Below are positions 1-64,000 of a stretch of DNA of 64,000 bases, piece after piece. The stretch covers positions 1 through 64,000 of the forward strand of contig JAIPDL010000007.1 of NCBI GenBank assembly GCA_021737695.1. The letters are read 5' to 3'. The notes under the pieces were generated by a model, which was not told the origin of the DNA, searched no databases, and was given only the letters and a program-made list of their open reading frames with translations. Each line of letters opens with the position of its first letter. Within the stretch, counting starts at the first letter, position 1. Source of the DNA: Desulfotignum sp. (lineage in GTDB: Bacteria; Desulfobacterota; Desulfobacteria; Desulfobacterales; Desulfobacteraceae). A program made the position numbers and the translations under genes.

Positions 1-267
1 TTGCAACTATTCTTGATTCTCACAAACATCAAAGATACTCAAGGTATCTGTAATAATTCACTCCATATTATGTTTCACAATTTCCTTGGAAGTCCAGACT
101 TTAAACCCTCGACTATCCACGATGAATCATGAAAGCCTTATCAATGAAACGTCTGCGTGTCAATTAGAAAAAACATTTGATGTCTGGCTTTCGAGCATCG
201 ACTGGGCAGACATTGTCAGTCAGCCATCAAAAATCATTCATTCATAAAAATTGTGCCTGTATCAACG

Positions 268-309
268 GAAAATATCGGAAATGCTATATATGGCATTTCC
301 GATATTTTC
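268..309. terminator. Perfect 17-bp hairpin, likely bidirectional terminator
   Basis: Arms 268-284 and 293-309 are exact reverse complements around an 8-nt loop. The stem base is A-rich on the left and T-rich on the right, so either strand would give a hairpin ending in U residues. That fits a bidirectional intrinsic terminator for a gene left of the window. A small mobile-element end is the alternative, but no second copy was seen. Confidence 0.5.
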
Positions 310-412
310 AACCAGGGGGCGAAAAATCGGGAGTCCCGTGATCCCGGAAACATCTACAGGTTAATATACGTGGATGTTTTGTGCGCGTGAAAATAATTGA
401 CAAAGCGAATCA

Positions 413-427
413 AATGGTTTAACCATT
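413..427. promoter_or_regulatory. FadR-type GntR operator upstream of the GntR gene
   Basis: The sequence AATGGTTTAACCATT is a palindrome containing TGGT-N3-ACCA, the consensus half-site arrangement of FadR/PdhR-subfamily GntR regulators. A TTGACA hexamer lies 13 bases upstream (397-402), so the palindrome would cover the -10 region. Autorepression by the adjacent regulator is the simplest reading. It is inferred, not shown. Confidence 0.5.
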
Positions 428-573
428 AAGGCCCATGGGTGACGGGTTTTCCGGAGTCGTGTCATACGTGACCATGTGTGGGGCAAGCAGATAATCACAA
501 TGCCGTTGACAAATGAAAACCGGGATGTGTTCAACAGGGTTTGATTCATTTATTTGAGATACCAGGATTTTTT

Positions 574-1281
574 ATGTTTAAACGCGCCAAACAGAGTCGG
601 GTCTTTCAGGATGTGGTCGACCAGATACAAGAGGCCATTCTGACCAAAAAACTGGCCCCTGGCACCCGGCTGCCTGCGGAGCGGGACCTCAAGGAGATGT
701 TCAACACTAGCCGGGGGACCCTGAGAGAAGCGCTGCGGGTCCTGGAACAGAAAGGTCTGATTGAGATCAAGCTGGGGGTCAGCGGCGGCGCCATTGTCAA
801 GCAGATTGACACGGATCCTCTCATGGAATCTCTGGCATTGCTGATCCAGTCCGGTGAAGTATCTCTGGAACATCTGTCCGAATTCCGGATCAAAATAGAA
901 GGCAGCCTGGTGGAACTGGCCACGGAACGGGCCACCCCAAAAGACATTGAAGAACTGGAGCGGATGCAGGCCCGGGCCAGGCATTGTTATGACATCCAGG
1001 ACTGGGAAAGTTTCCTGAAAACCGATGAAGCCATGCACACCTATATCGGCACCATGACCCGGAATCCCGTGTTCCAGTTTGTCCAGAAAAGTATTCATGA
1101 CAACATTCACCGGTATTACCAGGATTTTCTTCCCATGAACCGGGAGCGGACCCTGGAAAACCTCCAGGACTTTGACAAAATTATTGCCGCCATGAAAGCA
1201 AAGGACGGTGTAGCCGCATCCGCCACCATCACAGACCATGTGCAGCGGTTCCATGACAAAATGACAGGAAAGCGTCCCTGA
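574..1281 (+). CDS. GntR-family (FadR subfamily) transcriptional regulator
   Basis: The 235-aa product has an N-terminal winged-helix DNA-binding domain (about residues 5-70, with the GntR signature LPAERDLKEMFNTSRGTLREALRVLE). An all-helical FCD effector domain follows (about 85-225), the mark of the FadR subfamily. The ORF track starts at a TTG at 541, but the ATG at 574 sits 8 bases after AGGA and matches family N-termini. The next gene on the same strand is an aminotransferase 106 bases away, so amino or organic acid metabolism is a plausible target. The effector is unknown. A TGGTTTAACCA palindrome upstream suggests autoregulation. Confidence 0.88.
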   Translation: MFKRAKQSRVFQDVVDQIQEAILTKKLAPGTRLPAERDLKEMFNTSRGTLREALRVLEQKGLIEIKLGVSGGAIVKQIDTDPLMESLALLIQSGEVSLEHLSEFRIKIEGSLVELATERATPKDIEELERMQARARHCYDIQDWESFLKTDEAMHTYIGTMTRNPVFQFVQKSIHDNIHRYYQDFLPMNRERTLENLQDFDKIIAAMKAKDGVAASATITDHVQRFHDKMTGKRP

Positions 1282-1387
1282 AATATTTTCCCTTTATTTA
1301 GCTCTTGAAAAAAACCAGGGAAGGCCGTACACTCGTTCCGGTCAATAGTTGATTATTTTTTTAATCAGATTTTTTCAGGAGAGGTGA

Positions 1388-2728
1388 ATGGAAACCCCGA
1401 TCAACCGTGAAATTGTCAAACAAGAAATTGATAAAATGGGCCTGGAGTCCGTGGGAATGGCCTCCATCCGGGAACTAAACCGGATCGTGAACAACATTGA
1501 AACTGCCACAGGCGACACCTTCATCCGCATGGAAATGGGGGTTCCGGGCCTGGTACCGCCGCAGATCGCCGTGGATGCAGAAATTGACGCCCTCAAACAG
1601 GGGGTGGGCGCCAAATATCCGCCGTTTGACGGGATCCCCCAGCTGAAAACCGAAATCTCCGCGTTTGTGAAAAACTTTGTGGATATAGAGATTCCGGCGG
1701 AGTCCTGCTTTCCCACGGTAGGCTCCATGCAGGGCTGCTACATGGCCATGATGTGCTGCAGTCGGCGGATCAAGGAAAAACAAAAAATCTTGTTCATTGA
1801 TCCGGGATTTCCGGTGAACAAGCTTCAGGCAAAGGTTCTGGGGCTGCCAATTGCCCATTTTGATGTCTATGAATACCGAGGCGACAAGCTGGGGCCCAAA
1901 CTGGAATCATTTCTGGAACAAGGGGATGTGGCTGCCATCATGTATTCCAACCCCAACAACCCGGCCTGGATCTGCTTTACAGAAAAAGAGCTCGAAACCA
2001 TCGGCTCCCTGGCCACCCAACATGACTGCATTGTCATGGAAGACCTGGCCTATTTTGGTATGGATTTCCGCACAGATTATTCCATACCTGGCCAGCCCCC
2101 GTTCATTCCGTCCGTGGCCAAGTTCACCGACAATTACATTCTTTTGATCTCCAGTTCCAAATCTTTTTCCATGGCCGGCCAGCGCATCGGCATGTCCGCG
2201 ATTCCGGAAAAACTTTTCCATTCCACGGGCAACAATCTCAAACCCTTTTTCGGCAGCGACCGGTTCGGATATGCCTATATTTTCGGGGCCATGTATGCGT
2301 TAAGCTCCGGGGTGTCCCACTCCAACCAGTACGGGCTGTTAGGCCTGCTCAAAGCGGTGAACTCCGGGGAATTCAATTTTGTGGATCATGTTAAGGAATA
2401 CGGGGACCGGGCCGGGGCCATGAAACAGATGTTTACGCAAAACGGATTCAAGATTGTGTATGACATGGATGATGACAAACCCATTGCCGACGGATTTTAT
2501 TTCACCATCTCCTACCCGGGATTCACGGGCGTGGAACTGGTGGAGGAACTGCTTTATTACGGCATCAGCGCCATCTCCTTGAGCACCACGGGCAGTGATC
2601 GCCATGAAGGGTTGCGGGCCTGCGTGTCATTGACCGGAAAAGAGCGGTTCAACGAACTGGCGGACCGTCTGACCCGTTTCCAGACAGACCACCCCGAAGG
2701 CAGCAATTTCAAGATAATAAATGCCTGA
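1388..2728 (+). CDS. Class I/II PLP-dependent aminotransferase
   Basis: The 446-aa fold-type I aminotransferase has the Asn-containing motif YSNPNNPAW near residue 190 and the PLP-binding lysine in SSSKSFSMAGQRIG near residue 260. The start is clear: GGAGAGGTG lies just before the ATG. Substrate cannot be read from the sequence. It is longer than aspartate-type aminotransferases (about 400 aa) and has an unusual N-terminal stretch. The preceding GntR regulator may control it, since the two share a strand with only a short gap. A GC-rich palindrome follows the stop as terminator. Confidence 0.85.
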   Translation: METPINREIVKQEIDKMGLESVGMASIRELNRIVNNIETATGDTFIRMEMGVPGLVPPQIAVDAEIDALKQGVGAKYPPFDGIPQLKTEISAFVKNFVDIEIPAESCFPTVGSMQGCYMAMMCCSRRIKEKQKILFIDPGFPVNKLQAKVLGLPIAHFDVYEYRGDKLGPKLESFLEQGDVAAIMYSNPNNPAWICFTEKELETIGSLATQHDCIVMEDLAYFGMDFRTDYSIPGQPPFIPSVAKFTDNYILLISSSKSFSMAGQRIGMSAIPEKLFHSTGNNLKPFFGSDRFGYAYIFGAMYALSSGVSHSNQYGLLGLLKAVNSGEFNFVDHVKEYGDRAGAMKQMFTQNGFKIVYDMDDDKPIADGFYFTISYPGFTGVELVEELLYYGISAISLSTTGSDRHEGLRACVSLTGKERFNELADRLTRFQTDHPEGSNFKIINA

Positions 2729-2736
2729 ACAGTCAA

Positions 2737-2760
2737 GCCCCCCGGGGTACCCCGGGGGGC
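2737..2760. terminator. 24-bp perfect GC-rich palindrome between convergent genes
   Basis: GCCCCCCGGGGT followed by its exact reverse complement lies between the stop codons of the aminotransferase (+) and typA (-), which face each other. On the plus strand a T-rich stretch follows about 15 bases later, so it probably serves as a shared terminator. Confidence 0.6.
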
Positions 2761-2767
2761 AGGGCTT

Positions 2768-4615
2768 CTATTCCTTCTCTTTTTTCTTGAGTTTCCCTGC
2801 CATCTGGTGCCGCTTCTGGGCATTTAAAATCGTTTTGCGCAACCGGATGGACACCGGGGTCACCTCCACCATTTCATCGTCTGTGATAAAATGAATGGCT
2901 TTTTCCAGAGTCATCTCCCGCACGGGCGTACACACCACATTTTCATCCTTGCCCGAGGCCCGCATATTGGAGAGTTTTTTCTCTTTGCAGGGATTGACAT
3001 CGATATCCGAGGCCCGGTTGTGCTCACCGATTACCATACCTTCATACACGGGGGTGCCGGGCACAATGAACAGCTGTCCTCGGGGTTCCAGATTGAACAG
3101 GGCATAAGGCACAGCCGAGCCTTGCCGGTCCGAAACCAGAGACCCGTTGAAACGCACGGGAAATTCTCCCCGGAACGGCTCGTATCCGGCCAGATAGGAA
3201 TTCATGATCCCGGTGCCCCTTGTATCGGTGAGAAATTCGTCCCGGTAACCGATCAGGGAACGGGACGGGATGGAAAACTCGATGCGGACCCTTCCTTTGC
3301 CGTTGTTCACCAGATTGGTCATTTTGCCTTTGCGGATGGACAGTTTTTCCGTCACCACCCCCATGAAATCCTCTTCACAGTCCACAAACAGATGTTCAAT
3401 CGGTTCCAGTGTCTCCCCCTGACCCTGCTTATAAATCACCCTGGGCCGGCTCACACAAAGCTCAAACCCTTCCCGGCGCATGGTTTCGATCAAAATGGCC
3501 AGCTGCAGCTCACCTCTGCCCTTGACCACAAAACTTTCATCCGTGGTGCTGTCTTCCACCTCGATGGCTACATTTTTCAGGGTTTCCTTGAGCAGGCGTT
3601 CCCGGATTTTCCTGGACTGGACATATTTGCCTTCTCTGCCGGCAAACGGCGAATTGGTAATGGCAAACTGCATGAACACCGTGGGCTCGTCCACTGTGAT
3701 CCTGGGCAGGGCACAAGGGGCCTGGCGGGTACAAATGGTATCTCCGATCCTGACATCCTCGATACCGGACAGCACCACAATATCACCGGGATCGGCCCGG
3801 TCCACCGGCACCAGGGTCATGCCTTTGTAGGATTGCAACTTGGTCACTTTCAACAGAATCTGGTGGTCATTTTCTCCCAGACACACCAATGATTCATTGG
3901 ACGCGGCAGATCCGTTGAACACCTTGCCGATGGCCAGACGTCCCAGATAGTCGGAATACCCGAGATCAGACACCAGCATCTGAAACGGGGCTTCCGGATC
4001 ATAGGACGGAGGAGGCATCTCTTTGACAATGGTATCAAACAGATCATGCAGGTGGGGCACATCCGCATCCAGTTCCCGTTTGACGATCCCGTCCCGGCCA
4101 ATGGCATAAAAATAAATAAAGTCCAGCTGATCCTCGGTAGCCTCCAGATCGATAAACAGATCATACACCATGTCCAGCACTTCATCGGGCCGGGCATCTT
4201 TTCGGTCGATCTTGTTGATGATCACCATGACCGGCAGCCTTGCCTCAAACGTTTTTTTCAAAACAAAGCGGGTCTGGGGCAACGGGCCTTCCGATGCATC
4301 CACCAGAAGAATGGCACTGTCCGCCATGGACAGGGCCCGTTCCACTTCCCCACCGAAATCCGCATGGCCCGGGGTATCGATAATATTGATTTTCACATCT
4401 TTCCACACCACGGAACAGTTCTTGGCGGCAATGGTAATGCCCCGCTCCCGCTCAAGATCCATGCTGTCCATGAGGCGTTCATCCACCTGCTGTCCTTCCC
4501 TGAAAATACCGCTCTGACGGAACATGGCATCCACCAGGGTGGTCTTTCCATGGTCCACATGGGCGATGATGGCGATATTGCGCAATTTGTCGTTGGTCTG
4601 GGTCTGTTTTTTCAT
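2768..4615 (-). CDS. typA: Ribosome-associated GTPase TypA/BipA
   Basis: The 615-aa translational GTPase acts at the ribosome in stress and cold adaptation and in 50S assembly. The G domain holds G1 AHVDHGKTT (residues 19-27), G3 DTPGHADF and G4 NKID. EF-G-like domains II, III and V follow, then the BipA-specific C-terminal domain. Length matches the family (about 605-615 aa). It is the last gene of a minus-strand run, and the 24-bp palindrome lies just after its stop. Identity is secure. Confidence 0.97.
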   Translation of the reverse strand: MKKQTQTNDKLRNIAIIAHVDHGKTTLVDAMFRQSGIFREGQQVDERLMDSMDLERERGITIAAKNCSVVWKDVKINIIDTPGHADFGGEVERALSMADSAILLVDASEGPLPQTRFVLKKTFEARLPVMVIINKIDRKDARPDEVLDMVYDLFIDLEATEDQLDFIYFYAIGRDGIVKRELDADVPHLHDLFDTIVKEMPPPSYDPEAPFQMLVSDLGYSDYLGRLAIGKVFNGSAASNESLVCLGENDHQILLKVTKLQSYKGMTLVPVDRADPGDIVVLSGIEDVRIGDTICTRQAPCALPRITVDEPTVFMQFAITNSPFAGREGKYVQSRKIRERLLKETLKNVAIEVEDSTTDESFVVKGRGELQLAILIETMRREGFELCVSRPRVIYKQGQGETLEPIEHLFVDCEEDFMGVVTEKLSIRKGKMTNLVNNGKGRVRIEFSIPSRSLIGYRDEFLTDTRGTGIMNSYLAGYEPFRGEFPVRFNGSLVSDRQGSAVPYALFNLEPRGQLFIVPGTPVYEGMVIGEHNRASDIDVNPCKEKKLSNMRASGKDENVVCTPVREMTLEKAIHFITDDEMVEVTPVSIRLRKTILNAQKRHQMAGKLKKKEKE

Positions 4616-4665
4616 TGATGTCTCTTTTATTTAATCACAACTTGCAGATGGATGGTTTTAAAAAA

Positions 4666-5136
4666 TTATCTGGACACCCGGGTGGTGCCGTCGGCAGCGG
4701 TGATGATCCGGACCCGGTCTCCCGGGGACACTTCCACATCCGCTTCCTGGACCACCACAATGGTGGTGCCCGTGTCTTTTGTCACAACAATTTCAAGGCC
4801 GGGTTTCCGGGTGATCCCTTCTTCCGCCGCAGTCCCGACAGCAGCTCCGGCCAGCGCGCCGATCACGGTTGCCACCGTGCGGCCTGAACCGCCTCCCACC
4901 GTACTACCCAGCACCCCGCCGGCAACCCCGCCGGCAGCGGTTCCCACCGGGGTTTTGGTCCCTTCGATGGTGACATGCTTGACCGATTCCACAGTCCCCA
5001 TCATCACGGTCTGGACCTGACGGGCCTGATCCCTGGAATACACCTCCGACGACCGGCTGGATGCACACCCGCCGGCCAGCATCGCAACAACGGCTGTAAA
5101 CACGGCAGCACACGCCAGGACATACATTGATTTCAT
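4666..5136 (-). CDS. Glycine-zipper outer-membrane lipoprotein (SlyB-like)
   Basis: The 156-aa protein starts with a hydrophobic signal peptide ending in a lipobox-like LAGGC. A glycine-zipper 2TM segment follows (GGVAGGVLGSTVGGG and a second glycine-rich stretch), then a small C-terminal beta domain. This is the layout of SlyB/Pcp outer-membrane lipoproteins. The ATG at 5136 is chosen because AAGGGGG sits about 5 bases upstream; the ATG at 5139 is nearly as good. The ORF-track extension lacks a ribosome site. Its role is presumably envelope integrity. Confidence 0.8.
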   Translation of the reverse strand: MKSMYVLACAAVFTAVVAMLAGGCASSRSSEVYSRDQARQVQTVMMGTVESVKHVTIEGTKTPVGTAAGGVAGGVLGSTVGGGSGRTVATVIGALAGAAVGTAAEEGITRKPGLEIVVTKDTGTTIVVVQEADVEVSPGDRVRIITAADGTTRVSR

Positions 5137-5253
5137 CATATCCCCCTTTTTTGCTTCAAATTTTTCTTCAATCACTGGTGATGATTTTCCAGATACCTGT
5201 TATTTTATCACATTTTTACTATTTTTAATCCCTGTGTTGTCATTTTTTTCTTT

Positions 5254-6510
5254 TCAGGACCGATGAACGCATCTGGAAAAATGAAGAAAGGCAAACACGC
5301 CCGTGCCCAGGGCCATGACCAGACCGGACACAGGGAAGGCCAGCCTGAGACTGAAAAAATCCATGGCCAGGCCGGCAGCCATTGATCCGGTGAGCATGCC
5401 TAAGCTGTGAGCCACCGTCAATATGGCCATCACCGATCCCATGGCTTTTTTCTGCTCTCCGTTGACCACGGCCAGGGCTGTGATGGCCGGCATGGCAATC
5501 CCGCCGCCCACACCGAACAAAGCCACGGCGGCCAGCAGATCGAAAAATGAAGCGGCAAAATAAATCCAGGCCATGCCGGCGGTGGCGATGGCCCCGCCGA
5601 AAACGACCATGGCTTGTCGGCTGATGCGATCCGCCAGATATCCCATGGGCAGTTGCAGAATCCCGGATATAAAAACGCCCAGGGTCACCAGAAGCCCGAT
5701 TCTGGCACCGGACTGACCAAACATCTGAGCTCCGAACAGGGGCAGAAAGCTCCATATAGCGCCGATACACGCGGTATAGGCATACCTGAAAGAAAATAGA
5801 CCCAATATTTCCTTATCCCTGACCACCAGGGCCCAGGGAATCTGAAGCGCCTGGTGCCCAGACCGAAGCCGTTCCATGGACAAAGGCGGCAGAAGCCATA
5901 CACACAGCAGCACGCCGATAAAAGACAGCAGTCCCATGCTGACAAACGCGGCATCCATGGACCACATGTCCTGTATCACACCGCCCATGAGCGGGCCCAG
6001 ACTCATGCTCAGAAACATGGACAGATTGAACAATCCCATGGCATACCCTTCCGATCCCTTCGGGGTGATCTCCCCTACATAAGCCTGAACCACAGGCATG
6101 ATCATAGCGGATCCGGCCCCCTGAATGAATCGGATAAAGATCAGTCCTTCCACAGTATCTGAAAAAATGAACGCAATAGAAATCAGTGTATAGGAAATCA
6201 ACCCGAACAAAATAAAGGGTTTTCTTCCTTTTTGATCGGACATACGCCCGAAATAAGGCAGCAGACACACCCGGGAAATGGAAAAAGACCCGAAAATCAT
6301 GGCCACATAAAATCCGGTGGCACCCAAATCATGGGCATAGATGGGCAGCAGCGGCACCACAATCCCCACGCCCGTGACCGTGGAAAAAATAATGAAAAAC
6401 AACGTGGCGAAAATGCCTTTGTGGTCGGACGGAATGGCCTGGCTGCCCTTGCGGAAAAGGGTCAACGACAGCCGGACCACAGGGGCACGGATGGTTTCGA
6501 AAAGATCCAT
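5254..6510 (-). CDS. MFS transporter (DHA1-type)
   Basis: The 418-aa protein shows about 12 hydrophobic segments and the loop 2-3 MFS signature FGRMSDQKGRKP near residue 90. The drug:H+ antiporter (DHA1) type is suggested by overall layout and a motif-C-like stretch in helix 5 (SMSLGPLMGGVI). The substrate is unknown. It begins 10 bases after the helicase stop, so it is probably co-transcribed with it. Confidence 0.85.
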   Translation of the reverse strand: MDLFETIRAPVVRLSLTLFRKGSQAIPSDHKGIFATLFFIIFSTVTGVGIVVPLLPIYAHDLGATGFYVAMIFGSFSISRVCLLPYFGRMSDQKGRKPFILFGLISYTLISIAFIFSDTVEGLIFIRFIQGAGSAMIMPVVQAYVGEITPKGSEGYAMGLFNLSMFLSMSLGPLMGGVIQDMWSMDAAFVSMGLLSFIGVLLCVWLLPPLSMERLRSGHQALQIPWALVVRDKEILGLFSFRYAYTACIGAIWSFLPLFGAQMFGQSGARIGLLVTLGVFISGILQLPMGYLADRISRQAMVVFGGAIATAGMAWIYFAASFFDLLAAVALFGVGGGIAMPAITALAVVNGEQKKAMGSVMAILTVAHSLGMLTGSMAAGLAMDFFSLRLAFPVSGLVMALGTGVFAFLHFSRCVHRS

Positions 6511-6520
6511 TCAGTCAGGC

Positions 6521-8380
6521 CTAATCCAGGCACTCTTTGATCTGACCGATGAACCGGCTCGGCATGGCAAATTCCCCTTTGCGGTAGTTGGCATGGGTCA
6601 GGTACAAAAACCGTTCCGCCCGGGTCATGGCCACATACATCAGACGCCGCTCTTCAGCCAGGGCTGCGTCCCCGTCGTCAATGGACCGCCAGTGGGGAAA
6701 CAGGCGTTCCTCACATCCCACCACAAACACGGTGTCAAATTCCAGGCCTTTGGCGGAATGAATGGTGAGCAGGGCCACCCCGTCGGAATCCGTATCTTCG
6801 TCTTCCTTGTCCTCCCGGATCAGGGCCGCTTCTTCCAGATAGGACAGCATGTCCGCCTTGGTTCGGGCCGTGTGAATCAACTGTTCGATATTTTCTTTTT
6901 TGGAGATCCACTCCGCTTTGGTCTTGGTTTTCTTTTCAAGATAATCATAATAATCGGTTTGAGCGATCACCTCTTCCATGGCCGGGGCCGGGGCCATGTC
7001 CCGGATGGAGTCCAGAATTTCCAGAACCCGGGACAGGTTTTCATGGATCTTGGGGGTCAGAACCCGTTCTTTGACCATGATTCGTGCGGCATCCTGGAGA
7101 CTGGTGCCGGTGTTGCGCATGGCTGCCATTTTTTTCACCATGGCCGGCCCGATCCCCCGTTTCGGGGTGTTGACCACCCGTTCAAAGGACAGATCGTCAT
7201 TGGGGAAAAACGCGGCACTCAGATAAGAATTGATATCCAGAATTTCCATGCGCTCGAAAAACCCCTGGGCCCCCATGAGGCGGTAGGGAACCCGGAAGGC
7301 CCTGAATATCTTTTCAAAGGGCAAAGAACAGAATTTGGTGCGATACACCACTGCCATGCGGTCATAGGCAATACCCTGGCCCTGGCGGTTCATGGCCTTG
7401 ATCCGCCGGGCCACCCACTCGGCTTCATGGGCATCGGACAAAAAATCGTAAATTTCCACCACCCCCCCTTTTTTATGGGAAAAGCAGTGTTTGTCCATCT
7501 TGTCCGGATTGTAGTCGATGAGGTCATTGGCCACCTGAACGATCTCATTGGCGGACCGGAAATTTTCCTCCAGCCGGAAAATTTCCGCATCCCTGTATTT
7601 TTTGGAAAACCGCAGAAAATGGTTGACATTGGATCCTCTGAATCCATATACCGCCTGCCAGTCATCGCCCACGCAGAACAGGTTGCGGTGAGCGCCCAAC
7701 AAAAGCGAGGTCAGATCCTCCTGAAGATTGTTGGTATCCTGGTATTCATCCACCAGAATATAGGAAAACCTGGACTGATACTCTTTTCGCACATCTTCGT
7801 GTTCTTTGAGCAGGTCCCTTGTTTTCAGCAGGATATTGTCAAAGTCCACCCCGTTCATCTGTTTCAGGCGCTCCTCATACTGGTCAAAAATATCGGCCGT
7901 GCGGATATTGAAAAACACCGGTTTTCTGTCAAAAAATTGATGGGGATTCCCTGAGTTTTTGGCCCGGGACAAAAAGGACAATATCCGGGAGGCGTATTTT
8001 TTGTCAATGTTGTTGGCCACACACAATTCCTTGATCAGCTTGTCCTGCTGATACACGGAAAGCACCTGAACGGGCGGCACATATCCCAGACGCGTGCAGT
8101 GCTGCTTGAGCATCATCAGGCAGGCGGAATGAAAGGTTCTCACCCACTGGAACCGGTCCTGGGAAAGACCGGTCATGGCCATGAGCCGGGATTTCATCTC
8201 CTGGGCCGCCTTGTTGGTAAAGGTGATGGCCAGGATTTTCCGGGGATCATACCCCTGGTCGATGAGATGAGAAAACTTGGCGGTCAGTGTCCGGGTCTTG
8301 CCGGAACCGGCCCCGGCCACAATCAGGGCCGGAGACCCGGTATGGGTCACGGCCTGCTGCTGCTGTAAAGATAATTGCAT
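6521..8380 (-). CDS. UvrD/Rep-family superfamily 1A DNA helicase
   Basis: The product is 619 aa from the ATG at 8380; the preceding TTG is less likely. Motifs are in order: Walker A GAGSGKTRTL (about residue 24), motif II DEYQDTN (about 218), motif III GDDWQAVYGFRG, motif V LLTIHSAKGLEFD and motif VI YVAMTRAE. It lacks the longer C-terminus of UvrD/PcrA (about 720 aa), closer to compact Rep-like forms. Roles in repair or replication restart are inferred from family. It starts 6 bases after the phosphomannomutase stop, suggesting translational coupling. Confidence 0.9.
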   Translation of the reverse strand: MQLSLQQQQAVTHTGSPALIVAGAGSGKTRTLTAKFSHLIDQGYDPRKILAITFTNKAAQEMKSRLMAMTGLSQDRFQWVRTFHSACLMMLKQHCTRLGYVPPVQVLSVYQQDKLIKELCVANNIDKKYASRILSFLSRAKNSGNPHQFFDRKPVFFNIRTADIFDQYEERLKQMNGVDFDNILLKTRDLLKEHEDVRKEYQSRFSYILVDEYQDTNNLQEDLTSLLLGAHRNLFCVGDDWQAVYGFRGSNVNHFLRFSKKYRDAEIFRLEENFRSANEIVQVANDLIDYNPDKMDKHCFSHKKGGVVEIYDFLSDAHEAEWVARRIKAMNRQGQGIAYDRMAVVYRTKFCSLPFEKIFRAFRVPYRLMGAQGFFERMEILDINSYLSAAFFPNDDLSFERVVNTPKRGIGPAMVKKMAAMRNTGTSLQDAARIMVKERVLTPKIHENLSRVLEILDSIRDMAPAPAMEEVIAQTDYYDYLEKKTKTKAEWISKKENIEQLIHTARTKADMLSYLEEAALIREDKEDEDTDSDGVALLTIHSAKGLEFDTVFVVGCEERLFPHWRSIDDGDAALAEERRLMYVAMTRAERFLYLTHANYRKGEFAMPSRFIGQIKECLD

Positions 8381-8386
8381 CAAAAT

Positions 8387-9751
8387 TTACACTTTTTCTG
8401 TTGTCTGGGAAATGATCTGTTTCAGGGTGGTTTCAATGTCTTTCTGGATCTCGTCCAGGCGCTGAGAAGTCAGTGCCTCAAACCTGAGCACCAGGGCCGG
8501 CTGGGTATTGGAGGCCCGCACCAGACCCCAGCCGTCGGGATACACGGCCCGCATGCCGTCAATATCGATCACTTCCTGCTTTGCCTTGTAATGGGCCGTC
8601 ATTTGCGCCACTACATCAAACTTGATTTCATCCGGACATTCCACGCGGATTTCAGGGGTAGTAAAGGTTTTGGGCAGATCCTGGATCAGTTCATCCACGC
8701 CCTTGCCTGTGGCGGCCAGAATTTCCAGAAGCCGACAGGTGGCGTACAGCGCATCGTCAAATCCGAAATACCGGTCCTTGAAAAACATGTGCCCGCTCAT
8801 CTCTCCGGCCAGTTCGGCATTTTCTTCTTTCATTTTCTTCTTGATCAAAGAATGACCCGTGCGCCACATGATGGCGTTGCCCCCGTGACGGCGGATATCA
8901 TCATACATGACCATGGAACACTTGACTTCGGAAATAAAGGTGACACCGGGTTTGCGGGAAAGGATTTCTCTGGCATAAATCACCATGAGCTGGTCCCCAT
9001 AGATCACTTCACCATTTTTGTCCACCACGCCGATGCGGTCTGCATCCCCGTCATATCCCACCCCCAGATCCAGGTTCTTTTCCTTTACCAGGGCTATGAG
9101 ATCGGCCAAATTCTTCTTCTGTGTGGGATCTGCCTCGTGGTTGGGAAACCGCCCGTCCGGGCTGCAGAAAAGATCATGCACCTCACACCCCAGCTCCTTT
9201 AAAACCGGCAATGCAGTAATGCCGCCGGTGCCGTTGCCCGCATCGATGCCCAAACGAATCGTGGCGGGGATGGTGATGTGGTCTGTCATATATTTTTTAT
9301 AGGGGGTCAGGACATCCTCTTTGGTGAGGCGGCCGGAACCATTGATATAGGCACCGCGTTCAATGGCTTTCCGGATCTCCTGCAACCCCTGGCTGTGAAT
9401 GGAATCCTGACCGTTCATGAGTTTGAATCCATTGTATTCCGGCGGGTTATGGCTGGCCGTGATCATGGCGCCCCCGCCCAGGTCCAGGTGCTGAATGGAA
9501 AAATAAAGCACCGGTGTCGGGCACATACCGATATCCACCACATCACATCCGGTGGACAACACCCCTTGTATAAACAGATCCGAATACCTGTCAGAGGTCA
9601 GGCGGCAGTCCCGGCCCACGGATATTTTTTGTCCGCCCTTCTGGTTCACCAGGGTCCCGAAGGCTTTGCCGATATTTTTCACATCCTCATCCAGGATATC
9701 AACACCGGCCACCCCCCGGATATCATATTCTCTGAAAATACCTGATTCCAT
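8387..9751 (-). CDS. Phosphomannomutase/phosphoglucomutase (AlgC/ManB type)
   Basis: This alpha-D-phosphohexomutase interconverts hexose 1- and 6-phosphates for nucleotide-sugar and envelope polysaccharide synthesis. The 454-aa protein has the catalytic phosphoserine loop MITASHNPPEYNG, the metal-binding DGDADR and the C-terminal phosphate-binding region. The start at 9751 (MESGIFREYDIRG) has a strong AGGAGGAG site and matches family N-termini, so the 33-residue extension in the ORF track is rejected. It lies between uppP and the helicase. Confidence 0.92.
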   Translation of the reverse strand: MESGIFREYDIRGVAGVDILDEDVKNIGKAFGTLVNQKGGQKISVGRDCRLTSDRYSDLFIQGVLSTGCDVVDIGMCPTPVLYFSIQHLDLGGGAMITASHNPPEYNGFKLMNGQDSIHSQGLQEIRKAIERGAYINGSGRLTKEDVLTPYKKYMTDHITIPATIRLGIDAGNGTGGITALPVLKELGCEVHDLFCSPDGRFPNHEADPTQKKNLADLIALVKEKNLDLGVGYDGDADRIGVVDKNGEVIYGDQLMVIYAREILSRKPGVTFISEVKCSMVMYDDIRRHGGNAIMWRTGHSLIKKKMKEENAELAGEMSGHMFFKDRYFGFDDALYATCRLLEILAATGKGVDELIQDLPKTFTTPEIRVECPDEIKFDVVAQMTAHYKAKQEVIDIDGMRAVYPDGWGLVRASNTQPALVLRFEALTSQRLDEIQKDIETTLKQIISQTTEKV

Positions 9752-9773
9752 ATATCTCCTCCTTGATAAAATC

Positions 9774-10595
9774 TCAGATAATCGTTGACAGCACCACCAG
9801 GATACCCAATACCCAGCAGTACGGGGCGAACAGATGAAATTTCCCCGCATGCACCAGTTTTATCAGCAGTTTCAATGCGATCAACCCGCTGACAAATGCC
9901 GTCAGTGTACCATAAATCACACCGGCGTCAAACTGCACGCCCTGGTCCAACGACGTTAAAACACTGATAAGCTCAGCCCCTAATATGGCCGGAATGGACA
10001 ACAGAAAGGAAAATTTGGCCGCAGTCTGACGGTCCAGACCGCAAAACATACCGCAGGCAATGGTGGTACCGGCCCTGGAAATACCGGGAATCACGGCCAC
10101 CCCCTGGCTGACACCGATGATCAAAGACCTTTTCAAATCCAGAGGGGTTCCGGTTTTTTCAGTCCGGTAAAAGCCCCGGGATATCCACAGAATGGTTCCG
10201 GTTACCAGAAGCATGGCCCCCACCAGCAGCCCGGATGTAAACAAGACATCCTCAAATTTTTTCAACCCCATGCCGATAAAGGCGGTGGGAACCGATCCCG
10301 CCATAATGAACAGGGCCAGTTTTAAATGCGTATCTGATTCAAACGCCACCGGCTGCCGTTTGATTGTCTTTGCCATACCTGACAACACAGACATTACCAT
10401 GCCCCTGATGTCGGCAAAATACACCAGCACCACGGCCCCCAGTGTTCCCATATGCACACTGATATTGAATGCCAGAGACGATTCCGTGATACCGAAAAAA
10501 AGCTGCCCCAGCACCAGGTGACCGGAGCTGCTCACTGGTAAAAATTCGGTCAATCCCTGTAAAATCCCGAGTATGACTGCCTGATATATTTCCAT
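9774..10595 (-). CDS. uppP: Undecaprenyl-diphosphatase UppP (BacA)
   Basis: This integral membrane phosphatase recycles undecaprenyl diphosphate to the monophosphate lipid carrier for peptidoglycan and O-antigen synthesis. It is 273 aa with about 8 membrane segments. Signature regions are LTEFLPVSSSGHLVL near the N-terminus and PGISRAGTTIACG in the second half. The start at 10595 (MEIYQAVILGILQG) matches family N-termini. The ORF track adds 10 residues, and no ideal ribosome site separates the options. It heads the minus-strand run towards typA. Confidence 0.95.
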   Translation of the reverse strand: MEIYQAVILGILQGLTEFLPVSSSGHLVLGQLFFGITESSLAFNISVHMGTLGAVVLVYFADIRGMVMSVLSGMAKTIKRQPVAFESDTHLKLALFIMAGSVPTAFIGMGLKKFEDVLFTSGLLVGAMLLVTGTILWISRGFYRTEKTGTPLDLKRSLIIGVSQGVAVIPGISRAGTTIACGMFCGLDRQTAAKFSFLLSIPAILGAELISVLTSLDQGVQFDAGVIYGTLTAFVSGLIALKLLIKLVHAGKFHLFAPYCWVLGILVVLSTII

Positions 10596-10778
10596 ATAAC
10601 TTGCCATTTCCTTGATTAAAGACATTGAGTGTTAATCTGAGTGGCTGTGAACCAGCACCCTTAAATAGTATTGTTCGCCCGAAATTGCAAGAATTTAGTT
10701 GCGCAGGAAAAGGAAGAAAGTGCCTCCCTTTCGAAAAAAAGCCACTCAAATTCAAAAAAAACATAATATTAATTTCAG

Positions 10779-10807
10779 TTGATTTCACCCAAAATCTTTT
10801 GTATGAT
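10779..10807 (+). promoter_or_regulatory. Sigma-70-type promoter for the OmpA/VWA lipoprotein gene
   Basis: TTGATT (10779-10784) and TATGAT (10802-10807) are separated by exactly 17 bases, and an A/T-rich tract lies upstream. This would give a leader of about 110 bases. The same 10596-10921 interval separates the divergent uppP gene, and no gene is visible in it. Confidence 0.6.
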
Positions 10808-10921
10808 GCCCGACTAGAAACGAGTCGGTATGCCCCATTGAATTCGATTAAATATCATATAAAGTTAAATGGCTTCACTACCCGTCAACATTAACCCTAA
10901 TGATCAAAACAAGGAGAAAAA

Positions 10922-12070
10922 ATGAAAAAAACCTGGATTATTCAAAGTTTTTTATCCGTGCTGGCACTGACATTTCTGTTCGGTTGCGCCGCCAACGAGC
11001 CGGTTGATTTCGGCACATTCGCTCCGGCGCAGTTCGATCTGGAAAAAAAAGAATCCAAAGTGGACAATTTTCTGGTGATCATGGATGCATCCAGCTCCAT
11101 GCGGCATGACAACAAATTTGACATCGCCAAAACCGTTGCCCAGCGTTTGAACATGACAATCCCGGAACTGGGTCAAACCGCCGGTCTCCGGACGTTTGGT
11201 CATGACCCCTCTGTATGCTCAAACAAAACAAGATTGTTTTACGGCATGGAACCCTATGCGACTGCCGCGATGGCGGATGGATTAGGGAATGTGACAAAAC
11301 CGGGCGGAACCAGCCCCCTGGATGAGGCCCTGGCAGCAGCTCAAACCGATCTGGAAGCCTTGTCCGGAACGAACAATGCGGCGATTATCATCAGTGATGG
11401 TAAAGACATGACCGATGTGCGGGGCCAGGCCCAGGCACTTAAAGACAAATTCGGTTCCTCCCTGTGCATCTACCCGGTGCTGGTAGGCGATGCACCCGAA
11501 GGCCGCCAACTGCTTCAGGATATTGCTGAAATCGGTGGCTGCGGTTTTTTCACCACGGCAGACGATCTGTTGCCCAGCGCCGGTATGGCTGGATTTGTAT
11601 CCCAGGTATTCCTCAAAGACGCGCCGGCTCCGGCCCCCGCTCCGGCACCGGTAAGAAAAGATTCCGATGGTGACGGCGTTTATGATGATAAAGACCAGTG
11701 CCCCGGCACCCCGGCCGGTGCCCGGGTGAATGCGGTGGGTTGCTGGATTCTGGAAGATGTCCTGTTTGATTTCGACAAAGCCGTGATCAAACCGGAAGCC
11801 TATCCTCTGCTGGATGAAGTGGTGGAAATCATGAAAAAGAATCCCGGCATGAACGTGGAGCTCCAGGGACATACCGACAACATCGGTACCAAAGAGTACA
11901 ATATGGGCCTGTCTTTGAGACGCGCCAATGCTGTTGCTGACTACCTTGCAAACAACGGTATTTCAAAAGACCGGCTGACCACCAAGGGATTCGGATTCAG
12001 CAAACCGGTCGCTCTTAACAGCACCGAAATCGGCCGTTCCCTCAACAGACGGGTGGAACTTCACCCATAA
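10922..12070 (+). CDS. Lipoprotein with VWA, thrombospondin-3-like and OmpA domains
   Basis: The 382-aa product has a signal peptide with lipobox FLFGC (Cys about 21) and a von Willebrand A domain (about 45-225) with a MIDAS-type DASSSM motif. A Pro/Ala-rich hinge and a calcium-binding TSP type-3 repeat (DSDGDGVYDDKDQC) follow. The C-terminal OmpA peptidoglycan-binding domain spans about 270-382 and contains LQGHTDNIGTKEYN. It is probably anchored in the outer membrane and tethered to peptidoglycan, with the VWA domain binding a protein partner. The start has AAGGAGA before the ATG. A strong promoter precedes it and a terminator follows, so it is monocistronic. Confidence 0.88.
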   Translation: MKKTWIIQSFLSVLALTFLFGCAANEPVDFGTFAPAQFDLEKKESKVDNFLVIMDASSSMRHDNKFDIAKTVAQRLNMTIPELGQTAGLRTFGHDPSVCSNKTRLFYGMEPYATAAMADGLGNVTKPGGTSPLDEALAAAQTDLEALSGTNNAAIIISDGKDMTDVRGQAQALKDKFGSSLCIYPVLVGDAPEGRQLLQDIAEIGGCGFFTTADDLLPSAGMAGFVSQVFLKDAPAPAPAPAPVRKDSDGDGVYDDKDQCPGTPAGARVNAVGCWILEDVLFDFDKAVIKPEAYPLLDEVVEIMKKNPGMNVELQGHTDNIGTKEYNMGLSLRRANAVADYLANNGISKDRLTTKGFGFSKPVALNSTEIGRSLNRRVELHP

Positions 12071-12125
12071 ATAGGTCACCTGTGTCAATAACATCTACAA
12101 GTACTGACAATTAATTCGACTGATC

Positions 12126-12163
12126 CGGCGGGTTTATCTTGATGATAAACCCGCCGTTTTTTT
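12126..12163. terminator. Intrinsic terminator between convergent genes
   Basis: A 13-bp perfect stem (CGGCGGGTTTATC and its complement, loop TTGAT) is followed by seven T residues on the plus strand. It ends the lipoprotein transcript and overlaps the stop region of the convergent moeA-PBP gene. Confidence 0.9.
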
Positions 12164-14090
12164 ATAGCTGTATTTCCTGCCCGGTTCTTTCAACACCATA
12201 TCCGCCCAAGGTCTGAACCCTTTGCTTGAATGCATCGCCGGCAATGGTCTCCAGCAGAATTTGGACATTGGGAGTATTGAAAAACCGTTCCCGTATCACC
12301 AGATCATAAGATTCCGTGACAATGGGCACAAAGTCCAGATCCAGGGCCCGGGCCGCTGCCATGATCCCCAAACCCGCATCGGCCCGTCCGGACAACACGG
12401 CCACAGCCACCGACATATGCGTATATTCGTCATTTTCGTATCCGATGATATCCGCCGGGGTCAAACCGGCATCCAACAGCTTATAGTCAAAAAGAATTCG
12501 CGTGCCGGACCCGGCCTGACGGTTGATGAACCGCAGTTTTTTGTTTTTGAGATCCTCAATGGATCCGATATTTTCCGGATTGCCCTTGGGCACGATGAAT
12601 CCCTGCTGCCGCATGACCAGATTCACCAGGCGCACCGGCATATTGGGCAGATATTTTTTGATGTAACTGACGTTATAGGAACCGTCTTCCGGGTCCAGGA
12701 GATGGGCCCCGGCCAGGTGGCAGGCATTGTTTCGAATCGCCATGAGCCCGCCCATGCTTCCCACATGACTCGATGAGATATTAATGCCGTCATGATCGCG
12801 CCGCATCTGGTCGGCCAAAAGATCCAGGGTATTATCATGGGACCCGGTGATCACCAGGGTGTTCTCGATGGCGGACAAGGGTTTGAGCAGCCGGGCGGTC
12901 GGGGTTTCGGTTTCGGAAATCCCTTCCACATCCTTAGGGATCTGAATGATGCCGTCGGCTTCGGTCAACGTGGTGATACTGCCCGATCCCCTGGGCAGCT
13001 GGGAGGCGATGAGCCGCCCGTCCACGGACCCGATCTTTACCCGCAAAAACTCATCCTGTCCCAGTTTGGAAGCGATTTTCCGGGCCAGGGCCACCGGTTC
13101 AAACCGGTCTTCCCCAGGTGCCAGTTTCTGCATGAAGCGCAGCAACGGCCCCACAAACTGCTCAAACGCCACAATGGCGGAAACCGGATATCCGGGAATA
13201 CCGAATACCGGCTTTCCGGAGATATCTCCCATCAATACCGGTTTTCCCGGCATCATGGTCACCCCGTGAACCATGACCCGGCCTAAGGACGTCATCACCG
13301 GCCTTGCAAAATCTTCAGACCCGGCAGAGGACCCCCCAATGATGCACACCATATCATACGCGCCCTTCACTGCCCGGTCCACCGCGTTTGTAATTGTTTC
13401 CAGATCATCTTTAAGCATGGGATGACGATCGGCAACAGCCCCGTTATCCCGGCACAGGGCTTTAAGCACCGTGGAATTGGATTCGATTACCTGTCCCGGA
13501 ATCATTTGTTCCGGAGATGTCTCATGCCATTGAACCAGTTCCGACCCGGTGGGAATGATCAGGACCCGGGGGGGGGTATACACATCTACCTGAAACACGC
13601 CCCCGGACAACAAAGCCCCCATGGCATAGGCATTGATCTGATGACCTCTGGGAAACAACAGCTTGGTGGCCACGATGTCTTCTCCCATTTTTCGCACATG
13701 CTGCCAGGGAAACACGGGGGCTTCGATTTCAACGGTTTTTTCATCAATTATATTGATATGCTCAATCATGATCACGGCATTGGTGCCGGGCGGCAGGGCA
13801 TGGCCGGTGTTGACCCAGAAACCGGTTTCGTCCGGAGCCAGCACTTTAGGGGCATCTTCACTGGCACCGAATGTCTGTTTCGCATCCACGGCCATCCCAT
13901 CCATGGCGGCTGCGTGGAAATTGGGGCTGGACAGTTTTGCGATTGCCGGCGAAGCCAGAACACGGCCCTGGGCGGCTGTCACATCGATAGTCTCCACATC
14001 GGTGACCCGGTCTTTAAATCGGTCCATCAGAATCTGCCGGGCCGTTTCAATGGGTTGCGTATCCAGATACACATTTCGTTTAGATGTCAT
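12162..14090 (-). CDS. MoeA fused to a C-terminal periplasmic-binding-protein-like domain
   Basis: The 642-aa protein carries a complete MoeA-like molybdotransferase half (about 1-410) with AAMDGMAVDA near residue 65 and the GGSSAGSEDF and MMPGKPVLMG motifs. A PBP-like domain of the PF12727 kind follows (about 420-630). MoeA inserts molybdate or tungstate into adenylylated molybdopterin in the cytoplasm. The fused domain has no signal peptide, so it probably senses or binds a ligand such as the oxyanion; that is inference. AAGGAAAG precedes the ATG at 14090. It follows a second moeA by 24 bases. Confidence 0.88.
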   Translation of the reverse strand: MTSKRNVYLDTQPIETARQILMDRFKDRVTDVETIDVTAAQGRVLASPAIAKLSSPNFHAAAMDGMAVDAKQTFGASEDAPKVLAPDETGFWVNTGHALPPGTNAVIMIEHINIIDEKTVEIEAPVFPWQHVRKMGEDIVATKLLFPRGHQINAYAMGALLSGGVFQVDVYTPPRVLIIPTGSELVQWHETSPEQMIPGQVIESNSTVLKALCRDNGAVADRHPMLKDDLETITNAVDRAVKGAYDMVCIIGGSSAGSEDFARPVMTSLGRVMVHGVTMMPGKPVLMGDISGKPVFGIPGYPVSAIVAFEQFVGPLLRFMQKLAPGEDRFEPVALARKIASKLGQDEFLRVKIGSVDGRLIASQLPRGSGSITTLTEADGIIQIPKDVEGISETETPTARLLKPLSAIENTLVITGSHDNTLDLLADQMRRDHDGINISSSHVGSMGGLMAIRNNACHLAGAHLLDPEDGSYNVSYIKKYLPNMPVRLVNLVMRQQGFIVPKGNPENIGSIEDLKNKKLRFINRQAGSGTRILFDYKLLDAGLTPADIIGYENDEYTHMSVAVAVLSGRADAGLGIMAAARALDLDFVPIVTESYDLVIRERFFNTPNVQILLETIAGDAFKQRVQTLGGYGVERTGQEIQL

Positions 14091-14114
14091 CACTGCTTTC
14101 CTTATGTTGGCTTT

Positions 14115-15341
14115 TTATAGAAGAATCACCTGGGTGACGGTATTTTTCTCGAGCCCTTCCAGATTTTCGCCGATATCCAGAAGGCCGTCGGCATGAATCA
14201 TGGTCCGAATCAGGCCGGATTTACCAAGAACCGGCTTTGCAATCATACCATCCGGGCCGTTTTCCAGCATCACCCGGACAAAATCACGACGGCCCTGGGC
14301 AGATGCCACGTTCCGGGTCAATTTTGCCGGCACCCGGACCAGGTGCTTTGGCTTTCTGTATCCCTGGATCCGGTTCAGAAACGGGATCACCACCATTTTC
14401 ATCACCACCATGGCGGAGACCACCTGGCCGGGCAGGCCCCATACCGGTTTGGCCCCGCTTTTTGCCAGAATGGTGGGTTTGCCCGGGCTCACAGACATGC
14501 CATGGACCAGTATCCGGGTATCCGGCAACGCGGAAAGCACCTCCACGGTATAATCTCTGGTCCCCACGGAACTGCCCCCGGAAATGAGCACCATATCGGT
14601 TTGTGCCAGAGCTTTTTCACACGCCGCTTGCAACTGATCCGGGTCATCTTTGACAATCCCGTACCGCATCACTTTGGCATGGGCCTCCTGAACAAACCCA
14701 CTCAGGGCATAGGAGTTGATATCCCGGATCCGGCCCGGTTCCGGTTCCTGGTCGATGGGAATAATTTCATCCCCTGTGGAAATAATGCCCACCACCGGCA
14801 TCCGGTGGACCGGCAACGTGGTGAACCCCAACCCGGCGGCCAGGCCTGCCTCCTGGGGACGGATGAATGTACCGGCCCCCAGAACCACATCCCCGGATGA
14901 AAAATCCTCATTGGCATCGATCACATGCTGGAGCGGTGCCACACTTTTATAGATTTCAACCGAGGCATCATCAATGGTCTGGGCATGTTCCACCATGACC
15001 ACGGCATCCGCCCCCCTGGGCAGCATGCCCCCGGTGGAAATCCGGGCGGCTTTCCCGGGTGCCAGTTCAAAATCCGGTACCTGGCCCATCAGAATCGTTC
15101 CCTGAATCTCCAGCCAGGCGGGTGTGGATTCCGAGGCCCCGAAGGTGGCGGAAGCATTGACGGCAAATCCATCCATGGTGGCCCGCCGGAATCCCGGCAT
15201 ATCCCCGGGCGCTGTCAGGTCTTCTGCCAGGATTCTGGAAAACGCATCACTGATATCCACCCTTTCAGTATCAGCAGGATTGAACTGTCGGGTCATGGAC
15301 AGAACATCGTCCAGGGTTTTCACTTTAAAAAAATGATTCAT
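14115..15341 (-). CDS. moeA: Molybdopterin molybdenumtransferase MoeA
   Basis: The 408-aa protein is a standalone MoeA, with [12 protein letters not shown] near residue 60, [11 protein letters not shown] in the MoCF-biosynthesis domain, and [11 protein letters not shown]. It catalyses metal insertion into molybdopterin-AMP. The start at 15341 overlaps the dapL stop in an ATGA arrangement and has AGAGG upstream, so the 38-residue extension in the ORF track is discarded. Two MoeA-type genes in tandem suggest one may prefer molybdate and the other tungstate, as proposed for anaerobes with both metals. The window shows no direct evidence for either preference. Confidence 0.92.
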
Positions 15342-16564
15342 TTCAATGCCTCTTTCATCCGCGTCATGGCTTCGATCACGTTTTCCCGGCTGTTGAACGC
15401 GGATATCCGGATATATGGACTGCCACACCTGCCGAATCCGCCGCCCGGCGTACATACCACCCCGGCTTTATGCAGCAGCAGATCAAAAAAATCCCAGGAA
15501 TCCCGGCCCTGGCCGTCCACCCAGATATACGGGGAATTGTCTCCCCCCACATATGCAAATCCCAAGTCGACCATGGTTTTACCGATGATATCGGCATTCT
15601 CCAGATATCCGGCGATCAATTCACTGATCTGGGCCTGTCCTTCCCGGGTGTATACGGCTTCTGCGGCTTTTTGCACGGGATAGGAAACCCCGTTGAACTT
15701 GGTGCTTTGACGGCGATGCCACAGCCCATGCAGAGACACGGTCTCCCCATTGTTCAAAAATACCCGGCATTCTTTGGGAACCACGGCAAATCCGCACCGG
15801 GTCCCGGTAAATCCAGCGGTTTTGGAAAAACTTCTGAATTCCACTGCCACTTCCCGGGCCCCGTCGATTTCATAGATGCTTCTGGGCAGGGATGCATCCC
15901 GGACAAAAGATTCATATGCCGCATCAAACAAGATCAATGCGTGGTTTTTGCGGGCATAATCCACCCATTGTGCCAGATCGGATTTGGTGGCGCAGGTGCC
16001 GGTGGGGTTGTTGGGAAAACACAGATAGATCAGGTCCACCGGGGTTGCCGGCAACTGGAGGAGAAACTGGTTTTCCTTGATACAATCCAGGTAGACAATG
16101 TCTTTATAACGGCCGTCCACAAATTCCCCGGTTCTACCGGCCATGACATTGGTATCCAGGTACACCGGATACACTGGATCCGGAATTGCGATTTTGATAT
16201 CACCGGCAAACAGTTCCTGGAAATTGCCGGTATCACATTTGGCACCGTCACTGACAAAGATCTCGTCCGCCGAGACATCCGCTCCCCGGGCCTGGTAATC
16301 ATGGGCTGCAATTTTTTCCCGTAAAAACGCATACCCCTGTTCCGGGCCGTATCCCCGGAACGTAGCGTCATCTGCCATCTCATCCACGCCTTTGTGGAAT
16401 GCGGTTACCACCGCCGGAGGCAATGCCCGTGTCACGTCTCCGATGCCCAGACGAATCACCCGGATATCCGGATTTTCCTTCTGGAACTGATCCACACGCC
16501 GGGCGATATCTGAAAAAAGATAGGACGTTTTTAATTTCTGATAATTTTCATTGGCCTTGATCAT
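15338..16564 (-). CDS. dapL: LL-diaminopimelate aminotransferase (DapL)
   Basis: This PLP enzyme converts tetrahydrodipicolinate directly to LL-diaminopimelate, bypassing the succinylase or acetylase steps of lysine and peptidoglycan synthesis. The 408-aa length matches the family. Visible signatures are [14 protein letters not shown] near residue 35, [23 protein letters not shown] near 185 and the PLP lysine in [14 protein letters not shown] near 245. DapL is common in Desulfobacterota, Chlamydiae and plants. It lies between rsmA and moeA on the minus strand and overlaps moeA by 4 bases. Confidence 0.95.
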
Positions 16565-16621
16565 GATTTTTCCTTTTTAATTCTGAATCGGTTTTCACCA
16601 ACCACACACGAATTTTCACCT

Positions 16622-17470
16622 TCACTCTTTTTTTAGAAACGGATCCACCGCCCGGGTCAATGTCTCAAATTCTTTCACACTCAGGGTTTCGGCCCGTCGT
16701 TCCGGGGCTATGTCAGCGTTTTTCAGCGCTTGGGCAATCGTGGGTTTATCCAGCCCGAGATCCGGGCCGACCAGAGAATTTTTCAATGATTTACGACGCT
16801 TTGAGAATGCCGCTTTGATCACGGCGAACAATCGTTGTTCCATGTCCCGGGAAAAGGGCCGGGAAGGAAAAAAATCAAATAACAATACCGTGGAATCCAC
16901 AACCGGTTTCGGGAAAAAAGCACCCGGCCCGATATTCACCAGCCGCCGGATATCGGCGGCATATTGGGAAACTGCAGATAACCGCGAATAAGCCTTATTG
17001 CCCGGAGTTGCCAGGATCCGGTCCGCCAGTTCTTTTTGAAACATCAGAAAAGCGCTGCCCACAGAATCCCGTGCCCGGATCAACTGAAACAGAATCTGAG
17101 ACGAAATATTGTAGGGCAGATTGCCCATGACCACCAGTTTCTGCCCTTGGGCCAAAGCAGCAATATCGGTTTTAAGAAAATCCTGGTTCACTACCCGGAC
17201 CCAGTCGATTTCATGGCTTTCAAGCACCTGGGTCAGCAAGGGAATCAGCCGCCGGTCCTTTTCCACCACCGTGAGATGGCGGGTTATTTTTGCAATGGGA
17301 ATGGTCAAGGCGCCCAAACCGGGGCCGATTTCCACCACTCTTGTATGGCGATCGATACCGGTTTGATCCACAATCATACGGGCTGTTTCAGGATTTGACA
17401 AAAAATTCTGTCCCATCTCCTTACCGGCATAAATCTGTTTTTCTTTGAGTAACTGCCCTGGATATATCAT
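16622..17470 (-). CDS. rsmA: 16S rRNA dimethyladenosine transferase RsmA (KsgA)
   Basis: The 282-aa methyltransferase dimethylates two adjacent adenosines near the 3' end of 16S rRNA during late 30S assembly. The SAM-binding motif EIGPGLGALT lies near residue 47 and the target-base motif NLPYNISSQ near 117, with a helical C-terminal domain. No clear ribosome site precedes the ATG at 17470, but the N-terminus fits the family. Confidence 0.96.
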   Translation of the reverse strand: MIYPGQLLKEKQIYAGKEMGQNFLSNPETARMIVDQTGIDRHTRVVEIGPGLGALTIPIAKITRHLTVVEKDRRLIPLLTQVLESHEIDWVRVVNQDFLKTDIAALAQGQKLVVMGNLPYNISSQILFQLIRARDSVGSAFLMFQKELADRILATPGNKAYSRLSAVSQYAADIRRLVNIGPGAFFPKPVVDSTVLLFDFFPSRPFSRDMEQRLFAVIKAAFSKRRKSLKNSLVGPDLGLDKPTIAQALKNADIAPERRAETLSVKEFETLTRAVDPFLKKE

Positions 17471-17554
17471 ATTGCTGCTTGACTTTCTTTATTTCAAGAA
17501 GTAATTTTAAATCACGCACATTAATAATATACGTTAATACGACGTAATATTCAA

Positions 17555-17571
17555 TACCGGCACGACCGGTA
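17555..17571. promoter_or_regulatory. Small palindrome upstream of the winged-helix gene
   Basis: TACCGG-N5-CCGGTA lies 53 bases before the start codon at 17624, in a divergent promoter region shared with rsmA. It has operator-like geometry. The neighbouring protein carries a putative winged helix and could bind it, but nothing directly links the two. Confidence 0.25.
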
Positions 17572-17623
17572 CACGTGGGATTATTACGTAAAAACAAAAC
17601 CTTTTATAATCAGGAGATACGTC

Positions 17624-17986
17624 ATGTCACACAACGTGGACCTTGGAACCAACTGGGAAGGGCTTATCAAAACCCTGCTGCAACGATTGGATATGCCCAC
17701 AAAAGAGGATATCAACCATCTTCATGCCAGGCTCGACACGCTGGAACACCTCATTCAGCAGAAGCAGCCCGGCACAAAGCGGCAACCCCGCAAAAAAACA
17801 AGCCGGCGGAAAAGTGCGTCTGCAATCGCTTTGGAAATCATTGCCGGGTATCCCGACGGGGTTGATTTCAAAACCATCATGGATACCACTGGATTTGAAG
17901 ACAAAAAACTGAGAAACATCATTTACCGGCTGGACTCTTTGGGTAAAATTCAGCGGGTCCGCCGCGGCACTTACAAAACCACTTAA
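17624..17986 (+). CDS. Small basic protein with C-terminal winged-helix-like domain
   Basis: The 120-aa protein has a short helical N-terminus (about 1-45, heptad-like). A very basic linker follows (KRQPRKKTSRRK, about 52-63), then a domain of about 55 residues resembling a winged helix, with GFEDKKLRNIIYRL as the likely recognition region and RRGTYK as the wing. CAGGAG precedes the ATG. DNA binding is likely from charge and fold, with the N-terminal helices perhaps mediating oligomerisation. I do not recognise a named family. The M16 peptidase gene follows by 19 bases. Confidence 0.7.
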   Translation: MSHNVDLGTNWEGLIKTLLQRLDMPTKEDINHLHARLDTLEHLIQQKQPGTKRQPRKKTSRRKSASAIALEIIAGYPDGVDFKTIMDTTGFEDKKLRNIIYRLDSLGKIQRVRRGTYKTT

Positions 17987-18005
17987 TCTACCGGAAATCC
18001 ATTTT

Positions 18006-20984
18006 ATGACCCGTCACACACATACCATTGGCCAGCGTATTCACAATTACGAAGTTGTAGCCGTCACCCCATTGCCCATAATTGATTCGACCTTGATACA
18101 GCTGGTGCACGATAAAACCCGGGCCCGGCATTTTCATATTGCCAACCAGGATAAAGAAAACACCTTCAGCGTTATTTTCAGAACGGTTCCCACCGATTCC
18201 ACAGGGGTTGCCCACATACTGGAACACACCGTGCTGTGCGGATCCCGCCATTTCAATGTCCGGGATCCGTTTTTTTCCATGATCAAGCGGAGTCTGTCCA
18301 CGTTTATGAACGCGTTCACCGCATCCGACTGGACCATGTATCCGTTTGCCACCCAGAATGAAAAAGATTATTACAATCTCATGGATGTGTACCTGGATGC
18401 GGCTTTTTTCCCGAAAATCGATGAATTGAGTTTCAAACAGGAGGGGTGCCGTCTGGACCTGGACCCGACACAGGATCCGGAACTGGTATACAAAGGCGTG
18501 GTGTACAACGAGATGAAAGGCGCCATGTCCTCCCCCAGCCAGGTCATGGGACGGGCACTGCTCCAGAGCCTGTATCCGAACACCACCTACAGCAACAATT
18601 CCGGCGGGGATCCTTTGCAAATCCCGAAACTGACCTGGCAGGATCTTAAACGCTTCCACAGCCGATACTACCATCCTTCCAACGCCCAGTTCTACACCTA
18701 TGGAAATCTGCCCCTGGAAAAAACCCTGGCGTTCATCCATGACAAGGTGCTGAACGGATTCGAGTTCTTGTCCGTGGATTCCTCAGTGCCTGCCCAGCCC
18801 CGGTGGCAGACCCCTCGACAGGAAACTTACACATATGCCTATTCCGATACTGACACCATGGAAAAAAAATATCAGGGGTGTGTGGCCTGGCTCACCTGCG
18901 ATGCCAAAGATGCATATGAAGTGCTGGTGCTCACTGTATTGGAACAGATTCTGATCGGCAATGCCGCATCTCCGTTAAGAAAAGCGCTGATCGATTCCAA
19001 CCTGGGGTCTGCACTGGCAGACGCATCCGGATTTGAACCGGACAACCGGGATACCATGTTTGCCATCGGGCTCAAAGACATAGAAAAAAATGCCGTGGCC
19101 CGGGTGGAATCCATTGTTTTTTCAACTCTTGAAAACCTGGTAAAAGAAGGGATCGCACCGGATCTGGTTGAATCCGCCATCCACCAGATCGAATTTTACA
19201 GAAAAGAGATCACCAACACCCCGTATCCTTTTGGTATCAAACTGCTGCTTTCCTTTGCCGGCAATCTGATCCATGACGGAGATCCTGTATCCTGCATCAA
19301 CATTGACGCAGACCTGGAACGGCTGCAACAGGCCCTTGCCAAAGGCGGTTTTCTGGAAGAACGGTTGAAAACCTATTTTATTGACAATCCCCACCGGGTG
19401 TTGTTCACCCTGGCACCTGACCCGGACCTGGAATCTGCCACGGAAAAGCAGATCAAAAAAGAATTGACAAAAATATATCAGCGTCTGTCCCAAAAAGATC
19501 GGGAAAAAATCGAACAGGATGCAAATCAGCTGGAGCAAATACAAGAGCAGCAGGAAGATCTGTCCGTGCTTCCCACACTGGAACTGACGGACGTGCCACC
19601 GGAAATTGAAATGATCTCTCCGGACCCACTGGACCAGGTGACACATGCGGCCGGCTATGACAAGGCCACTTCCGGCATTCTGTATTTCACCTGCCCCATG
19701 GGAGCTGGTCATGTGGCGACATCGTTGTTTCCCCTGGTCCCTTTTTTCTGCCAGGCCTTTACCCACAGCGGCACCGCCGGTCAATCCTATATCCAGATGG
19801 CGGAAAAAATAGACCGGTACACTGGCGGGGTGACCCTGTCTCCTTTTTCAGGTACCTATTTTGACAAGGAAGCAGATTCCCATGTGTTTCTGGCGCTCCA
19901 GGGAAAAGCGCTGGACCGGAACATCCCCCATCTGTTTGACATTATCAGGGAATTTGTTCTGACTTATGGATTCACTGATCTGGAACGGTTGAAAAACCTG
20001 CTGCTCCAGTACCGGGCCGGCATGGAATCCTCCATTGTCGCCACCGGTCACCGGTATGCCATTTCCCTGTCATCCCGGCATCTGTCCATGGCATCCCACA
20101 TCAATGAAATCTGGCACGGCATTGCCCAGTACCAGACCATTAAACAGATCGTTCAGGACATAACGGATCCAAAAAAAGCACAACCGGTGATGGAACAACT
20201 GGCAGAAAACCTGAATACCATGGCCAGGGGAATCCTACGCAAAGACAATTTCAAACCGGCCGTTATCGGAAGTCTGGGTGCCATCCAGCAGGCGGACCAG
20301 GCCATCGGACAGATGCTTACTGCGCTGCCGGACAGCTCCAGGCCGGCATTTTTCACTCCCGACATCCCCAGAGACACGCACGCCCCCCGGGACGGGTGGA
20401 TGACCAACACGGCGGTCTCGTTTGTGGGCCAGTCTTTTAAAACCGTGGGAATCACTCATGAAGACGCCCCGGGTCTGTCCGTGATCAGTAAAATTCTGCG
20501 GGCATTGTTTCTGCACCGGGAAATCCGGGAAAAAGGCGGAGCATACGGCGGATTTGCCATTTACAATTCCGAAGAAGGTATTTTCTCATTGGGTTCCTAT
20601 CGGGATCCCCATATCACACGCACCCTGGATGTCTATCAAAAAGCCTGTGAATACATCATGAAAGGGGACTACACCCAGACCGATGTCAAGGAAGCCATTC
20701 TTCAGGTGTGCTCTGATATCGATAAACCGGAAACTCCGGGACCGGCCGCCATGAAAGCGTTTTACCGGGATATCGCCCGGCTCACCGACGACATCCGCCG
20801 GCAGTTCAAGGATCAGCTGCTTCAGCTGGACAGAAACCGGGTCAAAGCCATCGCTCAAAAATATTTTGACCTGGATGGCCGGCAGGCGGGTGTCTCAGTC
20901 ATCTCCAGCAAAACCGCTTTGGAACAGGCCAACCTGTCTCTGGAAAAAGCAGGGCAGGCCCCGCTGGTTCTGAACAAGATATAA
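18006..20984 (+). CDS. M16C-family zinc metallopeptidase (presequence-protease type)
   Basis: The 992-aa protein has four M16-type domains. The inverted zinc motif HxxEH appears as HILEHTVLCGS near residue 75, with the distal glutamate probably in YNEMKGAM. A helical linker lies near residues 490-520, and the C-terminal half includes REKGGAYGG, the Arg/Tyr substrate-gripping element. Length and layout match PreP/insulinase-like peptidases that degrade small unstructured peptides inside a closed chamber. There is no signal peptide, so it is cytoplasmic. The ribosome site is weak and it may be coupled to the small gene upstream. Confidence 0.92.
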   Translation: MTRHTHTIGQRIHNYEVVAVTPLPIIDSTLIQLVHDKTRARHFHIANQDKENTFSVIFRTVPTDSTGVAHILEHTVLCGSRHFNVRDPFFSMIKRSLSTFMNAFTASDWTMYPFATQNEKDYYNLMDVYLDAAFFPKIDELSFKQEGCRLDLDPTQDPELVYKGVVYNEMKGAMSSPSQVMGRALLQSLYPNTTYSNNSGGDPLQIPKLTWQDLKRFHSRYYHPSNAQFYTYGNLPLEKTLAFIHDKVLNGFEFLSVDSSVPAQPRWQTPRQETYTYAYSDTDTMEKKYQGCVAWLTCDAKDAYEVLVLTVLEQILIGNAASPLRKALIDSNLGSALADASGFEPDNRDTMFAIGLKDIEKNAVARVESIVFSTLENLVKEGIAPDLVESAIHQIEFYRKEITNTPYPFGIKLLLSFAGNLIHDGDPVSCINIDADLERLQQALAKGGFLEERLKTYFIDNPHRVLFTLAPDPDLESATEKQIKKELTKIYQRLSQKDREKIEQDANQLEQIQEQQEDLSVLPTLELTDVPPEIEMISPDPLDQVTHAAGYDKATSGILYFTCPMGAGHVATSLFPLVPFFCQAFTHSGTAGQSYIQMAEKIDRYTGGVTLSPFSGTYFDKEADSHVFLALQGKALDRNIPHLFDIIREFVLTYGFTDLERLKNLLLQYRAGMESSIVATGHRYAISLSSRHLSMASHINEIWHGIAQYQTIKQIVQDITDPKKAQPVMEQLAENLNTMARGILRKDNFKPAVIGSLGAIQQADQAIGQMLTALPDSSRPAFFTPDIPRDTHAPRDGWMTNTAVSFVGQSFKTVGITHEDAPGLSVISKILRALFLHREIREKGGAYGGFAIYNSEEGIFSLGSYRDPHITRTLDVYQKACEYIMKGDYTQTDVKEAILQVCSDIDKPETPGPAAMKAFYRDIARLTDDIRRQFKDQLLQLDRNRVKAIAQKYFDLDGRQAGVSVISSKTALEQANLSLEKAGQAPLVLNKI

Positions 20985-20991
20985 CCGAACG

Positions 20992-21897
20992 TCAGTCGGA
21001 CATTTTTTTCAACAGCTCCGCCAGTTTCGGGTCAGCTGCCCGGGGAAAATCCGGTCTCATTCTGGCGATCTCCAGCGTATGCTGACCCAGGAGCCGGTAA
21101 AGGTCTGAATATCGGGGCATTTTTTTATCAATATCAGCCAGGTGCCGGGCGATGATCGTTTCATCGCCCCGGACCACCGGGCCGGTCAGGGCCTTGACAC
21201 TGCCCTGGGACGTAATATTTCCCAAGGTTCCCTGGATCAAAGGCGCCAGAATATCAAAGGCCTTGTCCGGGGGCAGACCGGCACTGCCCAGCAGGGTCAA
21301 GGCAAAATGCGCCACCGTCACCAGATAATTGGAGGCCACCACAGCAGCAGCATGGTACAGGGTTTTGGCATCTGTGGGAATGGTAAAAGGCCGGGCCTTT
21401 AATTGGGTCACGATTTGCTGACCCATGGTCTGGGCCCGATCCGTGCCTTCGATGGATATATTGATTCCCTGAAACGGGGAGGATGCATCCGGTGCATACG
21501 GTACAAACGACTGAAGCGGATGAAGCGAGCCCGTGGCAGCCCCTTTTTCCCGGGCCGACGACAGAATATCCGATGACAACGCCCCGGACAGATGAAATAC
21601 CACACTGTGCGCATCAAATCCTCTGGCCGCCGCCACCTGTTCACAAACCGGTTTGATCTGGATATCCGGCGTGGCAATAAAAATCAGATCACAGTCTCTG
21701 GCCGCTTTTGCCGGATCATTGAACACAGTCCCGCCCTGGACCCAGTCCATTGCTTTCTGGGCCGACTCCCGGGTTCTGCTGACAAATGCCCCGGGACAGT
21801 ATCCCTGGTGTGCCAGAAACACCGCCAGGTTGATGCCCACCCGTCCGCAGCCGATGATACAGAACCGCTTTTGGGTTTTATTTGTATTCATATTCAT
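20992..21897 (-). CDS. Rossmann-fold DUF2520 protein, candidate ketopantoate reductase
   Basis: The 301-aa protein opens with a Rossmann dinucleotide site, [12 protein letters not shown] near residue 13. A PF10727-like NAD(P) domain follows, then a helical DUF2520 domain (about 145-285). It starts inside the end of panB (overlap 20 bases; GGATG-type site within panB), implying coupled expression. Panto-pathway coupling makes it a candidate for the NADPH-dependent reduction of ketopantoate (PanE step; compare the alternative reductase PanG). That function is inferred from position and fold. The ORF track's 26-residue extension lies wholly inside panB and is dropped. Confidence 0.78.
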
Positions 21898-22669
21898 CCG
21901 ATGGAAACCGGCCCAGCTGCACATCTTCAATATACTCAGCCACCCCTTTTCCGGCCGCAACTGCCAGATCGGCATATTTTTTCACGAATTTGGGCAGAAA
22001 CCGGTCATTGATCCCCAGCATGTCATGGAGCACCAGCACCTGACCATCACAATGGGGACCGGCCCCGATACCGATGGTGGGAATTTTCAGCACCTGGGTG
22101 ATCTTTTCAGATAGGGGAGACGGAATCCCTTCCAGCACCACGGAAAACGCACCGGCCGCTTCCACATCCTTTGCATCTTTCAGCAGCCGTTCCTCGTCCC
22201 GCTGGACCCTGAATCCCCCCATCTGGTGAACGGACTGGGGTGTCAGACCGATATGGGCCTGCACCGGAATCCCGGCTTTGGCCAATGCCGTAATCACCGG
22301 ACACACGTCAGCCCCGCCCTCCAGTTTCACGGCAGATGCCCCGGCTTCCTTTAAAAACCGGCCCGCATTCTGAACCGCGTCATTCAAAGCACCCTGGTAG
22401 GACATAAACGGCATGTCTCCGATCACCAGAGCCCGTTGACAGGCCCGGGCCACCATGGCGGTATGATACAGCATCTCATCCATGGTCACCGGCAATGTGG
22501 TTTCTCTGCCCTGAACCACCATACCCAGAGAATCCCCCACCAGAATGGAATCAATACCGGCCTGGTCCAGTATTCTTGCAAAAGGATAGTCATACGCGGT
22601 TAATGTGGTGATTTTTTTCCCCTGCTGCTTCATTTTCATAAACGTGGCTGTAGTTATCTGAGATGGCAT
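21878..22669 (-). CDS. panB: 3-methyl-2-oxobutanoate hydroxymethyltransferase (PanB)
   Basis: PanB makes ketopantoate from 2-oxoisovalerate and methylene-tetrahydrofolate, the first step of pantothenate and CoA synthesis. The 263-aa TIM barrel shows [16 protein letters not shown] near residue 24, the metal-binding [15 protein letters not shown] and [23 protein letters not shown] precedes the ATG. panC and panD are not in the window. The next gene overlaps its 3' end. Confidence 0.96.
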
Positions 22670-22737
22670 GGACGTTTCTCCTGAAATTTCGGGTTCACAA
22701 TTGTATGTTCACACCTTAGAACAAAACCGGATAAGTT

Positions 22738-24945
22738 TCAACCGGGATCTTTTACCCCTTGTTTGTGGCGCCATTCCTGGTATCGATGCATGGCAAACAG
22801 ACATTTTACCGCCCGTTCCGGGGAGGCGAAAAAAACCCCTTTGTAATCCAGATCATCAAACCGGTAAAGGGTTTTACTGGCGCCATCCGTCAACAGGCTT
22901 ACGCCCAACACCGGCTTGTTGTAGGTATGGGTCATCTGCACCACAAACCGGGTATAATCTTCTTCAATTTCCAGCACTGCCTGTTTGAAACCCGCCACCT
23001 GATCTGTGGTGATGGACGGGTCGGTATTGGAAACGGATGCAGCCATATTGTTGACCAGGACCCGTTTACCATGGATTCCCAGATGAATGACCGCATCACA
23101 CCCGTCCCATTTGAGCAGTTCTTTAAGACAGGTTTTGGGAATATCCGGGTTTCCTTCTCCCACGATATCCACGGGATTGCCATGACTCCAGAAATCGGGC
23201 AGTACTTTGTTCAGTCTGTCGATAATCTCATCAGGCAGCGGCGGCACAATCAGCCCGTGCTCCGTACAAAGGTCGGTTGCGACCACGCCCCAGCCGCCCC
23301 CCAGGGTCATGATGGCCACCCGGTTGCCTGCGGGCATCGGCAACGAGGAAAACACCGCAGACAGATCCAGCAGCTCCAGAGGCTGATCCACCTGGATAAT
23401 ACCGGCCTGACGGCAGGCGGCGTCAAAGACCTTTGCATTCGATGCCATAGCCCCGGTATGACTTGCGGCCGCCTGTTCGCCCTGCTCAGTGCGCCCCCCT
23501 TTGAGCACCACCACGGGTTTTTTCTGCGACACCCGCCGGGCACTGTTGAAAAACCGCCGGCCATCCTTGACGCTTTCGATATACAGCACCACGGTACGGG
23601 TCAATGCATCGATTTCAAAGGCTTCCATGTAGTCCTCAATGGTGACCATGGCTTCGTTCCCGGATCCGGAAAAAGCCCGGATACCGATATCCTGCTGTTC
23701 AGCAAACGCCAGCAGCTGGGTCCCCATATTCCCGGACTGACACACCAGGGCCGTGGATCCGGGCACTGGATATGCATGGGCCGCACTGCAGTAAAGCTGT
23801 GCATGGGGATTACACAGCCCCATGGTGTTGGGCCCCAGCACCAGAATACCGGCTTGTGCCGCAGCATCCACCACCTCTTTTTCCAGGGCCGCCCCTGTTT
23901 CTCCCACTTCCCGGAACCCGGAGGTGACCAGCAGCATGCCTTTGACGTTTCTGGCTGCCAGCTCGGGGATCAGTCCTTTGACATGCCGGGCCGGCACTGT
24001 CACCACGGCCAGGTCCACATCTTCAGGAATATCTGATACCGACCGGAATACCGGCCGACCCATGATGGGCACTCCCTTGGGATTCACCAGATAAATCCGG
24101 CCGTTGTAATTCCGGGACAGGGTATTGGTGGGCAGCATATGGCCCCATTTACCGATGGTAGCGGATGCCCCCACAAAAGCGATGGTTTCCGGATAAAAAC
24201 AGGCACCCAGGGTTTTCAGGTCTACCGGGTGTCGAAAACTTTCTGTTTTTTGAAGGCGTTGAAGGGCAATCAGCCCGTCTACGGCCACGGGCCGTCCGTC
24301 CGGGGCAATAATCAGGGGATTGATATCAATTTCCCGAATTTCCGGCCGGGAAAGGGCCAGATCTGACAGTCCTTTTAAAACCGTTTTCAATGTCTGCAAA
24401 TCACAGGCGGATTCTCCCCGGAATGCATTGAGCAGATCAGCACCGGGAAAGGTGGTCAGCATGTCGTCCATGTCTGCATCCGTCAACGGCGCAATCTTGA
24501 ACACCACCGCCTTAAGTGCTTCAGTAAAGATGCCGCCCAGACCGAACATAACCACCGGCCCAAACTGAGGATCCCTGAAGATACCGGCCACCAGTTCTCT
24601 TTTCCCCTGGACCATGGGCTGTACCAGAAACCCTTCCAGCTCCTTACCGGCCTGATCTGTCATTTTCCGGGCCGCCGTCTCAACCTGCGCGGCCGTGGCC
24701 AGACCCGGACAGACCAGACCGGCTTCGGTTTTATGTAAAATCGTTGAACCAAATCCCTTGAGAACCACGGGAAATCCAAGTTCGCGGGCCGCATCCGCTG
24801 CTTTTTGTGCGGTTTTCACTGCAATTTCAGCAACCACGGGCATGCCTGCGGCCTTAAAAATCCGTTTGGCATCCGCTTCCGTGAGCGAAGACTGATTGGT
24901 TTGGGCTGCGGCCGCCAGAATCGCGTCAATTTCAATGACATCCAT
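22738..24945 (-). CDS. ADP-forming acyl-CoA (acetate-CoA) ligase, fused subunits
   Basis: The 735-aa protein combines an N-terminal ATP-grasp domain (about 1-225) with a CoA-binding Rossmann domain (about 240-340, GASATIGKWGH) and succinyl-CoA-ligase-like domains (about 350-700). It interconverts acyl-CoA, ADP and phosphate with acid, CoA and ATP, giving substrate-level ATP or acyl activation. The beta-like domain precedes the alpha-like one, the reverse of some archaeal fusions. GGAGTG precedes the ATG. The start overlaps the TetR gene by 14 bases, so the two are co-expressed. The preferred acid is unknown. Confidence 0.88.
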   Translation of the reverse strand: MDVIEIDAILAAAAQTNQSSLTEADAKRIFKAAGMPVVAEIAVKTAQKAADAARELGFPVVLKGFGSTILHKTEAGLVCPGLATAAQVETAARKMTDQAGKELEGFLVQPMVQGKRELVAGIFRDPQFGPVVMFGLGGIFTEALKAVVFKIAPLTDADMDDMLTTFPGADLLNAFRGESACDLQTLKTVLKGLSDLALSRPEIREIDINPLIIAPDGRPVAVDGLIALQRLQKTESFRHPVDLKTLGACFYPETIAFVGASATIGKWGHMLPTNTLSRNYNGRIYLVNPKGVPIMGRPVFRSVSDIPEDVDLAVVTVPARHVKGLIPELAARNVKGMLLVTSGFREVGETGAALEKEVVDAAAQAGILVLGPNTMGLCNPHAQLYCSAAHAYPVPGSTALVCQSGNMGTQLLAFAEQQDIGIRAFSGSGNEAMVTIEDYMEAFEIDALTRTVVLYIESVKDGRRFFNSARRVSQKKPVVVLKGGRTEQGEQAAASHTGAMASNAKVFDAACRQAGIIQVDQPLELLDLSAVFSSLPMPAGNRVAIMTLGGGWGVVATDLCTEHGLIVPPLPDEIIDRLNKVLPDFWSHGNPVDIVGEGNPDIPKTCLKELLKWDGCDAVIHLGIHGKRVLVNNMAASVSNTDPSITTDQVAGFKQAVLEIEEDYTRFVVQMTHTYNKPVLGVSLLTDGASKTLYRFDDLDYKGVFFASPERAVKCLFAMHRYQEWRHKQGVKDPG

Positions 24946-25537
24946 GGTGTTTCACTCCGTTGAATATAATGTCCACAATGCCGCCAGCTGCGGCGGCCAC
25001 ATCCATTTTTTTGTCAAATATCACCTGTTTGAGGCAGGTGTGCTCAATGGCCCCGAGAATGACCTTTTGCAACAAAAAAGGATCCATGTCCGGCCGAAGC
25101 TCTCCTGTTTCCATGCCTTCCCGGATGATATCCAGAATGGTTCTGGCATATGTTTTCACCATGGCATAGGCCCCGGACTCATAATAGGACAGGGAATTGC
25201 GCACTTCCAGCAGCAGAATCCGGGCCAGTACCCGGTTGCGGGCATAGCTGTCCAGGCTGGCCAAAATAATGGCTTCCAGCTTCCCGATACAGGTCTGTTT
25301 TTCCTGGATACCGGTTTCTATCCCGGCTTGAAACGCGGCGAAATGCTGATGCAGCACCTGGTGGAGCAGGTCTTTTTTGTCCGTGAAATATTTATAGATC
25401 AACCCTTCGGTCACCCCGGCATTTCCGGCGATCTCCGCTGTGGTAATGGACTGAAAATCCTTGGTTTCCATGAGAAGGGAAAACGCGGTCATAATCTTAA
25501 TTTTTCCCGGCGGACCGGGTTTGGCGGGTTTTTTCAT
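24932..25537 (-). CDS. TetR-family transcriptional regulator
   Basis: The 201-aa protein has the TetR helix-turn-helix at about 25-60 (ITTAEIAGNAGVTEGLIYKYFTDKKDLL split around the recognition helix), followed by a helical ligand domain. It lies directly upstream of and overlaps the acyl-CoA ligase gene, so an acyl-CoA or fatty acid ligand is a reasonable guess. A near-palindrome (25576-25594) about 40 bases upstream of the start is a likely autoregulatory operator. Confidence 0.9.
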   Translation of the reverse strand: MKKPAKPGPPGKIKIMTAFSLLMETKDFQSITTAEIAGNAGVTEGLIYKYFTDKKDLLHQVLHQHFAAFQAGIETGIQEKQTCIGKLEAIILASLDSYARNRVLARILLLEVRNSLSYYESGAYAMVKTYARTILDIIREGMETGELRPDMDPFLLQKVILGAIEHTCLKQVIFDKKMDVAAAAGGIVDIIFNGVKHHGCH

Positions 25538-25575
25538 TGTGCCTGCTCTATTTTAAGTCGTATTTTCAACCAAAG

Positions 25576-25594
25576 GTGAGTAAAACTTACTTAC
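25576..25594. promoter_or_regulatory. Likely TetR operator
   Basis: GTGAGTAAAACTTACTTAC has 8-base half sites (GTGAGTAA and TTACTTAC) that match as inverted repeats at seven of eight positions. Its place just upstream of the TetR gene is typical for autorepression. Confidence 0.5.
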
Positions 25595-25655
25595 AAAACA
25601 TCGGTCTGTCAAGCCGTGATTTAAATAGCAGGTATGTATTGGTTAACAGGGGTAA

Positions 25656-26123
25656 TCAGTGTGGCAGGTTTTTCACAGCAGATCCAGACGATTCCATCTT
25701 TGTCACCGGCATCACCGCCATGGTAAGCCGGGACACACACACGGGTTCACCCGCCTCATTTTCAATGGTGATATCCCAGACATGGGTGGTGCGGCCCAAA
25801 TGTACCGGCCGGACCGTGCCGATCACTTTTCCTTGGCGCACCTGCTTGAGATGGTTGGCGGTGATCTGAAGTCCCACAGAGTAATGATCCGAGTCCAGGG
25901 CCAGATACGATGCCACGCTGCCCAGGGTTTCAGCCAGCACCACGGACGCGCCGCCATGCAGTATCCCCATGGGCTGGATGGTGCGGTGATCCACAGGCAT
26001 GGCCGCACAGATAAAATCCGGCCCGAATTCAGTAAATTCAATGCCCATATGGCCCACAATGGTTTTATCGATAACCGGTGCAAACGGTGCCAGGCTCAAA
26101 GGTTGTTTCCAGATCTGCGTCAT
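25656..26123 (-). CDS. Hotdog-fold acyl-CoA thioesterase (YdiI/MenI-like)
   Basis: The 155-aa protein resembles the PaaI/YdiI branch of hotdog thioesterases: MPVDHRTIQPMGILHGGASVVLAETLGS contains the HGG turn and catalytic glutamate region near residues 56-66. In E. coli, YdiI/MenI hydrolyses DHNA-CoA in menaquinone synthesis, and EntH proofreads enterobactin synthesis. The substrate here is not evident. AAGGAG precedes the ATG. It lies 17 bases after yibQ and may be the last gene of the cell-wall cluster. Confidence 0.87.
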   Translation of the reverse strand: MTQIWKQPLSLAPFAPVIDKTIVGHMGIEFTEFGPDFICAAMPVDHRTIQPMGILHGGASVVLAETLGSVASYLALDSDHYSVGLQITANHLKQVRQGKVIGTVRPVHLGRTTHVWDITIENEAGEPVCVSRLTMAVMPVTKMESSGSAVKNLPH

Positions 26124-26140
26124 TGGGTTCTCCTTATCGA

Positions 26141-27298
26141 TCAGCCGGGGATCATCACCATCCGGCTGGCAGGTACAATTCTAAATTCCCCCTTGATTTT
26201 GGGCAATTCCGCTTTCAGGGTTTTCAGGGTGGCGGGATAGGGATGACCAATACCGATGGCACTTCCATGTTTCCGGGCAATTTTTTTCAACTGGGCAAAC
26301 TGACCGGTAATATAGGATTGTTCCTGAATATTGTCTAAAAACACGTCCCGCTCACTGAACGGTATCTGAAGCAGGCGGGCCGCTGCCCGGCATTGTGATT
26401 TGGGTGCGGTCATGGAATCAACAAAGAACAGATTTCTTTTCTTGAGGATGGTAAATACCTGATACATCTGGCCGGCTTCGGCGGTCAGCCGGGAGCCCAT
26501 ATGGTTGTTGACCCCGGATGCCCCGGGTACATCATCTATATTTTTTTCCAGTTGCGCAATGAGCATATCCGGAGACATGCTTGCAAGCAAGGCCCCGGGC
26601 CCGGGATTCACTTCCGGATACTGGACCGGTTCCATGGGCAGATGCAGCATGATCAATGCCCCTTTTTCCCTGAGTATTCCTGCAATGGCCCGGCCATGGG
26701 GAGACCAGGGAAGAACCGAAAAACTGATATCGGGTTCCAGTGCATACAGGGCCATGGCCATCTGTTGATCATATCCGATATCATCGATAATCAGGGCGAT
26801 TTCATACAAACCTTCACCGCTTTCAGGAGCCGGAGCCGGACGATGATCGGCTCCGGGTCGGGGAGGAGGCACGGTTTCTTCAAACACTTCATACAGGACC
26901 GGATGCCCGTTTTTTTCCATCAACCCGGACTGTGGTGTGATATGATCCGCTTCTTGAGTATCCTTGACAACTTTGGGAGTTGGGTCTCCAGGCAATGATT
27001 TTTCCGGGAGTTCTGTTTTTTCAGGAGACGGGGTGGTCCGGGTTGCTGTATTTTCCCGGACAGGCGCTTTTGGTTGACGAATCAGCAGATCCGCCACCAT
27101 GGCCCCGATCAGACACACCGCCACCAGTACCATCAATCCGATCCCGATTTTTGTCAATTGAGACCTCAGATCGGTTTGTGGTTTTTTGCCGCTTTTACGC
27201 CTGGACGCGGTTGATTTTTTTTTCCCGGCCGGTTTTTTGCCAGCGGCTGTTTTTTTAGCACCCGCTGTTTTTCGGGAAGACGTTTTTTTACTTGTCAT
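26141..27298 (-). CDS. Divergent polysaccharide deacetylase family protein (YibQ-like)
   Basis: The 385-aa protein has a very basic cytoplasmic N-terminus (many Lys/Ala repeats, about 1-45), one membrane anchor (about 50-72), a linker, and a C-terminal DUF610 divergent polysaccharide deacetylase domain (about 155-385). IALIIDDIGYD and NNHMGSRLTA are recognisable. YibQ proteins sit beside envC and ctpA in many genomes and are thought to act in the periplasm at the cell wall. The ATG at 27298 overlaps the ctpA end, so the ORF-track extension is dropped. Confidence 0.85.
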   Translation of the reverse strand: MTSKKTSSRKTAGAKKTAAGKKPAGKKKSTASRRKSGKKPQTDLRSQLTKIGIGLMVLVAVCLIGAMVADLLIRQPKAPVRENTATRTTPSPEKTELPEKSLPGDPTPKVVKDTQEADHITPQSGLMEKNGHPVLYEVFEETVPPPRPGADHRPAPAPESGEGLYEIALIIDDIGYDQQMAMALYALEPDISFSVLPWSPHGRAIAGILREKGALIMLHLPMEPVQYPEVNPGPGALLASMSPDMLIAQLEKNIDDVPGASGVNNHMGSRLTAEAGQMYQVFTILKKRNLFFVDSMTAPKSQCRAAARLLQIPFSERDVFLDNIQEQSYITGQFAQLKKIARKHGSAIGIGHPYPATLKTLKAELPKIKGEFRIVPASRMVMIPG

Positions 27299-28625
27299 TG
27301 AGATTACTGAACACCCCATAACTGATCAGAATATCAAGGGCCCGTTTCACCTGAACATCCTGAAGCAGCTTGGCCGATTCCTTGATCTGACGCTGTTGTT
27401 CAGACACATCCGGAACTGTTTCTTCCGAAACCGGCGCTTTTGCATCTTCTTCGGGCATCAGGCTGTGCGGCAGATCTTTTTCCTTTATCATCCGATCGAA
27501 TGCAGAGGCTTTTTTCCGGGTTTCTTCCAGAATCCCGGGATCCACCTCGATATCCGGCTGGATTCCTTTGGCCTGAATGGAACGGCCATTGGGCGTGTAG
27601 TATCTGGCAATGGTATATTTCAGCCCATATCCATCCTTCAAAGGACGAACCGTCTGGACGGACCCTTTCCCAAAAGACGGTGTTCCCAGAATCAATGCCC
27701 GGGCGTGATCCTGCAATGCACCGGCCACGATTTCCGATGCAGAGGCAGACCCGCCGTTGATCAGCACGACAACGGGGTAATTTATATCCGATCGGTCCGG
27801 ATGGGCCTGATAGTCCTGGTTGTCTTTCTGGTCCCGCCCTTTGATGGAAACAATTGTCCCGGCATTCAAAAAGAAATCCGCCATCTTGATGGCCTGGTCC
27901 AGCAGTCCCCCGGGATTGTCCCGCAGGTCGATCACAAGCCCTTTCAAAGGAGATGCTTCTGCTTCAAGCGCTTCCAGCTGTTTCCCCATCTCTTCATGGG
28001 TATTCATCCGAAAATTGGTGACCCGAATATATCCGTATCCAGAAGCCAGCAGGGCCGATCTGACACTGGTCATGGGAATCAGATCCCGTTTCAGGGTAAA
28101 TTCCATGGGCGCCGGCTCATCCTCCCGGATAACGGTAATCATGACTTCTTCATGCCGGGGACCGCGCATCCGGTTCACCGCTTCCCACAATGCCATGCCT
28201 TTGGTGGATTCGCCATCAATCTTGACAATGATGTCCCCGGCATAAATCCCGGCATCATAGGCCGGGGTCCCTTCGATGGGAGAAACCACCGTTAAAATGC
28301 CGTCCTGGAGCGTAATCACAATACCGATCCCTGAAAACTCCCCTTTGGTATCATCCTGAAGGTCTTCAAACGCCTGGGGCGGCATAAAGCTGGAATGGGG
28401 ATCCAGATTCTCCACCATTCCCTTGATGGCATTGTGAATCAGCGTTTCAGCGTCCACATCCTCCACATAATTGTTTTCCAGCTCCTCCAGAACCGCCACA
28501 AACAGTTTCAGCGATTCATAGGGGGGATCGGTCTCGGCATGGGCCGCCGGGACAAAAAGATATATCAGCCCCAGGAACAATAAGGTTCCAAGGCATTTTG
28601 GAAAGGATAAAGATCGAATTGTCAT
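27288..28625 (-). CDS. S41-family carboxyl-terminal processing protease (CtpA)
   Basis: The 445-aa exported protease has a signal peptide ending around AAHA, then a PDZ domain (about 90-170, with GIGIVITLQDGILTVVSP). The S41 catalytic domain carries the Ser in NGGSASASEIVAGAL (about 295) and the Lys in GTPSFGKGSVQT (about 320). It cleaves periplasmic proteins near their C-termini, including cell-wall hydrolases in other bacteria. It starts 7 bases after envC, whose end supplies the AAAGGAG site. Confidence 0.93.
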   Translation of the reverse strand: MTIRSLSFPKCLGTLLFLGLIYLFVPAAHAETDPPYESLKLFVAVLEELENNYVEDVDAETLIHNAIKGMVENLDPHSSFMPPQAFEDLQDDTKGEFSGIGIVITLQDGILTVVSPIEGTPAYDAGIYAGDIIVKIDGESTKGMALWEAVNRMRGPRHEEVMITVIREDEPAPMEFTLKRDLIPMTSVRSALLASGYGYIRVTNFRMNTHEEMGKQLEALEAEASPLKGLVIDLRDNPGGLLDQAIKMADFFLNAGTIVSIKGRDQKDNQDYQAHPDRSDINYPVVVLINGGSASASEIVAGALQDHARALILGTPSFGKGSVQTVRPLKDGYGLKYTIARYYTPNGRSIQAKGIQPDIEVDPGILEETRKKASAFDRMIKEKDLPHSLMPEEDAKAPVSEETVPDVSEQQRQIKESAKLLQDVQVKRALDILISYGVFSNLNDK

Positions 28626-28632
28626 GACTTTT

Positions 28633-29799
28633 TTATGCTCCTTTTTTTAACCATTTCAAGGGATCCACGGGTTTGCCATGATGCCTGAGTTCAAAATGAA
28701 GACACACGCCTTTCAGAGATCCCGTATCACCTAAAGTGGCGATCACTTCACCGGCATCCACAAGATCTCCTTTTTGCTTGAACATTTCCTGTAAATGGGC
28801 ATACAGGGTATAATAATTTTCTCCATGGTTGATAATAACCATATTGCCATACCCTTTCAGCCATTCAGCAAAGATGACATTGCCCCTGAAAACAGACTGG
28901 ACCGGTTCACCCTGTTCTCCTCTTATATCAATTCCGCTCTGAAAAGTGAAGGATTTGTAATCACCGGACTGTCTGATACCGAACCGGGATATGATTTTTC
29001 CTGCCACCGGCGGCATCAGGCGGCCTTTCTGGCAGGAAAACACCATCATGTCCCGGTCTGACTTTCTGTGTTTTTCAAAACCGGCAATCTGCCGGTCCAG
29101 CGCATCCGCTGATTCTTTCAAGGATGCCAGGGCCGCATGGGCCATTTTTTTCTGATTCTGGACGGCATGCAGAATGGTTTGTTTTTTTTCAGACGTCCGG
29201 GTCATGATCTGGATCTCTTGGGCCAGATCATGCTCAAGCTTATCCATGGCGGCTTTCTGTTCAGCTATCTGGGCTTCAAGGGCCTTTATTTGAGACAGGT
29301 CCTTGGTCAAATTGCCGATGATTTCATAATCCGCGTCCACCACCTGTTCCATGGCCCGCCGGTTCACCAGAAAATCGAACACCGTGGCCGGCCGTGCCAT
29401 CATGGTCAGGCGGCCTGCCGCATGCATCCGGTATAGCGCGGCCAGACGATTCTGGGCATATGTCCGACGGTCATCGATCCGGCAGGACAGTTCCTGCCGG
29501 TCCGCCTGGAAAGCCACCATGGTTTTCTCCAGTTCACTGATCCGGGATGACAGCATCTTTACCCGGATTCGGGCCTGATTCAGGCGGTAATCGATTGCAT
29601 CCAGATCCTGGATCAATCGGGTTTCTTTTTGGGAGAATTCACGAACCCGGGACTGTTCCCCGTGCATCCGGGTTTCAATGGTTTGCTTTTCCTGTGTCAA
29701 AGAATCCAGTGTGCCTGCCGGCAGACCGATCGGCAGGCAGCAGATCAGACCGCCTGACACCAGAATTATTTTAACAGTTGTCTTAAGGAAAGATAACAT
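28633..29799 (-). CDS. Murein hydrolase activator EnvC-like protein
   Basis: The product is 388 aa from the ATG at 29799, which has AGG upstream. The 108-residue extension in the ORF track is a shadow of ftsX. It has a signal peptide and a long coiled coil (about 35-260), followed by a C-terminal LytM/M23 domain (about 285-385). EnvC binds FtsX across the membrane and activates amidases that split septal peptidoglycan. In the LytM domain GIDIRGEQGEPV, YTLYAHL and HFELRHHG retain His residues, so a catalytic M23 role cannot be excluded. The start overlaps the ftsX end. Confidence 0.9.
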   Translation of the reverse strand: MLSFLKTTVKIILVSGGLICCLPIGLPAGTLDSLTQEKQTIETRMHGEQSRVREFSQKETRLIQDLDAIDYRLNQARIRVKMLSSRISELEKTMVAFQADRQELSCRIDDRRTYAQNRLAALYRMHAAGRLTMMARPATVFDFLVNRRAMEQVVDADYEIIGNLTKDLSQIKALEAQIAEQKAAMDKLEHDLAQEIQIMTRTSEKKQTILHAVQNQKKMAHAALASLKESADALDRQIAGFEKHRKSDRDMMVFSCQKGRLMPPVAGKIISRFGIRQSGDYKSFTFQSGIDIRGEQGEPVQSVFRGNVIFAEWLKGYGNMVIINHGENYYTLYAHLQEMFKQKGDLVDAGEVIATLGDTGSLKGVCLHFELRHHGKPVDPLKWLKKGA

Positions 29800-30641
29800 C
29801 CGAACCATCCTAAAAATGTACTGACAACCCAGATTCCCCCCATGGCGGCAACAGACAGAAACCGGACATCCAGATGAAACAGATCCCCCATGCTTTGGGA
29901 AATGCCAGACCATACGGCCAGATAGGCCGCAAAAAGAATCAGCAATCCCAGAATGCCGCCCACCGCTCCCTGTATCAGCCCGGTCACATAAAACGGCATT
30001 TTGATAAACCGGTCGGTCGCCCCCACCAGCCGCATGATCTCCACTTCCGACTGCCGGGAATGAAACACCAGCCGCACCGTGCTGGCAGTGATAAAAAAAG
30101 CGATCAGTAAAAACAGCGCACACATGACATACCCGGTCAGCCGGAACAATTGAAACAAATCAAGCATCCGGGCCAGCCACTTTTGACCGTATTCCACGCT
30201 CTCCACCAGGTCCAGAGACTCGATCTGCCGGACAACGGCGGCCACCGGTTCAAACCCGTTTTGGGTCTGTATTCGAATTTCAAACGCATGGGGCAACGGA
30301 TTTTCTTCCAGCGTATCCAGAAATCGGGTGGACCCGGCCATCTGATTTTTCAGACGCGCCAGGGCCCGGTCTTTTGAAACAAACGTTATTTGAACAACCC
30401 CGTCCATCTGCGTGATGGCCGATGCCAGCTCCGGGCGCATCTCTGTGGAGAATTCAGGCACAAGATACACCATGGCCCGGCCTTCCTGATTCCAGCCGTC
30501 CATGATCCGGCCCAGGTTTTCAAAAAACAGCAGACACAAAGAGACCATCAGAATGGACAACGAAATCGTCACCATGGTGATCAGATTTAAAAATCGGTTG
30601 GATCGGATATCTGCCAGGGCTTTATAAAAATAACGGATCAT
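29766..30641 (-). CDS. ftsX: Cell division protein FtsX
   Basis: The 291-aa membrane protein has one N-terminal membrane helix (about 20-45), a periplasmic loop (about 45-165) and three C-terminal helices with an FtsX/MacB-type permease domain. It forms a complex with the FtsE ATPase and passes a conformational signal to EnvC outside the membrane. Family N-termini favour the ATG at 30641 (MIRYFYKAL); a GTG at 30650 is possible and is closer to AAAGGG. The gene lies 22 bases after ftsE. Confidence 0.93.
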   Translation of the reverse strand: MIRYFYKALADIRSNRFLNLITMVTISLSILMVSLCLLFFENLGRIMDGWNQEGRAMVYLVPEFSTEMRPELASAITQMDGVVQITFVSKDRALARLKNQMAGSTRFLDTLEENPLPHAFEIRIQTQNGFEPVAAVVRQIESLDLVESVEYGQKWLARMLDLFQLFRLTGYVMCALFLLIAFFITASTVRLVFHSRQSEVEIMRLVGATDRFIKMPFYVTGLIQGAVGGILGLLILFAAYLAVWSGISQSMGDLFHLDVRFLSVAAMGGIWVVSTFLGWFGCYLSLRQLLK

Positions 30642-30663
30642 GACATACACGGTCCCTTTTGCT

Positions 30664-31371
30664 TCATAAGGCGTATGGCTCCAGGCGGGTGGCGGATATC
30701 AGCCGGCCTTTTTCCAGCACAATGCTTCGGCCCGTCACCACGGTCTGCAATTGCTGAAGATGATGGCTGGCCACCAGAATCGTGCCCCCTTTTTTGTGGT
30801 ATGCCAAAAGGATCTCCAGCACCCGCCGGGCAGATGCCTGATCCAGACTGCCCGTTGGCTCGTCCGCCAGAATGATGTCCGGATCTCCGGCCACGGCCCG
30901 GGCCACGGCCACCCGCTGCTGCTCTCCTCCGGACAGGGTGGGCGGCAGCATATGGGCTTTTTTTTCCATACCTGTGACCCGCAGCACATGCATGACTTTT
31001 TTTCTGATAAATGACGGCTTTTTTCCGGCTACTTCCAGGGCTAACGCCACATTGTCAAACACTGTCAGGGTAGGTATCAGTTTGAAATCCTGAAACACCA
31101 TGCCGAACCGCCGCCGCAAAAAAGGCAGCCTGGCCGGCGATATCCTGGAAAGATTCATACCATCGATGAGAATCTGACCGGCAGACACGGTTTCTGCCAG
31201 GTACAGCACTTTGAGCAGCGTGGATTTCCCGGCACCGGACGGTCCGGAGATAAACACGAACTCACCGGGCTCAATGTCCAAGGATACATTGTGCAATGCC
31301 GGTTTGCCCCCATAGTGTTTGGTGACATTGAACAGCCGGATAATGGCGTTTTTTCCCGTGTCCAGGTTCAT
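30664..31371 (-). CDS. ftsE: Cell division ATP-binding protein FtsE
   Basis: The 235-aa ABC ATPase has Walker A GPSGAGKST (about 46), signature LSGGEQQRVAVARA and Walker B IILADEPTG. Its position directly before ftsX and envC identifies it as FtsE rather than a LolD-like protein. The start at 31371 has GGAAAG upstream; the 42-residue ORF-track extension has no family match. It heads the ftsE-ftsX-envC-ctpA-yibQ operon. Confidence 0.94.
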   Translation of the reverse strand: MNLDTGKNAIIRLFNVTKHYGGKPALHNVSLDIEPGEFVFISGPSGAGKSTLLKVLYLAETVSAGQILIDGMNLSRISPARLPFLRRRFGMVFQDFKLIPTLTVFDNVALALEVAGKKPSFIRKKVMHVLRVTGMEKKAHMLPPTLSGGEQQRVAVARAVAGDPDIILADEPTGSLDQASARRVLEILLAYHKKGGTILVASHHLQQLQTVVTGRSIVLEKGRLISATRLEPYAL

Positions 31372-31572
31372 GATCTTTCCAATCCATCCGCGTTTGAATT
31401 GACACACCCCAGGTCCCTTTAATTGACTGAGGCCGAATTTACTGATATATACAGACTGTGTCAAGGAGTGCTGAAAAACAGTTTTTCTTACACCCAAGCC
31501 TTCACTGGACCCGTAACCCGGCTTCTTCCAAACAGTGAAGGCTTTGCATTTAAAGCCATAAGGACACTTGTT

Positions 31573-32361
31573 ATGATATTATTTGACTCCCACTGCCATA
31601 TTGATGATCCCTGTTTTGAACCAGACATGGGTGCCATGTTTGACCGGGCCCGCAACGCCGGGGTCCGGGCCATGACCATTGCCGGGGTGAATGCGGATAC
31701 GGCCCGAAAAGCCATCGATATTGCCGCCCGATATGACAATGTCATTACCGCCGTAGGCATTCATCCCCATGATGCGGCCCATTGCGCCCCGGACATCCTG
31801 GACGGTCTGATTTGCCTGGCAAAAGAAAACGGCTGTGTCAAGGCCTGGGGGGAAACCGGGCTGGATTTCAACCGCATGTTTTCCCCTCAAAAAGATCAGG
31901 AAGCCTGCCTCAAAGCCCAGCTGGCCATTGCCGACGACCTGGATCTGCCGCTGATTTTTCATGAACGGGATTCCAGGGGCCGGTTTTATGAGATTGTCAG
32001 ATCAGAAGGTCCGGCCGCCAGAAAAGGGGTAGTCCACTGTTTTTCCGGCACCCGCAAAGAGATGTTCCAATACCTGGACTTAGGATATCACATCGGTATC
32101 ACCGGGATTCTGACCATCCAGAAGCGGGGTCGGCTGCTCCGGGAACTGGCGCCGTTGATTCCGGAAGACCGGATTCTCATTGAAACCGACGCCCCCTATC
32201 TGACCCCGGCCCCCCAGAAAAATAAAGTCCGCCGCAATGAGCCGGCGTTTGTGGCATCCGTGCTGACCACCCTGGCCCGGGTCCGGAACCAGGACCCCGA
32301 AGACCTGGCCGGTACCATTTTCAACAACACCAACCGGTTTTTCGGCACAAATTTTACCTGA
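31573..32361 (+). CDS. TatD-family metal-dependent deoxyribonuclease
   Basis: The 262-aa TIM-barrel hydrolase has its metal ligands visible: FDSHCHID (residues 4-11), GETGLDF (about 95), FHERDS (about 131), HCFSGT and ETDAPYL (about 205). TatD proteins act as 3'-5' DNases or exonucleases in repair; older links to protein export are not supported biochemically. The ATG at 31573 follows AAGGA by about 9 bases; the 50-residue extension is dropped. It is convergent with the VWA gene. Confidence 0.92.
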   Translation: MILFDSHCHIDDPCFEPDMGAMFDRARNAGVRAMTIAGVNADTARKAIDIAARYDNVITAVGIHPHDAAHCAPDILDGLICLAKENGCVKAWGETGLDFNRMFSPQKDQEACLKAQLAIADDLDLPLIFHERDSRGRFYEIVRSEGPAARKGVVHCFSGTRKEMFQYLDLGYHIGITGILTIQKRGRLLRELAPLIPEDRILIETDAPYLTPAPQKNKVRRNEPAFVASVLTTLARVRNQDPEDLAGTIFNNTNRFFGTNFT

Positions 32362-32371
32362 CCCGCACCCT

Positions 32372-33565
32372 CTAATCTTTGGCCATCAATTTTGTCACCG
32401 CTTTTTCCAGGCCGTCCAAAGACAGCTCAAACATCGGAAAAATGGTGTTGATGGTCATGATGGTATGGGTATATCCCCACATGGATTCGGGCACGGGATT
32501 GAGCCAGATGCTGTGGGGGAAGGTTTCGGCCAGAAATCTGAGCTGCTGAATACTGGGCCGGCCGCTGCGCTCACTGATATGAATGGAACCGTCATGGGCC
32601 ATCAGCTCATAGGGTGCCATGCTGGCATCCCCCACAATGACCAGCCGGGTTTCCGGGTCATTCCGGGTGAATTCCACAATTTTTTTGGGTTTCTTATACC
32701 GGGCCGGATCCTCCCACACATAATCATAGATGGTGTTATGGAAAAAATAGGTCTTGATCTCCTTGAACTGAGCCCTGGCATAATCAAACAGGGTCTGAAC
32801 GATATCGATGTGCGGATCCATGGACCAGCCGCCGTTGTCAATGGCCAGAATCACCTTGAGCCGGTCCTTGAGGGCCCGGTCAAACACCAGCTCGATCTCG
32901 CCGGCGTTGCGCATGGTTTCTCTGATGGTCTCATCCACATTGACCTGATCTTTGGGTCCGGCCGGCACCAGGTTGCGCAGCCGTTTCAAGGCTTCGCCGA
33001 TATTGGCCTGGGTCAATGGGCCGGTCGTGGAGTAATCCTTGTACCGTCGCTCATTGGCCACCTTGACCGCGGATTTGTTCAATGACTGGCCGCCCACCCG
33101 CATTCCCCCGGGATGATATCCGGAATGACCCACCGGGGAATATCCGCCCGTGCCAATCCATTTGCCGCCCCCGTCATGACGTCCGTCCTGATCCTTGAGC
33201 CGTTTTTTGAAATACGCGATCAGCTCATCCGGCGTCATTTTATTGAGTTTGTCCTCATCGATGCCTAATGCATCTGCCACCATTTTCGGATTTTTAAGCC
33301 ATTCATCCAGCAATCCTCTGGCAATTTCATCGATCTCAAATCCCTCATCATCCGGTAAAGGAACCCCTTCAAAATGATGGGCAAACACCTGGTCATACAG
33401 ATCAAAATACCGTTCACTTTTCACCAGAATGGCCCGGGCACAGGTATAAAAATCATCCAGACCGGCCACCATGCCGTTATACAGGGCTTTCTGCAAGGTA
33501 AGAAATGCCGTGGGAGACACGGGGATGCCGACCTCTTTAAGGGTATAGAAAAATTTTACAAACAT
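32372..33565 (-). CDS. VWA domain-containing protein (CoxE-like)
   Basis: The 397-aa cytoplasmic protein is of the CoxE/YehP kind, with a helical N-terminal region and a C-terminal VWA-like domain (about 225-390). The metal-site motif is altered: LAIDNGGWSMDPH replaces the usual DxSGSM. It follows a MoxR AAA+ ATPase by 12 bases, the standard MoxR-VWA pair that acts as a chaperone for metal-centre insertion or complex maturation. Its client is unknown; no metalloenzyme gene is directly adjacent. Confidence 0.88.
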   Translation of the reverse strand: MFVKFFYTLKEVGIPVSPTAFLTLQKALYNGMVAGLDDFYTCARAILVKSERYFDLYDQVFAHHFEGVPLPDDEGFEIDEIARGLLDEWLKNPKMVADALGIDEDKLNKMTPDELIAYFKKRLKDQDGRHDGGGKWIGTGGYSPVGHSGYHPGGMRVGGQSLNKSAVKVANERRYKDYSTTGPLTQANIGEALKRLRNLVPAGPKDQVNVDETIRETMRNAGEIELVFDRALKDRLKVILAIDNGGWSMDPHIDIVQTLFDYARAQFKEIKTYFFHNTIYDYVWEDPARYKKPKKIVEFTRNDPETRLVIVGDASMAPYELMAHDGSIHISERSGRPSIQQLRFLAETFPHSIWLNPVPESMWGYTHTIMTINTIFPMFELSLDGLEKAVTKLMAKD

Positions 33566-33577
33566 GGGGACAACCCC

Positions 33578-34429
33578 TTAAAACAAGCGTTTTCGGGACG
33601 TTAAATTCTGGGCCCGTTCATAATCCGGACTTTTTTTGAACAATACGCCGAGAAAGGGCAGTTTCCCGTTGATCAGATCTTTCACCCGGAAATCCGGGTC
33701 CGCGTTCAATGCCCGAATCCAGTTGATCAATTCCCGGGTGGCGGGTTTCTTTTCAATGCCGTCAATGTCCCGCATGCTGAAAAACGCCTTGATGGCATTA
33801 TCCGCCAGTTTTTCATCCAGGGCCGGAAAATGGACATGGATAATCTTGCGCATCATCTTGGGATCCGGAAACGCGATATGATGGAAATTACACCGGCCCA
33901 GAAACGGGTCCGACAGGTCTTTTTTGGCATTGGACGTGATGATGATCACGGGCCGGTGGGCCGCCTGGACTGTCTGGTCGGTCTCAATGATATCGTACTG
34001 CATCTGATCGAGTACATCGAGCATGTCATCCTGAAAATCGGTGTCTGCCTTGTCGATCTCATCGATAAGCAGCACCGTGCGCCGGTCCGCCACAAACGCC
34101 TGTCCGATCTTGCCCATTTTGATATATTCATTGATATTGCTCACATCCCGTTTGGAATCTCCGAACCGGGAATCATTGAGCCGGGTTAAGGTATCATACT
34201 GATACAGGGCCTCCACCAGTTTCATGCTGGATTTCACATTCAAAACGATCAGGGGCATATCCAGACTTTCTGCAATGGCATAGGCCAGCATGGTCTTGCC
34301 GGTGCCCGGCTCTCCTTTGAGGAGCAGCGGCATTTCCAGCCGCATGGATATATTGACAATGGAGGCCAGTTCCTGGTCCAGTACATATTTGGTGGCGCCT
34401 TGAAATTCCTGGGTCATATTCTCATTCAT
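33578..34429 (-). CDS. MoxR-family AAA+ ATPase
   Basis: The 283-aa ATPase has Walker A KGEPGTGKTML (about 38), Walker B VLLIDEIDKAD (about 120) and sensor 1 ITSNAKKDLSD. MoxR ATPases work with VWA proteins to mature enzymes, and the next gene encodes such a partner. GGAGAG precedes the ATG. Confidence 0.93.
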   Translation of the reverse strand: MNENMTQEFQGATKYVLDQELASIVNISMRLEMPLLLKGEPGTGKTMLAYAIAESLDMPLIVLNVKSSMKLVEALYQYDTLTRLNDSRFGDSKRDVSNINEYIKMGKIGQAFVADRRTVLLIDEIDKADTDFQDDMLDVLDQMQYDIIETDQTVQAAHRPVIIITSNAKKDLSDPFLGRCNFHHIAFPDPKMMRKIIHVHFPALDEKLADNAIKAFFSMRDIDGIEKKPATRELINWIRALNADPDFRVKDLINGKLPFLGVLFKKSPDYERAQNLTSRKRLF

Positions 34430-34586
34430 GGGTCATTCTCTCCAAAATCCAAAAGTTAAACGCATACAATGTGAAAATATGAAGCAAATCCTTTTTTTTC
34501 ACAAGGAATTTATAAAAAATCCAGCGCGCCGGACCCCTTAAAAACAAAAACGTAACTTTAATTTTAAACCCCCAGATTCTAAACCA

Positions 34587-34615
34587 TTGACACGGATGCG
34601 GCTTAGTGTTAAGAG
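34587..34615 (+). promoter_or_regulatory. Possible promoter for tatA
   Basis: A perfect TTGACA (34587-34592) is followed after 17 bases by TAAGAG, a weak -10. It is the best match in the 231-base gap between the divergent moxR gene and tatA, which otherwise shows no gene. Confidence 0.4.
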
Positions 34616-34660
34616 TTTTCAATTAATATTGACGGTCATGAAATAAATTAGGAGAGTCCC

Positions 34661-34846
34661 ATGATTGGTGGAATCGGAATGCCGGAACTGATAATTATCC
34701 TTGTCATCATCCTCATCATTTTTGGTGCGGGCAAACTGCCTGAAATCGGTGCCGGACTGGGCAAAGGGATTAAAAATTTCAAAAAAGCCACAAAAGAACC
34801 CCTGGAAGATGCAGACAAAGAACCGGAGAAAATTGACAAAGAATAA
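34661..34846 (+). CDS. tatA: Twin-arginine translocase subunit TatA/TatE
   Basis: The 61-aa protein has the TatA layout: an N-terminal hydrophobic helix ([21 protein letters not shown]) with the conserved Phe-Gly hinge, an amphipathic helix ([11 protein letters not shown]), and a short acidic tail. TatA oligomers form the pore-like element that moves folded Tat substrates across the membrane. AGGAGAG precedes the ATG. tatB and tatC are not nearby, so it is a solitary copy. Confidence 0.95.
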
Positions 34847-34877
34847 CCTGTTTTCCTGAAAATCTCTCTTTAATCTG

Positions 34878-34906
34878 GCAGCCGGGCCATTCTGTTACCC
34901 GGCTGC
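34878..34906 (+). terminator. Hairpin after tatA
   Basis: A 9-bp perfect GC-rich stem (GCAGCCGGG and complement) with an 11-base loop lies 31 bases after the tatA stop. A pyrimidine- and T-rich run follows but is interrupted, so it is a modest intrinsic terminator. Confidence 0.55.
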
Positions 34907-35107
34907 GCATCTATCTCCTTTTTCAGCCCATCTGTTTAAAACAACCATCAGAACGCACAATTTTTTAAGACCTTTTTAACAAAATTGTAATTTCATTTGA
35001 CCTTTAACAGACATTTTTGTTATTTAATAGCTGATGTGTATTTTTTTTGTTAAAAATAATCATGAAAATCCCGGAACATACGGGAAAACCTGTTGCCGGA
35101 CAAAGGA

Positions 35108-35122
35108 TGGCACGACCGTTGC
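35108..35122 (+). promoter_or_regulatory. Sigma-54 (RpoN) promoter of glnD-glnB-glnA
   Basis: TGGCACG-N4-TTGCT matches the -24/-12 consensus TGGCACG-N4-TTGCW at every defined position. Initiation would fall about 12 bases after the GC, near 35133, only a few bases before the annotated glnD ATG at 35139. Sigma-54 promoters need an activator such as NtrC, which fits nitrogen genes. No clear NtrC enhancer pair was recognised in the 290-base gap upstream. Confidence 0.8.
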
Positions 35123-35138
35123 TTAGATTTTTAAAACC

Positions 35139-38115
<2,977 letters not shown>

Positions 38116-38191
38116 ACAGACATGCAAAGTGTGATCAATATTTTTTCAATTGAGAACTTAAAAAAACAACTTTAAAAGGAAAGGAACACCT

Positions 38192-39604
38192 ATGACTCCC
38201 AAAGATGTCATCGCCATGGCCAAGGAAAACAATGCAAAAGTCGTCGACATCCGGTATATGGATTTCATCGGCACCTGGCAGCATTTTTCAGTGCCTGTCA
38301 GTGAATTCACCGAATCTGCGTTTGAAGACGGATTCGGGTTTGACGGCTCGTCCATGCGGGCGTGGCAGGCCATAAACAACAGCGACATGATCGTGATCCC
38401 GGAACCTGAAACCGCCAGAATGGACCCGTTTTTCAAGGTCCCCACCCTGGCCGTCATCGGCAACATCCATGATCCCATCACCAGTGAATCCTATTCCCGG
38501 GATCCCCGGGGCATTGCCAAAAAAACCGAGCAATACCTGAAAACCACCGGTTTAGGGGATACTATTTTTGTCGGACCTGAGCCGGAATTTTTCATCTTTT
38601 CCAATATCCGGTATGCGTCTGAACCCCACACCGCGTTTTTTGAGATCGATTCCCCGGAAGGACACTGGAACACGGGCACGGATGAAATGCCCAATCTGGG
38701 GTACAAAATCAAACCCAAACACGGATATTTTCCTCTGCCGCCGGCTGATCAGTATCAGGACATGAGAACCGAGATGATGCTCACCCTGGAAAGCTTGGGT
38801 ATTGCCATGGAGTGCCAGCACCATGAGGTGGCCTCTGCCGGGCAGTCGGAAATCGATTTGCGGTTCGATTCCCTGGTGAACATGGGCGACAGTCTGGCCT
38901 GGTTTAAATATGTCCTGAAAAACGTGGCCCATAAGCACAATCATACCGTCACCTTCATGCCCAAACCCCTTTATGGAGACAACGGCACGGGCATGCACAC
39001 CCACATGAGTTTCTGGAAAGGCGGGAACCCTGTATTTGCAGGCAACAAATACGCCGGTCTGTCTGATGAAGCCCTGTGGGCCATCGGCGGCATCATGAAG
39101 CACTGCAAATCCCTGTGCGCCATCACCAATCCCACCACCAACTCCTACAAACGCCTGGTCCCCGGATTCGAAGCCCCCATCAACCTGGCTTACTCCAGCC
39201 GGAACCGGAGTGCGGCCATCCGTCTGCCCATGTATTCCAATTCTCCCAAGGCCAAGCGCATCGAATTCAGGACACCGGATCCGTCCTGCAACGGGTATCT
39301 GGCGTTTTCCGCCATTGCCATGGCCATGATTGACGGCATTCAGAACAAACTGGACCCGGGCGATCCCATGGATAAAAATATCTATGATCTGCCGCCCGAG
39401 GAATTGGCCCAGATGGAATCTGCACCCGGTTCTCTGGAAGAAGCCCTTGAGGCACTCAAACAGGATCATGAATTTCTGCTCAAGGGTGATGTTTTCACCA
39501 AAGATGTGATTGAACACTGGATCGACTATAAGATGAACAATGAGGTCAAACCGGTCATCAGCCGGCCCCATCCCCACGAGTTTTATCTATATTTCGATAT
39601 TTAG
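38192..39604 (+). CDS. glnA: Type I glutamine synthetase (GlnA)
   Basis: The 470-aa enzyme assimilates ammonium into glutamine. Visible signatures are DGSSMRAWQ near residue 52, the metal-ligand region EPEFFIF, the ATP-binding KPLYGDNGTGMHTHMSFW (about 255-272) and the catalytic loop NRSAAIRLP. The C-terminal KNIYDLPPEE carries the adenylylatable tyrosine (GSI-beta type). AAGGAAAGG precedes the ATG. It is the third gene of the glnD-glnB-glnA unit, with a terminator just after it. The matching adenylyltransferase GlnE is not in the window. Confidence 0.97.
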   Translation: MTPKDVIAMAKENNAKVVDIRYMDFIGTWQHFSVPVSEFTESAFEDGFGFDGSSMRAWQAINNSDMIVIPEPETARMDPFFKVPTLAVIGNIHDPITSESYSRDPRGIAKKTEQYLKTTGLGDTIFVGPEPEFFIFSNIRYASEPHTAFFEIDSPEGHWNTGTDEMPNLGYKIKPKHGYFPLPPADQYQDMRTEMMLTLESLGIAMECQHHEVASAGQSEIDLRFDSLVNMGDSLAWFKYVLKNVAHKHNHTVTFMPKPLYGDNGTGMHTHMSFWKGGNPVFAGNKYAGLSDEALWAIGGIMKHCKSLCAITNPTTNSYKRLVPGFEAPINLAYSSRNRSAAIRLPMYSNSPKAKRIEFRTPDPSCNGYLAFSAIAMAMIDGIQNKLDPGDPMDKNIYDLPPEELAQMESAPGSLEEALEALKQDHEFLLKGDVFTKDVIEHWIDYKMNNEVKPVISRPHPHEFYLYFDI

Positions 39605-39614
39605 ACCTTTCTTT

Positions 39615-39655
39615 GACAAAAGGGGTGTCATTCAGGCAATGATACCCCTTTTGTC
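39615..39655 (+). terminator. Terminator after glnA
   Basis: An 18-bp stem with a single G-T wobble (GACAAAAGGGGTG arm) and a 5-base loop lies 10 bases after the stop codon. T residues are in the 3' arm rather than after it. It probably ends the nitrogen operon. Confidence 0.7.
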
Positions 39656-39767
39656 CTTATCTGCCGATACCCAACCCGTTCCACCATTTTTTTAATGCAA
39701 TCCCCTGAAAAATACGATATAAGGAAAATATTTTTAACAAAATTATTCAAAGGGGCATTGCCGTTAT

Positions 39768-40655
39768 ATGGAAATTCTGCCTTATATCCGCACACATTTC
39801 ACTAGATGGGTCTTTTTCATGCTTCTTCTGTTTGGTCTGGTTCCCGGCGCAATTGCCCAGCAGCCTGCTGCCGGCAATGAATTTGATGCGCTGAAGCAGC
39901 GGCTGATCAAGGATGGATTTGCCCCGGAAAAAATTCAAAACATCCTGACAAAAGACGCGGTTTCATTCTCACCTGCCGGGGTTTCCATGTTTTTCGTCCA
40001 TTCTGAATCCAGCTTGAATTATGACCAGTTCCTGTCCAAAGATTCCATTGCCAACGCATTTCAATACATGGCGGATCACAAAGAAACCCTGGACCAGGCC
40101 CAGAAAATTTATGGTGTGGATAGAACCGTGATCACCGCCATTCTGCTGGTGGAAACCCGCCTGGGCACCTACCTGGGCAATCAGACGGTCATCAACACCC
40201 TGGCCACCATGGCGTCTCTGACTGATGAGGCCCTGCGGGAACGCATCTGGAATGCGATTCCGGATCAGAAAAAACCGGAAAAAGACACGTTTCTGAAAAA
40301 AGTGAACCGGCGCTCCAAGTGGGGATATGAAGAACTCAAAGCCCTGATCCGATACACGGACCGCGAAGGCATTGCCCCGGAAAACATCCGGGGCTCTTAC
40401 GCCGGCGCCATGGGTATTTCCCAATTCATGCCCTCCAATGCCCTGACTCTGGCAAAAGACGGTAACAATGACGGCAAAATCGATCTGTTTGATCACAGTG
40501 ACGCCATATTTTCTGTGGCCAATTATCTCAAACATCATGGATGGAACCCCGACATCTCCCGGCAGCGCCAGCACGAAGTCCTGTTTCGCTACAACCACAG
40601 CAACTATTATGTGGACACCCTGATGAAAATATCGGACCGGCTCAAGGAAGGCTGA
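39768..40655 (+). CDS. Lytic murein transglycosylase (MltB-like)
   Basis: The 295-aa protein has an N-terminal signal segment (about 10-30, ending near AIA) and an SLT_2/MltB domain. LVETRLGTYLGN (about 125) contains the catalytic Glu, and RGSYAGAMGISQFMPSN (about 208) is strongly MltB-like. It cleaves peptidoglycan glycan strands to 1,6-anhydro ends in the periplasm. There is no lipobox, so it may be soluble or signal-anchored. A small membrane protein gene follows by 9 bases. Confidence 0.9.
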   Translation: MEILPYIRTHFTRWVFFMLLLFGLVPGAIAQQPAAGNEFDALKQRLIKDGFAPEKIQNILTKDAVSFSPAGVSMFFVHSESSLNYDQFLSKDSIANAFQYMADHKETLDQAQKIYGVDRTVITAILLVETRLGTYLGNQTVINTLATMASLTDEALRERIWNAIPDQKKPEKDTFLKKVNRRSKWGYEELKALIRYTDREGIAPENIRGSYAGAMGISQFMPSNALTLAKDGNNDGKIDLFDHSDAIFSVANYLKHHGWNPDISRQRQHEVLFRYNHSNYYVDTLMKISDRLKEG

Positions 40656-40664
40656 CAAATAACC

Positions 40665-40874
40665 ATGAACAACATCATTCTGATTATTCTGTTGATTTTC
40701 GGCATCTCTTTAGGCCTTACCATGCTGGCTTTAGTGGATATCATAAAAAAAGATTTCGGTTCACCGAAAATCAAAATCCTGTGGCATTTTATCGCACTGA
40801 TCCCATTGATCGGATGGCTCATCTATCTAATTTTCGGTTATCGAAAAGGCCGGAAAAAGTCGCTTACCGCATAA
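40665..40874 (+). CDS. Small membrane protein with PLDc_N-like domain
   Basis: The 69-aa protein has two hydrophobic helices (about 3-26 and 40-58) around a short loop with DIIKKDF, and ends in a basic tail. The pattern (helix, ALVDI, then P-L-I-G-W-L-I-Y-L-I-F-G) is that of the PLDc_N domain, often found alone. It likely sits in the inner membrane; function is unknown. It is 9 bases after mltB and probably co-transcribed. Confidence 0.75.
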   Translation: MNNIILIILLIFGISLGLTMLALVDIIKKDFGSPKIKILWHFIALIPLIGWLIYLIFGYRKGRKKSLTA

Positions 40875-40880
40875 ATTTCG

Positions 40881-40907
40881 TTGACTTTTCCCCTGTTCCG
40901 GTATAGA
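40881..40907 (+). promoter_or_regulatory. Probable promoter of tRNA-Glu
   Basis: TTGACT (40881-40886) and TATAGA (40902-40907) are 15 bases apart, short of the ideal 17. They lie about 25 bases before the tRNA, the normal distance for a tRNA promoter. Confidence 0.4.
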
Positions 40908-40931
40908 TATGATTTTTCAAAAATCAACAAT

Positions 40932-41006
40932 GGTCCCATCGTCTAGTGGTTAGGACGCCGGCCTCTCACGCCGGTAACCCGGGTTCGAATCCCGGTGGGA
41001 TCACCA
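40932..41006 (+). tRNA. tRNA-Glu (anticodon CTC), CCA encoded
   Basis: The 75-base sequence folds as a cloverleaf: acceptor GGTCCCA pairs with TGGGATC, anticodon stem CCGGC/GCCGG encloses loop CTCTCAC, and the T arm CCGGG-TTCGAAT-CCCGG is canonical. The anticodon is CTC (glutamate, GAG). CCA is encoded at 41004-41006. The overlapping 63-aa ORF in the track is spurious. Confidence 0.96.
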
Positions 41007-41020
41007 CTTGGATCATCAAG

Positions 41021-41050
41021 GCTTTCAGCGATTTGCTGGAAGCTTTTTTT
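41021..41050 (+). terminator. Terminator after tRNA-Glu
   Basis: A 9-bp stem (GCTTTCAGC with GCTGGAAGC, one G-T pair) with a 5-base loop is followed by seven T residues, starting 15 bases after the tRNA CCA end. Confidence 0.85.
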
Positions 41051-41139
41051 ATTATCAAAAATGAACCCATTTTCCCCACAAATGAGTATTTTTTACAACA
41101 CCTTATGAGAGAATACACCATTCTAATTTTGTCATAATT

Positions 41140-41162
41140 GGAAGTCACAACTTGTGACTTCC
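41140..41162. repeat. 11-bp perfect palindrome between tRNA-Glu and the cytochrome gene
   Basis: GGAAGTCACAA and TTGTGACTTCC are exact inverted repeats around one base. The element lies just before a long terminator hairpin. It may be an operator, or a remnant of a mobile-element end near the tRNA; neither can be decided from one copy. Confidence 0.4.
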
Positions 41163-41164
41163 CA

Positions 41165-41210
41165 AAACCAAAGCCGCCGTTCAAAATCAATTGAACGGCG
41201 GCTTTGGTTT
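41165..41210 (-). terminator. 20-bp perfect hairpin terminating the cytochrome operon
   Basis: Arms 41165-41184 and 41191-41210 are perfectly complementary, with a 6-base loop. On the minus strand, just after the octaheme cytochrome stop, the stem ends in T-rich sequence, so it is a strong intrinsic terminator and may act in both directions. Confidence 0.85.
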
Positions 41211-41224
41211 ATGGGCATTGACAC

Positions 41225-42619
41225 TTATTTGAAGATCTTTTCAGGTTTAGTCGGATCTCCGGTGGCGTTGGGAAAGTCTTTGACTATGTGGGCTTTTTCA
41301 TTGGTTTCAATTAAATGATCCGCCTCTTTCATGAAATTGGTGAACTGGAATTTACATTCATAAAAACCGTGCCACCACGCATAGTCCGGGGCCATCATCA
41401 TGGCGCCCATCCGGGCTCTGCGGCCCTCATGGTGCCAGAGTTCATAGAACTCAAGCTCCAGCTGTTCATCAAAAAATTTGGTCTTGTCCAGCAATCCTTT
41501 GGCGTAAAGTTCATCCAGTTTTGCTTTGGCCGGCTTAAAATACACGTCATTGTATTCTTCCACGGCTTTGTCAAACCCGTCATAAAAATCATTGATCCAG
41601 GAATCCCCATGGCAGGCACTGCAGACATTTTTCATTTTGTCACGCTCCGTCTGCCAGTCCGTGGCAGCCGGAAACGGTTTAAAATCCTGGGGACGAACCG
41701 TCAGCGGTGCCTGGGTCTCCCATGACAGCCTTTCCGTGACATCATGGGTGGTCAACACTTTACCACTGCCGCTCATGTGGCACCCGGCACAGGTGGGGGC
41801 CCGGTAGTCCACGCCGGCCGTCCATGTGCCGCCGGCCGCATCAAAATTATATTCATCCTGATAGGCATGGTAGATGGTGCCGTGTTTGGATTCTTCATAT
41901 ATTTCGATCTGGGGATGGTCCGGCCCCAGATGACACTGGTCACAGGCCTCGGGTCTGCGGGCTTCCGCCAGTGAAAACCGATGGCGGGTATGACACGACG
42001 TACATGATCCTTTACTGCCGTCCAGATTCAGACGTCCCACCCCGGCATTGGGCCAGGTGGCTGGATCGATTTTACCGGTGTCATCGATCTTGATCACGGT
42101 CCCGTGGCAGCTGAAACAGCCTGTCTTGCGCTCGTTATCCGAGTTCATGCCGTCATTGAGCCAGGGATCGATTTTCCACATGATTTCAATGGTATTGGCA
42201 TGCTTTGATTTGCTGTACTGCATGGCTTCATCCGGATGGCACCGGGAGCAGTCTTTGGGGGTGACAATAGATGCAATATCCATTCTGTACTTATCCTCCC
42301 CCCAGGGCATATCAGCGCGGCCATAATACTTGGCATGATCCTGGGCGATATCCTGATCTCCGGGTTGCACCAGGTGACAGTCAAGACAGGTGATGTTGGC
42401 GTTGGCGTGCCGGCTTTTGGCCCAGTCGGCAAATATCCCGGGGGTGGTCTCCCGGTGGCATTCTATGCAGGCCTGGGCTTCGGGCGGCACGCTGCGCTCA
42501 ATCCGGTATTCCTTGACTTTGGCGTAATTGGGCTGGGCGGCTGCTATCGCGACAAAACCCGTCACCATCAAAGCCGTTGTCAGCAACAACAGTGGAAAGT
42601 GGACCTGTCGTCGATTCAT
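41225..42619 (-). CDS. Octaheme c-type cytochrome of the hydroxylamine oxidoreductase family
   Basis: The 464-aa periplasmic protein has a signal peptide (cleavage near AAAQ) and eight CXXCH motifs (CIECH, CLDCH, CSRCH, CFSCH, CTSCH, CDQCH, CAGCH, CSACH). That number and spacing, with a helical C-terminal half, fit the HAO-like octaheme family. Members in non-ammonia-oxidisers are thought to reduce hydroxylamine or nitrite to ammonium. The cross-linking tyrosine of true HAO cannot be assigned without alignment; MAPDYAWWHGFYE holds candidates. AAAGGAG precedes the ATG. A NapC/NrfH-like tetraheme gene lies 60 bases upstream. Confidence 0.88.
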   Translation of the reverse strand: MNRRQVHFPLLLLTTALMVTGFVAIAAAQPNYAKVKEYRIERSVPPEAQACIECHRETTPGIFADWAKSRHANANITCLDCHLVQPGDQDIAQDHAKYYGRADMPWGEDKYRMDIASIVTPKDCSRCHPDEAMQYSKSKHANTIEIMWKIDPWLNDGMNSDNERKTGCFSCHGTVIKIDDTGKIDPATWPNAGVGRLNLDGSKGSCTSCHTRHRFSLAEARRPEACDQCHLGPDHPQIEIYEESKHGTIYHAYQDEYNFDAAGGTWTAGVDYRAPTCAGCHMSGSGKVLTTHDVTERLSWETQAPLTVRPQDFKPFPAATDWQTERDKMKNVCSACHGDSWINDFYDGFDKAVEEYNDVYFKPAKAKLDELYAKGLLDKTKFFDEQLELEFYELWHHEGRRARMGAMMMAPDYAWWHGFYECKFQFTNFMKEADHLIETNEKAHIVKDFPNATGDPTKPEKIFK

Positions 42620-42679
42620 AAGCGTTGCTCCTTTCGTTAAAGTAACCCCTGAAAAAAATTTAAGGTTTCATCAATTTGA

Positions 42680-43243
42680 TCATAACTGTCGCAATCCCTT
42701 GGCCTGGTAGGGTACCTGACGGGTTTGACGAAACATGACCCGGCCGCTGTCCGAATGGACCAGGTCATAATGGCAGTCAATACATTTTTTTTCATACCCG
42801 GGTTTCGCATACACCACGGACCGGTGCGCCAGCATGGCCCCCCGCCGGGTGGGCATATGCAGCAGATTTCGATGACATTTCTGGCATTCACGGTTATTGA
42901 ATGCTTTGTAAGCAGCCTCCCTGGCATGTTCCCGGTCGTATTCCCCGACCAGGAAATGCGCGGCCACATCTTTGAGGCCGTGATAACTTTTGGCAAAGAA
43001 AAAATTGAACGTATCCTGGGGTGCCGGCAGATGACAGTCCATACAGTCAACCACAACCCCGGCTGCGTTATTGGTATGTGTGGACGATCGCCATGCCACC
43101 ACGGCCGGTTTGATTTCATGACATGAGGCACAGAACTCCGGTGTAGAGGTTCGCACCATGGTGTAGTAAGTCATGCTGAACAAAGGGAACGCAATGATAA
43201 TCCCGATACCGATCAATATCAGTGACACAAGAGATTTTTTCAT
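42680..43243 (-). CDS. Tetraheme NapC/NirT/NrfH-family quinol dehydrogenase
   Basis: The 187-aa protein has an N-terminal membrane anchor (about 5-28) and four CXXCH motifs (CASCH, CMDCH, CQKCH, CIDCH). The family oxidises menaquinol at the membrane and passes electrons to a periplasmic reductase. The octaheme cytochrome directly downstream is the evident partner. A GGAGG site precedes the ATG. The set corresponds to the haoC-haoA pairing seen in epsilonproteobacteria. Confidence 0.9.
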   Translation of the reverse strand: MKKSLVSLILIGIGIIIAFPLFSMTYYTMVRTSTPEFCASCHEIKPAVVAWRSSTHTNNAAGVVVDCMDCHLPAPQDTFNFFFAKSYHGLKDVAAHFLVGEYDREHAREAAYKAFNNRECQKCHRNLLHMPTRRGAMLAHRSVVYAKPGYEKKCIDCHYDLVHSDSGRVMFRQTRQVPYQAKGLRQL

Positions 43244-43466
43244 GAGGCCTCCGGTGAATAATTAAACCCAATCAGCCTTGATTCATCACTGTTTACTATC
43301 AATAGCCTTTGGTGTCCCACCGTGTCAATAAAAAATTTTTTTCAAAAATCCTTCACCCGGACATGAATTGGTATTTTAAGTTGACAAAGACAAAGGGCAT
43401 GTCTTATATCCAGCTGAGAGCAAAAACCTGTGACCGCACAAATCATTGATCAAACCGGGGTATTGG

Positions 43467-44942
43467 ATGAAACAGCACACCGTCTTTTTTCCACAGAAAA
43501 TTCTTTCCGTTCTTTGCCGGCTGATAGTCATCTCCATTCTTCTGGCAGGCTGCAACACGGCTGTGGGACCTGAATATCAGTCTCCTTCCCCGCAGTTGCC
43601 CGAAACCTGGCAGATCACGGAAACGGCTGACAATCTATCTTCGTTCGAACCCACCACCCTGTTTGATGAATGGTGGCGCGTGTTTGATGATCCGGATCTG
43701 ACCCGGCTGATGTCGGATGTGAAAAAACAGAACCGGGATCTGGTCGCGGCAACGGCCCGGCTGGACAGCTATGCGGCTGCCTATGGCGTGGCCCGGTCCG
43801 GACTGATGCCCGTGATCAACGCCCAGGGCGGCATCAGCCGGGAGCGGGAATCCGAACGGGTCCGCAACCCCACCAAACAGTCCATCGACGGGAATCCTTC
43901 CTGGATGTACCAGGCCGGTTTTGTCATGTCCTGGGAAATGGATGTGTGGCACAAAATCCGCCGGAGCATGGAAGCGGCCCGGGGAGAGTGGGACGCGTCC
44001 ATCCAAGACCGCCGCAATCTCATGGTGCTGCTCCAGGCCCAGGCGGCCTCCGAATATATCCGGCTGCGCACGGCCCAGCAGCGGTATGAATTTGCCCGGA
44101 AAAACGTGACCCTTCAAGAAGAAACCCTGGAACTGGTTCAGGACCGGTTTGATGCCGGGTTGACCGGTGAGCTGGATGTGCACCAGGCGAAAATGAATCT
44201 GGCATCCACAAGGGCCCGGCTGCCGGCCCTGAAAACCCAGCAGACCGAAGCCTTGAATGCACTCAGCCTGCTGACCGGCCGCCTGCCCGGGGAGCTCAAC
44301 CAGTTGCTGACCCCAAAATGGATTCCCATGGCCGCCGCCCTGCCTGAAATGCTGCCGGCGGAACTGGTGCGAAACCGTCCGGATATCCGGGCCGCTGAAC
44401 GCCTTCTGGCGGCCCAGACCGCCAGAATCGGTGTGGCCAACGCAGAATTTTACCCGGCACTCACCCTGGACGGCATGTTTTCCCTGGTGTCCACGGATTC
44501 CGGGGAATTTTTTTCGTCTGCCGCACAAAAATACAGCATCGGACCGTCTTTCACCTGGCCGGTCTTCACCGGCGGGTTGATCAAAAATCGGTTACAAATG
44601 GAACAAGCCGCCGCAAGGGCCGCCCTGGCCCGGTATGAACAAACCGTGCTCACGGCGTTCCGGGAGTGTGAAGACGCTTTGGCCGCCTATATTAATGAAG
44701 GCGACACCCTGTCCGCACTGAATCAGGCCGTCGCGTCCACGCAAAAATCGGTGGAACTGTCCCAGTCCCTGTATATCACGGGGCTTGTCAATTTTCAGAA
44801 CGTCCTGGACATGCAGCGCCAGCTTGCGTCTTTCCAGGATCAGCTGGCCCAGTCCATGGGTCAGTCCGCTGTCGGCCTGGTAGCTGTTTACAAAGCATTC
44901 GGCGGTGGATGGGAACCTGAAACAGATCGTCTGACCCCATAA
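43467..44942 (+). CDS. Outer-membrane efflux lipoprotein (NodT/OprM type)
   Basis: The 491-aa TolC-like channel protein has a signal peptide with lipobox LLAGC (Cys about 29). Two repeated outer-membrane-efflux (OEP) domains follow (about 65-260 and 285-475). VGPEYQSP after the lipid site is typical of the NodT family. It normally pairs with RND or MFP pump parts, but none is adjacent, so it may serve pumps encoded elsewhere. The ATG at 43467 is preferred over the TTG at 43446 in the ORF track. Confidence 0.9.
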   Translation: MKQHTVFFPQKILSVLCRLIVISILLAGCNTAVGPEYQSPSPQLPETWQITETADNLSSFEPTTLFDEWWRVFDDPDLTRLMSDVKKQNRDLVAATARLDSYAAAYGVARSGLMPVINAQGGISRERESERVRNPTKQSIDGNPSWMYQAGFVMSWEMDVWHKIRRSMEAARGEWDASIQDRRNLMVLLQAQAASEYIRLRTAQQRYEFARKNVTLQEETLELVQDRFDAGLTGELDVHQAKMNLASTRARLPALKTQQTEALNALSLLTGRLPGELNQLLTPKWIPMAAALPEMLPAELVRNRPDIRAAERLLAAQTARIGVANAEFYPALTLDGMFSLVSTDSGEFFSSAAQKYSIGPSFTWPVFTGGLIKNRLQMEQAAARAALARYEQTVLTAFRECEDALAAYINEGDTLSALNQAVASTQKSVELSQSLYITGLVNFQNVLDMQRQLASFQDQLAQSMGQSAVGLVAVYKAFGGGWEPETDRLTP

Positions 44943-44998
44943 TTTTTGTTTTCCCCGCCATTTGAAGCAATCAATTTTCTAGTATTGCCCGTTTTCAA

Positions 44999-45028
44999 TT
45001 GACAAAAAATAGGAGTTTATCCTATCTT
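44999..45028 (+). promoter_or_regulatory. Promoter with internal palindrome upstream of the peroxiredoxin
   Basis: TTGACA (44999-45004) and TATCTT (45023-45028) are 18 bases apart. Between and partly over the -10 lies ATAGGA-N5-TCCTAT (45009-45025), a perfect palindrome in the position where a repressor would block RNA polymerase. This suggests redox- or metal-responsive control. The regulator is unknown. Confidence 0.6.
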
Positions 45029-45066
45029 GATTTTGACATTAACAACAATCAAGCAAGGAGGTACAT

Positions 45067-45786
45067 ATGGCAGAAAAACCTGCTGTGGGATGCAAACGTC
45101 CCTCGGCCAAAGTTCAAAAACCGCCTGAAGAAACCACTCAACCGGAAACCGTTACAGAAAAAAAGGAGCACGCCATGATTCAGATCGGCCAGAAAGCCCC
45201 GGACTTTACAGCCCCGGCTTACTTCAACAATGACTTTGTCTCAATTAAACTGTCGGATTACCTGGGAAAATGGGTGGTCCTGTGCTTTTATCCCGGTGAT
45301 TTCACCTTTGTCTGAGCCACGGAAATCTCGGCGGTCGCCGAGAAAAATGCAGAATTCGAAAACTTAGGTGTTCAGGTGCTGTCCATGAGTGTGGACAGCA
45401 TGTTTGTCCACAAAATGTGGGTGGACAAGGAACTGTCCAAAATGGTCACCGCCAAAACCGTGCCGTTTCCCATGCTGTCGGATGGCGGGGGCAATATCGG
45501 CAAAATCTATGGTGTGTATGACGAGGATGACGGCGTAGACATCCGGGGCCGGTTTTTGATCGATCCGGACGGTGTTGTCCAGGCCTATGAAATGGTGGCC
45601 CCGCCCGTGGGACGTAATATTCCCGAAACCCTGCGCCAGATCCAGGCATTCCAGCTGGTCCGGGAAGGCAAAGGCACCAAGGCGACCCCATCCGGGTGGA
45701 AACCGGGCAAAACCGTTCTGGAACCCGGACCCGACCTGGTGGGCAATGTCTGGAAAGTGTGGACCGTAGACAAAGCGTTTGACTGA
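45067..45786 (+). CDS. Selenocysteine-containing peroxiredoxin (TGA at 45313-45315 read as Sec)
   Basis: The ORF track splits this gene, but both parts share one frame and join through TGA (codon 83) to give a 239-aa typical 2-Cys-type peroxiredoxin (AhpC/TSA). The peroxidatic site reads GDFTFV-U-ATEIS, where most homologues have FTFVCPTEI, so Sec replaces the peroxidatic Cys. The second part lacks its own start signal and continues the fold ([15 protein letters not shown]-terminal domain to residue 239). It reduces peroxides in the cytoplasm. The ATG at 45067 has AAGGAGGT; an internal ATG at 45175 has AAGGAG and would remove a Pro/Glu-rich 36-residue tail, so two forms are possible. No resolving VCP-type Cys is obvious. 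Confidence 0.92.
45326..45343 (+). promoter_or_regulatory. SECIS-like hairpin directly after the in-frame TGA
   Basis: TCTCGGC and GCCGAGA form a perfect 7-bp stem with loop GGTC, beginning 11 bases after the TGA. Bacterial SECIS elements are hairpins inside the coding region just after UGA, with a G among the first loop bases at about 16-37 nt from UGA. Here the loop G is about 18 nt away, which agrees. Confidence 0.75.
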
Positions 45787-45794
45787 TATTGAAT

Positions 45795-45827
45795 CTGCCA
45801 CAAGTACCTTAAAGGTACCTGTGGCAG
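45795..45827. terminator. Terminator between convergent peroxiredoxin and MBL-rhodanese genes
   Basis: CTGCCACA and TGTGGCAG flank an inner inverted repeat GTACC/GGTAC, making a 15-bp hairpin with one mismatch in the 51-base gap between the two stops. It probably ends both transcripts. Confidence 0.7.
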
Positions 45828-45837
45828 ATAAAAATGG

Positions 45838-47214
45838 TTATACCACCGGCCCGCCGCTGTTTATCCACGCGGACATGCCCCCGGCCAGGCTGTGCACATG
45901 ATTAAACCCCTGGCTCTGGAGAAAGCTGGCCGCAATGTTGCCACGATACCCCACCCCGCAGGTCACGATCACTTCTTTATCTTTGGCAATATCCGGTGCC
46001 TGGTTGAGCAGATCCGTCAACGGCAGGGACTTGGCCTGCTCGATATGGCCGTCCTCATATTCCGCAGGGGTCCGGACATCGTACAGCGCGGCATAATTGC
46101 CTTTACTGATTTTCTGTTTCAGTTTTTCCGTGGAAATCTGCCACAGCTGATTGATGGAAAGCCCGGCCTCCTGCCAGGCGGCCATGCCCCCGTACAGATA
46201 CCCGATGATATTGTCGTACCCGATGCGGTGCAGGTGCACTGTCATGGCTTCAAACGCGTCTTCATCCGTGACAATCAGGATCAACTTTGCCTCGGGTTCG
46301 AGTACCATGCCGATCCAGTTGGCCGTCTGCTTGGCAAACCCGATATTGATGGACCCGGGAATATGCACCCCGCCGAACGCGGCCGTATCCCGGGTATCCA
46401 GCACCTTTGCCCCGTTTTCAATCTGGGCCTTCACCTGGGCCGGGCTCAGGTCCCGCACCACAGGGCACCGGTCCAGCAGGGGCACCCCATGGGTGTTGGT
46501 GTGGATAATATGGGAAAAACTCTTGGGACGGGAGGGAAAGGTCTGCATCATTTCCTTTTTGAACGCGTCTCTGGACAGTTTGAGCCGATCATTGCTCTTT
46601 TTCTCAAACCCGATGGTGGAACTGGATTTGGCGCTCATGCCCTTGCCGCACAAAGACCCTTCCCCATGGGCCGGAAACACCTCGAGATTGTCCGGCATGG
46701 TGCCCAGCTTTTCATACAGGGAATTATAAAGATTCAGGGTCTGCTCTTCGATGAGCTCATCCCCGGCCAGGTCCGGCCGGCCGATATCCCCCACAAACAT
46801 ACAGTCTCCCGTGAGCACCATCCAGGGATCCTGGCTCCTGGCCGTGTCCGTCACCAGGATGGACATGGAATGGGGGGTATGGCCCGGCGTTTTGATGAAC
46901 TGCAGCCGGGTATAGCCGAATTCCATGGTCTGGCCTTCGGTCACTTCCTTGTGGGCAAAGGTCACGGGAGAGCCTTCCATGTAATAAATCTCTGCGCCGG
47001 TGCGGGATTTGAGTTCCTGGTTTCCGCTGACATGGTCCGCATGAATATGGGTTTCAAAAATATGGGTGATTTCCATGCCGTTTTTGCGCACCAGATCGAT
47101 ATAGTCCTGCACATCTCTTTTCGGATCCACCACACAGGCAACCTTGGCGCCCGGGCAACCAATGACGTATGAAAGACATCCCATTCCTTCGACGGTGATC
47201 TGTTTGAAATACAT
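45838..47214 (-). CDS. MBL-fold hydrolase with two rhodanese domains (persulfide dioxygenase-like)
   Basis: The 458-aa protein has a metallo-beta-lactamase domain (about 1-240, with THIHADH and GDCMFVGDIGRPDL, as in ETHE1/CstB persulfide dioxygenases). Two rhodanese domains follow (about 265-355 and 365-458). The first has Asp at the catalytic position (VTDEDAFEA), so it is probably inactive. The second has the active loop CGVGYR. The protein likely handles persulfide sulfur in the cytoplasm. Oxygen use in a strict anaerobe is uncertain, so a detoxification role on exposure to air is possible. A GAGGAG site precedes the ATG. Confidence 0.88.
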   Translation of the reverse strand: MYFKQITVEGMGCLSYVIGCPGAKVACVVDPKRDVQDYIDLVRKNGMEITHIFETHIHADHVSGNQELKSRTGAEIYYMEGSPVTFAHKEVTEGQTMEFGYTRLQFIKTPGHTPHSMSILVTDTARSQDPWMVLTGDCMFVGDIGRPDLAGDELIEEQTLNLYNSLYEKLGTMPDNLEVFPAHGEGSLCGKGMSAKSSSTIGFEKKSNDRLKLSRDAFKKEMMQTFPSRPKSFSHIIHTNTHGVPLLDRCPVVRDLSPAQVKAQIENGAKVLDTRDTAAFGGVHIPGSINIGFAKQTANWIGMVLEPEAKLILIVTDEDAFEAMTVHLHRIGYDNIIGYLYGGMAAWQEAGLSINQLWQISTEKLKQKISKGNYAALYDVRTPAEYEDGHIEQAKSLPLTDLLNQAPDIAKDKEVIVTCGVGYRGNIAASFLQSQGFNHVHSLAGGMSAWINSGGPVV

Positions 47215-47372
47215 GATCTATCTCCTCTTTGTATATGCTTTGTTTCATTTGGTGAAAAGAAATATACCATCTTGATTCAAATTTTCAAACATGGTTTGAT
47301 CTTTTTTAAGAATCATTCCGGTTTCCAGAATGAGGATCTGGCCGGAGATTTGACTTTTTTCCAAGAAATTGT

Positions 47373-47400
47373 TTGAAAATCCGGCCGGATTCGCTATAAA
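47373..47400 (+). promoter_or_regulatory. Sigma-70-type promoter of cfa
   Basis: TTGAAA (47373-47378) and TATAAA (47395-47400) are 16 bases apart, in the 240-base gap upstream of cfa. The leader would be about 48 bases. Confidence 0.6.
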
Positions 47401-47454
47401 TCAGCGACATGCTTCTTTGCGCAAACCAGACAAGGAATTACATGGAGGAACACA

Positions 47455-48576
47455 ATGAAGTTGGGACAGGCCAGAGACTTGTTTTCAGAGATGATGAATA
47501 TTGCCGGTATCCAAGTGAATGGGGACCGGCCGTTTGATATCCGGATCAAAAACGATCAATTTTTCCAACGGGTGACGGCATCCCCGGCTTTGGGCCTGGG
47601 TGAGTCCTATATGGATGGCTGGTGGGATTGCCGGGCACCGGATCAGTTCATTGAAAAAATACTCCGGGCCAATCTTCTCAAACAGATCAAACAGGACCGG
47701 ATCACGGCCTGGAACGCCCTGATGGCAAAAATTTTCAATCTCCAGACCATTAAACGGGCATTTACCGTGGGCAAACAGCATTATGATATCGGCAATGACC
47801 TGTATCAAAAGATGCTGGGCAAACGGATGCAGTATACCTGCGGATACTGGAAAGATGCCCGGAACCTGGACGAGGCCCAGGAGGCCAAACTGGACATGAT
47901 CTGCCGGAAACTGGCACTGGCACGGGGAATGACTGTCCTGGAACTCGGGTGCGGGTTCGGCGGATTTGCCCGGTATGCGGCTGAAAAATATCAGGTGTCT
48001 GTGACCGGGTTTACCGTGTCAAAAGCCCAGGCAGAATTCGGCAAAGAATACTGCAAAGATCTGCCCGTGGATATCCGGCTGGATGATTACCGCAATGCCA
48101 AAGGCACCTATGACCGCATCCTGTCCATCGGCCTGATGGAGCATGTGGGATTTAAAAACTACCGGACCTATATGGAACTGACCCGCAACCTGCTTAAAAA
48201 AGACGGGATCGCGTTCGCGCATACCATCGGCGGGAATATCACCACTCGGATCTGCAATCCCTGGACGGCCAAATACATTTTTCCCAATTCCGTGCTGCCG
48301 TCCATCGCCGAGCTGGGAAGAGCCATGGAAGGGCTGTTTGTCCTGGAAGACTGCCACAATTTCGGGGAAGATTATGACAAAACCCTGATGGCCTGGTATG
48401 ACAACTTCAAGGCAGCCTGGCCTCAGCTCAAAGACCGGTATGACGACCGGTTTTTTCGGATGTGGGAATATTACCTGCTCAGTTCCGCCGGCGGGTTCCG
48501 GGCCCGGTCCATGCAGCTGTGGCAGATGGTGCTGACCCGGCCCGGCCGGCCACAACCGGACTGCCGGATCTCGTGA
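47455..48576 (+). CDS. cfa: Cyclopropane-fatty-acyl-phospholipid synthase
   Basis: The 373-aa methyltransferase adds a methylene from SAM to unsaturated acyl chains in the membrane. The N-terminal region (about 1-105) is followed by the SAM domain, with motif I ELGCGFGGFARYAAEKY (about 163-179). Conserved YTCGYW (about 123) and SIGLMEHVGFKNY (about 224-236) lie further along, and the C-terminal Trp/Tyr-rich part is intact. GGAGG lies before the ATG. Cfa is usual in Desulfobacteraceae, whose cyclopropane lipids are known biomarkers. The next gene starts 8 bases later. Confidence 0.94.
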   Translation: MKLGQARDLFSEMMNIAGIQVNGDRPFDIRIKNDQFFQRVTASPALGLGESYMDGWWDCRAPDQFIEKILRANLLKQIKQDRITAWNALMAKIFNLQTIKRAFTVGKQHYDIGNDLYQKMLGKRMQYTCGYWKDARNLDEAQEAKLDMICRKLALARGMTVLELGCGFGGFARYAAEKYQVSVTGFTVSKAQAEFGKEYCKDLPVDIRLDDYRNAKGTYDRILSIGLMEHVGFKNYRTYMELTRNLLKKDGIAFAHTIGGNITTRICNPWTAKYIFPNSVLPSIAELGRAMEGLFVLEDCHNFGEDYDKTLMAWYDNFKAAWPQLKDRYDDRFFRMWEYYLLSSAGGFRARSMQLWQMVLTRPGRPQPDCRIS

Positions 48577-48584
48577 GGCCGGCC

Positions 48585-49565
48585 ATGATTCAGACGGATG
48601 TAATCGTTGTGGGCGGCGGACCGGCAGGATCAGCCTGTGCGGCCTGCCTCAAAAAAACCGGAATGGATGTCAGGATTCTGGACAAACAAGGCTTTCCCAG
48701 GAAAAAACTGTGTGCCGGATGGATCTCACCCGGGGTGTTTGATGACCTGGGATACGACCCAGATACCTACCCCCACGCCTTGACCCGGATCCACAAGATT
48801 CACTTTCACCTGTTTCAGGTTCCTTTGCCCGTGAGAACGCGCCAGTATGCAGTCCGGCGTATCGAGTTCGACCACTGGCTGCTCCAGAAGGCCAGGGTGC
48901 CCGTGCACACCCATACCGTGAAAAAAATTCAAACAGACCGGTCCGGGTATGTGATCGATGATCAGTTTGAATGCCGGTACCTGGTCGGGGCCGGCGGCAC
49001 CCACTGCCCGGTGCGGCGCACCTGTATGGCGCCCGGGCCGTCCCGTCCGGAAACCGCCCGCATCGCCGCCGTGGAAAAAGAATTTCAAGGCCCGCAACAG
49101 GTCCGGGAGTGCCATATCTGGTATCTGGAAAACGGCCTGCCCGGGTACGCGTGGTACCTGCCCAAAAAAGGCGGGTGGATCAACATCGGCATAGGCGGCA
49201 AACAGCACCGTCTGACGGCCCGGAAAACCACCATCATGGATCACTGGCGCACGTTTATCCGCCGCCTGATGGATAAAGGTTTTCTGGACCAATCCCCGGG
49301 CAATCCCTCAGGGCATACCTATTATCTGCGGCATGCCCCTTTTCACCGGAAAGCTTTGGAAAACAGCATGCCGGACAATATGTTTGCCATCGGCGATGCT
49401 GCCGGCCTGTCCACCCTGGACATGGGGGAAGGCATTCATGCAGCCGTCCAGAGCGGCATTGCCGCGGCTGATGCCATCATTTCAGGCCGTCCCATGCAAC
49501 TGAACCATATTTCCCGGTTCAGCCTGCCGGGCCTGGTGGCCGCCGGAATCCGGCCGCCGAAGTAA
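48585..49565 (+). CDS. FAD-dependent oxidoreductase of the geranylgeranyl reductase family
   Basis: The 326-aa flavoprotein has an N-terminal FAD-binding GGGPAGSACA (about 10-19), a KKLCAGWISPGV motif (about 43-54) typical of this group, and the second FAD motif FAIGDAAGLSTLDMGEGI (about 265-282). Family members reduce isoprenoid double bonds or other lipid unsaturations. Placement 8 bases after cfa suggests a lipid substrate. The start with GAGG upstream at 48585 replaces the ORF-track start inside cfa. Confidence 0.85.
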   Translation: MIQTDVIVVGGGPAGSACAACLKKTGMDVRILDKQGFPRKKLCAGWISPGVFDDLGYDPDTYPHALTRIHKIHFHLFQVPLPVRTRQYAVRRIEFDHWLLQKARVPVHTHTVKKIQTDRSGYVIDDQFECRYLVGAGGTHCPVRRTCMAPGPSRPETARIAAVEKEFQGPQQVRECHIWYLENGLPGYAWYLPKKGGWINIGIGGKQHRLTARKTTIMDHWRTFIRRLMDKGFLDQSPGNPSGHTYYLRHAPFHRKALENSMPDNMFAIGDAAGLSTLDMGEGIHAAVQSGIAAADAIISGRPMQLNHISRFSLPGLVAAGIRPPK

Positions 49566-49569
49566 TTGA

Positions 49570-49620
49570 AGATCAGAAGTTAGAAGTTCGAGATCAGAAG
49601 TTCAGAAGTTCAAAAGATCA
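49570..49620. repeat. Short imperfect tandem repeat
   Basis: Two units of 21 and 23 bases beginning AGATCAGAAGTT stand in tandem, followed by a partial third (AAGATCAAGAG). It lies right after the flavoprotein stop. No function is evident. Confidence 0.5.
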
Positions 49621-49630
49621 AGAGGGGTGA

Positions 49631-49876
49631 TCAGCTGTTAGTTTCCCGCTGTTGCCATATACTGCTGAAATCCATATCAGAGATTTTCAGCTTCAACCAG
49701 GCAGCCAGACGGCCGGGAACGGATCCGAGTTGTTTACCACTGTCCCACAATTGGCTGAAAAGATTTAACACCAAGCCAAAAACGGCGAAAGAAACGATAG
49801 CGACATGAGCCAAAAACTGGGGATCATCCATGTTTGTATTTTGGTTTGATTGAATGATTGGGGTGGATTTCTCCAT
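49631..49876 (-). CDS. Small single-span membrane protein of unknown function
   Basis: The 81-aa protein has an Asn/Gln-rich N-terminus, one membrane helix (about 22-43, AHVAIVSFAVFGLVLNLFSQL) and an amphipathic C-terminus with a Trp. A strong GAGGAGG site precedes the ATG at 49876, so the gene is probably real; the longer ORF-track start is less likely. I do not recognise a family. It lies 150 bases downstream of the mttB-like gene on the same strand and may or may not belong with it. Confidence 0.6.
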   Translation of the reverse strand: MEKSTPIIQSNQNTNMDDPQFLAHVAIVSFAVFGLVLNLFSQLWDSGKQLGSVPGRLAAWLKLKISDMDFSSIWQQRETNS

Positions 49877-50027
49877 TGGTGCCTCCTCATTTGAAGTTAA
49901 CATCTGTTAACAAGCTCTTTCGCAGACAGCGAAAGAAACGGCATAAGAACTTGCCCACAAGAATATTTCATACAGAAAATATCTCATAATGAAAAACCCC
50001 TGTCAAGGGAAAAATTTTTTTTCGACA

Positions 50028-51206
50028 TCAGGCCAGAAAGACTTTCCCGGTATTCCTGACCGTGTGATTTTCCCGCATGTAATTGGCCTGACTGCCGTTG
50101 CGCATGATCACCGCAACCCCTTCCGGGTCATAGTCGTCCACCTGATATGCCGGGGCCTGGTCCGGTGTGGTTTCACGGCACAGGTCAATATGCCGTTCAA
50201 GCTTGGCGATGGAAAAAGATACCAGCTCTTTTAAAAACCCGAAACTGTGACGCATCTGGTGAAATCCATATTTTTTCATGAGCGCGTATCCATTGACCGC
50301 TTCTTTTTCAGCAATCTCATTGGGGTGGGCCTGGCTGGTAGTGCAGGCAGTCTGGATGGAGGGCAGATTCAATCGCTGGTTCACCTTTTCCATGATGAGG
50401 TTGGCAATGTTAAAGGATATCAACCCTAAGTTGACGGCGTAATTGTCCTTGATGCTGGCAATGGACGGCAGGCCGGCATGCACGACCATAATGCCGGGAT
50501 TGAGCACCTGGGCCAGGGTAATACCGAACAGGGCTTCGGCATGGGTCAACGTGACCAGTCCGGACATGGAATAGGGGGCGGAAAGCCCGGCCATGGGCAT
50601 GGTGGACACATAAATGGGAATGCCTTTGCGCACACAGGACAAAAACGGCGGAATCATGCTGTCAATGATATTCAAGGGACTGTTGATAATGGAAAACTGG
50701 ATGGTGAATCCCCCCCGGGTTTCATGAATCTGCCGGGCCTTTTCAATGCCCGCTTCCGTGACGGCAGCGGCATACACGGGTTTATTGCAGTTTTCAATAA
50801 TGGTTTCCATGACCCTGACTTCCTGCTTGGGGATCAATACCCCTCTGGCCATGAAATCCACCACATCCGCCTGATCCACGATGCGGGCGATCTGGGCGAC
50901 ATTATCAAATGTCGGTTGGATCAATTCCCCGCTGGTGTCGTCATGGACAAAGGGGGCCGTTCCCCCCACACCAAAAGCATTTTCCCTGATCCAGTACTGG
51001 TCCCGTTTGGGCGTATCGGCAAGGGCCTGCTCCACCAGCGGCGACAGCACATGTAGATGTTCGGTGGTCTCATCATAGGCAGCCAAGCCCGTGTCTTCCA
51101 GAATCTGTCTGACTTCGGGAGAGCTGCAACGTATGCCTGTTTCTTCCAGGACCTGCAATGCGTCCTGATGGATTTGGTCCAGATACTCATTGCTCACTAA
51201 ATTCAT
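50028..51206 (-). CDS. MttB-family (trimethylamine methyltransferase-like) protein, non-pyrrolysine
   Basis: The 392-aa TIM-barrel protein belongs to the MttB superfamily, with LEETGIRCSSPEVRQIL near residue 20 and FSIINSPLNIIDS and ITLAQVLNPGIMVVHAG in the barrel. It is shorter than classic MttB (about 490 aa), has no in-frame TAG, and stops at TGA, so it is not the pyrrolysine form. Non-Pyl members demethylate quaternary amines such as glycine betaine or proline betaine towards a corrinoid protein. No corrinoid-protein gene is adjacent. Its ATG directly abuts the MBL stop (TAAATG), so it is the last gene of a three-gene operon. Confidence 0.85.
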   Translation of the reverse strand: MNLVSNEYLDQIHQDALQVLEETGIRCSSPEVRQILEDTGLAAYDETTEHLHVLSPLVEQALADTPKRDQYWIRENAFGVGGTAPFVHDDTSGELIQPTFDNVAQIARIVDQADVVDFMARGVLIPKQEVRVMETIIENCNKPVYAAAVTEAGIEKARQIHETRGGFTIQFSIINSPLNIIDSMIPPFLSCVRKGIPIYVSTMPMAGLSAPYSMSGLVTLTHAEALFGITLAQVLNPGIMVVHAGLPSIASIKDNYAVNLGLISFNIANLIMEKVNQRLNLPSIQTACTTSQAHPNEIAEKEAVNGYALMKKYGFHQMRHSFGFLKELVSFSIAKLERHIDLCRETTPDQAPAYQVDDYDPEGVAVIMRNGSQANYMRENHTVRNTGKVFLA

Positions 51207-52070
51207 TTATCTGCCTCTCTCTTTGAGGGTCAATGTCATCCCGTCCCAGGCGAATACCATGTTTTCAAAGCCTGCCTCAAGGGCACGGTAATCTGTAAAA
51301 CTGCGGTGCCAGTATTCTTCCAGGTGAATGAAGACCACCTTTTCTGCCTGGATCCGCCGGCTCAGGGCCACGGTCTGACCAAAGGTGTACAGGGTAGTCC
51401 TGGAGATGTGGTCTTCCGGGTACACGTATCCGTGTCTCAACCCGGTTTCAAACATTCCCGGCTGGATAAACAGCACATCCGGGCGCTGAACCGCAGGATC
51501 CTGTTCGGGAAACGGCTTGATGTCACACGGGGCATACACCACTTTTGCGCCGTTTTTTTCAAACACATATATATAGGCGACCTGGTCCCCCCGGTCCACC
51601 GGGATGGCTGTCACCTGAATTGCCCCGATAAGCGTCTGCCGGTCAAACGGTTCACAGCACAGAAATCCGGATTTTTCGTAAAATGATACCAGGGAGCCGT
51701 ATGCCGTACTGACTTGCCTGAAACTTTCCAGCAGCTGCCGTGGCATCACCAGACGGACGGTTTTTTCCGGAAATGCCTGCCAGGTCCTGAAATCAATGGT
51801 CATCTGCTCCACCACCCGGAATCCTTCGATATGATCCGGATCCAAGTGGGTGAGCATCAGGTGAGTGATGACACGGATATCCGACCGGTTCAGCTGCCGG
51901 GAAATTTCAGCCGGGGTATCGATCAGAATATTTTCATCATGCAGAAATGCGGCAGGTCCCCCTCTTTCAAACGGTCCCCCCTTCTCCCGCGCTTCTGTGC
52001 AGACACGGCACCGGCACAATGGCTTGGGGATAACTGTGCATCCCCCGGACCCCAGTATTGAAAAATCCAT
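51207..52070 (-). CDS. PhnP-like MBL-fold metallohydrolase with altered metal motif
   Basis: The 287-aa protein resembles PhnP/PqqB-type metallo-beta-lactamases, with an N-terminal GSGGCTVIPKPLCRCRVC zinc-binding Cys cluster and later Asp and His metal ligands. The first metal motif reads THLDPDH instead of THxHxDH, so the second histidine is aspartate; the metal site or reaction may differ. PhnP hydrolyses cyclic phosphodiesters, but the substrate here is unknown. It lies between an asparagine-synthetase-like gene (21 bases) and an mttB-like gene (0 bases). Confidence 0.83.
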   Translation of the reverse strand: MDFSILGSGGCTVIPKPLCRCRVCTEAREKGGPFERGGPAAFLHDENILIDTPAEISRQLNRSDIRVITHLMLTHLDPDHIEGFRVVEQMTIDFRTWQAFPEKTVRLVMPRQLLESFRQVSTAYGSLVSFYEKSGFLCCEPFDRQTLIGAIQVTAIPVDRGDQVAYIYVFEKNGAKVVYAPCDIKPFPEQDPAVQRPDVLFIQPGMFETGLRHGYVYPEDHISRTTLYTFGQTVALSRRIQAEKVVFIHLEEYWHRSFTDYRALEAGFENMVFAWDGMTLTLKERGR

Positions 52071-52091
52071 GATACCCGCCGGGAATTGCCG

Positions 52092-53579
52092 TTATTTGAA
52101 CGGATCCCATCGGACGGTCTGTTTTTCATATGCCGGCGGGAACAGTTTCAGAAACTCATCATAGTAATACAACTCTTTAAAAGAGGCGAATTTAAGCCCG
52201 TATGCAGCCTTGGGACGATGCTCGAACTCTTTGGGATCGATTTTTTTGGCAATGATGTCATCCATCACGTCATCCATGCCTGTTCCCATGGCAAACCGGA
52301 GCTTTTCCCGATCGGCGATCTGTTGCGGAAGCATGTCCCGGAACGCTTCCCGGAGCACATATTTTTCGATCTGTTTTTCCCCGTGAATCTTCCATTTCAT
52401 GGGAATTTTCGCAGCAAATGCCACCACCCGGGAATCCAGAAATGGCGTCTTGTAAACCACACTGTTGGCCATCCAGCTGCGGTCCATCCGCCGCAACGCC
52501 GTGTTATAGGCGATTTCCAGCAGTTTCTGGGCAAGCCGGTCCCGCTGCTCCTCGCTTTTGACCTTGGGGTTCTTCAATACCATGCGGTACCCGCCGAACA
52601 GTTCATCCGCCCCTTCTCCGATCAGCACGACATCACTGTATTCCTTGACTTTCCGGGATACGTAATAATTGGACAGGATCCCGGAGATACAGTCTTCATC
52701 AAAACTTTCCAGATACCAGACGGCTTCGGGAATGATCTGTTCGATATCCTCATCCGTGATTTCGTAAACATAATGTTCCAGTCCCAGAAAGTCGGCCATC
52801 AGTTTCGCATTTTCCAGATCCGGCCCCGGAGCCTGTTTTACCGTGCCGGTAAACAGCTTTAGATCAGGGTTAAACTCTTTGGCAATGGCCGCCACAATCG
52901 AGCTGTCCAGACCACCGCTCAAAGACACTGCATCGGCACCATCCATCCGCCGTTTCACGGCATCGATCATCAATTCCCTGAGAATGGCGGCAGCCTCCAT
53001 CACATCATTCCCCGGCTCCGGCACCTCCGGTTGAAACACGGGATACGATTTCAGCCCTTTTTTGGAACTGTAGATATGTCCCGGCGGCAGTTCCTGGATA
53101 TCGAACTGGACATGATCCTTCAACCCTTTCATTTCACTGCTGAAATGAAACACCTCACCGCTCCACCCGTAGAAAAGCGGTCTGGCACCGATCCCGTCCC
53201 GGGCCAGAATCACCTCATCATTTTTTTCGACAATCGCGCATACAAAACTGCCGTCCATGTGCGAAAAGCAGTCCTGATCATACTTATCGTACAGATCGAT
53301 GAACAGGTCTATATCCCGCTGGCCGCTGTCGGCACGGTCATCCACCAGCTCTCCGTCAAACAGAAAATAGGGGGGTTCGTCAAGGTTTGAACAAATGGTG
53401 CGTTCCGGCGACAGATTAATCTCATTGGCGCCCACCACGCCCCGGCGATCGGGAATCGACCGGACACAGGTATTGTCCGCCCCGCGATGACGCATGTCAT
53501 TGAGTATTTTCCCCAGCATCGGGGCACAATCCGCACTAATTTTCCCATGCTGGGAGACGATTCCGGCGATACAGGCCAT
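52092..53579 (-). CDS. Asparagine-synthetase-like protein with defective glutaminase site
   Basis: The 495-aa protein has the AsnB architecture: N-terminal class II glutaminase-like domain (about 1-190) and C-terminal synthetase domain with the PP-loop LSGGLDSSIV (about 222-231) and GEGADELFGGY. The N-terminus is MACIAG where AsnB has MCGIAG, so the nucleophile Cys2 is Ala and the neighbouring Gly is Cys. The usual NGE is DGE (FDGELVDD). The AGGAGG site fixes the start. Glutamine hydrolysis is probably lost, so it may use ammonia or another amine to amidate an unknown acid. It leads an operon with the MBL and MttB-like genes. Confidence 0.88.
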   Translation of the reverse strand: MACIAGIVSQHGKISADCAPMLGKILNDMRHRGADNTCVRSIPDRRGVVGANEINLSPERTICSNLDEPPYFLFDGELVDDRADSGQRDIDLFIDLYDKYDQDCFSHMDGSFVCAIVEKNDEVILARDGIGARPLFYGWSGEVFHFSSEMKGLKDHVQFDIQELPPGHIYSSKKGLKSYPVFQPEVPEPGNDVMEAAAILRELMIDAVKRRMDGADAVSLSGGLDSSIVAAIAKEFNPDLKLFTGTVKQAPGPDLENAKLMADFLGLEHYVYEITDEDIEQIIPEAVWYLESFDEDCISGILSNYYVSRKVKEYSDVVLIGEGADELFGGYRMVLKNPKVKSEEQRDRLAQKLLEIAYNTALRRMDRSWMANSVVYKTPFLDSRVVAFAAKIPMKWKIHGEKQIEKYVLREAFRDMLPQQIADREKLRFAMGTGMDDVMDDIIAKKIDPKEFEHRPKAAYGLKFASFKELYYYDEFLKLFPPAYEKQTVRWDPFK

Positions 53580-53613
53580 TTTGATACCTCCTGATATGAG
53601 TACTTGGTTGGCA

Positions 53614-53643
53614 AAAATGACGGAAATGACTTCCCGTCATTTT
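53614..53643 (-). terminator. Hairpin after the ferredoxin gene
   Basis: AAAATGACGG and CCGTCATTTT form a perfect 10-bp stem with a 10-base loop. On the minus strand it lies about 100 bases downstream of the ferredoxin stop, and its 3' arm ends in T residues followed by TG. It likely separates the Mo-enzyme operon from the asparagine-synthetase-like operon. It could also be an operator of the latter. Confidence 0.55.
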
Positions 53644-53742
53644 AAGATATGTTTATCATAATTTCATAAATTCTAAAATTAAAAATTTTGAATAGAAAAT
53701 ATTTTAACCATCTTCCCCCAACCAGGCGCGTCTCCCTTTTTT

Positions 53743-54078
53743 CTATCCTTTGGTCCAGAGGATCGCTTTGCGTTTCTCCGGAAGCTGCTGCTGCAGATCC
53801 TCAAGTTTTCCAAAAGTCAGAATGTTGGCCATGCAGTGTTTGACACATGCGGGTGCCATGCCCTGTTTCACCCTTCCGGCACAAAACACGCACGCCCGGG
53901 TGAAGGTGGGAATATAGGTGATAAACAGCTGGTCATTGGGCAGCCGGTGGATGAATTCCTGTACTTCCACTCCGCCGGCCCGGCCCGCGGGCCGGTGGTA
54001 TTCCTGCTTGCAGGCCACTTCGCAGCTTTTGCACCCGGTGCAGTATTCATAATCGATGAGCATTGCATATGTTGACAT
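53743..54078 (-). CDS. 4Fe-4S ferredoxin-like electron-transfer subunit
   Basis: The 111-aa protein has an N-terminal ferredoxin pattern (YCTGCKSCEVACKQEYH) and a second Cys group (CVFCAGRVKQGMAPACVKHC), resembling a shortened beta subunit of DMSO-reductase-family enzymes. It probably moves electrons to or from the molybdopterin subunit encoded 5 bases upstream. The ATG at 54078 has AAGGAT upstream. The short length (normal beta subunits are about 190-250 aa) suggests two clusters rather than four. Confidence 0.87.
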   Translation of the reverse strand: MSTYAMLIDYEYCTGCKSCEVACKQEYHRPAGRAGGVEVQEFIHRLPNDQLFITYIPTFTRACVFCAGRVKQGMAPACVKHCMANILTFGKLEDLQQQLPEKRKAILWTKG

Positions 54079-54083
54079 GATTC

Positions 54084-56522
54084 TTATCCTTTCGCCTTGT
54101 ATACCCGGCACAACATGCTTTTAATGGGCGCGCCCAGCCCGCCTTTGCCTTCATTGGACATGGGGATGAGCTGGTTGACGTTGACATCCCACACCCCGAA
54201 CAGAGACGGCTCTGCCCCCTCTTTTTCCGGAAACCACCACCCATGCTCGGCCATGACCACATCCGGATGAATGATGGGGGTGGTCAACGCCGTGACCGTG
54301 ATTTTTCCCAGCCAGTTTTCCACGCACACTTTTTCCCCGTTGTTGATGCCCAGTTTTTCCGCAGTATCGGGATGGATTTCCAGTACCGGTTCTTTCTGCT
54401 GTTCCCTCAGCCAGGGGATCTGCCGGTGTTCCGAATGGAAAAAAGGGCCCATCCGCCGGCCCGTGCACAGGATCAAGGGATATTTCTTGAAAAGATCCGG
54501 GGTGCTGACCGGACTGTAGGGGGGTTCTTCATGGTATGGCATGGGGGCAAGTTCCCATTTTTCAAGCCACGACGAATACAGTTCGACTTTTCCGGAAGGG
54601 GTTCTGAATCCGGGCTTGCCGTCCGGCCGCAGCAGCCCTTTTTCATGCCGGGAATAGGGTTTGCTGGGATGACCGTCCGGCGGCATGATCCAGGTTTTTT
54701 CCTGCAAGTCCTTGTAAGTCATGCCCGCGGAAGCCAGCAGGCTGTCAAACAGATCATGGACCGATTCATAGGGAAAATCCTTCATGAACCGCTTGGACAG
54801 CTCCAGGTTGATCTCGATGTCTGACTTGCATTCCGCCACATCCACGGTTTTCTTGATGGCCTGGAGCGGGACCCACCAGGCTTTAAGGGAATCTTTTTCC
54901 AGGAAACTGGCCGCCGGCAGGATCACGTCGCACAGCATGGCCGTCGGGGTCATGAACAGGTCCACGCACACCGTGAAATCCAGTTTTTTGATGGCATCCC
55001 GCCATTTGCCGGGTTCCATGCCGGTACAGGCAATGGGATTGGCAGTCTGGATCCACATGCCCTTAATTTCATAGGGATCCCCGGAAAAGATCTGTTCCAG
55101 CACTTTGTCCGGCTGGGCCCAGGCCCTGAAATCCTTGATAGGACCATAGTCGTTCATGCCGATGCGCTTTTTGGCCACCTCGTCGGGCAGACTTAAAATC
55201 GCGCCCCCGGCATGATAGGGATAGGTGACCACATCACAGGCATACCGGGCAATGGCGTTGCCGCCGGGGATATCCAGGTTCCCGGTCATACACCACAGAT
55301 GGTTGATGGCCTGGGACGTGGGAATGGTGGAGGGAATGGTGTCGATGGGAAGGCCCCAGTGCAGGGCGGACGGCGCACTTTTCGCATACATCCGGGCCCC
55401 TTGAATGATTTTGTCTGCCGGCACCCAGGTGATTTCCGACACCTTTTCAGGGGTGTAATCAGCCGCGTTTTCCTGGTACCGGGTCCAGACAGTTTTAACG
55501 GTTGCCGAAGATCCGTCCGCCAGGGTCAAGCTGAACGCACCAGTGAGAGACGGCGTTGTGTCCGGTTGTTCATAGGACTGATCTTTGGAATCCCACACCA
55601 CAAAGTCACCCGATGCGGCATCATGCACCACAAAATTCTCATCCGACCCGCCGGACCGGAGATGGCTTTCCCGCAGCAGAGCCGGCCCCGCAGCTTTTTC
55701 CATGACCAAAAACGGGGCATTGGTCCATTTTTCCACAAATGACTGGTCCCAGAGGTTTTCCTTGAGGATCACATGAATAAACCCCAGGGCCAGGGCCGCA
55801 TCCGTTCCCGGCCGCAGCTGGAGCCACAATTTGGCCCGGGACGCGATCCAGGTGCACCGGGGATCGATCACCAGCAGCTGAGTACCCCGTTTCATCAGAT
55901 CCACATACCAGTGTCCGAAAAACCCGTCCGGACAGGTGGCCGGCAGATTCTGCCCCCAGATGGTCACGGTTTCCGGGATCTTGTATTCGGGATCATCATA
56001 CCGTTTCTCATGCCACTGGGACGCGTCCACCACGGCAAAATCCCCCTGGGTGATGGACATCATCATCAGCCGGGGGGTGTAGCAGGAGATCCCGGAAAGC
56101 CCGAACATCCAGTTGGGGCTGCCATAGGCATAGGCCAGCATGGAGATCCACCCCCCGATATCCCGGCCAGTGCCCTGGTGGAAGATCACGGATTCAGGTC
56201 CGTGATCCTTCCGGATTTTTTTCATTTTTTCTTCAATGAGATCAAAGGCTTCGTCCCAGGAAATGGGCACGAATTTTCCCTCCCCTTTTTTTCCCACCCG
56301 CTTCAGCGGCGTTTTCAAACGATCCGGATGATACATGTACTGGGTCATGGACAGACACCGGGAACACAACCGCCCCTGGTTCCAGGGATGGTCCGGGTCT
56401 CCTTCCACCTTGATGACCTTGTTGTCCTTGACATGGACCAAAACCCCGCATCCGCCGTGACATCCCGGTCCCGGCGACCACGTGGTGGTTTTGATAATCG
56501 TAACCCCATCTTTTCGGCTCAT
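54084..56522 (-). CDS. Molybdopterin (Mo/W-bisPGD) oxidoreductase, catalytic subunit
   Basis: The 812-aa DMSO-reductase-superfamily protein has an N-terminal cluster region with Cys in GCHGGCGVLVHV and GRLCSRC. The molybdopterin domains follow, and a C-terminal dinucleotide-binding domain (about 690-812) carries NGEKVCVENWLGKITV. No Tat signal is seen, so it is cytoplasmic. It pairs with the small ferredoxin, and its gene follows an IclR regulator by 16 bases. Substrate cannot be read; hydroxylated aromatics or similar organic substrates are plausible by analogy to the acetylene hydratase/dehydroxylase side of the family. The AAGGAGG start at 56522 replaces the longer ORF. Confidence 0.9.
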   Translation of the reverse strand: MSRKDGVTIIKTTTWSPGPGCHGGCGVLVHVKDNKVIKVEGDPDHPWNQGRLCSRCLSMTQYMYHPDRLKTPLKRVGKKGEGKFVPISWDEAFDLIEEKMKKIRKDHGPESVIFHQGTGRDIGGWISMLAYAYGSPNWMFGLSGISCYTPRLMMMSITQGDFAVVDASQWHEKRYDDPEYKIPETVTIWGQNLPATCPDGFFGHWYVDLMKRGTQLLVIDPRCTWIASRAKLWLQLRPGTDAALALGFIHVILKENLWDQSFVEKWTNAPFLVMEKAAGPALLRESHLRSGGSDENFVVHDAASGDFVVWDSKDQSYEQPDTTPSLTGAFSLTLADGSSATVKTVWTRYQENAADYTPEKVSEITWVPADKIIQGARMYAKSAPSALHWGLPIDTIPSTIPTSQAINHLWCMTGNLDIPGGNAIARYACDVVTYPYHAGGAILSLPDEVAKKRIGMNDYGPIKDFRAWAQPDKVLEQIFSGDPYEIKGMWIQTANPIACTGMEPGKWRDAIKKLDFTVCVDLFMTPTAMLCDVILPAASFLEKDSLKAWWVPLQAIKKTVDVAECKSDIEINLELSKRFMKDFPYESVHDLFDSLLASAGMTYKDLQEKTWIMPPDGHPSKPYSRHEKGLLRPDGKPGFRTPSGKVELYSSWLEKWELAPMPYHEEPPYSPVSTPDLFKKYPLILCTGRRMGPFFHSEHRQIPWLREQQKEPVLEIHPDTAEKLGINNGEKVCVENWLGKITVTALTTPIIHPDVVMAEHGWWFPEKEGAEPSLFGVWDVNVNQLIPMSNEGKGGLGAPIKSMLCRVYKAKG

Positions 56523-56538
56523 AACACCTCCTTGGTTT

Positions 56539-57321
56539 TTATATGGATGCACCGGCCTGGCGGGAGATCCACCGGCCCATGGCCGAGACCCTTTCTCCCA
56601 TGGCCGGGATTTCATCTTCTCGAAACATCCCCGCAAGCACCACCCCGGCGAAAACAGTATTCCCGTGATCGAACACGGGGGCTGCCACGGCACGGATCCC
56701 GGGCGTCATGGATTCGTTGTCCACGGCATACCCGTTTTCCCGGCACCAGACAAATTCCGCTTCCAGCCGGGCCCGGTCCGCCCGGGTAGTTTCCCCGTAA
56801 AAATGCAGGGGCTGTGATGCCAGAATCTTTTCTCTGGTTTCATCATCCATGGCCGCCACAATGGCCTTGCCATGGGCTCCGTGGGTGATGTGAAAACACT
56901 GGTTCTGACGAATGGTCAAAGACACCATTGCATTGCCGTCATATTTCCCGACCACGTAAAACCGGTCGTTTGAAACAATGCCCAGCATTGCTGTGCCGGC
57001 GGTTTCATCAGCCAGAGACTGAAGATGGGCACTGGCTGCCGCATTGATATCCAGGTTGTCAATCGCCCTGGCCCCCAGGGGAATCACGGCAGGCCCCAGT
57101 GAATACGTCTTGCTGTTTCCATCCCGGACGACAAACCCGTACTCGCCCAGTGAATTCAATATGGAATACCCTTTGCTTTTGTGAATGCCGATGGCCTCAC
57201 AGATCCGGGTCAGGGTCATGTCCGTTCCCGGGTGGCTGCCCAGGTACAAAAGTAGCTGAGCCGCCTGACTCACCGCCGGCGACAAAGGCCTGGCAGGGGG
57301 GTTTTTCTTTTTTTCATCCAT
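56539..57321 (-). CDS. IclR-family transcriptional regulator
   Basis: The 260-aa protein has an N-terminal winged helix (about 15-75, LTRICEAIGIHKSKGYSILNSL) and a C-terminal IclR effector domain (about 90-255). IclR proteins bind small organic acids or aromatics and often control catabolic enzymes. The ATG at 57321 with AAGGAACG upstream is preferred to the TTG at 57339. It is the first gene of an operon with the Mo enzyme and ferredoxin, so its ligand may be their substrate. Two operator-like palindromes lie upstream. Confidence 0.92.
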   Translation of the reverse strand: MDEKKKNPPARPLSPAVSQAAQLLLYLGSHPGTDMTLTRICEAIGIHKSKGYSILNSLGEYGFVVRDGNSKTYSLGPAVIPLGARAIDNLDINAAASAHLQSLADETAGTAMLGIVSNDRFYVVGKYDGNAMVSLTIRQNQCFHITHGAHGKAIVAAMDDETREKILASQPLHFYGETTRADRARLEAEFVWCRENGYAVDNESMTPGIRAVAAPVFDHGNTVFAGVVLAGMFREDEIPAMGERVSAMGRWISRQAGASI

Positions 57322-57352
57322 CAGGCGTTCCTTTTTCAAAAAGACCTTATTT

Positions 57353-57387
57353 ATTCTATATACAGAATCTAATTCCTTATATAGAAT
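57353..57387. promoter_or_regulatory. Tandem palindromic operators upstream of the IclR gene
   Basis: ATTCTATATACAGAAT (57353-57368) and ATTCCTTATATAGAAT (57372-57387) are two near-palindromes of the same form, 19 bases apart start to start. They lie 32 bases upstream of the IclR start, a typical position for autoregulation. Confidence 0.6.
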
Positions 57388-57504
57388 AAATATACGAGCC
57401 CTGTCAAGATGAGCCCGACTAAAAAATCTTGACGGGATATCTCAATCTTGTCTTGTTTGTTTTCCGTGTGATACACTGGATATCAACCAAGGAAACGCAT
57501 AAAC

Positions 57505-57624
57505 GTGTCTGACACAACGATCACATACTATACCACCCAAGTCAAAGACCTGGTTCAGCGTTATGAATCTGCGGATGTGTCAGACCTGCACGCTCTGCTG
57601 GCAGACAGAAAAAATAATTTGTAA
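57505..57624 (+). pseudogene. N-terminal remnant of a SAM-dependent methyltransferase
   Basis: A 39-codon GTG-start ORF encodes TITYYTTQVKDLVQRYESADVSDLHALL, the sequence pattern at the N-terminus of class I methyltransferases of the TehB/UbiG kind. The SAM motif that should follow is missing; the frame ends in LADRKNNL and a stop, next to the hipB promoter. It looks like a gene cut off when the hipBA region was inserted or rearranged. AAGGAAA lies upstream, so a short peptide could still be made. Confidence 0.6.
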
Positions 57625-57638
57625 AAATATTATAAAAT

Positions 57639-57681
57639 ATAATTTGTATTAACCATAAAATTAACGCATAATACAAATTAT
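57639..57681. promoter_or_regulatory. HipB-type operator overlapping the hipB start
   Basis: ATAATTTGTATTA (57639-57651) and TAATACAAATTAT (57669-57681) are perfect 13-bp inverted repeats. The right arm covers the hipB start codon, and a further half site (ATAATTTGTA) lies at 57614. HipB-like antitoxins repress their own operon through such inverted repeats. Confidence 0.7.
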
Positions 57682-57982
57682 GATTGATGATATAGAAAAA
57701 ACCGCCTTAGAAAATCTGGGCCAGCGATTGAAAACCGCCCGACTGGCTCGCAATGATTCCCAAAAAGAATTTGCCTGGCGGATAGGGGTCTCCATTCCCA
57801 CCCTGCAGAACATGGAGCAGGGCAAACCCACCGTGGCCATCGGCACCTGGGTAAAAGCCCTGAACGTGCTTGACAGGCTCGATGATCTGAACCGTTTGCT
57901 GGCCCCTGAAGAATCGTTGTTCGCGCAACATGAGCGGATCAAACAACTTTCCGGCCGGCAACGTGCCAGGAGGAAAAAATAA
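57680..57982 (+). CDS. hipB: HipB-like antitoxin (XRE-family regulator)
   Basis: The 100-aa protein has an XRE helix-turn-helix (about 14-68, SQKEFAWRIGVSIPTLQNME) and a basic C-terminal tail (GRQRARRKK). It should bind the palindromes upstream and neutralise the HipA kinase encoded directly after it. hipA starts at the very next base after the hipB stop. Confidence 0.88.
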   Translation: MIDDIEKTALENLGQRLKTARLARNDSQKEFAWRIGVSIPTLQNMEQGKPTVAIGTWVKALNVLDRLDDLNRLLAPEESLFAQHERIKQLSGRQRARRKK

Positions 57983-59188
57983 TTGCTTCATCTGGATGTC
58001 ATCCTTATTTTTCCAACCCGTTTGAAAATAAAATGCGGCGAAATCATTACGGGAATGCCTGACCCCAACGGCAGAACAAAGGGGGCATTCCGCTACACAC
58101 CTGAATATTTGCAGCATCCGGATGCATTTCCGCTGGACCCTGTCAACCTGCCGCTGGACCCAAAAGAGTTCTTATCCAATCGACCCCAGGGGATTCACGG
58201 GGTGTTCGAAGATGCCCTGCCCGATGACTGGGGCAGAAAAATTCTGGCCCGCAAAGCGAATCTCACCCTTCGGGAACAGACAGAACCCCGATTTCTGGAG
58301 GCGATTGGAAACAATGGAATGGGGGCGTTATGCTTTGAAACCGGCCACCCAGTCAGGGCACAAGACCCCTGTGCCGATATTGTGACCCTGGACAAACTGC
58401 TTGAACTGGCATTGAAATATGATGCCGGCGAATATCTGAATGACCAGGAGTTCGCCGCTTTGGCATTATGCGGCAGCTCTCCCGGTGGTGCCCGCCCAAA
58501 ATCACTGGTTCGAGACAAAGACAATACCCTGTGGCTGGCAAAATTTCCCAGACACAACGATCCTGTCCATGTCGAACCCATAGAAGCGGCAACACTGGCA
58601 ATTGCCCGGAATGCAGGCTTGCCCATACCTGATTTCAAACTGATCCCTGTGGGTTCCCGCAACACGTTACTGGTAAAGCGATTTGATGTAGCAGACTCCG
58701 GCGGCAGATACCATATGATCAGCATAAAAACACTGTTGAACGCCTCATATCATGCCTGGTACACGGATATTTTCAAGGCAGTGAAAAAATACAGTGCTCA
58801 GCCGTCGATGGATATCCCGGCGCTATTTCGGCAAATGGTGTTCAATGCCACCATCGGCAATACGGATGATCACTTGAAAAATTTCAGCATGCTTCACAAA
58901 GAAACCGGGTTCTGCCTGTCTCCTGCTTATGATCTGCTGCCCGATATTCATGGCAAACGATCCCATTCATTGTCATTTCCCGAAGGTGCTGGAGAATTCG
59001 CGCCTGACAGATCTCCATTTCTGAGATTTGGCGCAACGCTGAACATCAAAAATCCGGATCAGATCATCGATTCGATTATCCGGGAAGTATCCGCCTGGCA
59101 GGATGTTTTTGAAGAATATGGCGTACCAGGTTCAGATATCCGGAAACTTGCCGGGGACATCAATTATCGACTGGCGAAATTAAAATAA
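57983..59188 (+). CDS. hipA: HipA-like serine/threonine kinase toxin
   Basis: The 401-aa kinase starts with TTG behind AGGAGG located in the hipB end. The HipA fold is clear: an N-terminal domain (about 1-120), a Gly/Ser loop SSPGGARPKSLV near 165, the catalytic GNTDDHLKNF (about 291) and the metal-binding LSPAYDLLPD (about 313). E. coli HipA phosphorylates glutamyl-tRNA synthetase and induces dormancy. The key residues look intact, so the pair is probably functional. Confidence 0.9.
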   Translation: MLHLDVILIFPTRLKIKCGEIITGMPDPNGRTKGAFRYTPEYLQHPDAFPLDPVNLPLDPKEFLSNRPQGIHGVFEDALPDDWGRKILARKANLTLREQTEPRFLEAIGNNGMGALCFETGHPVRAQDPCADIVTLDKLLELALKYDAGEYLNDQEFAALALCGSSPGGARPKSLVRDKDNTLWLAKFPRHNDPVHVEPIEAATLAIARNAGLPIPDFKLIPVGSRNTLLVKRFDVADSGGRYHMISIKTLLNASYHAWYTDIFKAVKKYSAQPSMDIPALFRQMVFNATIGNTDDHLKNFSMLHKETGFCLSPAYDLLPDIHGKRSHSLSFPEGAGEFAPDRSPFLRFGATLNIKNPDQIIDSIIREVSAWQDVFEEYGVPGSDIRKLAGDINYRLAKLK

Positions 59189-59276
59189 GCTAAACTGATG
59201 ATCTGTACAGCAAAAAATGCCATAATACCCATTGATAACGATTCAACCCAAAAGACCACGATGAAAGGACAGACCC

Positions 59277-60557
59277 ATGGCCCACAAATTCAACACCCTG
59301 GCCCTTCATGCCGGCATTCACACGGATGACACCCTGTCCCGGGGCGTGCCGGTCCACCGCACCACGGCTTACCTGTTCAAGGACACGGCCCACGCCGCTG
59401 ATCTGTTTGCCTTGAAGGAGCTGGGCAATATCTATTCCCGCCTCCAGAACCCCACCCAGGACGTGCTGGAAAAACGGGTGGCGGCCCTGGAAAACGGGGC
59501 CGCAGCCCTGGCCGTGGCTTCGGGAACCGCCGCGATCTTCTACACCATCATCAATATCTGCGGCCACGGGGACGAAGTGGTGTCCACGGCCAACCTGTAC
59601 GGCGGCACCATCACCATGTTTTCCCACATGCTGCCGGAAATGGGCATCAACGTGCACTATGTCCACCCGGACAAAGAAGACGACATCGAACAGGCCATCA
59701 CCCCGGCCACGAGATTGTTGTTCTGCGAAACCATCGGCAACCCGTCCCTGGACGTGGTGAACATCCGGAAAATGGCGGACATCGCCGACAAACACCATCT
59801 GCCCCTGGCCGTGGATTCCACATTCACCACCCCATACCTGATCCGGCCCATTGAACACGGGGCTCACATCGTGATCCATTCCCTCACCAAGTGGATGGGG
59901 GGTCACGGCACGGCCCTGGGCGGCATTGCCGTGGACAGCGGTACCTTTGACTGGACCGATGCCAGATTCCGGCTGTACAATGATCCGGACCCCTCCTACC
60001 ATGACCTGCGGTTTGCCCATGATCTGGGAGATCTGAATCCGCTGGCCTTCATCCTGCGGATGCGGGTGGGACCGCTGCGGAATTTGGGGGCCTGCATCAG
60101 CCCGGACAATGCCTGGATGTTTTTGCAGGGGATCGAAACGTTGGGGCTGCGCATGAAACAGCACTGTGAAAACGCCCAGGCCGTGGCAAAATTCCTTTCG
60201 GATCACCCGGCCGTGGCCTGGGTGAGATACCCGGGACTGCCCAGCGACCCTTCCCATGACACGGCCGCATCCCAGTTTGACAACGGGTTCGGCGGCATGG
60301 TGGTGTTCGGTCTCAAATCCGGCCGAAAAGGCGGGGAAACATTCATCAACAGCTTGCAGCTGTTCTCCCACCTGGCCAATGTGGGAGACGCCAAAAGCCT
60401 GGCCATCCATCCGGGTTCCACCACCCATTCCCAGCTGTCAGACGCGGAACTCATCGAAGCCGGGGTCACCCCGGACATGGTGCGGCTGTCCATCGGCATT
60501 GAGGACATGGAAGACATCCTGGCAGACCTGGACCAGGCCATCAACGCGGCCCAATGA
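59277..60557 (+). CDS. O-acetylhomoserine aminocarboxypropyltransferase (MetY)
   Basis: The 426-aa PLP enzyme of the Cys/Met metabolism family makes homocysteine from O-acetylhomoserine and sulfide. NIYSRLQNPTQDVLEKR and ALAVASGTAA lie in the N-terminal part, and the PLP lysine is in HSLTKWMGGHGTALGG near residue 207. HPGSTTHSQL lies near residue 382. Length matches MetY rather than MetB/MetC (about 390 aa). AAAGGAC precedes the ATG. It is convergent with a LysE-type exporter. Confidence 0.92.
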   Translation: MAHKFNTLALHAGIHTDDTLSRGVPVHRTTAYLFKDTAHAADLFALKELGNIYSRLQNPTQDVLEKRVAALENGAAALAVASGTAAIFYTIINICGHGDEVVSTANLYGGTITMFSHMLPEMGINVHYVHPDKEDDIEQAITPATRLLFCETIGNPSLDVVNIRKMADIADKHHLPLAVDSTFTTPYLIRPIEHGAHIVIHSLTKWMGGHGTALGGIAVDSGTFDWTDARFRLYNDPDPSYHDLRFAHDLGDLNPLAFILRMRVGPLRNLGACISPDNAWMFLQGIETLGLRMKQHCENAQAVAKFLSDHPAVAWVRYPGLPSDPSHDTAASQFDNGFGGMVVFGLKSGRKGGETFINSLQLFSHLANVGDAKSLAIHPGSTTHSQLSDAELIEAGVTPDMVRLSIGIEDMEDILADLDQAINAAQ

Positions 60558-60569
60558 TGCTTGTGCCGG

Positions 60570-61190
60570 CTATTTTTTACTGACCGCCAGGATCCCGCCG
60601 GCACAAAACAGAATCACGGCCGTGACCCGGTTCTGAACCCGGGCCAGGTTCCGCTGGCGCAGCCATTTGAACACCCTTGCCCCGAACAGGGCATAGGCCA
60701 TGGCACTGCTGCCCTGGATGACAAAAAAACTGGCCGCCAGAACAAGAAAATGGGCCGTGTAATGATCCGGGTGGATAAACTGGGGAAACAGCACCGTGAA
60801 CACCAGCACAGACTTGGGGTTGGACATGCCCGTGGCAAAGCCCAAGGAAACCTGCTTGACCGGGGAGACGGGCAGGCCCGTGTGGGTTATCTCCATCTCC
60901 TGGATGGACTGCCGCCAGTTTTTGACCCCCAGCAGGACCAGGTAGATGACACCCACCCACTTGATGGTGTTGAATACCACCGTGGAGTTCTGGACAATCA
61001 CCCCCAGGCCCAGGTACACCACCACCATCTGAACCATATAGGCGGCCGACCCGCCGAAAATACCCGGCAGGGTCCGGTAAAACCCGTGCTTCACGCTGGA
61101 GGACATGGAAAACATGGTCATGGGCCCCGGTGTATAGGCAATGGCCGTCATCATCACAAAAAAAGTAAACCAGCTACTTACCGGCATCAT
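60570..61190 (-). CDS. LysE/RhtB-family amino acid exporter
   Basis: The 206-aa protein has about six membrane helices and the family motif near the N-terminus (AYTPGPMTMFSMSSSVKHG), with GFATGMSNPKSVLVF in the middle. The family exports amino acids such as homoserine, threonine, lysine or leucine. Its neighbour metY is convergent, so a functional link is not implied. A second ATG at 61187 is equally possible. Confidence 0.9.
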   Translation of the reverse strand: MMPVSSWFTFFVMMTAIAYTPGPMTMFSMSSSVKHGFYRTLPGIFGGSAAYMVQMVVVYLGLGVIVQNSTVVFNTIKWVGVIYLVLLGVKNWRQSIQEMEITHTGLPVSPVKQVSLGFATGMSNPKSVLVFTVLFPQFIHPDHYTAHFLVLAASFFVIQGSSAMAYALFGARVFKWLRQRNLARVQNRVTAVILFCAGGILAVSKK

Positions 61191-61277
61191 GGGTCACACC
61201 TTCTTAAAAAAACATGAATGCATACTTGATTGTGCGATTTACCAGAAAACCGCTCCTCCGCCAATCGAAATGATACG

Positions 61278-62831
61278 CTAATCGAAAATTTCCGCATATT
61301 TTTCTTCTACCGCCTGAATTTCATCAGCCGTCAGTTTTTTGAATTCTCTTTTTCCTGCACGTTTTGACAACTTTCCATGGTTTTGGGAAAGAAACCGGAT
61401 AAGCAGATCAACCATATTATCGGGCATTTCAATATGGTTTTTGATGAATTCATTGAGCATATCATATTTTTTAAGGTATGCGACTTCTTCAGGAAGGGTT
61501 GTATTGACTGTTTCCGCAACGCATTCAAAGAAAAATTCAGCCTGTGTGGTTGCATCAAAATAACGATACAAATCCATGGTCTCGTTAAGCACCTCCACAT
61601 TGTTTTTCTCCGTTGGCCGCCATTTGATCAAATCAAGCCTCGGCCTGGAGAAATGCTCCAATACGTTCCTGTATTCCTCTATCCGGGCCAGAATAACGGC
61701 AGATACCGGGAAGATTAATCCTTTTGGAACAAATTTTTTTTCAGCCAGGACATGGTGAAACAGATACCGGTGAATCCTGCCGTTTCCATCTTCAAACGGG
61801 TGAATAAAAACAAAGCCGAAAGCAATGACTGCCGCTGATAACACAGCATGAAAGTCATCTTTAGATAGAAGTTCATACGTATTGATAAGGCCTGACAGCA
61901 ACGTGTCTAAATCATCTGCCCTGGCGGAAATATGATCGGGCATGGGCATGCCTGTGGTGCGGTCATGTTCTCCGACAAAACCGCCCTGCTTTCGCAATCC
62001 CGATGTGATGAAGCGATTGTCTTCAATGACGATCTGTTGCAGGTACACCAGCTCAGAAACAGTTATTTTGCGTTTTCCAGCTTCTCCTATAGCTCTTCCC
62101 CATCGTTCTATCCGGTTATGCGGAGGGGTTTCCCCTTCGATTGTGTAAGAGGCTTTTGAATCTTTGAGCAAAAGAAAAGCGGCGGCTCTGCCTAAAAGAT
62201 CGGGATGAATCTGGCCGATATTTTTTTCAGCTGCTTCCGACAGGTTCCTGCCAGCGAACTTTTCAAGCTTTTTTGTTTTTCGGATCAGCGGGCAGAAATT
62301 CCGCGTTCCCGGCAAGTTATTCCGGACCCGATGACGTCTGGATGGATATGATTTCCCTTCATACTGCAACCTGCTGTCAATGAGTGGAACAAAATTTCCC
62401 ATGGTTGCATCTTCAATATCCAGTTGTTCATCACGCAACCACTCCCATAAAAACCACAACCGCCGGCTGTACCGGCCTGTAGGCTCTGAAAGAACCATTT
62501 TCCTGATCTCTTCGGGTTCAATTTTTTGAAACAAGGCATTGAGAACAGCCAGATCAACACCCTCATATTTAAGCGCAAACACCAAATGTCCATAAAGTGT
62601 GTCTTTCGGCTTATGGCGCGGTGTAAAAATATGCCATCGCTCACAATCATATTTTTTGTGTTTTGTACCTATGGCACATAGATAATCCGGATCAGGAACT
62701 TTTAAGCCATATGTTGAGATCAATGCTGAATATCCAGCAAAGCTGCTTCCCTCCTCCAAAGCTGTAAAACCGTGAAAAATCATTTCGTGCTGTGAATTTT
62801 GATTATAATGGATCATTTTTATGATTTCCAT
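61278..62831 (-). CDS. Fic-domain protein (probable AMP transferase) with inhibitory helix
   Basis: The 517-aa protein has a full Fic motif, HPFEDGNGRIHR (about residue 340), for NMP transfer. An inhibitory-helix motif SYTIEG (about 229-234) of the S/TxxxE(G/N) type lies before it, so regulation is of the N-terminal, intramolecular kind. The C-terminal region (about 430-517) is helical and may bind a partner. Target proteins are unknown. The start codon lacks a clear ribosome site; the Met at 62816 is an alternative. Repeats upstream may be an operator. Confidence 0.88.
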   Translation of the reverse strand: MEIIKMIHYNQNSQHEMIFHGFTALEEGSSFAGYSALISTYGLKVPDPDYLCAIGTKHKKYDCERWHIFTPRHKPKDTLYGHLVFALKYEGVDLAVLNALFQKIEPEEIRKMVLSEPTGRYSRRLWFLWEWLRDEQLDIEDATMGNFVPLIDSRLQYEGKSYPSRRHRVRNNLPGTRNFCPLIRKTKKLEKFAGRNLSEAAEKNIGQIHPDLLGRAAAFLLLKDSKASYTIEGETPPHNRIERWGRAIGEAGKRKITVSELVYLQQIVIEDNRFITSGLRKQGGFVGEHDRTTGMPMPDHISARADDLDTLLSGLINTYELLSKDDFHAVLSAAVIAFGFVFIHPFEDGNGRIHRYLFHHVLAEKKFVPKGLIFPVSAVILARIEEYRNVLEHFSRPRLDLIKWRPTEKNNVEVLNETMDLYRYFDATTQAEFFFECVAETVNTTLPEEVAYLKKYDMLNEFIKNHIEMPDNMVDLLIRFLSQNHGKLSKRAGKREFKKLTADEIQAVEEKYAEIFD

Positions 62832-62918
62832 TTTGGTTTGTCTAAATCATAATGGCATGAAAAATGATTATTGTCTATGAATTTTGATTATGAAAATAGA
62901 ATCAGATGAAAAATGATT
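62791..62918. repeat. Repeated AT-rich motifs around the Fic start
   Basis: TGAATTTTGATTAT occurs at about 62793-62806 and 62878-62891, 85 bases apart. ATGAAAAATGATT occurs at 62857 and 62905 with a related inverted copy at 62811. The repeats flank and overlap the Fic start codon, consistent with autoregulation by a linked DNA-binding factor. None is adjacent, so a role is unproven. Confidence 0.4.
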
Positions 62919-62950
62919 TTCAGATTTTCAAATCAGAACGTGTCGTCGTA

Positions 62951-63793
62951 TCAAAAAAAGAATCCATTTTTTTGCCGGATTCTCTCGATGGTTGACCGGT
63001 CCGGTTTAAACGGGATATCCGGGATTTCGGGCATGGGCAGGGCATGGCTCTGGCTGAAAGGCGTATCTTTCAGTTTCATGTTGTAGGCCAGAACCATCAG
63101 GGTTTCCAGGTTCACCACATCCTCGATATTGTATGCCAGCAGGGTTTCCAGGGCCTTGATATTGCCGGTCTGCTGAAACTCCTGCCACAAAAGCACTGCA
63201 AAAAATCCGTCCACCCCGTCCAGGTCCCCCCGGTCCAGGCCCAGGGCTTTTTCGCACCGCTTCAATCCGCCGGCATATCCCAGGCTTTTGAGCACATACC
63301 GCAGATCGATGTGCGCGTGGGTCATCTCAATACCGAAATATTTCTCGATAAACGGTACATCAAAGGTTTTACCGTTGTAGGTGACGATCACGTTGTACCG
63401 GTCGATATCCGCCATGAACGCATCCAGGTTTTGACCCTGGACATAATATCTGATGGATTCCCCGTCATACAGGGCAATGGTGGTGATCTCGCTTCCAAAC
63501 ACATCCATGCCCGTGGTTTCGATATCCATGAATGCCGTGGTTTTCCTGAACTGCGGGAAAAACCGCCAGTGCTCCCCGGCCGGCAGAAGATCCGCAAAAT
63601 AGGCCGGGTTGTTGTTGTCCAGATGTTCACAGGATGCCGCCATGCCCGCGGCAATACGCATCAGGCTTTTGGCGGGAACATCACAGGCATCTGCCGAACC
63701 CACCTGGTGCCAGTCCAGCAGCCCCGATGTCCACAGCCGTTTCTCCGTGACCGCCCCGACCCCCGGTATATGAATAAATGAATTGATCAGCAT
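62951..63793 (-). CDS. RNase H-like exonuclease domain protein (YprB type)
   Basis: The 280-aa protein has a helical N-terminus with an HhH-like HIPGVGAVTEKRL (about 8-20). An RNase H-like DEDD domain follows, with DIETTG (about 90), TYNGKTFDVPF (about 138) and YNIEDVVNLE (about 222). This is the layout of the YprB/predicted 3'-5' exonuclease family. It may act on DNA or RNA ends in repair; this is inferred from the fold. Confidence 0.85.
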   Translation of the reverse strand: MLINSFIHIPGVGAVTEKRLWTSGLLDWHQVGSADACDVPAKSLMRIAAGMAASCEHLDNNNPAYFADLLPAGEHWRFFPQFRKTTAFMDIETTGMDVFGSEITTIALYDGESIRYYVQGQNLDAFMADIDRYNVIVTYNGKTFDVPFIEKYFGIEMTHAHIDLRYVLKSLGYAGGLKRCEKALGLDRGDLDGVDGFFAVLLWQEFQQTGNIKALETLLAYNIEDVVNLETLMVLAYNMKLKDTPFSQSHALPMPEIPDIPFKPDRSTIERIRQKNGFFF

Positions 63794-63893
63794 GTCTCAC
63801 ACCTTTCGCATTTTAAAATCAGGGAGCAGTATAACAGATTGATTGCATCCGGCAATCATGTTATTTTTACGGATACTATCATAAGGAGGCGGC

Positions 63894-63920
63894 ATGACAC
63901 CCAGAAAATCATGCCATTGA
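63894..63920 (+). CDS. Possible 8-aa leader peptide before an attenuator-like hairpin
   Basis: An ATG behind a strong AAGGAGG site opens an 8-codon ORF (Met-Thr-Pro-Arg-Lys-Ser-Cys-His) ending at TGA. A terminator-like hairpin begins 6 bases later. This is the arrangement of a translational leader that controls attenuation of a gene beyond the window edge. It is a short ORF and could be coincidence. Confidence 0.4.
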   Translation: MTPRKSCH

Positions 63921-63925
63921 CAACA

Positions 63926-63970
63926 CCCCCGTATTTTATTATATATTACATAAAAATATGGGGGTTTTTT
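63926..63970 (+). terminator. Terminator-like hairpin at the right edge (possible attenuator)
   Basis: CCCCCGTATTTT and AAAATATGGGGG form a 12-bp stem with one G-T pair and a 15-base loop, followed by six T residues. No plus-strand gene precedes it within the window except the tiny leader ORF. Confidence 0.65.
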
Positions 63971-64000
63971 ATTATGATATATCGTTCGGCAGAAGCCCAT

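Follow-up and report, generated by a model that had tools for sequence, protein, structure and literature searches.

The three-gene locus and its host

The window analyzed here is a 64,000-nucleotide stretch of a Desulfotignum contig, in which three genes on the reverse strand encode an AsnB-like synthetase, an MBL protein and a short MttB-like methyltransferase, denoted sMttB-b (Table 1). The tight packing noted in the first-pass annotation is confirmed by the gene coordinates, with 21 bases between the AsnB and MBL genes and 0 bases between the MBL and sMttB-b genes; the trio is also present in other Desulfotignum, and the start positions match those of the orthologs. All three genes are under purifying selection (dN/dS of 0.07-0.14 for each, compared with three Desulfotignum orthologs). 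The small hydrophobic ORF keeps its position in 9 of the clustered loci, namely those from Desulfotignum and that of the window.

Table 1. Features of the three-gene locus in the window
Feature	Coordinates	Strand	Basis and remarks
AsnB-like synthetase, F09 type, 495 aa	52092..53579	(-)	ORF list, Pfam Asn_synthase and partial GATase_7; first gene of the trio
PhnP/PqqB-fold MBL protein, 287 aa	51207..52070	(-)	Pfam Lactamase_B_2; 21 bases after the AsnB gene
Short MttB-like methyltransferase sMttB-b, 392 aa	50028..51206	(-)	Pfam MTTB; directly 3' of the MBL stop codon
Small hydrophobic ORF, 90 aa	49631..49903	(-)	Downstream of sMttB-b; putative link to the trio

With an sMttB-b that is 96% identical to the short MttB of Desulfotignum sp. 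M55B178, the host is a sulfate reducer of the Desulfotignum type. In its genome assembly (158 contigs, approximately 88% complete), the second short paralog, sMttB-a, was not found, the nitrilase-family gene lies away from the trio, and neither a quaternary amine transporter nor a corrinoid gene was seen in the flanks within the window. The trio was originally described as including a methyltransferase without its corrinoid partner. This holds for the three genes themselves, none of which encodes a corrinoid protein, but not for the genome, where MttC-like proteins are encoded elsewhere, nor for the related loci, some of which carry a corrinoid module. That no corrinoid gene lies next to the trio does not imply corrinoid independence, since other bacteria use corrinoid proteins in trans (PMC12155760) and this genome encodes such proteins.

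Atypical features of the three proteins

All three proteins depart from their characterized relatives, as the first-pass annotation had claimed. The window AsnB resembles AsnB of Escherichia coli (1CT9), its best PDB match, in the synthetase domain, with the PP-loop SGGLDSS, GEGADE and the late Lys (RxK) motif retained. In contrast, the glutaminase Cys is replaced (N-terminus MACIAGI), other glutaminase residues are gone, and VTTIRAS, which contains the Thr-Thr-x-Arg motif, is changed to EDCISGI. In E. coli AsnB, this stretch has been implicated by mutagenesis in the formation of aspartyl-adenylate. The scores fall below the equivalog cut-offs of TIGR01536 (235 vs 267 bits) and PRK09431 (284 vs 499 bits). 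These changes are characteristic of the F09 type of AsnB as a whole: the glutaminase Cys is lost in all 25 members (MA[SC]IAGI and similar) together with other glutaminase residues, SGGLDSS and GEGADE are kept, and EDCISGI is the consensus, at 90% or more in every column. The Cys-less AsnBs from these clusters form one clade (support 95/85). A second type, F05, bears the Cys and has PSLVRCA at the VTTIRAS position, with the motif partly changed (SLVR). A canonical-Cys AsnB can occupy the same slot in the related loci as a Cys-less one; the possibility that F05 and F09 are simple alternatives was weakened by the finding that the checked genomes with F09 and a short MttB also have F05.

Judging from these substitutions, ordinary glutamine-dependent asparagine synthesis by the window AsnB is unlikely because both the glutaminase Cys and the Thr-Thr-x-Arg motif are absent, in agreement with the earlier suggestion that this is not a routine asparagine-producing enzyme. 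An ordinary asparagine operon was rejected on the same grounds and because three further asparagine synthetase homologs are present in the genome. Lacking a working glutaminase, this AsnB would draw its nitrogen from free ammonia or from an amine.

The MBL protein shares the MBL fold and the CxCxxC structural motif with PhnP and a PhnP-family diphosphatase (3G1P, 6B9V) and with PqqB (4Z7R), which are the top fold matches of its predicted structure. It differs from them in that HxHxDH is changed to HxDxDH, as in all 24 aligned members of the family, and the PhnP ligand His (NHSK stretch) is not kept. A link to the phosphonate C-P lyase pathway was rejected, with a score far under the cut-off of the PhnP profile TIGR03307 (34 vs 272 bits) and no phn genes seen nearby; pqq genes were not seen there either.

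The sMttB-b protein matches the Pfam MTTB profile (PF06253) with 108.9 bits (gathering cut-off 25) and the trimethylamine methyltransferase profile TIGR02369 with 103 bits, against an equivalog cut-off of 525. The Pfam match stops at position 438 of 500, and the protein lacks the two C-terminal helices of MttB and MtgB (MttB 453-495), which anchor the loop involved in dimerization and MttC docking. The docking loop itself is mostly retained in the short MttBs, up to the HT-N motif, so the proposal that they cannot dock a corrinoid protein was dropped. The AF2 model is a TIM barrel (pLDDT 94.7), nearest in the Foldseek search to MtgB and MttB (7xcl/2qne, TMq 0.8). GGTAP, G82-T83 and H320 are invariant among the short MttBs, and the positions of GGTAP, Met203 and His320 coincide with the MttB/MtgB active site. 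Residues G82-T83 correspond to Gly110-Thr111 of MttB, which contact the pyrrolysine-bound water and the corrinoid (PMC9842639); H320 corresponds to Tyr364 of MttB and is a His as in MtgB. A pyrrolysine-containing MttB was rejected, as there is no internal TAG within the 392-codon frame. In the phylogenetic tree, for which the tool warns of long branches, a branch with 100/100 support separates all short MttBs from 21 full-length MttBs. The paralog sMttB-a is about 40% identical to sMttB-b, and a search of plasmids for closer relatives of the short MttBs yielded only matches of 24-27%.

Distribution of the trio and the larger island

The trio is conserved and inherited as a unit, and its members are atypical. 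Short MttBs were detected in 9 of the 13 Desulfotignum genomes, eight of which also have one or both AsnB types, whereas the four genomes without a short MttB have neither; in the ninth genome (G367), no AsnB was found and the short MttB lies at a contig edge. In a set of 297 genomes from the phylum, 6 contain the MBL family, all of them among the 9 that have sMttB-b (hypergeometric p 9e-11). In the same set, 22 genomes have AsnBs of this kind, and 18 of these have an MttB match (p 1e-12). Both p-values are inflated because relatedness was ignored and the loci are related to one another. Co-occurrence of the three families, on which the first-pass annotation had made its proposal depend, holds for the MBL, which is never found apart from a short MttB in this sample, but not strictly for the Cys-less AsnB, which stands alone in three genomes (G184, G195 and G240).

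A scan of 85,462 species genomes with two short peptide patterns, which miss more distant relatives, produced 59 loci, every one of which belongs to Desulfobacterota or to a bin whose label says no more than delta-/Proteobacteria or bacterium. The trio is a reduced Desulfotignum form of a larger Desulfobacterota island of 8-10 genes, usually in the order MarR, sMttB-a, AsnB, demethylation module, MBL, sMttB-b, nitrilase and, finally, an importer of the OpuC type that resembles OsmF/choline transporters. The island appears to be undescribed: like the first-pass annotation, which knew of no system with these three parts, we found no published description of either the combination or the island in the open-access literature. 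AsnB is present in 37 of the 41 loci with at least 5 kb of upstream sequence and sMttB-a in 34 of 39; the MBL is present in 29 of 49 and the nitrilase in 21 of 47, with separate flank criteria applied to each of these three genes. Given its absence from 20 of 49 loci, the MBL is dispensable to the island.

The demethylation module comes in two versions that were never found together: a SoxB-like FAD oxidoreductase (DAO) in 21 loci, and a full-length MttB with an MtgC-like corrinoid protein in 9 (Fisher p 9e-5). Of the evidence for removal of N-methyl groups by the island, this mutual exclusion is the strongest. The full-length MttB and MttC were detected in 9 of 41 island loci, with a pterin methyltransferase in six, and none of these is encoded in the window; loci with the corrinoid module (n=9) mostly carry the pterin methyltransferase along with a MetH-activation-like gene. 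The DAO was not found in Desulfotignum. One locus (L109) encodes SoxB, SoxD and SoxA homologs together with both AsnBs.

Other gene neighborhoods occur as well. In Desulfopila, Desulfocapsaceae and Desulfosediminicola, sMttB-b is accompanied by an aspartase-like lyase and an aldo/keto reductase. Loci with enough flanking sequence also show an aldehyde ferredoxin oxidoreductase, a betaine-aldehyde-dehydrogenase-like enzyme and, in the latter two groups, a BCCT-like transporter. More distant short MttBs adjoin either a sulfatase and a BCCT carrier of the glycine-betaine type, or a SoxA/GcvT-like demethylase and a kinase-like protein. Nitrilase-family hydrolases recur near AsnBs of the kind found in the island (L057 206-2860, L169, L170). 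The nitrilase was initially considered specific to the island, but this was dropped: orthologs are core genes in Desulfotignum, present beside unrelated neighbors in all 13 genomes with or without sMttB-b, so the nitrilase may have a separate role.

Elsewhere in Desulfobacterota, clusters of full-length MttB and corrinoid genes are likewise bordered by AsnB-type synthetases, and the distance between the AsnB and MttB genes is 0.05-5.2 kb in 17 of the 22 AsnB-bearing genomes. Genomes of this group with full-length MttBs mostly encode paired MttBs, a corrinoid protein and a pterin methyltransferase, often with a SAM-methyltransferase-like gene, which joins AsnB in L170, L171 and L175-L177. Because it accompanies both the short-MttB islands and the full-length MttB/corrinoid clusters, AsnB is the steady partner of this kind of demethylation. 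In one genome (G208, locus L172), a MarR-AsnB-DAO-ABC island contains a single full-length MttB at the place expected for the short pair, which this genome lacks; this arrangement suggests that the short pair functions as an MttB.

Proposed function and comparison with known systems

Our preferred reading, which we consider somewhat more probable than not, is that the trio represents the compact version, found in Desulfotignum, of an island with which Desulfobacterota use quaternary or N-methylated amines of the betaine/choline class. It is supported by the OsmF/choline-type and BCCT importers, the exclusivity of DAO and MttC, the Sox homologs in L109, the MtgB/MttB-like fold and active-site residues, the 100/100 split and the neighbors of the distant short MttBs, the single MttB in L172, the proximity of AsnB to MttB and the loss of the glutaminase in all 25 F09 proteins. 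Against it speak the window flanks, in which no such transporter or corrinoid gene was seen, the failure to find sMttB-a in this genome and the DAO in Desulfotignum, the nitrilase orthologs that occur irrespective of sMttB-b, and the canonical-Cys AsnB that can fill the same slot. The first-pass annotation had proposed a candidate new pathway centered on the trio; the conserved unit stands, whereas the trio is not the whole system and belongs to the use of quaternary or N-methyl amines rather than to an isolated amide pathway.

Under this scheme, an OpuC- or BCCT-type carrier, as seen in relatives and not adjacent to the trio in the window, would import the substrate. We infer that sMttB-b, usually with its paralog sMttB-a, would bind the quaternary ammonium compound and methylate a corrinoid protein, supplied either by the island itself or in trans. 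The leftover N-methyl groups would be removed by the SoxB-like FAD oxidoreductase or by the full-length MttB/MttC/pterin methyltransferase module. At the expense of ATP, AsnB might adenylate a carboxylate, probably that of the substrate or of the demethylated product, and couple it to free ammonia or to an amine to give an amide. The recurrence of nitrilases near these AsnBs suggests that the amide could be cleaved later by a carbon-nitrogen hydrolase of the nitrilase family, encoded elsewhere in the genome of the window, so that amide formation may be reversible. In some versions of the island, the MBL might hydrolyze an intermediate that is an ester, a diphosphate or a cyclic compound. Of this scheme, the sequences themselves show the gene content, the mutual exclusion of the two demethylation modules, the glutaminase loss and the fold, whereas the substrate and the steps assigned to the short MttBs, AsnB, the nitrilase and the MBL are proposals. 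The phosphorylation of choline by MthK for MthB provides a precedent for ATP-dependent modification preceding demethylation (PMC12155760). A more specific version, namely, that in anaerobic quaternary-amine breakdown the glutaminase-less AsnB-type ligase amidates the substrate or the demethylated product as a required step, coupled to demethylation by a heteromeric short MttB, is a tentative proposition that we consider possible but doubtful. If true, it would represent a new activation logic for betaine-like demethylation and could explain how tertiary and secondary N-methyl amines are handled without pyrrolysine.

Alternatively, AsnB could have no part in demethylation and store ammonia released from betaine or amine breakdown as asparagine or another amide, serving as a nitrogen store or osmolyte, with the nitrilase returning the ammonia. 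The expected dependence of the Cys-less AsnBs on ammonia, the occurrence of AsnB with several distinct demethylation modules and the resemblance of the island nitrilase to the glutaminase part of NAD synthetase all fit this possibility. Nevertheless, it appears unlikely, given that the replacement of the Thr-Thr-x-Arg motif by EDCISGI in F09 and its partial change (SLVR) in F05 argue against plain use of aspartate and that the genome has three other asparagine synthetase homologs. Quite unlikely, too, is a scenario in which the short MttBs have lost the corrinoid chemistry and catalyze another reaction or only bind amines, as a sensor, carrier or lyase, with AsnB and the MBL forming a separate modification pathway. 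DAO-type islands without a corrinoid gene, the missing helices that anchor the MttC-docking loop and the long branch between short and full-length MttBs would all be compatible with such a loss; however, the fit of GGTAP, Met203 and His320 to the MttB/MtgB active site, the mostly intact docking loop up to the HT-N motif, the replacement of the pair by a single full-length MttB in L172 and the presence of corrinoid proteins in trans argue against it. Biosynthesis of a small molecule, such as an amide osmolyte or secondary metabolite, is highly improbable: the relatives of AsnB include peptide-amide and lactam-forming ligases, and a SAM methyltransferase-like gene joins it in several loci, but the importers and MarR regulators, like the corrinoid-to-folate methyl transfer and the genes of sarcosine-oxidase type, are of a catabolic kind, and carrier protein and export genes were not seen.

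Methylated amines, for which sulfate reducers and methanogens compete in marine sediments, are major nitrogen and carbon compounds and methane precursors there. The island, which is widespread, points to a route that is missing from present gene inventories, because these equate every PF06253 match with a standard methyltransferase and take every AsnB for an enzyme of asparagine synthesis, and it names three testable enzyme families with cultured hosts, Desulfonema magnum and NaphS2.

Among the known systems, sarcosine oxidase SoxBDAG and dimethylglycine dehydrogenase resemble the oxidative version of the island, with a SoxB-like DAO in 21 islands and SoxB, SoxD and SoxA homologs in L109; the island DAO, however, diverges from SoxB in the C-terminal half, stands alone and is joined with short MttBs and AsnB. 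The glycine betaine:tetrahydrofolate methyltransferase MtgBCA of Desulfitobacterium hafniense and the MtpB, MtcB, MtyB and MthB systems of E. limosum likewise comprise MttB-superfamily proteins without pyrrolysine and quaternary amine importers, and a subset of islands shares with them an MtgC-like corrinoid protein and a pterin methyltransferase; MthB/MthK also involves prior ATP-dependent modification of the substrate (PMC12155760). In contrast to these systems, the island encodes a short MttB clade without the C-terminal helices, usually as two paralogs, its partners are an AsnB-type synthetase, a nitrilase and an MBL, and the corrinoid module can give way to a SoxB-like oxidoreductase. The island is best filed as a variant of corrinoid/oxidative quaternary-amine use.

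Neighbours of the short MttB-like proteins

Downstream of sMttB-b, the short MttB-like protein of the window, lies a hydrophobic ORF that is kept across the Desulfotignum loci and matched neither Pfam nor NCBIfam. Three loci encode sMttB-b without AsnB, accompanied by an aspartase-like lyase, an aldo/keto reductase and, where the sequence extends far enough, by aldehyde ferredoxin oxidoreductase, a betaine-aldehyde-dehydrogenase-like enzyme and a BCCT carrier; this gene set is a further betaine-linked setting of sMttB-b. Distant short MttBs adjoin a BCCT carrier and a sulfatase and are accompanied by a small unnamed protein (~83-97 aa), with thioredoxin-reductase-like and glutaredoxin-like genes additionally present in L147 and L148.

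In L115, L112 and L151, sMttB-a, the paralog from the larger islands (or sMttB-a/b), adjoins genes for giant amidotransferase-like proteins of the MCGIV type that include a GlmS-like part and reach 1400-1500 aa where seen at length. The L115 protein had no Pfam match; MmgE/PrpD accompanies the giant gene in L112 and L115.

Neighbours of AsnB

In L066, the AsnB retains the glutaminase Cys, and the locus is apparently a decayed AsnB/full-length MttB cluster. In five full-length-MttB clusters, a SAM-methyltransferase-like gene, an odd member for a demethylation operon, adjoins AsnB and the corrinoid protein; PDB gave no relative of its product. A penicillin-amidase-family gene in L169 and an ORF in L144 that resembles it in appearance lie 1-9 kb from canonical AsnB.

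Locations of the features discussed
Feature	Locus	Coordinates	Strand
Giant class II glutamine amidotransferase-like proteins	L115	13403-17959	
	L112	16918-21144	
	L151	15649-18000	
Canonical-Cys AsnB, then full-length MttB fragments	L066 (contig C154, window's genome)	635-3404	
SAM-methyltransferase-like protein, 420 aa	L175 (equivalents: L170, L171, L176, L177)	7828-9093	
Penicillin-amidase-family gene	L169	12098-14494	
ORF resembling it in appearance	L144	16508-18679	
Sarcosine-oxidase-type set	L109 (Desulfobacterales)	5430-20283	
Distant short MttBs	L147 (also L150)	9162-15015	
	L148	4648-10472	
sMttB-b without AsnB	L123 (also L111, L113)	5137-15736	
Hydrophobic ORF, 90 aa	Window	49631-49903	-

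A sarcosine-oxidase-type locus

A single stretch of L109 encodes sMttB-a and sMttB-b, a tandem pair of the Cys-bearing (F05) and Cys-less (F09) AsnB types, MttC, full MttB, a nitrilase and ABC genes. The 216 aa gene at the SoxG position had no Pfam match; homologs of SoxB, SoxD and SoxA are all present, and in L109 a sulfate reducer carries genes of the sarcosine-oxidase type.
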